In this document: positions 1 through 24,469 of the stretch, in pieces
Layout of the letters: every line of letters begins with the position of its first letter
How positions within the stretch are numbered: position 1 is the stretch's first letter
Virus record (IMG/VR): IMGVR_UViG_3300010354_000627
Location: 1-24,469 of that record
Strand: one strand, 5' to 3'
DNA length: 24,469 nt
DNA from: a virus
Program-made: the position numbers and the translations under genes
The notes under the pieces: generated by a model
What the model saw: only the letters and a program-made list of their open reading frames with translations
What the model was told of the DNA's origin: nothing
Databases searched by the model: none

Positions 1-7
1 AGCTAAA

Positions 8-250
8 ATGTCTAATTTACCAGTCGATAGAGATTCAAATTACATGTATGATATGTGGGGAACCACAAAATTAATCACTGATTATGATTCGAGTCAACCA
101 AAAAGAGTGATTCAAGAAGTGATGCATGACCCTGCACCACGTCATGACCTTAAAAAACAATCAGAATTGCATGAAAAAATTCGCAATGATTCAGATTATG
201 ATGATTGGGATTATGGCACTGAACCAAACTATGGATCTCCCTGGCACTAG
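8..250 (+). CDS. Small acidic hypothetical protein (80 aa) upstream of gp25
   Basis: I do not recognise this 80-residue protein. It has no signal peptide, no membrane segment and no cysteine. The C-terminal third is rich in Asp, Tyr and Trp (for example DSDYDDWDYGTEPNYG) and the chain ends SPWH; the middle holds a charged, probably helical stretch (HDLKKQSELHEKIRND). The ATG at 8 follows a possible upstream stop TAA at 4-6 by one base, the same TAA-A-ATG junction seen at 682-688 and 23963-23969, which supports this start and suggests the gene is the tail of an operon entering from the left. It ends one base before the late promoter of gp25. Its place beside baseplate genes suggests a virion or assembly role, but that is inference only. 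Confidence 0.8.
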   Translation: MSNLPVDRDSNYMYDMWGTTKLITDYDSSQPKRVIQEVMHDPAPRHDLKKQSELHEKIRNDSDYDDWDYGTEPNYGSPWH

Positions 251-251
251 G

Positions 252-259
252 TATAAATA
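252..259 (+). promoter_or_regulatory. T4-type late promoter for gp25-gp6-giant gene
   Basis: A perfect TATAAATA lies 23 bases before the gp25 ATG. In T4 this is the -10 element recognised by the gp55 late sigma factor, with no -35 element needed. Its intergenic placement directly after the stop of the preceding gene fits a real promoter. Transcription should start about 6-7 bases downstream, leaving a leader of under 20 bases. Confidence 0.8.
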
Positions 260-282
260 AAAGCAAGAAAATCTATTCATCA

Positions 283-684
283 ATGGCAGTCACACGAATA
301 TCCAGAGCATTTAAGGATATTAGTTTATCTTTTGAACCACATCCTGTGACAAAAGATCTACCTGTCTTGGTTAATGAAAGGGCAATCACTAGATCTGTTC
401 GCAACTTAGTAGAAACTATCCCAACAGAAAGATTTTTTAATCCCCTGTTGGGATCTGATGTTCGCAGAAGTTTGTTTGAATTCGTCGATTATGGATCTGC
501 ATCCGTAATTGAAGATCAAATTAAGACAACAATTAATAATTTTGAAGTTCGTGTTGATAATGTACTGGTTGAGGTTGATCCAAGACCCGATGATAATTCA
601 TTCGAAGTGACTATCATCTTTGATATTATTGGACAAGATTTCCCAACCCAACAATTTACATTCTTATTAGAGGCAACAAGATAA
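283..684 (+). CDS. 25: Baseplate wedge subunit gp25 (GPW/gp25 family)
   Basis: This 133-residue protein is almost the same length as T4 gp25 (about 132 aa). It carries the family's N-terminal element FEPHPVTKDLPVLVNERAI (residues 17-35) and the conserved core SVRNLVETIPTERFFNPLLG (38-57), followed by DVRRSLFEFVD. The family also includes the wedge component of contractile injection systems. In T4, gp25 sits in the inner baseplate beside gp6 and gp53 and helps start sheath polymerisation. The gene lies directly behind a late promoter and is followed after one base by gp6 (TAA-A-ATG), implying coupled translation of two wedge partners. No clear Shine-Dalgarno sequence precedes the ATG at 283. 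The protein looks intact. Confidence 0.96.
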   Translation: MAVTRISRAFKDISLSFEPHPVTKDLPVLVNERAITRSVRNLVETIPTERFFNPLLGSDVRRSLFEFVDYGSASVIEDQIKTTINNFEVRVDNVLVEVDPRPDDNSFEVTIIFDIIGQDFPTQQFTFLLEATR

Positions 685-685
685 A

Positions 686-2611
686 ATGCCTTTTACACAA
701 TTTACGAATCTAGATTTCGATCAGATCAAAACTCAAATTAAAGATTATCTCCGTGCAAATTCAAATTTCACGGATTTTGATTTTGAGGGATCTAATTTCT
801 CAATCTTGATTGATACGCTAGCATATAATACCTATATCACAGCATTCAACTCGAATATGGTTGTGAATGAATCCTTCTTGGATTCTGCGACTCTGAGAGA
901 GAATGTTGTCTCCTTAGCAAGAAATATTGGTTACGTACCACGCTCTAAAACCGCCTCTAAGGCGTCTATAACCTTTGATGTTCCTACCACTACCGCAAGT
1001 CCTTTCATCACTCTACAAGCGGGTCTGGTATGCGTAGGAGCGTTTGATAATACATCATACAGATTTTCTATTTCGGAAGATATTACAGCAGTAGTTAATA
1101 ATGGAATCGCAAGATTTGGATCATCAGCATCACCAGTTTCCATCTATCAAGGAAGTCTGCTGACAAAACAATGGACTGTTGATCAGTCACAGGATCAGAG
1201 ATTTATTCTCGAAAATGCAAACATTGATACATCAACCATTGTTGTTTATGTTAAGGGTATTAATGACACTGGTCTTGGAAGAGAATATTTCAAAGTTGAT
1301 AATATTCTAAGTATTAATAAAAATTCAGAGATCTATTTGATTCAAGAAGTTCAAGATGAAAAGTATGAACTTCTTTTTGGAGATGGATATTTTGGAAAGA
1401 AACTGGAAAACAATTCAGTAATTACAGTCAAATATATCATAACTGATGGTGAGAGAGGTAATGGGGCATCAAACTTTGATTTCCAAGGAAATTTTGTAGA
1501 TTCTTCGAATATAAGAGTCATTCCTTCTTCAACAATTACTGTTAACACCATTCAAAAATCTTCTAATGGTGGTGAGATTGAACCAATATCATCAATCAAA
1601 TATTTTGCTCCAAGACTTTATTCTGCACAGTATAGAGCAGTGACTTCTCGTGACTATGAAACTATTATTCAATCAATTTATCCCAATACAGAGTCAGTTT
1701 CTGTTGTTGGCGGAGAAGAATTATCCCCACCTCAATTTGGAACGGTTCAAATCAGCATCAAACCTAAAAACGGAACTTATATTTCTGATTTTGACAAGCA
1801 AAATATTCTATCAAATCTCAAGCAATATTCGATCGCAGGAATTAATCAGAAGATAATCGATCTTAAGATTCTCTATGTTGAGATTGATTCGTCAGTTTAT
1901 TATAATAAGAATCAAGTTTCTAGTGTTGATAACTTAAAGACCTCAATAGTTTCTGCTCTAACGGACTATTCAAAGAACATTGATATGAATAAGTTTGGAG
2001 GAAGATTCAAGTATAGTAAAGTTCTACAATTAATTGATAGAGTTGATTCTGCAATCACTTCTAATATCACAAAAGTTATTATTAGAAGAGATATGAAAGT
2101 ATTGATTAATCAATTTACTCAATATGAACTTTGTTTTGGAAATAGGTTCCACATTAATCCGCAAGGATATAATATCAAGAGCACAGGATTTAAAGTTTCT
2201 GGTTCTGATGATATTGTTTATTTTACAGATGTTCCAAATAAAGATGCTAATGGAAATTTGGATGGAAGTGGTAAGGGATCTCTAAGTATTATTAAACCAA
2301 CGGAAAGGGGAACAAATTTAGTCGTATTAAAATCTATCGGAACAATTGATTATACCAATGGCGAGATCATAGTCAATACAGTTAATATCACTTCAACAGT
2401 CGCTGACAACGACATCATTGAGGTTCAGGCGTTCCCAGATTCAAATGATGTTGTTGGATTAAAAGATCTATATTTAAGTTTTAATGTTGCTAATAGTCAG
2501 ATAAATATGATTAAAGACGTGATTTCTTCCGGAGAGGATATCTCCGGAGTTACTTTTACAAGAGATTACTATACTTCAAGTTATTCTAACGGAGAAATCG
2601 AGAGGAAGTAA
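686..2611 (+). CDS. 6: Baseplate wedge subunit gp6 (baseplate J-like)
   Basis: The 641-residue product is close in length to T4 gp6 (about 660 aa). The N-terminus has the typical gp6 pattern: an FEGSNFSILIDTLAYNTY helix (33-50), then NMVVNESFLDSATLRENVV and ARNIGYVPRSK. Further on come GDGYFGKKL (about 232-240) and SRDYETIIQSIYPN (about 321-334), which match the baseplate J-like core. In T4, gp6 forms the dimers that join wedges into the hexagonal inner ring, binding gp25, gp53 and gp7. An AGAGG at 669-673 lies 12 bases before the ATG, rather far for a ribosome binding site, so reinitiation after gp25 is plausible. The last 90 bases contain a strong hairpin and the ribosome binding site of the next gene. 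Confidence 0.95.
   Translation: MPFTQFTNLDFDQIKTQIKDYLRANSNFTDFDFEGSNFSILIDTLAYNTYITAFNSNMVVNESFLDSATLRENVVSLARNIGYVPRSKTASKASITFDVPTTTASPFITLQAGLVCVGAFDNTSYRFSISEDITAVVNNGIARFGSSASPVSIYQGSLLTKQWTVDQSQDQRFILENANIDTSTIVVYVKGINDTGLGREYFKVDNILSINKNSEIYLIQEVQDEKYELLFGDGYFGKKLENNSVITVKYIITDGERGNGASNFDFQGNFVDSSNIRVIPSSTITVNTIQKSSNGGEIEPISSIKYFAPRLYSAQYRAVTSRDYETIIQSIYPNTESVSVVGGEELSPPQFGTVQISIKPKNGTYISDFDKQNILSNLKQYSIAGINQKIIDLKILYVEIDSSVYYNKNQVSSVDNLKTSIVSALTDYSKNIDMNKFGGRFKYSKVLQLIDRVDSAITSNITKVIIRRDMKVLINQFTQYELCFGNRFHINPQGYNIKSTGFKVSGSDDIVYFTDVPNKDANGNLDGSGKGSLSIIKPTERGTNLVVLKSIGTIDYTNGEIIVNTVNITSTVADNDIIEVQAFPDSNDVVGLKDLYLSFNVANSQINMIKDVISSGEDISGVTFTRDYYTSSYSNGEIERK
2528..2548 (+). other. GC-rich hairpin near the 3' end of gene 6
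   Basis: TCCGGAGA (2528-2535) and TCTCCGGA (2541-2548) form a perfect 8-bp stem with the 5-base loop GGATA. A short pyrimidine-rich stretch (TTACTTTT) follows from about 2550. It lies inside the gp6 reading frame, about 65 bases before the start of the giant gene. It could be a weak terminator or attenuator, an RNA stability or processing element, or a by-product of coding. The T-run is too poor to call it a terminator. Confidence 0.5.
2601..2607 (+). promoter_or_regulatory. Shine-Dalgarno sequence for the giant structural gene
   Basis: AGAGGAA ends 7 bases before the ATG at 2615 and overlaps the last codons of gp6. It is one of the two best ribosome binding sites in the window, and it supports 2615 as the start. 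Confidence 0.7.
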
Positions 2612-2614
2612 AAT

Positions 2615-5600
2615 ATGTCAGATTTTGAGAAGAGAGTGCAGATCAATAGGATTATTGAGAGCCAACTTCCAGAGTTTATAGTTTCAGATTTTCCAAAGGC
2701 AATCGATTTCTTTAGACAATATTACATCTCCCAGGAGTTTCAGGGTGGTAACATTGATATTGCAGAAAATCTAGATCAGTATCTAAAACTTGATAATCTT
2801 GTTCCAGAAGTTGTTGTTGGATCAACAACTCTTTCTGCAAGCATTTCCTCTTCAGATACAACTATCACAGTTGCTTCTACAAAAGGATTTCCATCAGAAT
2901 ACGGTCTTTTAAAGATTGGTGATGAGATCATTACCTACACTGGTGTTACTCCAACCACATTTACTGGTTGTATTCGTGGATTTAGTGGTGTTACTGGATA
3001 TAATAACGTTTCCATTTCTGATTTTGTTGATAACGTAAATAAACAATCTCTAATATTTTCGGAATCTTCTCAGCAAAGTCACACATCAGGTGCAAAAATC
3101 ACTAACCTGAGTGTCTTATTCCTACAAGAATTCTATAAAAAACTCAAATATACCTTTACACCTGGATTAGAAAATTTTGATTTTGTTTCTGATCTTGATG
3201 TTGGCAATTTTATTAAACATGCGAGAGACTTTTATCAGTCAAAAGGTATTGAAGAATCTGTAAAAATTCTTTTTAAAGTTCTTTATGGGGTTGATGCTCT
3301 AGTATTAGATCTTGAAAGAAGACTTATTAAGCCATCTTCTGCCGAATATACCAGAAGAGAAGTTATTGTAGCAAAAAATATTTCCGGTGAACCTCTAAAT
3401 CTTGAAGGACAAACAGTATATAAATCGGATGATGTAACCACAAATGCTGCGGTTTCAAACATTGAAATATTTTCAAGAAATAATGAAACTTATTATAGAA
3501 TTGAACTGTTTGTTGGATACAGTGATAGAGATCTTATCGAAGGCATTTTCACAATTCCAGGAAAGACAAAGAATCTGGAAGAAGTTAGTGTTGGATCTTC
3601 TATAATTTTCGTTGATTCTACAATCGGATTTTCAGAGTCTGGAACTCTAATATCTGGCAACAATACTATAAAATATACTTCAAAATCTATTAATCAGTTT
3701 TTTGGTTGTACAGGAATCAATGAAGCAATTCCTATTGCATCCGATATCAGATCTGATGAGACAATTTATGGATATGAAAATGGAGATACTTCTAAAAGAG
3801 TTGATCTACGTATAACTGGTGTAATTTCAAAATTTGAAACAATTGATGATATTTCTCTTGTAGATGAAGGTGAAGAAATTACAGTCAAAAATCTTGGAGA
3901 AGTAATTAAAAATCCAAGTGGTACAAAAACATATAAAGAAATATTTGCAAATTCTTGGATTTATAACACTAGCACCAGATATCAAATTTCAAATATTTCT
4001 GGATCTACCTTTACGTTATTGAGTGAAGTTGATAAGTCTAGTCTAGATGTAGGTGATACTGTTGATATTTTATTCAGGAATACTAATAATATTGCTTCTT
4101 CTAGTGCAACTGTTACCACTATCAATAAATCTACAAAACAGATTATTTTGAGTGGGATTTCTGGATTTACACCAATTGTAAATCAATCTTATGATATAAG
4201 AAGAAAGATAAAAAAATCAAAGAGTTCTGGCGTTTCTCTTTTACTTGGTAATGATTCTTATATTTCCAATACACTAAATGTTTACACTACTGATGACAAT
4301 CAGGGATATGTTGCAGCAAACAGTCTACCATCATATGAAATTAATGATCAAATTATAGAGTCTAGTATACCTAATGGATCAACAACATATCTTGATGGAT
4401 ACAATTCTATTCTCCAAGCATATTCTATTATAAAGTTTGATAGTCCTATCAAATTTATTGATGGTGATGTTGTAACTTATAGTGCAAATCAACCACTTTC
4501 TGGATTAATTTCTGGATTTGATTATTATGTAAAGAAATTATCATCTAACCAAATTAGGTTATATGCGTCAAGATCACTATTGGGTGGTTCTGACTATGTT
4601 GTATTTGGTCAAAATTCTACTTCTGGAACTCATAGGTTTACCCTGAAGAGACATAGTAATAGATCTCTATCTTTGAATAAGATACTTAGAAAATTTCCAA
4701 TTGAAAAAACAATCACCAAGTTTGGCAAAAGTAGTGAAAGATCTTCAAATACCGTTACAGGTAGTATTGGAATCTTGATTGATGGTGTTGAAATTACCAA
4801 TCCAGAATCGAAGGATAAAATTTATTATGGTCCACTAAAAGAATTCAACGTTTTAAATACTGGGAAGGACTATGATGTCATAAATCCGCCCGAAATTACG
4901 ATTTCAGCAGGTGCTGGAATTACTGCTCTCGTTGAACCAATTATTGAGGGTAGTGTAAAAGAAGTTTTTGTAGATCCTCAAGACTTCGATGTTAACAATA
5001 TCGTTTCACTATCATTAACTGGTGGCAATGGAACTGGTTGTATCTTAGAACCAGTGATTGGCGAAAGATTTAGAGAAGTTGAATTTGATAGTAGAGCATT
5101 AACTGTTGGTGGTGGAGTTGATCTTACTGATGAAACAATTACATTTTTATCTAATCACAATTTTAACACTGGCGATGCGATCATTTACAATCAAAATGGA
5201 AATAATCCAATTTTAGTTGGACAACCTGGGGATATTACAAATACTGTAACAGGAACGTTAGTTGGTGGTGACATATATTATGCAAGATTTGTTAATACCA
5301 GATCTATTAAACTTTTCAATACTTTATCAGATTGTATTTCTGGAATTAATACCATTGGTTTTTCGACAACAAGCACATTTAGTGGCATCCATAAATTTAG
5401 AACTTTACCAAAAACAACTCTAAGGAGTGTCAAAGTCCTAAATGGAGGATCTGGTTATCAGCATAGAAAACTAAGAGTTAGTTCGACGGGAATTTCTACC
5501 GAGTATAATACAATTTCATATAAGAATCACGGATTCTCAACTGGTGAAATTGTAACTTATTCTACATCTGGATCTGAAATTTCTGGGTTATCAACCACAA

Positions 5601-8600
5601 ATAGTTATTCTATTGATAAAATTGATGCTAATACATTTAAACTTATCGATGTTGGCATTGGAGCATCGATTACTTCAAATCTTACTAAAAACAAGCATGT
5701 AGATATTCAATCTTTGGGATCTGGTTATCAAATATTCCAATATCCAGATATCCAAGTTAATGTAAACGTTTCTTATGGATCTACTTTTACTGGTGATTTT
5801 CTGTTTACTCCGATAGTTACTGGACAAATTACTGGTGCATACCTATATGAAAGCGGAACAGGTTATGGATCGGAAATTTTAAATTTACATAAAAAACCAC
5901 TAATTTCGTTAAAGAACGGAAAAAATGCTCAGTTGAATCCAATTGTTTCTGGTGGTAGAGTCATTGATGTTCAAATTTTAAGCACTGGATCCGAGTATTA
6001 TTCTATTCCCGAACTAATCACAACTGGTGAAGGAACTGGTTGTGTTCTTAAACCAGTTATCAGTAATGGAAAAATTACAGACGTTGTTGTAATTAATACT
6101 GGTATTGGTTATAGTTCAACTAATACCAATATTCAAGTTAAACCAAGAGGATCTGGTGCATTATTTGATGTAAGAGTAAGAGATCTTACAATTAATGATG
6201 CTGAAAGATACGCAACATATACTAGAACTAGAAGTCCAAAAATATTTTCAAGTTTAAACAACAGCACTACGGATGATTCTCTTGTTTATGGAATGTATGG
6301 TTATTCCGAAGATCTTGGAAATAATTATTCCGATTTCGGAAGTTTCCACTCACCTATAATCGGATGGGCTTATGATGGAAATCCAATATATGGTCCTTAT
6401 GGATATTCAAGACCAAATGATGTTCAATCTGGTATTAGAGTTTTAAATCCGGGTTATAATCTAAATTCCTCAAAAGTTGTCGATAGACCATCTACATTTT
6501 CTAGTGGATTCTTCATTGAAGATTTTGAATATACTGGCGATGGAGATCTAGATGAGCACAATGGTAGATATTGCAGAACACCAGATTTTCCAAATGGTGT
6601 TTATGCGTATTTTGCAGGTATAACAACGAGTCTATCAACAAATACTCTTGAACCTAGATATCCTTATTTTGTAGGAAATACTTTTAAATCGACTCTAATA
6701 TCGGAAAATTCTTACCTAGATCAATCTTTTGACTTTAATAATTCAGATTTAATTAGAAATACTTATCCTTATAAGATCAACGATAAGTATGCCGATTATG
6801 ACTTCTTAGTGGAACCTTATGAAGATTTTCCACAAGTAACTGTTGTTGAATCTGTAAATAAGGGTGTCGTTGATGTTATTAATGTTGTTGATGGTGGATC
6901 CAATTACAAAATTGGTGATGTAGTTAACTTTAATCAAACTGGAACTAATGGAACTGGATTAAGTGCCGAGGTTTCTGAGATTGTAGGTAAAAATATTAAT
7001 AATATTGAAACAACTCTTGAAACTTATTCTCCTTGCGTATTTGTTTGGGATAATGATAATACTGTTTCGGCATATTATGAATATGGTTTTGATTTAAAAA
7101 ATAATGACACTGTATTGGTTAGTGGTCTTTCAACCTCTATTGCAAGACTCTCTGGATCTAAAAAGGTAGGTTTTTCAACCGAAACTGTTGGGTTAGCAAA
7201 AACAATGAGCAGTTATAGCACACCAGGAGGCATAACTGAAGATATATCTGTTATTAGAAGACCACTTGTATCCATTGGAAGCAGTATTTACATTAAGTCA
7301 AGTCTTGGATCTGAAACTGTAAGGGTGTTGAATGATTTTAATAATGGTGTTTTAAGAGTAAAGAGATTTGGTAATACTGGTGCGGCTCATACTTTTGGAA
7401 GTGATTTAAATGTAATAAATGATAGGATAAGAATACAAACAAAATCTCCAGTATTCAAATCTGAAAGAGATAGATTAGTTTATTTTAACGCAAAAGATTC
7501 GGTTGGAATCGGAACTACTATTGGTGGAGCGGTATCTAAGACATTTACAATTGGTGAAACAAGTGAGAACATTTCTATTCCACATAGAAGCATATATCTA
7601 CCTAACCATCCATTCAAAACAGGAGATCAAGTTACCTTTACAAAATCAGATCTTGCTGGCATTGACTCATTGATTGTTGCAGACAACGACTCGAGTTTGA
7701 ATACATTCCAAATTCCAGATACCTTTACATTAACATCAACTGTTTACATCATTAATAAGAGTAGAAATCACATTGGTCTTGTAACTCAGGTTGGATTGAC
7801 AACAAATAGTGAGGGATTATTCTTCTACAGTGATGGAACAGATAATTCAGAGTATTTGTTAAAAACAAATTATGATAATGTAACGGGGCAGATTGATAAA
7901 GTAGTATCAACTGTTAGTGTTGCACAATCTCATGGTCTTTCCAATGGAGACACTATTAAATTAACGTTGGTACCTAATACCGTCGTTGGTTTAGGAACAA
8001 CATCCGCTCTATCCTTATCATTTAATGAAAATGAGAAGAAACTTCTAATTAATTCTATTGGTATTAATTCTACACAAATTAATGTGGCGGATAATACAAT
8101 CACAATTCCAAATCATGGATACAAAACTGGCGATAAAATCTTCTATGATAGTATTGAAGTTGCTTCTGGACTAACAACTGGTTCTTATTATGTAATTAAA
8201 GATAGCAATAGTAAGTTTAGACTTGCAGAAACTTTATATGATTCGAATCCAGAAACCGAAGCAGTTATTAATATTGTTGGCACCGGTGCATCAGTTCATA
8301 ATTTTGCCCTTATCAATCCAAAAATTGATGTAGTTAAAAATTCAAATCTAAAATTCAATTTAGGAGATTCTTCACTACAAGGATATAAATTTAAAATCTT
8401 TACTGACAAAGAATTTACTAATGAATTTACATCGATTGGAGATAGCACAGAATTTAATGTAATTGGTATTGGAACAGTTGGATTTGGAACTGCTTCTTTG
8501 ACAATTAATTATTCTAATAATCTTCCACAAAAACTTTTCTATTCGTTAGAAAAATCTGGATATATTAGTACAGCAGACAAAGAAGTTACTAACTATTCTG

Positions 8601-11600
8601 AAATTGATTATATCAATAGTGAATATAATGGAATATATTCTGTTTTTGGTATATCAACTAATAGTTTTAAAATTTCTCCCACAAGAGTTCCTACTGTTTT
8701 ATCTTATTACAGTGATCAAGTAGAAAAGTTTGAATACTCTACAAAATCTTCTACTGCAATTAATGGATCTATCGGGAAAGTTAAGATTCTTTCAAAAGGG
8801 TTTAATTTCAAGAAACTTCCAAAATTTGTTGACGTAACATCAAGTAATGGTCAAGATGCAAACCTTGTAGCAATTTCTACTTCTATTGGTGGAATTAAAG
8901 ATATTAGATTTAAAAATATTGGATATGAATATCCATCGGATAAAACTTTAAATCCACAAGCTTTTGTTGCTCCAATTGTAAATCTAGACAATTCAGACAC
9001 TATTGATGAAATAAGAATTATCTCTGGTGGAAGTAGATACCTAAATGCACCTAACTTACTTCTATGGAATGAGGCAACTAATACAGTTGTTGATGATTCC
9101 TCTCTAATAGCATTGACTCCAAGTGGTGCTATATCAGAGGTTGTAGAAGTTGCGCCAATATACGGATTAAAATCAGATCCACATAAAATTATTGCAGTTA
9201 ATAACTCGAATGGCGTTGGGATCAGTTCTTTAATTACAAGTAGTGGTGGAATTGCAACTTGCACAATATCAACACCAATTTTAGGATTCACTGAACCATT
9301 ATTTGACGAAAATGATGAAATTTTTGTAGAAGGTATTGAATTAATTGGAGATGGAACAGGTTATAACTCCGAAGATTATGATTATAGATTCTTTAAAGTT
9401 CAATCATATGTGAATTCCAATCCAGCAGTAGTTACTTTTGCTCTAGTTGATGATCTTGGTGTTGGACTATCTACAAATCCAGGAATAGCAAAAACATTCC
9501 AGTCTGGTTATGCAACTATCATTAACAAAGATTATTATCCACAAATTGAAGTTATTAAAAAGAGAGGCGAATTTGTATTAAACGAAAAACTTTTTGTTGA
9601 TACTGGAACTGGATTTATTGAAGAAGATCTTTCTATCTCTGCGATAAGAGATGAGTTTATTAAAGTTGTAGGTAGATACTCCTTACAAAGTGGAGATAAA
9701 ATTAAAGGTAAAAACAGTGGTATTATTGCGGACGTAGTATCTGTTGATGAAAACAGATCAAGATTTAAGATTGATTATGCGGCAAGACAAAATTTTGGAT
9801 GGAAAAATGACATTGGAAAGATTAGTGAAGATTATCAAGTAACACCAGATAATGATTACTATCAGAATCTATCTTACTCAATCAAGAGTCCAATAACTTG
9901 GGATAATCTTTCAAGTCCTGTTAACAGCATTATACACCCAGCAGGGATGAAGAATTTCGCTGATGTTGGTATAGTTTCAGCAACTAACAGTGGCGTTGGA
10001 TTAGCAGGAACAACAACTGCTACGATTGTTCTCGATGTCGTTGAAGAAAGAAGAGTTGATGTAATAAACAACTTTGACAATGTAGTTGACTATGACCCGA
10101 GAACAAATCCAGATCAATCTAAGTATCTTAAAATTCAAAATAGAAAACTGACTGATTATACCGAATGTAGAACTAATAGAGTTCTTATTCATGACGATAT
10201 TAGTTCCAGATTCTCGAGCAGAGGGTTTGAAGATCCTTTTGTGGAAATTGAAGAAATTGATACTATTGACACCCATGTAAGATACACGATTCAAATTGTA
10301 GATCCAGATACATTTGAGTGTCAGTTGACCGAATTAGTATTACAGACTACAACCATAGATTCTACAATTTTTGAGAAGTATACAATTTATAGTAATGAAC
10401 TTCTGGGCGATTTTAGTGCCAATGTAGATGATTTTGGTAGAAAAACACTTATTTTCACACCAACAGACAGGTTTACAAGAGACCATGACATTAAAATTCT
10501 GAAGAAGACTTTCTCCACTATATCAACTGGAATTGGAACACAAAGCATTGGATCTATTAACTTGATTGGTAATAATGTTCTTGGTATTTCTACCGTTGGA
10601 ACTTCAAGTAGTATAGGAACAATTGCAGAATTTTCAGATACTGATTTTAATGGATTATTTGCAAATGTTGAGATTCTTGATACCATAACTCAGGAAGTAA
10701 ACTATGTTGATGTTGCAATAGATTTTGATGGAACGAATACATATTTGAGCGAATATTACTTCGATACTACTTCACAGGGTTATAGTTCTTCTTCTATTGG
10801 ATTGGTAACCGCAATTTATGATTCCACATCTGGAATAGTTTCATTCAGAGTTAAAAATGAAGAGGAAAGTATCCTTAACGTTAGAGCAAATATTGTAGGA
10901 TTTGCCGCAACAACCGCTGGAATTGGTACTTATAGATTCTTGACAGTTGGTCAACCAGAAGAAGCAGAAAGAAGTGCAAAATTAGAGTCAACTGTTGGTG
11001 TTGGAACAACATCAATTAAAGTTGGTTCTTTCAATTCAAATCTAATATCGGCATCTTCTTCCCTTGTAAGGGTTTCTCTGGGAAGTAGTTCTGCAATTCA
11101 CCAGGTTTCGATCGTTAAAGGATTTGATAACGTAATCGTTGTTCCTGGACCTTTCTCACCAACAAATAATACAACAGGTCTTGGAACTTTTGGTGGAGAA
11201 AGTGTTGGTAATTATTTCTACTTGAATTTCTATCCCGACCATTCAGATTCTGAAACCACAGTTCAGGCATTTAATGAGACATTCTACACTTATAGTGATT
11301 TTGAAAATATACCAGAATCTCTAACTTATGGAAACAGCACTCAGAGACTGTTCTTATCAGCATATGACAGTATTAATGGAACAAGAGCAAACAAAGTTAA
11401 CTTTGACTTAAAACATGAAGGTGTTTCAATCTATAAGAAGACTTTTAATCCAGCAGATGCTGAAACTTTGAATTTGTCAACTGGCGTCTTTACTATTAGA
11501 AATCACTTCTTCAATACGGGAGAAGAATTAACTTATGCGCCGAAATCATCATTTATTGGTGTTGGTGAAAGTGCTGTTGGAATTGGATCTACCGCAAATT

Positions 11601-14600
11601 ATCTTGGTATTGTTACCGATAAACTACCAGAAAAAGTATATCCTATTGCTATTACACCAGATACCTTCAAATTAGCAACTCAAAGATCTTATGCATCTCT
11701 TGGTATAGGAGTAACATTTACTGATGTTGGTTTGGGTAATGCACATACTCTTGAAATGACCAAAAAACTCAGTAAGAGTGTGATTTCACTTGATGGTATT
11801 GTCCAACAACCAGTTACATTTACACCAATATCTCATACTCTTCAAAATAACAGTGGATCAATAAATGTAGGAATATCAACATTCAATCTTAGTGGAATAT
11901 CTTCAATTCAACCAAGAGATTTATTGAAAATCGATGATGAATACATGAAAGTTGTTGAAGTTGGTTTTAGCACTAATGTTGGTGGGGCATTATTAGGACC
12001 AATTAATGGAATTATTCAGGCAGGAACAGCAGCAACTATTCCAACAGTCTCTGTTGTAAGAGCGTCTGTTGGAAGCACAGCAACAGTTCACACAGATGGT
12101 GCTAATGTTCAGGTTTACAGAGGATCATTTAACATAGTTGGATCTGAAATATGGTTTGTTGATCCACCAAAGGGTAATACCAGAGCAAGAAGAGATGAAA
12201 GCAATCTTCCATATGTTAGAGCACAGTATGCTGGTAGAACATTCCTAAGATCAAATTATGATACCAATATGGTATTTGATGATATTTCTGATCAATTTAC
12301 TGGAATTGGTAAAACTTATACAATGACTGTGGAAGGTATTAATACAACTGGCGTTTCTATTGGCAATGGAATATTGTTTATCAATGGCGTCTTCCAAACT
12401 CCAACTACTTTAAATAATGCTGGAAATAACTATGAGTTTGAAAATGACACTATTGCTGGAATTTCTAGTGTAGTGTTCACAGGAATTACATCAACAGATG
12501 GAACATATATTAAGTCAGATTTTGATATTAATCAAAATCAACTTCCAAGAGGTGGTTTAATTGTTTCACTTGGTTCTACTCCTGGACTTGGATATGCTCC
12601 ATTAGTTGGAGCAAAAGTAAAAGCAGAGATTGATGGATCTGGATCGATCACTAATATTGTTGGAACTTCCTATACGGGATCTGCCTTATCAATTAGCACG
12701 GCGTTCTACTATAATCAAACTGGATTAGTTGAAATTACTACAACCACAGATCATAATTTGGTTGGCGGTGATAGAATTAAGTTAGTTGGTTTAGGATTTA
12801 CATGCCCATCTGGTGCAGGAATAGTATCTTACTTCCCATCAACTGGACTGGACTATTCTTACGATATCACTGGTATTGTATCTGATAGAACCTTTACAGC
12901 AAACGTAGGAACAAGCACCCTGACACATTATTACATTGGATTTGGTACTATATTCCAATGGTATGATCTCAATAATGGATCTGGATATAGAAACCCAATT
13001 TCTATCGGTGTTACAGATCCAAATCATACAGGAACTGAAGCAAGTATTACCGCTGTTGTTGGTGCTGGCGGAACACTTGGGTTTGTTATTAATAGTGGCG
13101 GATCTGGATACACAAATCCTTACATTGAAATTCCAGACCCAGTTTATGAAAATATGGAAGTTGTTGGTATTTCAAGAGTTGGACTCGGAACAACAACGGA
13201 TACTGGATCAAATCTATTAATGAATATTAAGATTGGACCAGCTCCTGGAAATATTGGTATTGGATCCACATTGAGTGGTATTACTTATGATGCAGGCAAC
13301 GAGTTAGAAACTCGTCGTTCTACACCAGTAAAACAGTTTGATACTGCATATAGTGTTGGTGCTGGATCATCTCTATTCCAGGTGGAATCTTTTGAGATAG
13401 CAAGACCTGGATATGCATTCCAGGTTGGTGATAAGTTTAAAATCGTTGGTTTAGTTACTGCAAAAGATTATGCAGAACCAGTAGAAGAATTTACTCTTGA
13501 AGTTGTTTCAACATTCCAAGATTATTTCTCAGCATGGTCATTTGGTGAAATGAATTACATCGATAGTATATCAACATTACAAGATGGTAACAGAAAGAGA
13601 TTCCCACTCTATTATAATGGTCAACTTCTGAGTTTTGAAATTGATCCAAATAATCCTCTTTCGGGAGCAATTAATTTGGATGCTGTTCTTTTAATCTTTG
13701 TAAATGGTGTAATTCAGCAACCATCTTATGCATACAAATTCTTCGGCGGAACATCTTTTGAATTTACTACCGAAGCCCCAACTGCAACTGATAAAGTTGA
13801 TATTTTCTTCTATGTCGGACAAAATGGTGTTGATATCACGTTGATTGATGTTAATGAGACGATTAAGATTGGTGATGACTTATTTGTTAAGAAGAATCCA
13901 TTCTATAATGATCTACCTGGTCAGGAAAGAGAAAGAACAGTAGTAGATATTATTGGTGCAGATGTAACTGAAACTGACATTTATTCTGGAAGTGGTATTG
14001 ATGATATAACTTACAGACCAATAGAGTGGATAAAACAGAAGAGAGACAAATACATTAAGGGAGATATTGTTTACAAATCTCGTGACTCTATCGAACCTTT
14101 TGTCTATCCAACTGCTAAAATTATAGGTGATATTGAAATCGGTAGTTCGCAGATTTTTGTTGATAATGCAGAGTTCTTCAACTATGAAGAAGACAATTAT
14201 GGAATAAGTATCACTTCATTTGATGGTCTCATCGTCCAAGGAACCGACCCCGTTTCTGCTGCGTTCACCGCAACAGTATCAGTTGCAGGAACAATTTCAA
14301 ATATAACTATCACAAATGCAGGTCTTGGTTATTCCAGTGCTTCTATACCTGTCAAAATTTCTGCACCATCTTTGATTGGAGTTGGTGTCGGAACGACTGC
14401 AATTGCAACGGCAACTATTTCGGGTGGACAAGTTTCTTCGGTAACAATTACAAATCCTGGTTTTGGTTATACGAACACCAATCCACCAAATGTTATTGTT
14501 GAAATTCCAGCAACAACAAAAGAAACAATCACTTCTATTGCAAATGTTCAAGGATTTAGTGGTATTATAACAGGCATTAGCACTACAACTGGAACTGGTG

Positions 14601-15061
14601 GACATCCATTAGCACTAAAAATTAATTTTAGAGCAAATGCATCTGATGCTAATGATTTACAAGTTGGATATCCAATTCTTGTATATAATACAACTGTTGG
14701 TTCTGGACTCACTTCTGTTAACAGTGAAGATGCTTCTATTGTTGGAATAGGAACTTCTTTCCTCGATAATGTATACATTGTTAATTCAAAAGTGAACTTT
14801 GGACCGAATGCTGAGATTATATGTAATGTAAGAAGTGACAGTAACGTTATTGGAATTGCATTAACTGGATCAACTACTGCACCAATTGGTAATGTCTCTT
14901 GGGGAAGATTATACAACTTCGCATCGAGAACAACTCCTATTTCTATTGGTGTCACTGGTTTAACAATTGATGCTGGATTATCCACTTTCCCAACGATTCA
15001 GAGAAGAACATTCGGACTAAGAAATAGTGGAGCGATCAGAAAACTTTCCAACCTACCTTGA
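2615..15061 (+). CDS. Giant modular virion structural protein at the gp7 position (4148 aa)
   Basis: This single uninterrupted frame encodes 4148 residues, roughly four times T4 gp7 (about 1030 aa), and sits exactly between gp6 and gp8, where T4 has gene 7. Residues about 1-60 (LPEFIVSDFPKAIDFFRQYY) and 165-245 (FIKHARDFYQSKGIEESVKI, then LFKVLYG) form a helical domain typical of phage baseplate/tail proteins. It is split by a beta module at about 67-129 (GFPSEYGLLKIGDEIITYTG, then GCIRGFSG). The rest is beta-rich and repetitive: xSGxGY modules at about 742-786, 936-957, 1029-1191, 1418-1454, 2051-2152, 3473-3519 and 3892-3965; NHxFxTGD modules from about 847 to 3385; NGVxQxP modules at about 3057, 3254 and 3693. 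A YHYH-like domain lies at 1247-1334. The C-terminus ends PTIQRRTFGLRNSGAIRK. No signal peptide or membrane segment is seen. It stops with TGA; most neighbours use TAA. The gp7-equivalent role rests on position and the N-terminal domain, so it is inference; 'large virion structural protein' is safe. Confidence 0.93.
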   Translation: MSDFEKRVQINRIIESQLPEFIVSDFPKAIDFFRQYYISQEFQGGNIDIAENLDQYLKLDNLVPEVVVGSTTLSASISSSDTTITVASTKGFPSEYGLLKIGDEIITYTGVTPTTFTGCIRGFSGVTGYNNVSISDFVDNVNKQSLIFSESSQQSHTSGAKITNLSVLFLQEFYKKLKYTFTPGLENFDFVSDLDVGNFIKHARDFYQSKGIEESVKILFKVLYGVDALVLDLERRLIKPSSAEYTRREVIVAKNISGEPLNLEGQTVYKSDDVTTNAAVSNIEIFSRNNETYYRIELFVGYSDRDLIEGIFTIPGKTKNLEEVSVGSSIIFVDSTIGFSESGTLISGNNTIKYTSKSINQFFGCTGINEAIPIASDIRSDETIYGYENGDTSKRVDLRITGVISKFETIDDISLVDEGEEITVKNLGEVIKNPSGTKTYKEIFANSWIYNTSTRYQISNISGSTFTLLSEVDKSSLDVGDTVDILFRNTNNIASSSATVTTINKSTKQIILSGISGFTPIVNQSYDIRRKIKKSKSSGVSLLLGNDSYISNTLNVYTTDDNQGYVAANSLPSYEINDQIIESSIPNGSTTYLDGYNSILQAYSIIKFDSPIKFIDGDVVTYSANQPLSGLISGFDYYVKKLSSNQIRLYASRSLLGGSDYVVFGQNSTSGTHRFTLKRHSNRSLSLNKILRKFPIEKTITKFGKSSERSSNTVTGSIGILIDGVEITNPESKDKIYYGPLKEFNVLNTGKDYDVINPPEITISAGAGITALVEPIIEGSVKEVFVDPQDFDVNNIVSLSLTGGNGTGCILEPVIGERFREVEFDSRALTVGGGVDLTDETITFLSNHNFNTGDAIIYNQNGNNPILVGQPGDITNTVTGTLVGGDIYYARFVNTRSIKLFNTLSDCISGINTIGFSTTSTFSGIHKFRTLPKTTLRSVKVLNGGSGYQHRKLRVSSTGISTEYNTISYKNHGFSTGEIVTYSTSGSEISGLSTTNSYSIDKIDANTFKLIDVGIGASITSNLTKNKHVDIQSLGSGYQIFQYPDIQVNVNVSYGSTFTGDFLFTPIVTGQITGAYLYESGTGYGSEILNLHKKPLISLKNGKNAQLNPIVSGGRVIDVQILSTGSEYYSIPELITTGEGTGCVLKPVISNGKITDVVVINTGIGYSSTNTNIQVKPRGSGALFDVRVRDLTINDAERYATYTRTRSPKIFSSLNNSTTDDSLVYGMYGYSEDLGNNYSDFGSFHSPIIGWAYDGNPIYGPYGYSRPNDVQSGIRVLNPGYNLNSSKVVDRPSTFSSGFFIEDFEYTGDGDLDEHNGRYCRTPDFPNGVYAYFAGITTSLSTNTLEPRYPYFVGNTFKSTLISENSYLDQSFDFNNSDLIRNTYPYKINDKYADYDFLVEPYEDFPQVTVVESVNKGVVDVINVVDGGSNYKIGDVVNFNQTGTNGTGLSAEVSEIVGKNINNIETTLETYSPCVFVWDNDNTVSAYYEYGFDLKNNDTVLVSGLSTSIARLSGSKKVGFSTETVGLAKTMSSYSTPGGITEDISVIRRPLVSIGSSIYIKSSLGSETVRVLNDFNNGVLRVKRFGNTGAAHTFGSDLNVINDRIRIQTKSPVFKSERDRLVYFNAKDSVGIGTTIGGAVSKTFTIGETSENISIPHRSIYLPNHPFKTGDQVTFTKSDLAGIDSLIVADNDSSLNTFQIPDTFTLTSTVYIINKSRNHIGLVTQVGLTTNSEGLFFYSDGTDNSEYLLKTNYDNVTGQIDKVVSTVSVAQSHGLSNGDTIKLTLVPNTVVGLGTTSALSLSFNENEKKLLINSIGINSTQINVADNTITIPNHGYKTGDKIFYDSIEVASGLTTGSYYVIKDSNSKFRLAETLYDSNPETEAVINIVGTGASVHNFALINPKIDVVKNSNLKFNLGDSSLQGYKFKIFTDKEFTNEFTSIGDSTEFNVIGIGTVGFGTASLTINYSNNLPQKLFYSLEKSGYISTADKEVTNYSEIDYINSEYNGIYSVFGISTNSFKISPTRVPTVLSYYSDQVEKFEYSTKSSTAINGSIGKVKILSKGFNFKKLPKFVDVTSSNGQDANLVAISTSIGGIKDIRFKNIGYEYPSDKTLNPQAFVAPIVNLDNSDTIDEIRIISGGSRYLNAPNLLLWNEATNTVVDDSSLIALTPSGAISEVVEVAPIYGLKSDPHKIIAVNNSNGVGISSLITSSGGIATCTISTPILGFTEPLFDENDEIFVEGIELIGDGTGYNSEDYDYRFFKVQSYVNSNPAVVTFALVDDLGVGLSTNPGIAKTFQSGYATIINKDYYPQIEVIKKRGEFVLNEKLFVDTGTGFIEEDLSISAIRDEFIKVVGRYSLQSGDKIKGKNSGIIADVVSVDENRSRFKIDYAARQNFGWKNDIGKISEDYQVTPDNDYYQNLSYSIKSPITWDNLSSPVNSIIHPAGMKNFADVGIVSATNSGVGLAGTTTATIVLDVVEERRVDVINNFDNVVDYDPRTNPDQSKYLKIQNRKLTDYTECRTNRVLIHDDISSRFSSRGFEDPFVEIEEIDTIDTHVRYTIQIVDPDTFECQLTELVLQTTTIDSTIFEKYTIYSNELLGDFSANVDDFGRKTLIFTPTDRFTRDHDIKILKKTFSTISTGIGTQSIGSINLIGNNVLGISTVGTSSSIGTIAEFSDTDFNGLFANVEILDTITQEVNYVDVAIDFDGTNTYLSEYYFDTTSQGYSSSSIGLVTAIYDSTSGIVSFRVKNEEESILNVRANIVGFAATTAGIGTYRFLTVGQPEEAERSAKLESTVGVGTTSIKVGSFNSNLISASSSLVRVSLGSSSAIHQVSIVKGFDNVIVVPGPFSPTNNTTGLGTFGGESVGNYFYLNFYPDHSDSETTVQAFNETFYTYSDFENIPESLTYGNSTQRLFLSAYDSINGTRANKVNFDLKHEGVSIYKKTFNPADAETLNLSTGVFTIRNHFFNTGEELTYAPKSSFIGVGESAVGIGSTANYLGIVTDKLPEKVYPIAITPDTFKLATQRSYASLGIGVTFTDVGLGNAHTLEMTKKLSKSVISLDGIVQQPVTFTPISHTLQNNSGSINVGISTFNLSGISSIQPRDLLKIDDEYMKVVEVGFSTNVGGALLGPINGIIQAGTAATIPTVSVVRASVGSTATVHTDGANVQVYRGSFNIVGSEIWFVDPPKGNTRARRDESNLPYVRAQYAGRTFLRSNYDTNMVFDDISDQFTGIGKTYTMTVEGINTTGVSIGNGILFINGVFQTPTTLNNAGNNYEFENDTIAGISSVVFTGITSTDGTYIKSDFDINQNQLPRGGLIVSLGSTPGLGYAPLVGAKVKAEIDGSGSITNIVGTSYTGSALSISTAFYYNQTGLVEITTTTDHNLVGGDRIKLVGLGFTCPSGAGIVSYFPSTGLDYSYDITGIVSDRTFTANVGTSTLTHYYIGFGTIFQWYDLNNGSGYRNPISIGVTDPNHTGTEASITAVVGAGGTLGFVINSGGSGYTNPYIEIPDPVYENMEVVGISRVGLGTTTDTGSNLLMNIKIGPAPGNIGIGSTLSGITYDAGNELETRRSTPVKQFDTAYSVGAGSSLFQVESFEIARPGYAFQVGDKFKIVGLVTAKDYAEPVEEFTLEVVSTFQDYFSAWSFGEMNYIDSISTLQDGNRKRFPLYYNGQLLSFEIDPNNPLSGAINLDAVLLIFVNGVIQQPSYAYKFFGGTSFEFTTEAPTATDKVDIFFYVGQNGVDITLIDVNETIKIGDDLFVKKNPFYNDLPGQERERTVVDIIGADVTETDIYSGSGIDDITYRPIEWIKQKRDKYIKGDIVYKSRDSIEPFVYPTAKIIGDIEIGSSQIFVDNAEFFNYEEDNYGISITSFDGLIVQGTDPVSAAFTATVSVAGTISNITITNAGLGYSSASIPVKISAPSLIGVGVGTTAIATATISGGQVSSVTITNPGFGYTNTNPPNVIVEIPATTKETITSIANVQGFSGIITGISTTTGTGGHPLALKINFRANASDANDLQVGYPILVYNTTVGSGLTSVNSEDASIVGIGTSFLDNVYIVNSKVNFGPNAEIICNVRSDSNVIGIALTGSTTAPIGNVSWGRLYNFASRTTPISIGVTGLTIDAGLSTFPTIQRRTFGLRNSGAIRKLSNLP
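4838..5063 (+). repeat. First xTGxxY/xSGxGY-type module region in the giant protein
   Basis: Residues about 742-816 read KEFNVLNTGKDYDVINPPEI, then ISAGAGITALVEPII, then GSVKEVFV and GTGCILEPVIG. This is the same order (V-x-V-x-x-x-G-x-x-Y, then PP-x-I, then G-x-G-A/C-x-x-x-P-V/I) seen in the later, clearer copies. The copy is divergent. Boundaries are approximate and rest on visual alignment. Confidence 0.6.
5822..6187 (+). repeat. Clearest tandem xSGxGY module array in the giant protein
   Basis: Residues 1070-1191 contain three successive units: ITGAYLYESGTGYG, then VIDVQILSTGSEYYSIPEL, then ITDVVVINTGIGYSSTNTNI. Each follows the pattern I/V-T/I-x-V-x-I-x-x-x-G-x-x-Y, and units are linked by GTGCVLKPVISNGK-type segments (G-x-G-A/C, aliphatic-x-P-V/I, then a G-x-I turn). 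The unit length is about 35-45 residues. The pattern implies a repeating beta fold. The same unit appears in gp8 and in the DUF4815-like protein. Confidence 0.75.
6353..6616 (+). other. YHYH-like domain embedded in the giant protein
   Basis: Residues 1247-1334 hold two motifs typical of the YHYH domain family: PIIGWAYDGNPIYGPYGY (about 1247-1264), matching the family's G-x-A-x-DG-x-PIYGP block, and LDEHNGRYCRTP (1312-1323), matching its LDE-x-NG block. The region ends V-Y1330-A-Y1332-F where the family normally has the Y-H-Y-H signature, so both signature histidines are missing. The YHYH family occurs in secreted and cell-surface proteins of uncertain function, as far as I know. The assignment is from motif reading; the degenerate ending suggests a structural or binding role rather than metal binding, which is inference. 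Confidence 0.75.
13691..13819 (+). repeat. NGVxQxP beta module near the C-terminus of the giant protein
   Basis: Residues 3693-3735 read LIFVNGVIQQPSYAYKFFGG, then TSFEFTTEAPTATDKVDIFF. Related copies are LFINGVFQTPTT at about 3254 and ISLDGIVQQPVTFTP at about 3057. This 'NGV-x-Q-x-P ... Y ... FxF ... AP ... D-x-V-x-I' unit is a recurring element in marine phage tail and fibre proteins as I know them. Three copies in one protein again indicate growth by duplication of modules. Confidence 0.65.
14288..14509 (+). repeat. C-terminal pair of xxGxGY modules in the giant protein
   Basis: Residues 3892-3965 contain two adjacent units: GTISNITITNAGLGYSSASI and GQVSSVTITNPGFGYTNTNP, each followed by an I-x-I/V-x-x-P strand and joined by a GTTAIATATISGG linker. 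They are the most similar pair of copies in the protein and suggest a recent duplication. Confidence 0.75.
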
Positions 15062-15066
15062 TTGAA

Positions 15067-15074
15067 TATAAATA
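15067..15074 (+). promoter_or_regulatory. T4-type late promoter for gp8 and the DUF4815-like gene
   Basis: A perfect TATAAATA starts 5 bases after the TGA stop of the giant gene and ends 18 bases before the gp8 ATG. With a start site 6-7 bases downstream, the leader would be only about 12 bases. The short, non-coding position makes it the most convincing late promoter here. Confidence 0.85.
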
Positions 15075-15092
15075 CATAAAAAAAGTTTAAAG

Positions 15093-16652
15093 ATGTCAGC
15101 AATTGTTACTGATCAATTTAGAATTTTGAATGCTAGCAATTTTGTCGATTCCGTAGAGTCAACAAATAATTCTTATTATATTACCGTTGGATTACCAAAT
15201 CCAACGGTAGTTGGGTTTGGAAGATCTACTGCATGGAATACAAATACTCCTGCTCCCATTGATAATTTTTCATACACAAAACATTATGCAGATACGATTT
15301 TGTATGGAAAGAAGATAACTTCTGCAAATATTAGAAGAATAATCAGAAGAATCGATTGGGTTGCTGGAAGTAGATATGAAATGTATAGGGATGATTATAG
15401 TATATTAAATCCAAGTCCTCTGACCAATTCATCCAGATTATATGATGCAAATTACTATGTGATGAACGGGGACTATCGAGTTTATGTTTGTATTGAAAAC
15501 GGTTCCAGTGGAACTAATTCAAAAGGAAATGTATCTCAGGATGAACCAACATTTACAGATTTAGAACCATCAAGAGCAGGTTCAAGTGGAGATGGATATA
15601 TTTGGAAATACTTATTTACAATTTCACCAAGTGATATTATTAAATTTGATTCAACAGAATATATTACTGTTCCTAATAATTGGTTAACCTCAACAGATTC
15701 TCAAATCCAAGCAATCAGAGAATCTGCTGATTCAAGTATAAATGAAAATCAAATTAAGACAGTATACATTGAAAAATCTGGTTCAAATTATTCTAATGGA
15801 CTTGGGCAAGAATTTGATATTCTTGGAGATGGGACAAATGGTAGAGTTCGTGTTGATGTTGAAGGTGGTCAAATAACAAATACAGTCGTTACTTCTGGCG
15901 GAAAAGATTACAGTTATGGTTTGGTAGATCTTGGATCTATAAACACAAATACAATTGGATCTCCCGCCAAATTAGTTCCTATCATTCCACCATCGAGAGG
16001 TCATGGATATGACATCTATACTGAACTAGGAACTGATAAAGTTCTAGTTTATGCAAGATTTGATGATTCCACGAAAGATTTCCCAATTGACACTACTTTC
16101 TCCCAAATTTCAATTATAAAAAATCCAACATCGATTGGTTCTACGCAGGTCTATACTGAAAACTCTTTTACAGGATTATATGCAATGAAGTTTTCTTCCA
16201 TAACTGGAACACCAACAATCGGTGAAAAGATTGAGCAGATTGTATCGAGTGGAACTGGAAGAGCTTTTGGATATGTTGCTTCTTGGGATAGTGAAACAAA
16301 CGTTCTAAAATATTTTAGAGATAGATCTCTCTATTTCAATCAAACAACTTTTGATCAACAAGATTATGTTGGGATTTCCACGAATGGGGAAGTATATTCT
16401 TTTGAATCTTCCGCCAATTCGATTATTGGAAAATCCTCTGGTTTTTCGGCATCTATTGACACTGCTTTTGCAGGTATATCGACAAATCCAACAGGGGCGA
16501 AATTAATTAATCTTGGAGTTAATTTCACATCTGGGATGGCAAGTCCTGAAATAAATAAAGGATCAGGAGATATAATTTATCTCGATAATCGACCTACTAT
16601 TAGTAGAAGTTCTCGTCAAAAAGAAGACATTAAAATTGTACTGGAATTTTAA
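15093..16652 (+). CDS. 8: Baseplate wedge subunit gp8, enlarged (519 aa)
   Basis: The homology to T4 gp8 (334 aa) is clear: AIVTDQFRI near the N-terminus, a FGRSTAWN block, GDGYIWKYLFTISP (166-179) with EYITVPNNW after it, FSQISIIKNP (336-345), and the C-terminal GDIIYLDNRP (492-501) ending in an EEI/EDI-x-I-x-L/x-F strand as in T4. In T4, gp8 is a dimer in the baseplate wedge that binds gp10 and gp7. This copy is about 185 residues longer. The extra length lies in two places: about residues 223-310, which contain xSGxxY modules (YIEKSGSNYSNG and NTVVTSGGKDYSYG), and about 346-490. The gene follows a late promoter with a very short leader and no clear Shine-Dalgarno sequence. A 12-bp perfect hairpin lies about 90 bases inside it. 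Two bases separate it from the next gene. Confidence 0.95.
   Translation: MSAIVTDQFRILNASNFVDSVESTNNSYYITVGLPNPTVVGFGRSTAWNTNTPAPIDNFSYTKHYADTILYGKKITSANIRRIIRRIDWVAGSRYEMYRDDYSILNPSPLTNSSRLYDANYYVMNGDYRVYVCIENGSSGTNSKGNVSQDEPTFTDLEPSRAGSSGDGYIWKYLFTISPSDIIKFDSTEYITVPNNWLTSTDSQIQAIRESADSSINENQIKTVYIEKSGSNYSNGLGQEFDILGDGTNGRVRVDVEGGQITNTVVTSGGKDYSYGLVDLGSINTNTIGSPAKLVPIIPPSRGHGYDIYTELGTDKVLVYARFDDSTKDFPIDTTFSQISIIKNPTSIGSTQVYTENSFTGLYAMKFSSITGTPTIGEKIEQIVSSGTGRAFGYVASWDSETNVLKYFRDRSLYFNQTTFDQQDYVGISTNGEVYSFESSANSIIGKSSGFSASIDTAFAGISTNPTGAKLINLGVNFTSGMASPEINKGSGDIIYLDNRPTISRSSRQKEDIKIVLEF
15182..15209 (+). other. 12-bp perfect hairpin early in gene 8
   Basis: TACCGTTGGATT (15182-15193) pairs perfectly with AATCCAACGGTA (15198-15209) across the 4-base loop ACCA. 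It lies at codons 30-39 of gp8, about 100 bases downstream of the predicted transcription start. No T-run follows, so it is not an intrinsic terminator. It could act as an RNA structure affecting translation or stability, or be a chance effect of the coded GLPNP peptide. It is the longest perfect inverted repeat I noticed in the window. Confidence 0.65.
15759..15959 (+). repeat. xSGxxY modules inserted in gp8
   Basis: gp8 residues 223-289 hold two units, TVYIEKSGSNYSNGLGQEF and ITNTVVTSGGKDYSYGLVDL, linked by DGTNGRVRVDVEGGQ. The order matches the giant protein's xSGxGY units (strand, SGxxY, then GxG/TNG, strand, GG-turn, next strand). T4 gp8 has nothing like this between EYIVVPW and FRQISI, so it is an insertion relative to T4. 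Confidence 0.7.
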
Positions 16653-16654
16653 AA

Positions 16655-19600
16655 ATGCCACAAAAGACTAATTTAAACATCAGTCCTTACTATGATGATT
16701 TTGATAAGGCAAAGAATTTTTACAGAGTTCTTTTTAAGCCTGGTTATCCTGTTCAGGCAAGAGAACTAACTGGTCTACAATCAATTCTACAAAATCAAAT
16801 AGAATCATTCGGAAGTCATATATTCAAAGAAGGTTCTATGGTAATTCCTGGTGGAGTTACCTATGATGATAGATTCTATTCAATAAAAGTAAATCCAGAG
16901 CATCTTGGAGTAGATGTTACAGTATACTTGGATGCACTTGTCAACGGAAAAGTAAGAGTTAGAGGACAAAGTTCTCAAATTGTTGCCTCTGTTAAAAAAT
17001 ATCTTTTACCACCAGAAGAAGAAGTTGATGAAATAACAATATTTGTTAAGTATGTTGAATCTGGGTCTGATTTACAAAGTTCTCCTTTTCCCGATGGAGA
17101 AATTCTTGTTCTAGAAAGTAATATAACATATGGAAATACAACGTTAAATGCCGGAGATACAGTTTTAACATTAGTTTCTCAAAATGCAACTGCAACTGGA
17201 TCAGCAGTTGGTCTGGATAAAGGTGTATATTTTATTAGAGGAACATTTGTAGATGTACCAACAACTCAGATAGTTCTTGATCCATACTCAAATACTCCAT
17301 CATATAGAGTTGGTTTAGATATTCTTGAAGAAATTGTAAATTCGAACGATGATTCTTCTTTAAATGATAATGCAAAAGGATTCACTAATTATGCTGCACC
17401 TGGCGCAGATAGATTTAAGATTAGTGTAACGTTATCTAAGAAATCCCTCTTAGACTTTAATGATACTAATTTTGTTGAACTGGTTAGAATTGATGATGGT
17501 GAAATCAAGAAGTTACAAAATTCTTCGGAATATTCAGAGATAAAGAAATATTTTGCGAAAAGAACATACGAAGAATCTGGCAACTATGCATTAAGCCCAT
17601 TCAAGGTTAATGTATTAAATTCTCTTAATGATGAGATTTCTTCTGGTGGAATTTACAGAGAAGGTGAATTATCCGAGCAAGGAAATCTTCCATCAGAAGA
17701 TACCATGTGTGTTAGAGTATCTTCAGGAAAAGCATATGTAAGAGGATATGATGTTGATCTTGTAGGATCTACTGTTATTGATGTAGAAAAACCAAGAGAT
17801 ACTAAAACAATAGATACGGCTCTCGTTCCATTTAGAATGGGAAGTCTACTTAAAGTTAATAATGTTTATGGAGTTCCATACATTAATATTGGGGACCCTA
17901 TTAGTGGTGGAACCAACGTAGTAGATCTTTATAACAGAAGAAGAAATACATCAACTACAAATGCCGGAACTGGAACAAAAATAGGTGAGGCAAGAATATA
18001 TTGGTATGGAGTATCAGATGCTCCATATACTGGCGCATCTACTGAATGGGATTTATATCTTTTTGATGTTCAAACTTATACAAATTTATATCTTTCTCGT
18101 GAGATTAGTATTTTAGAGGCACCAGCAACTTCTTTTGTAAGAGGTTTAAGTAGCGGTGCTACTGGATATGTTGTATCAAAACCAAATAACTCTTCATTTA
18201 GTTTATCTCAAACGTCTGGAACCTTTATCCAAGGTGAACAGATTATTATCAATGAGGATACTTCGACATCTGCTGCGATCGTATCTGTAATCACATATAC
18301 AACGGATGATATTAAATCTGTATATCAAGATTCGACTACGCTGAATTCTAGTTTACAAACAGATTTTATTGCAGATACTGTTTTGTATGATAGAATTCTA
18401 CCTAATTTTTCTATTGTAGATCAATTAAGCATTACCCCTGCTGGATCTGCAACATGTACTGGAAAAGCATTTTCTGGTTCAATCGGAATTAAAACAGAAT
18501 CAGTAATTAAATATCAGAAAGGAAATTCAACTGTCCCAACTTTTAATAGAGTAAGTAATATCTCTGCTGATGGAAGTACAATTACACTTGCAGCATTAGA
18601 TACGACTGCAACAATACCTGGGGTTGGAGAAGGATCTTTACCTGGAATAACTACATCTTCTACATTTTCTATTGCTGTTCCCAGAATAACAAATCTAGAT
18701 AAATCTTCTCTGTATGCAGAACTGCCAAAGAAAAATATTTCTTCGGTAAATCTATCAGATTCTAGTTTAATAATTACAAAGCAAGTAACTGGACAGACAA
18801 CAACATCAACAGGAACACTGACAATAACAGCATCAACTGTTTTAGATGCTTCTGCTGGTATTACTAGTGCATTTTTTGAATCATTTGATGCCGAAAGATA
18901 TTCAGTCCATTATAGTGATGGTACAACAGAAGATCTTAGATCTGATCAAGTTACAATTGGAACTAACGGAGATTCTGTTGCATTTACTGGATTAAATTCA
19001 GGAGAATCCAATGTTACTGTAATATGCACTCTAAGAAAAACAAACGTAACTAATAAGTCTAAAAATTATATTCGTAGTTCTAAGGTATCCGTTATTAACA
19101 CAAGTGGAATATCTACCACTGCAAGTGGATTGACAACCAGTAAGTATTACGGAACTAGAATTGAAGATAGAGAAATATCTCTGAATGTTCCCGATGTTGC
19201 GAATGTCATTGCAGTATACGAATCTACAACTACCTCTGCTCCAATCCTAGACAAATTAACTTTTGTCTCTGGATTGTCATTGGATACAAATACAATATTG
19301 GGTGAAAGAATAATTGGCGAAAATAGCAGAGCAATAGCGCAGTTGGTAACAAGATCTTCTTCTACTGAAGTTGAAATTGTTTATTTAAATGCCAATAGAT
19401 TTGAAGTTGGAGAAACTGTAAAATTCAAGGAATCTAACATTGAAGTTGCGATTCAAAGTTTGACAAAGGGTAGTTATGTAAATCGCACAAATAATTATAC
19501 TCTAGATAAGGGACATAGATCTCAATATTGTGATTATTCGAGACTTGTTAGAGTTCAAGGTGGTCCAACACCATCAAAACAACTTCTTGTTATTTTTAAT

Positions 19601-22600
19601 TACTATGAAGTAACCTCAGGAAATAGTGGAGATATATTCACCGTAAATTCTTATACTAGTGATAGATATGCCAAGGATATACCTATTCTTCCAGGTAATA
19701 TTAGAGAAACTGATGTTTTAGATTTTAGACCAAGAGTAGAACCATTTACATCAACAACAGCATCTCCTTTTGCATTTAATAGTAGGTCTTTTGAAACTAA
19801 TTACAGATATGTGATTGCACCCGATGAAAGTTCTCTGGTTGGATATAGTTATTATCTACCAAGAACCGATAAAATTACTCTCAACAGGTTGGGACAAATT
19901 AGTGTAATTAAAGGAACTTCATCCGATAATCCACAAGCACCTGTTGATATTGATGATGCAATGGAAATTGCTCAGATATCATATCCACCATATCTGTATG
20001 ATCCCGTAACTGAACCATCTATAAAATTACAAGATAATAGAAGATTTACAATGCGCGACATTGCAAGTCTTGAAAATAGAATTAAAAATTTAGAAACTAC
20101 AACTACGCTGTCGGCACTTGAACTTGACACCAAGTCATTACAAGTAACTGATGCTCAAGGTTTAAATCGATTTAAAACTGGATTTGTCGTCGATAATTTC
20201 CAAAACAGAGATTTTATAGATCTTGCTGATAGTGATGTTAAGTGTGATGTTAATGTTGTTGACAGAGAATTAATTTCTGCTGTTGATTTTTGGTCAATGT
20301 CTGCTGAACTGGCATTGGATCCTGGAATTGACCCAGCAGCTGCTGATTTATCTTCTAACTTAAGACTATTAGATACTAATATCAGAAAAACTGGCGATTT
20401 ACTTACCCTAGATTATACTGAAATTGATTGGATTAATCAACCACAGGCAACTCAGGTCGAAAATGTCAATCCATTTAATGTTGTCGTTTTTGTTGGCGGC
20501 ATTGCTATGGATCCTGTTTCTGATAACTGGGTCAGAACCATTTACATTGATAATAACAGAACAGAATCAACTGGAGCAGCATGGGCTGAAAAAGCAAATC
20601 AAAATGTTCAGGTTAATGTTAGAAGAGAAGGTAAGAAGGAGATAGAAACCAGAACTACTACAACTTCTTTCACAAATGTTCTTGAAGGTCCATCAAGAGA
20701 ATTTAATTACGTTGAAAGTGTTAAAGTTTCTGGTGATGCAGATCCATACATGCGTTCTAGAAATGTTTATTTCAATGCAAATGGACTGAAACCATTTACT
20801 ACTCATTATCATTATTTGGATGCTCAACAACCAGATTTTTGTCCGAAATTATTAGAAATTCAAATGAACTCTGGAACTTTCCAGATTTATGAGAAGGCAA
20901 AAGTCTATTATAATGGGCAACAAATTGCAAGAATAAGAGTTCAAAAACCAAATCATAAATTTGGAGATACTAGTAGACCAGATATCGGTGCTGGTTTAGG
21001 TTCACCATCAGTTTTGGTTGAAAATTATAGTGTAGACCCATATGATAGAACTAGACCTGCACCTGGAGATTCATACTCAGCAACTTCAAGATTATTCAAT
21101 GTTGGTGTAAGAGCACTGTCAACTGAACCACATGTTTATTTTGGTTACGTTGTTTCTGGCGCAACTATTGTTGGTGAAACTAGTGGTGCTGTTGCTACTA
21201 TCACAAGATCGGAACTTATATCTGATAATTGGGGAGACATTGTTGGAAACTTCTTCTTCAGAGATCCAAACACAAATCCACAACCACCCGTTCTAATTAG
21301 ATCAGGGACTAAAACATTTAAAGTTACTGCTGTTCCTCCTGGTGTCACTCCATTGCCAGGAAGTACTGCTTTTGCAAGTGAGGCGATTGGTTCATACAGT
21401 GGAACTGGAACTATTCTAACTCAGAATACAACAACAGTATCTGTAAGAAATCCACCCCCACCAGCAACAAGACCAAATGATGTAAATGTTGCTGTTAAAG
21501 CAACTCATAGAGATCCTCTTGCACAAACATTTACAGTTGATGGAACAGGTGCATTCTTAACATCATTTGATGTTTACTTTGCAACCAAAGATCCTTCTGC
21601 AAAGATCTTTGTTGAACTTAGAACAGTTGAATTAGGGACACCAACAAACTTCTTGGTTCAAGATTATACTCAGGTTTCTCTAAATCCAAACGATATTCAA
21701 ACTTCGACGGATGCAACGGTTCCAACTAGAATTAGGTTCCCATCTCCCGTTTATTTGGAAGCAGATAGAGAATATGCCTTAGTATTCTTATCTCCTGCAT
21801 CTGATTTGTATGAGATGTGGGTCGCAACAATGGGTCAAAAAACAGTTAGAACTCAGAACTTCCCAGATGTTCAATCAGTAGTTGTTTCTAAACAGTATAT
21901 TGGTGGAAGCTTGTTCAAATCCCAAAACGGAACCATTTGGACACCAAGTCAATATCAAGATCTAACATTCAAACTTTACAAGGCAGAATTTGTTTCTTCT
22001 GGAAGTTTGACCTTCTATAATACCCCAATTAATCCAGGAAACATTAATGCTGGTAAATTACCATCAAACCCAATTAAAACATTACCAAGAAAACTAAGAG
22101 TTCCAGTTGCTAATACGTCATCTCTTACATCAATCCTAACACCAGGAAGAAAAGTTGGAGAAGGTTCTGTTTCCGGAACTAGTATTACTGGATTTATTGA
22201 GCAAGTTGGTGGTGCTATTAATTCTACTGGAACGGGATCGGTAGAAATAATTGGAATTGGAACTGGTTATCCTAATGGAACATATAACAACGTTCCCCTA
22301 TATTCTATTACTGGCGGTGGTGCAGATGCAACTGCAAATATTACCATAGCAGGTGGAACAGTATCGAGTGTCAGTGTTACTGGTGTTGGTACTGGTTACA
22401 TACTGGGAGAAACACTTGGAATTACTACAAGTTCTCTTTCTTCTGGTAGTAGCAGTGGAAGAGGGACTGGTGCAAAAATTGGCGTCAAAGCAATTGGAAA
22501 TCCAACACACTTGTATCTAACGAACGTTCAAGGTGAACAGTTTAATTCTGGTCAAACCTTAATTTACTATGTCGGTGACACAAGAACAACATCGTCTTCT

Positions 22601-23965
22601 ACAATTAATGGATCATCCTCTATCATAAACACCAAGTATTCTGGCAATGTCTTTGAAATTTCTCAATATAATCATGCCCACCATGGTGCAAACAATAAAA
22701 TTGAAATTCAAAATATTCAACCAGATACGCAACAAGTCGCAGTTACAGCAGACTTTGGAGTAAATGATACTACAATTTCTGTTGGAAATACAACTCCATT
22801 TGCAACCTTTGAAGGTATTTCCACTTCTAGTGGGTATGCTTTAATACAAAGCGAGATAGTTTCTTATAGTAGCATTGGACAAGGAACTCTAACAATCAAT
22901 GGTAGAGGTCTTGACGATACATTAACATTTGCTCATCCTTCTGGATCATTTATACAACCATACGAGTGTAATGGTGTTTCTCTGAGAAGAATAAACACTA
23001 CGCTTGATATTCCAACCAGTCAAATTTTGGTTAATTCATATTCATTAGATAAGTATTATCTGGAATTTGATAGAGGAACCAGATCATCAGGAGATGGGCA
23101 AATAAGTTTTGCTGATGAAAAGAGTGTTGGTGGGGACAGTGTTGAAATTTCACAAAACCACCAATTTAGTTCTTTGGAACCACAATTTAATGTGATTACC
23201 CCAGGAAAAGGCACTGTTGTTTCTAGTCAAATTAGAACAATCAGTGGATCAAGTGCTGGTGGATCAGAAGTTTCGTTCATAGATCAAGGATATGAAAGTA
23301 TTTCTCTAAACAGAACTACGTTCTTCTCAACACCTAGAATGGTCGCTTCTAGAATCAATGAAGTAAATAGATTGACTAATCTTCCTAGAAATAAGTCTCT
23401 CACTATGAGAGTTGATTTTGCTTCCGAAGATCGTAATCTATCCCCAGTTATGGATATTCAAAATGCAATATTTGTTCTGGGTAGAAATAAATTGAACAAT
23501 CCAATATCTGATTACATTTTAGATGATAGATCTAACAAACTCAGTGGAGATCCTCACGGATCAGTATTCATTTCTAAGAGAGTTGATCTAAGACAACCAG
23601 CAACTTCTCTTAAAGTTCTAGTTGGTGCAAATCGACCACCAGAAGCTGATTTTAGAGTCTATTATAGACTGTTTAAAGCAGATTCAAGTGAAGTTGAACA
23701 ATCTTATATTGCATTCCCTGGTTATGATAATCTGGTAGATACTGATGGTGATGGTTATGGCGATTTAGTTCTAGACGTAACTAAAAATAGTGGAAGACCA
23801 GATGCATTTGTTTCACCAAATGTTGATGGACAATTCTCAGAGTATCAATTTACTGCAAACAACCTAGACGCATTTAATGGATTTATTATTAAAATTGTAA
23901 TGTCATCCACAAATGAATCTGCACCGATTAAACTGATTGATTTTAGAGCAATTGCACTGGCGTAA
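16655..23965 (+). CDS. Large DUF4815-like virion structural protein (2436 aa)
   Basis: The N-terminus (PYYDDFDKAKNFYRVLFKPG at 11-30, QARELTGLQSILQNQIESFG, then HIFKEGSMVIPGG) matches the DUF4815 family of phage structural proteins. Further family-like blocks are KAYVRGYDVDLVG (about 358-370), QYCDYSRLVRVQGG (about 959-972), VLDFRPRVEPF (about 1019-1029), and NRRFTMRDIASLENRIKNLE (1128-1147), a helix likely to form a short coiled coil. GLKPFTTHYHYLD lies at 1377-1389. A jelly-roll-like domain starts at DPLAQTFTVD (1620). xxGxGY modules are at about 1861-1925. A DTDGDGYGD calcium-loop motif lies at 2362-2370 near the C-terminus. No signal peptide or membrane segment is seen. It follows gp8 after two bases and occupies the place of T4 genes 9-10, so a role at the wedge periphery or in fibre attachment is likely but inferred. 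The frame is intact and ends FRAIALA. Confidence 0.92.
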   Translation: MPQKTNLNISPYYDDFDKAKNFYRVLFKPGYPVQARELTGLQSILQNQIESFGSHIFKEGSMVIPGGVTYDDRFYSIKVNPEHLGVDVTVYLDALVNGKVRVRGQSSQIVASVKKYLLPPEEEVDEITIFVKYVESGSDLQSSPFPDGEILVLESNITYGNTTLNAGDTVLTLVSQNATATGSAVGLDKGVYFIRGTFVDVPTTQIVLDPYSNTPSYRVGLDILEEIVNSNDDSSLNDNAKGFTNYAAPGADRFKISVTLSKKSLLDFNDTNFVELVRIDDGEIKKLQNSSEYSEIKKYFAKRTYEESGNYALSPFKVNVLNSLNDEISSGGIYREGELSEQGNLPSEDTMCVRVSSGKAYVRGYDVDLVGSTVIDVEKPRDTKTIDTALVPFRMGSLLKVNNVYGVPYINIGDPISGGTNVVDLYNRRRNTSTTNAGTGTKIGEARIYWYGVSDAPYTGASTEWDLYLFDVQTYTNLYLSREISILEAPATSFVRGLSSGATGYVVSKPNNSSFSLSQTSGTFIQGEQIIINEDTSTSAAIVSVITYTTDDIKSVYQDSTTLNSSLQTDFIADTVLYDRILPNFSIVDQLSITPAGSATCTGKAFSGSIGIKTESVIKYQKGNSTVPTFNRVSNISADGSTITLAALDTTATIPGVGEGSLPGITTSSTFSIAVPRITNLDKSSLYAELPKKNISSVNLSDSSLIITKQVTGQTTTSTGTLTITASTVLDASAGITSAFFESFDAERYSVHYSDGTTEDLRSDQVTIGTNGDSVAFTGLNSGESNVTVICTLRKTNVTNKSKNYIRSSKVSVINTSGISTTASGLTTSKYYGTRIEDREISLNVPDVANVIAVYESTTTSAPILDKLTFVSGLSLDTNTILGERIIGENSRAIAQLVTRSSSTEVEIVYLNANRFEVGETVKFKESNIEVAIQSLTKGSYVNRTNNYTLDKGHRSQYCDYSRLVRVQGGPTPSKQLLVIFNYYEVTSGNSGDIFTVNSYTSDRYAKDIPILPGNIRETDVLDFRPRVEPFTSTTASPFAFNSRSFETNYRYVIAPDESSLVGYSYYLPRTDKITLNRLGQISVIKGTSSDNPQAPVDIDDAMEIAQISYPPYLYDPVTEPSIKLQDNRRFTMRDIASLENRIKNLETTTTLSALELDTKSLQVTDAQGLNRFKTGFVVDNFQNRDFIDLADSDVKCDVNVVDRELISAVDFWSMSAELALDPGIDPAAADLSSNLRLLDTNIRKTGDLLTLDYTEIDWINQPQATQVENVNPFNVVVFVGGIAMDPVSDNWVRTIYIDNNRTESTGAAWAEKANQNVQVNVRREGKKEIETRTTTTSFTNVLEGPSREFNYVESVKVSGDADPYMRSRNVYFNANGLKPFTTHYHYLDAQQPDFCPKLLEIQMNSGTFQIYEKAKVYYNGQQIARIRVQKPNHKFGDTSRPDIGAGLGSPSVLVENYSVDPYDRTRPAPGDSYSATSRLFNVGVRALSTEPHVYFGYVVSGATIVGETSGAVATITRSELISDNWGDIVGNFFFRDPNTNPQPPVLIRSGTKTFKVTAVPPGVTPLPGSTAFASEAIGSYSGTGTILTQNTTTVSVRNPPPPATRPNDVNVAVKATHRDPLAQTFTVDGTGAFLTSFDVYFATKDPSAKIFVELRTVELGTPTNFLVQDYTQVSLNPNDIQTSTDATVPTRIRFPSPVYLEADREYALVFLSPASDLYEMWVATMGQKTVRTQNFPDVQSVVVSKQYIGGSLFKSQNGTIWTPSQYQDLTFKLYKAEFVSSGSLTFYNTPINPGNINAGKLPSNPIKTLPRKLRVPVANTSSLTSILTPGRKVGEGSVSGTSITGFIEQVGGAINSTGTGSVEIIGIGTGYPNGTYNNVPLYSITGGGADATANITIAGGTVSSVSVTGVGTGYILGETLGITTSSLSSGSSSGRGTGAKIGVKAIGNPTHLYLTNVQGEQFNSGQTLIYYVGDTRTTSSSTINGSSSIINTKYSGNVFEISQYNHAHHGANNKIEIQNIQPDTQQVAVTADFGVNDTTISVGNTTPFATFEGISTSSGYALIQSEIVSYSSIGQGTLTINGRGLDDTLTFAHPSGSFIQPYECNGVSLRRINTTLDIPTSQILVNSYSLDKYYLEFDRGTRSSGDGQISFADEKSVGGDSVEISQNHQFSSLEPQFNVITPGKGTVVSSQIRTISGSSAGGSEVSFIDQGYESISLNRTTFFSTPRMVASRINEVNRLTNLPRNKSLTMRVDFASEDRNLSPVMDIQNAIFVLGRNKLNNPISDYILDDRSNKLSGDPHGSVFISKRVDLRQPATSLKVLVGANRPPEADFRVYYRLFKADSSEVEQSYIAFPGYDNLVDTDGDGYGDLVLDVTKNSGRPDAFVSPNVDGQFSEYQFTANNLDAFNGFIIKIVMSSTNESAPIKLIDFRAIALA
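22235..22429 (+). repeat. xxGxGY modules in the DUF4815-like protein
   Basis: Residues 1861-1925 contain VEIIGIGTGYPNGTYNNVPL and VSSVSVTGVGTGYILGETLG, joined by GGGADATANITIAGGT. The linker closely resembles ATATISGGQ between the last two units of the giant protein. This is the third adjacent gene with the same module. Confidence 0.75.
23738..23764 (+). other. Calcium-binding-loop motif (DxDGDGxxD)
   Basis: Residues 2362-2370 of the DUF4815-like protein read DTDGDGYGD, which fits the DxDxDGxxD loop of dockerin, thrombospondin type 3 and EF-hand-like sites. Only one copy is present and no E/D sits at EF-hand position 12 (residue 2373 is Leu), so a canonical EF hand is unlikely. Calcium is abundant in seawater, so stabilisation of the C-terminal domain by calcium is plausible, though inferred. 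Confidence 0.55.
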
Positions 23966-23966
23966 A

Positions 23967-24173
23967 ATGATACCAGTAGAAGGACACAAAAATCTTTTCA
24001 GAGATGAGAAAAGCGGAGCCATAGTCAATTGTGACTCCGCTGCATATTCTCAGTATATGAAAATGAAAGAACAGAAAAAAAGAGAGAGAGATGAACTCGA
24101 TCAAATAAAAAATGATATTGATGAAATAAAGTCTTTATTAAAGGAACTTATTAATGGACCCAGACAAAATTAG
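23967..24173 (+). CDS. Small coiled-coil protein (68 aa), function unknown
   Basis: I chose the ATG at 23967, one base after the TAA of the preceding gene, over an in-frame ATG at 23937 that would overlap that gene by 29 bases. The TAA-A-ATG junction recurs in this window, and MIPVEGHKNLFRDEKSGAIV looks like a natural N-terminus that I associate with small proteins of T4-like marine phages. Residues 1-30 are probably a small folded head; about 30-64 (MKMKEQKKRERDELDQIKND, then IDEIKSLLKELI) is a highly charged heptad-like coiled coil. This could be a chaperone-like or bridging virion protein; the function is unknown. It overlaps the next gene by 20 bases in the +1 frame. An inverted repeat lies inside it. 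Confidence 0.85.
   Translation: MIPVEGHKNLFRDEKSGAIVNCDSAAYSQYMKMKEQKKRERDELDQIKNDIDEIKSLLKELINGPRQN
24012..24041 (+). other. Inverted repeat inside the 68-aa gene
   Basis: AGCGGAG (24012-24018) and CTCCGCT (24035-24041) form a 7-bp GC-rich stem around a 16-base interval. A few further pairs, including wobbles, may extend it inward. It is distinctive because the surrounding DNA is AT-rich. No T-run follows. It may be an RNA processing or stability element, or may arise by chance. Confidence 0.4.
24141..24146 (+). promoter_or_regulatory. Shine-Dalgarno sequence for the 66-aa gene
   Basis: AAGGAA ends 7 bases before the ATG at 24154 and lies inside the coding end of the 68-aa gene. It supports the overlapping start at 24154. 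Confidence 0.7.
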
Positions 24174-24354
24174 TTTAGACAATTTGAGCAAAAGTTTTGA
24201 ATATTTTAAAATAGCAACAGAAATTGATAATATTGATTCTGTTGAAGATTTGAGAAACCTTGCAAAATCTTATGTAAAATTATACTTTAAGCAGCAAGAG
24301 GTTATCTCGAACTTTGGAACTGCCATCAAATCTTCTGGGTTTGATGAAGTATAA
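24154..24354 (+). CDS. Small helical hypothetical protein (66 aa)
   Basis: This 66-residue protein is acidic to neutral and probably all helical: LDNLSKSFEYFKIATEIDNI, then DSVEDLRNLAKSYVKLYFKQ, then QEVISNFGTAIKS. It has no cysteine, signal peptide or membrane segment. The pattern (S-x-E-Y-x-K-I-x-x-E-I-D ... DLRNLAKSY-x-KLY-x-KQQE) resembles small unnamed proteins I associate with T4-like cyanophages, but I cannot assign a function. It has a good ribosome binding site, overlaps the preceding gene by 20 bases, and is probably translationally coupled to it. Its TAA stop lies within the late promoter of the next gene. Confidence 0.85.
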   Translation: MDPDKISLDNLSKSFEYFKIATEIDNIDSVEDLRNLAKSYVKLYFKQQEVISNFGTAIKSSGFDEV

Positions 24355-24357
24355 ATA
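24350..24357 (+). promoter_or_regulatory. T4-type late promoter overlapping a stop codon
   Basis: A perfect TATAAATA spans the stop codon (24352-24354) of the 66-aa gene. It ends 26 bases before the ATG at 24384, a spacing like that of the other two late promoters (18 and 23 bases). Confidence 0.75.
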
Positions 24358-24383
24358 TATTTTAGATCCTGAACTGTTTATAA

Positions 24384-24469
24384 ATGGCAGAAATTAAGGT
24401 CAGAGTAGGGCAACAACCTGCAGTAAAAGTTATATCTTCACTTGCTGGTGCTCAAGGTCTTTCTTTGTC
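24384..24469 (+). CDS. Start of a further virion gene, cut by the window edge
   Basis: An open frame starts MAEIKVRVGQQPAVKVISSL and runs off the right end after 28 complete codons. It directly follows a late promoter with a 26-base gap, and no other start competes. The opening beta-strand pattern with a VGQQ-x-AVKV motif is reminiscent of fibre or other structural proteins of marine T4-like phages, but too little is visible to name it. No clear Shine-Dalgarno sequence is present. Confidence 0.75.
   Translation, partial: MAEIKVRVGQQPAVKVISSLAGAQGLSL

Follow-up and report, generated by a model that had tools for sequence, protein, structure and literature searches.

A recurrent GxGY beta module in the giant baseplate protein, gp8 and a DUF4815 protein of a T4-like cyanophage as a probable old accessory domain

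Background

The giant baseplate proteins of cyanophages are mostly without annotation, and the locus examined here raises the question of why one of them shares a small glycine-rich repeat unit with its two neighbours. The original prediction offered two answers: the unit had spread between adjacent genes by recombination, or it is a common adhesion or assembly element. We combined profile comparison, phylogeny and structure prediction to infer the relationship, history and potential role of the copies.

Results and discussion

The baseplate locus

The window (the whole stretch of 24,469 nucleotides that was analysed) is, based on its ORFs and their family assignment, a fragment of a T4-like cyanomyovirus covering the baseplate gene cluster, with ORFs in the order gp25, gp6, a 4148-aa giant, gp8 and a DUF4815 protein. 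This gene order matches that of Prochlorococcus phage P-SSM2, and the window gp8 is about 64% identical to its closest relatives among named phages. The three genes that carry the unit are:

2615..15061, + strand: giant baseplate protein, gp7 position, 4148 aa (phrog_2885; P-SSM2 orthologue annotated gp7)
15093..16652, + strand: gp8 baseplate wedge subunit (phrog_438, Pfam PF09215)
16655..23965, + strand: DUF4815 protein (PF16075, phrog_358)

The giant protein also has other repeats and domains. A Pfam YHYH domain (PF14240, E 2.6e-25) lies at window 6284-6634 (aa 1224-1340), and a second repeat, NHxFxTGDxVxY, occurs in five copies (aa 847, 971, 1664, 1833 and 2963), one of which gives a weak E1_FCCH match. 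In P-SSM2 gp7 (25005-40592), the module pair that corresponds to giant aa 3440-3530 is interrupted by a very long stretch of other repeats.

Module copies in the three genes

We counted about 14 xGxGY half-units in the giant, one pair in gp8 and one pair in the DUF4815 protein. An HMM trained on the 14 window-giant copies recovers the giant copies, which are the same copies it was trained on, and next to nothing in shuffled controls. The copies are located as follows:

4817..4972, + strand: giant, module half-unit(s), aa 735-786 (HMM match aa 739-768)
5411..5494, + strand: giant, single xGSGY half-unit, aa 933-960 (HMM)
5675..6160, + strand: giant, four half-units in array, aa 1021-1182 (HMM; AlphaFold2 model)
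6842..7009, + strand: giant, half-unit (GGSNY), aa 1410-1465 (HMM match aa 1414-1448)
8750..9082, + strand: giant, three half-units, aa 2046-2156 (HMM match aa 2047-2156)
12944..13147, + strand: giant, half-unit pair, aa 3444-3511 (HMM)
14264..14515, + strand: giant, half-unit pair nearest the family consensus, aa 3884-3967 (HMM, PHROG profile matches)
15708..16001, + strand: gp8, insertion relative to T4-type gp8, aa 206-303, containing the module pair (global profile alignment)
15732-15920, + strand: gp8, module pair, aa 214-276 (HMM, AlphaFold2 model)
22217..22429, + strand: DUF4815-like protein, single module pair, aa 1855-1925 (profile-profile and HMM)

The sites predicted earlier in gp8 and the DUF4815 protein agree with these HMM and profile coordinates. 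The recurring unit described as x-x-G-x-G-Y is indeed present, but not as a strict motif: KDY, SNY, SEY and NF are also found at the turn.

Homology of the giant, gp8 and DUF4815 copies

Profile comparisons and leave-out HMMs confirmed the claim that the giant, gp8 and DUF4815 proteins all carry one shared small domain, predicted to be beta-rich. Comparing orthologue alignments of the three genes as profiles gave best scores of 40-50, and none of 59 control windows from the same proteins rose above 19.7. Specifically, gp8 matched giant 1062-1190 (prob 95, score 47), the DUF4815 copy matched giant 3880-3985 (prob 95.7, score 49.5), and gp8 matched the DUF4815 copy (prob 92.8, score 40). Several more diverged giant copies do not beat the control windows in pairwise profile comparison, whereas all giant copies beat the controls against a pooled profile that includes those copies. 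Consistent with this, the phrog_438 (gp8) profile was matched by a giant module segment at 4e-7 and by the DUF4815 module segment at 3e-4.

Detection with an HMM built from the giant copies, as had been proposed, was a close call with a small seed: gp8 was recovered marginally, at about 9 bits, but DUF4815 was missed. An early single-sequence seed HMM was poorly aligned and its iterated models shrank, and non-redundant and two-unit models were used instead. Because some pooled HMMs contained gp8 or DUF4815 rows, we made leave-out HMMs trained without either. These found the window gp8 at E 2.6e-5 to 3.3e-7 (giant-only model, E 1.5e-5 with Z=1000; cellular-only model, E 2.6e-5) and, the giant-only model excepted, the DUF4815 stretch at 13-16 bits (cellular-only, 16.1 bits), while controls reach 6.0-9.4 bits (6.0 bits being the highest score in a set of 404 shuffled or reversed controls). 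The window DUF4815 protein was not found by the giant-only HMM and scores weakly in HMM searches of the single sequence; the S-PM2 protein at the DUF4815 gene position is matched by that same giant-only model (E 1e-7).

The insertion in gp8

That T4 gp8 lacks the unit was borne out with T2: the module HMM has no match in T2 gp7-gp11, and none in the gp8 of Aeromonas 65 or Vibrio K491. In a global profile alignment, the place of aa 206-303 of the module-bearing gp8 is taken in T2 gp8 by a short loop near residue 220-235.

The same alignment places a second gp8 insertion relative to T4 gp8 at aa about 344-480 (window 16122-16532), and part 361-485 of the gp8 model resembles small beta-barrels (Z 5-6), for example that of a JBD30 baseplate protein and the one at the N-terminus of F1-ATPase.

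Distribution beyond the three genes

Confining the module to three adjacent genes proved too narrow, with copies present elsewhere in P-SSM2, in other phages and in bacterial genomes. In P-SSM2 further copies lie in the neck gene gp14, in two tail-fibre genes and in the hub lysozyme; the distance to the baseplate cluster is about 4 kb for the nearest of these genes and exceeds 100 kb for the farthest. The window module segments match profiles of at least 16 PHROGs, most of which comprise virion proteins. Among them are phrog_438 (cyanophage gp8), phrog_460 (head closure Hc2) and phrog_2885; these three are whole-protein families, and none of them describes the module itself. The number of gp14 half-units varies from about seven in S-8S56 and four in P-SSM2 to none in S-SM1 or T2, and the protein after gp8 in S-SM1 is also without the module. 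The module follows the pattern of an accessory domain, being inserted in virion proteins and absent from some orthologues, as seen for gp14, gp8 and the gene that follows gp8. In Stenotrophomonas phage Marzo, gp8 and the preceding gene both carry it. With tblastn, whose sensitivity is limiting here, module queries matched only cyanophages and marine virus records.

In the S-SM1 cluster (12798-16961), gp9 and a 1387-aa wedge protein lie upstream of gp8, and the module abounds in this wedge protein (E 2e-17 to 5e-33).

We also scanned cellular genomes with a strict DNA pattern encoding GG[ST]GYTxAPT, which occurs in at least 117 stretches from many phyla, some of them on contigs that may hold prophages. 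In bacterial genomes of many phyla the module forms tandem repeats, and a further HMM-supported copy is present in 95 of 120 cellular motif ORFs and 64 of 80 from viral contigs. One such ORF, from Neobacillus cucumis, has tandem GxGY modules followed by a stretch that by eye resembles multicopper oxidase. For six module segments, no Pfam or NCBIfam family, Ig-like families included, scored above its cut-off, and a literature text search with motif strings found no paper on the module. Searching plasmids with part of a fibre protein gave no match, a result of little weight because the query sequence was approximate. Overall, the module is an old, widespread building block of phage tail and neck proteins and of bacterial proteins, and not a recent local copy.

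Predicted fold and structural relatives

The AlphaFold2 model of gp8 (53 sequences) has a mean pLDDT of 70.5, with the module at 80-90, and that of giant aa 1014-1196 (27 sequences) a mean of 66.3, with model residues 91-160, the last two half-units of the aa 1021-1182 array, mostly at 84-94. The proposed comparison of folds gave the same strand order in both, in sequence register: E223-228, E236-245, E248-257 and E260-271 in gp8, and E102-113, E120-124, E128-137 and E140-151 (model numbering) in the giant. The whole gp8 model matches T4 gp8 at Z 14.9. For the module itself every structural Z-score is below 8, so any fold label is soft; giant model 85-167 reached at best Z 4.3 against Ig/FnIII chains, and Foldseek of the giant model against the PDB returned nothing significant.

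One solved protein was found by sequence, namely Dpo31, a marine podovirus tailspike, whose aa 441-505 match the module profile at E 1.4e-4. Available extracts of the source describe its residues 434-536 as an inserted domain of Ig-like type with a distant resemblance to domains that bind sugars (PMC13317679). This domain, D3* (Cobetia phage Carin-1; PDB 28lx, 28mg, 8ck1), has the same two-half-unit sequence inserted in a virion protein; unlike the window copies, it is a single copy within a tailspike beta-helix and, in those extracts, is described as Ig-like. Dpo31 was not among the matches listed for the giant model in the structure search, which we do not count as evidence against the relationship.

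Domain I of the T4 sheath protein gp18 (PDB 3foa) is a probable, though unproven, relative. The gp8 module (222-300) superimposes on gp18 domain I (99-188) at Z 5.5, again below 8, with rmsd 3.2 over 74 residues, the first aligned residues being gp8 KTVYIEKSGSNY (222-233) on gp18 IEYTISTPGSNY (99-110; T2 gp18 numbering). Like the module, domain I is a small inserted beta domain, and the GSNY motifs of both are in register; unlike it, domain I has a degenerate second GxGY and an alpha helix, having been described as a six-stranded barrel plus helix (PMC3004832). In 57 of 78 gp18 orthologues the best, weak HMM match falls in domain I (best E 7e-5; reversed maximum 1.4 bits). The in-register profile alignment scores 21.2 against 17.2 for the best control, but most profile pairs taken one at a time fail to beat the controls. 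The Ig-like accessory domains of phage structural proteins, discussed for sheaths in PMC9230969, are comparable in being extra beta domains on core virion proteins, patchy among orthologues, but the module has no Pfam match and a tandem GxGY half-unit architecture.

Possible role of the module

Our assessment is that the three genes probably share one old accessory beta domain, inserted long ago into loops of their products, inherited in place since, and likely to be surface-exposed and weakly adhesive or cementing. The domain would comprise about 60-85 residues made of two xGxGY half-units, each running roughly strand, GxGY turn, strand, GxGA, strand, GG hairpin, and the paired half-units may be arranged as an Ig-like beta-sandwich or as a barrel of six strands. 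The domain presumably entered loops of core virion proteins at an early date, ahead of the divergence of the sampled relatives, and would have been inherited in place from then on, with many, partly tandem, copies in the giant. Since T4-type orthologues are without it, it may be dispensable for core assembly in T4; the additional domains of the T4 sheath are likewise supposed to be nonessential for sheath formation (PMC9230969). An exposed, accessory position on the virion outside is suggested because the module occurs in insertions, is absent from T4 orthologues and is present in fibres and a tailspike. Its most likely role would then be to provide additional weak, repeated contacts, either with glycans on the host surface or from one subunit to the next.

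A purely structural spacer fits almost as well. Here the homologous module would enlarge and stiffen the virion through subunit-subunit contacts without touching the host, which agrees with its presence in the P-SSM2 neck protein gp14 and hub lysozyme and with the proposal that extra domains reinforce sheath proteins (PMC9230969). Its occurrence in tail fibres and a tailspike, and its frequency in bacterial-genome ORFs, speak against this reading, to which we give somewhat less than an even chance.

Inheritance in place versus exchange between neighbours

An old accessory domain inherited in place would account for how the copies are related. The gp8 pair is at the same place in all of about 80 close relatives, and the DUF4815 pair was seen in those whose sequence covers that region. 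As had been proposed, we built a tree of the copies, using 72 module pairs, whose few columns leave the deep forks soft. On this tree the copies sort by gene position with as few changes as possible (4, against a shuffled mean of 41), giving one clade per position with the exception of a long-branched S-PM2 copy at the DUF4815 position. Copies of different genes within one genome showed no excess similarity at p<0.05 in 14 of 15 tests, and DNA repeats between copies are short and about 65-85% alike, with no long near-identical repeats linking them. On this sequence evidence the spread of the module is ancient, because of the position clades, the lack of a consistent same-genome excess and the short, diverged repeats.

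A rival reading, which takes up the first answer of the original prediction, is that recombination within this phage lineage carried the module from one to another of the three neighbouring genes, with exchange continuing. The adjacency of the genes is compatible with this, as are the sister grouping of the gp8 and DUF4815 clades (98/94) and the lone same-genome excess, a slight one between gp8 and one giant array (p=0.026, one of the 15 tests). The clustering by position, the tests without signal, the missing long repeats, and the copies in distant genes and other phages make it quite improbable, recent events being already largely refuted. The joint grouping of the gp8 and DUF4815 copies makes one ancient exchange between those two genes possible. 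Recent exchange between neighbours was rejected on the DNA repeat, same-genome and tree results, and the idea that the repeats act as recombination hotspots went with it, having no DNA basis. The other half of the prediction, a common adhesion or assembly element, fits the PHROG matches, the distant P-SSM2 genes, the tailspike and the bacterial copies. Very improbable is convergence, in which Gly/Thr-rich beta proteins reached the GxGY hairpin motif independently: the units are short and of low complexity, between-gene similarity is low and some diverged giant copies are not above controls pairwise, but the best matches stay in register over 50-60 residues and surpass every one of the 59-65 control windows, and 0 of 400 reversed or shuffled ORFs passed the HMM threshold against 159 of 200 motif ORFs with further copies.

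Coevolution lead and significance

In a coevolution experiment with S-PM2d, the genes reported as mutated include 081, gp8, 084, 086 and 088 (PMC9910659). All five S-PM2 genes have module HMM matches (for 088, in the first 1406 aa, which were scanned), that of gp8 being marginal with the giant-only HMM. We regard this overlap between the mutated genes named there and module-bearing genes only as a lead, these genes also being large targets. A broader proposal, which we hold tentatively and consider rather unlikely, is that this unnamed GxGY family is a general contractile-tail add-on, represented by T4 gp18 domain I and by cyanophage gp7, gp8, gp14, hub and fibre proteins, and that the S-PM2 coevolution mutations fall in the module.

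Part of the size of the giant cyanophage baseplate proteins is explained by a single domain that recurs in gp7, gp8, gp14, DUF4815, hub and fibre proteins. Once recognised, the module offers a testable model of a removable accessory domain and would fill a missing protein-family entry, and it may link the giant cyanophage baseplate proteins to the long-solved T4 sheath domain.
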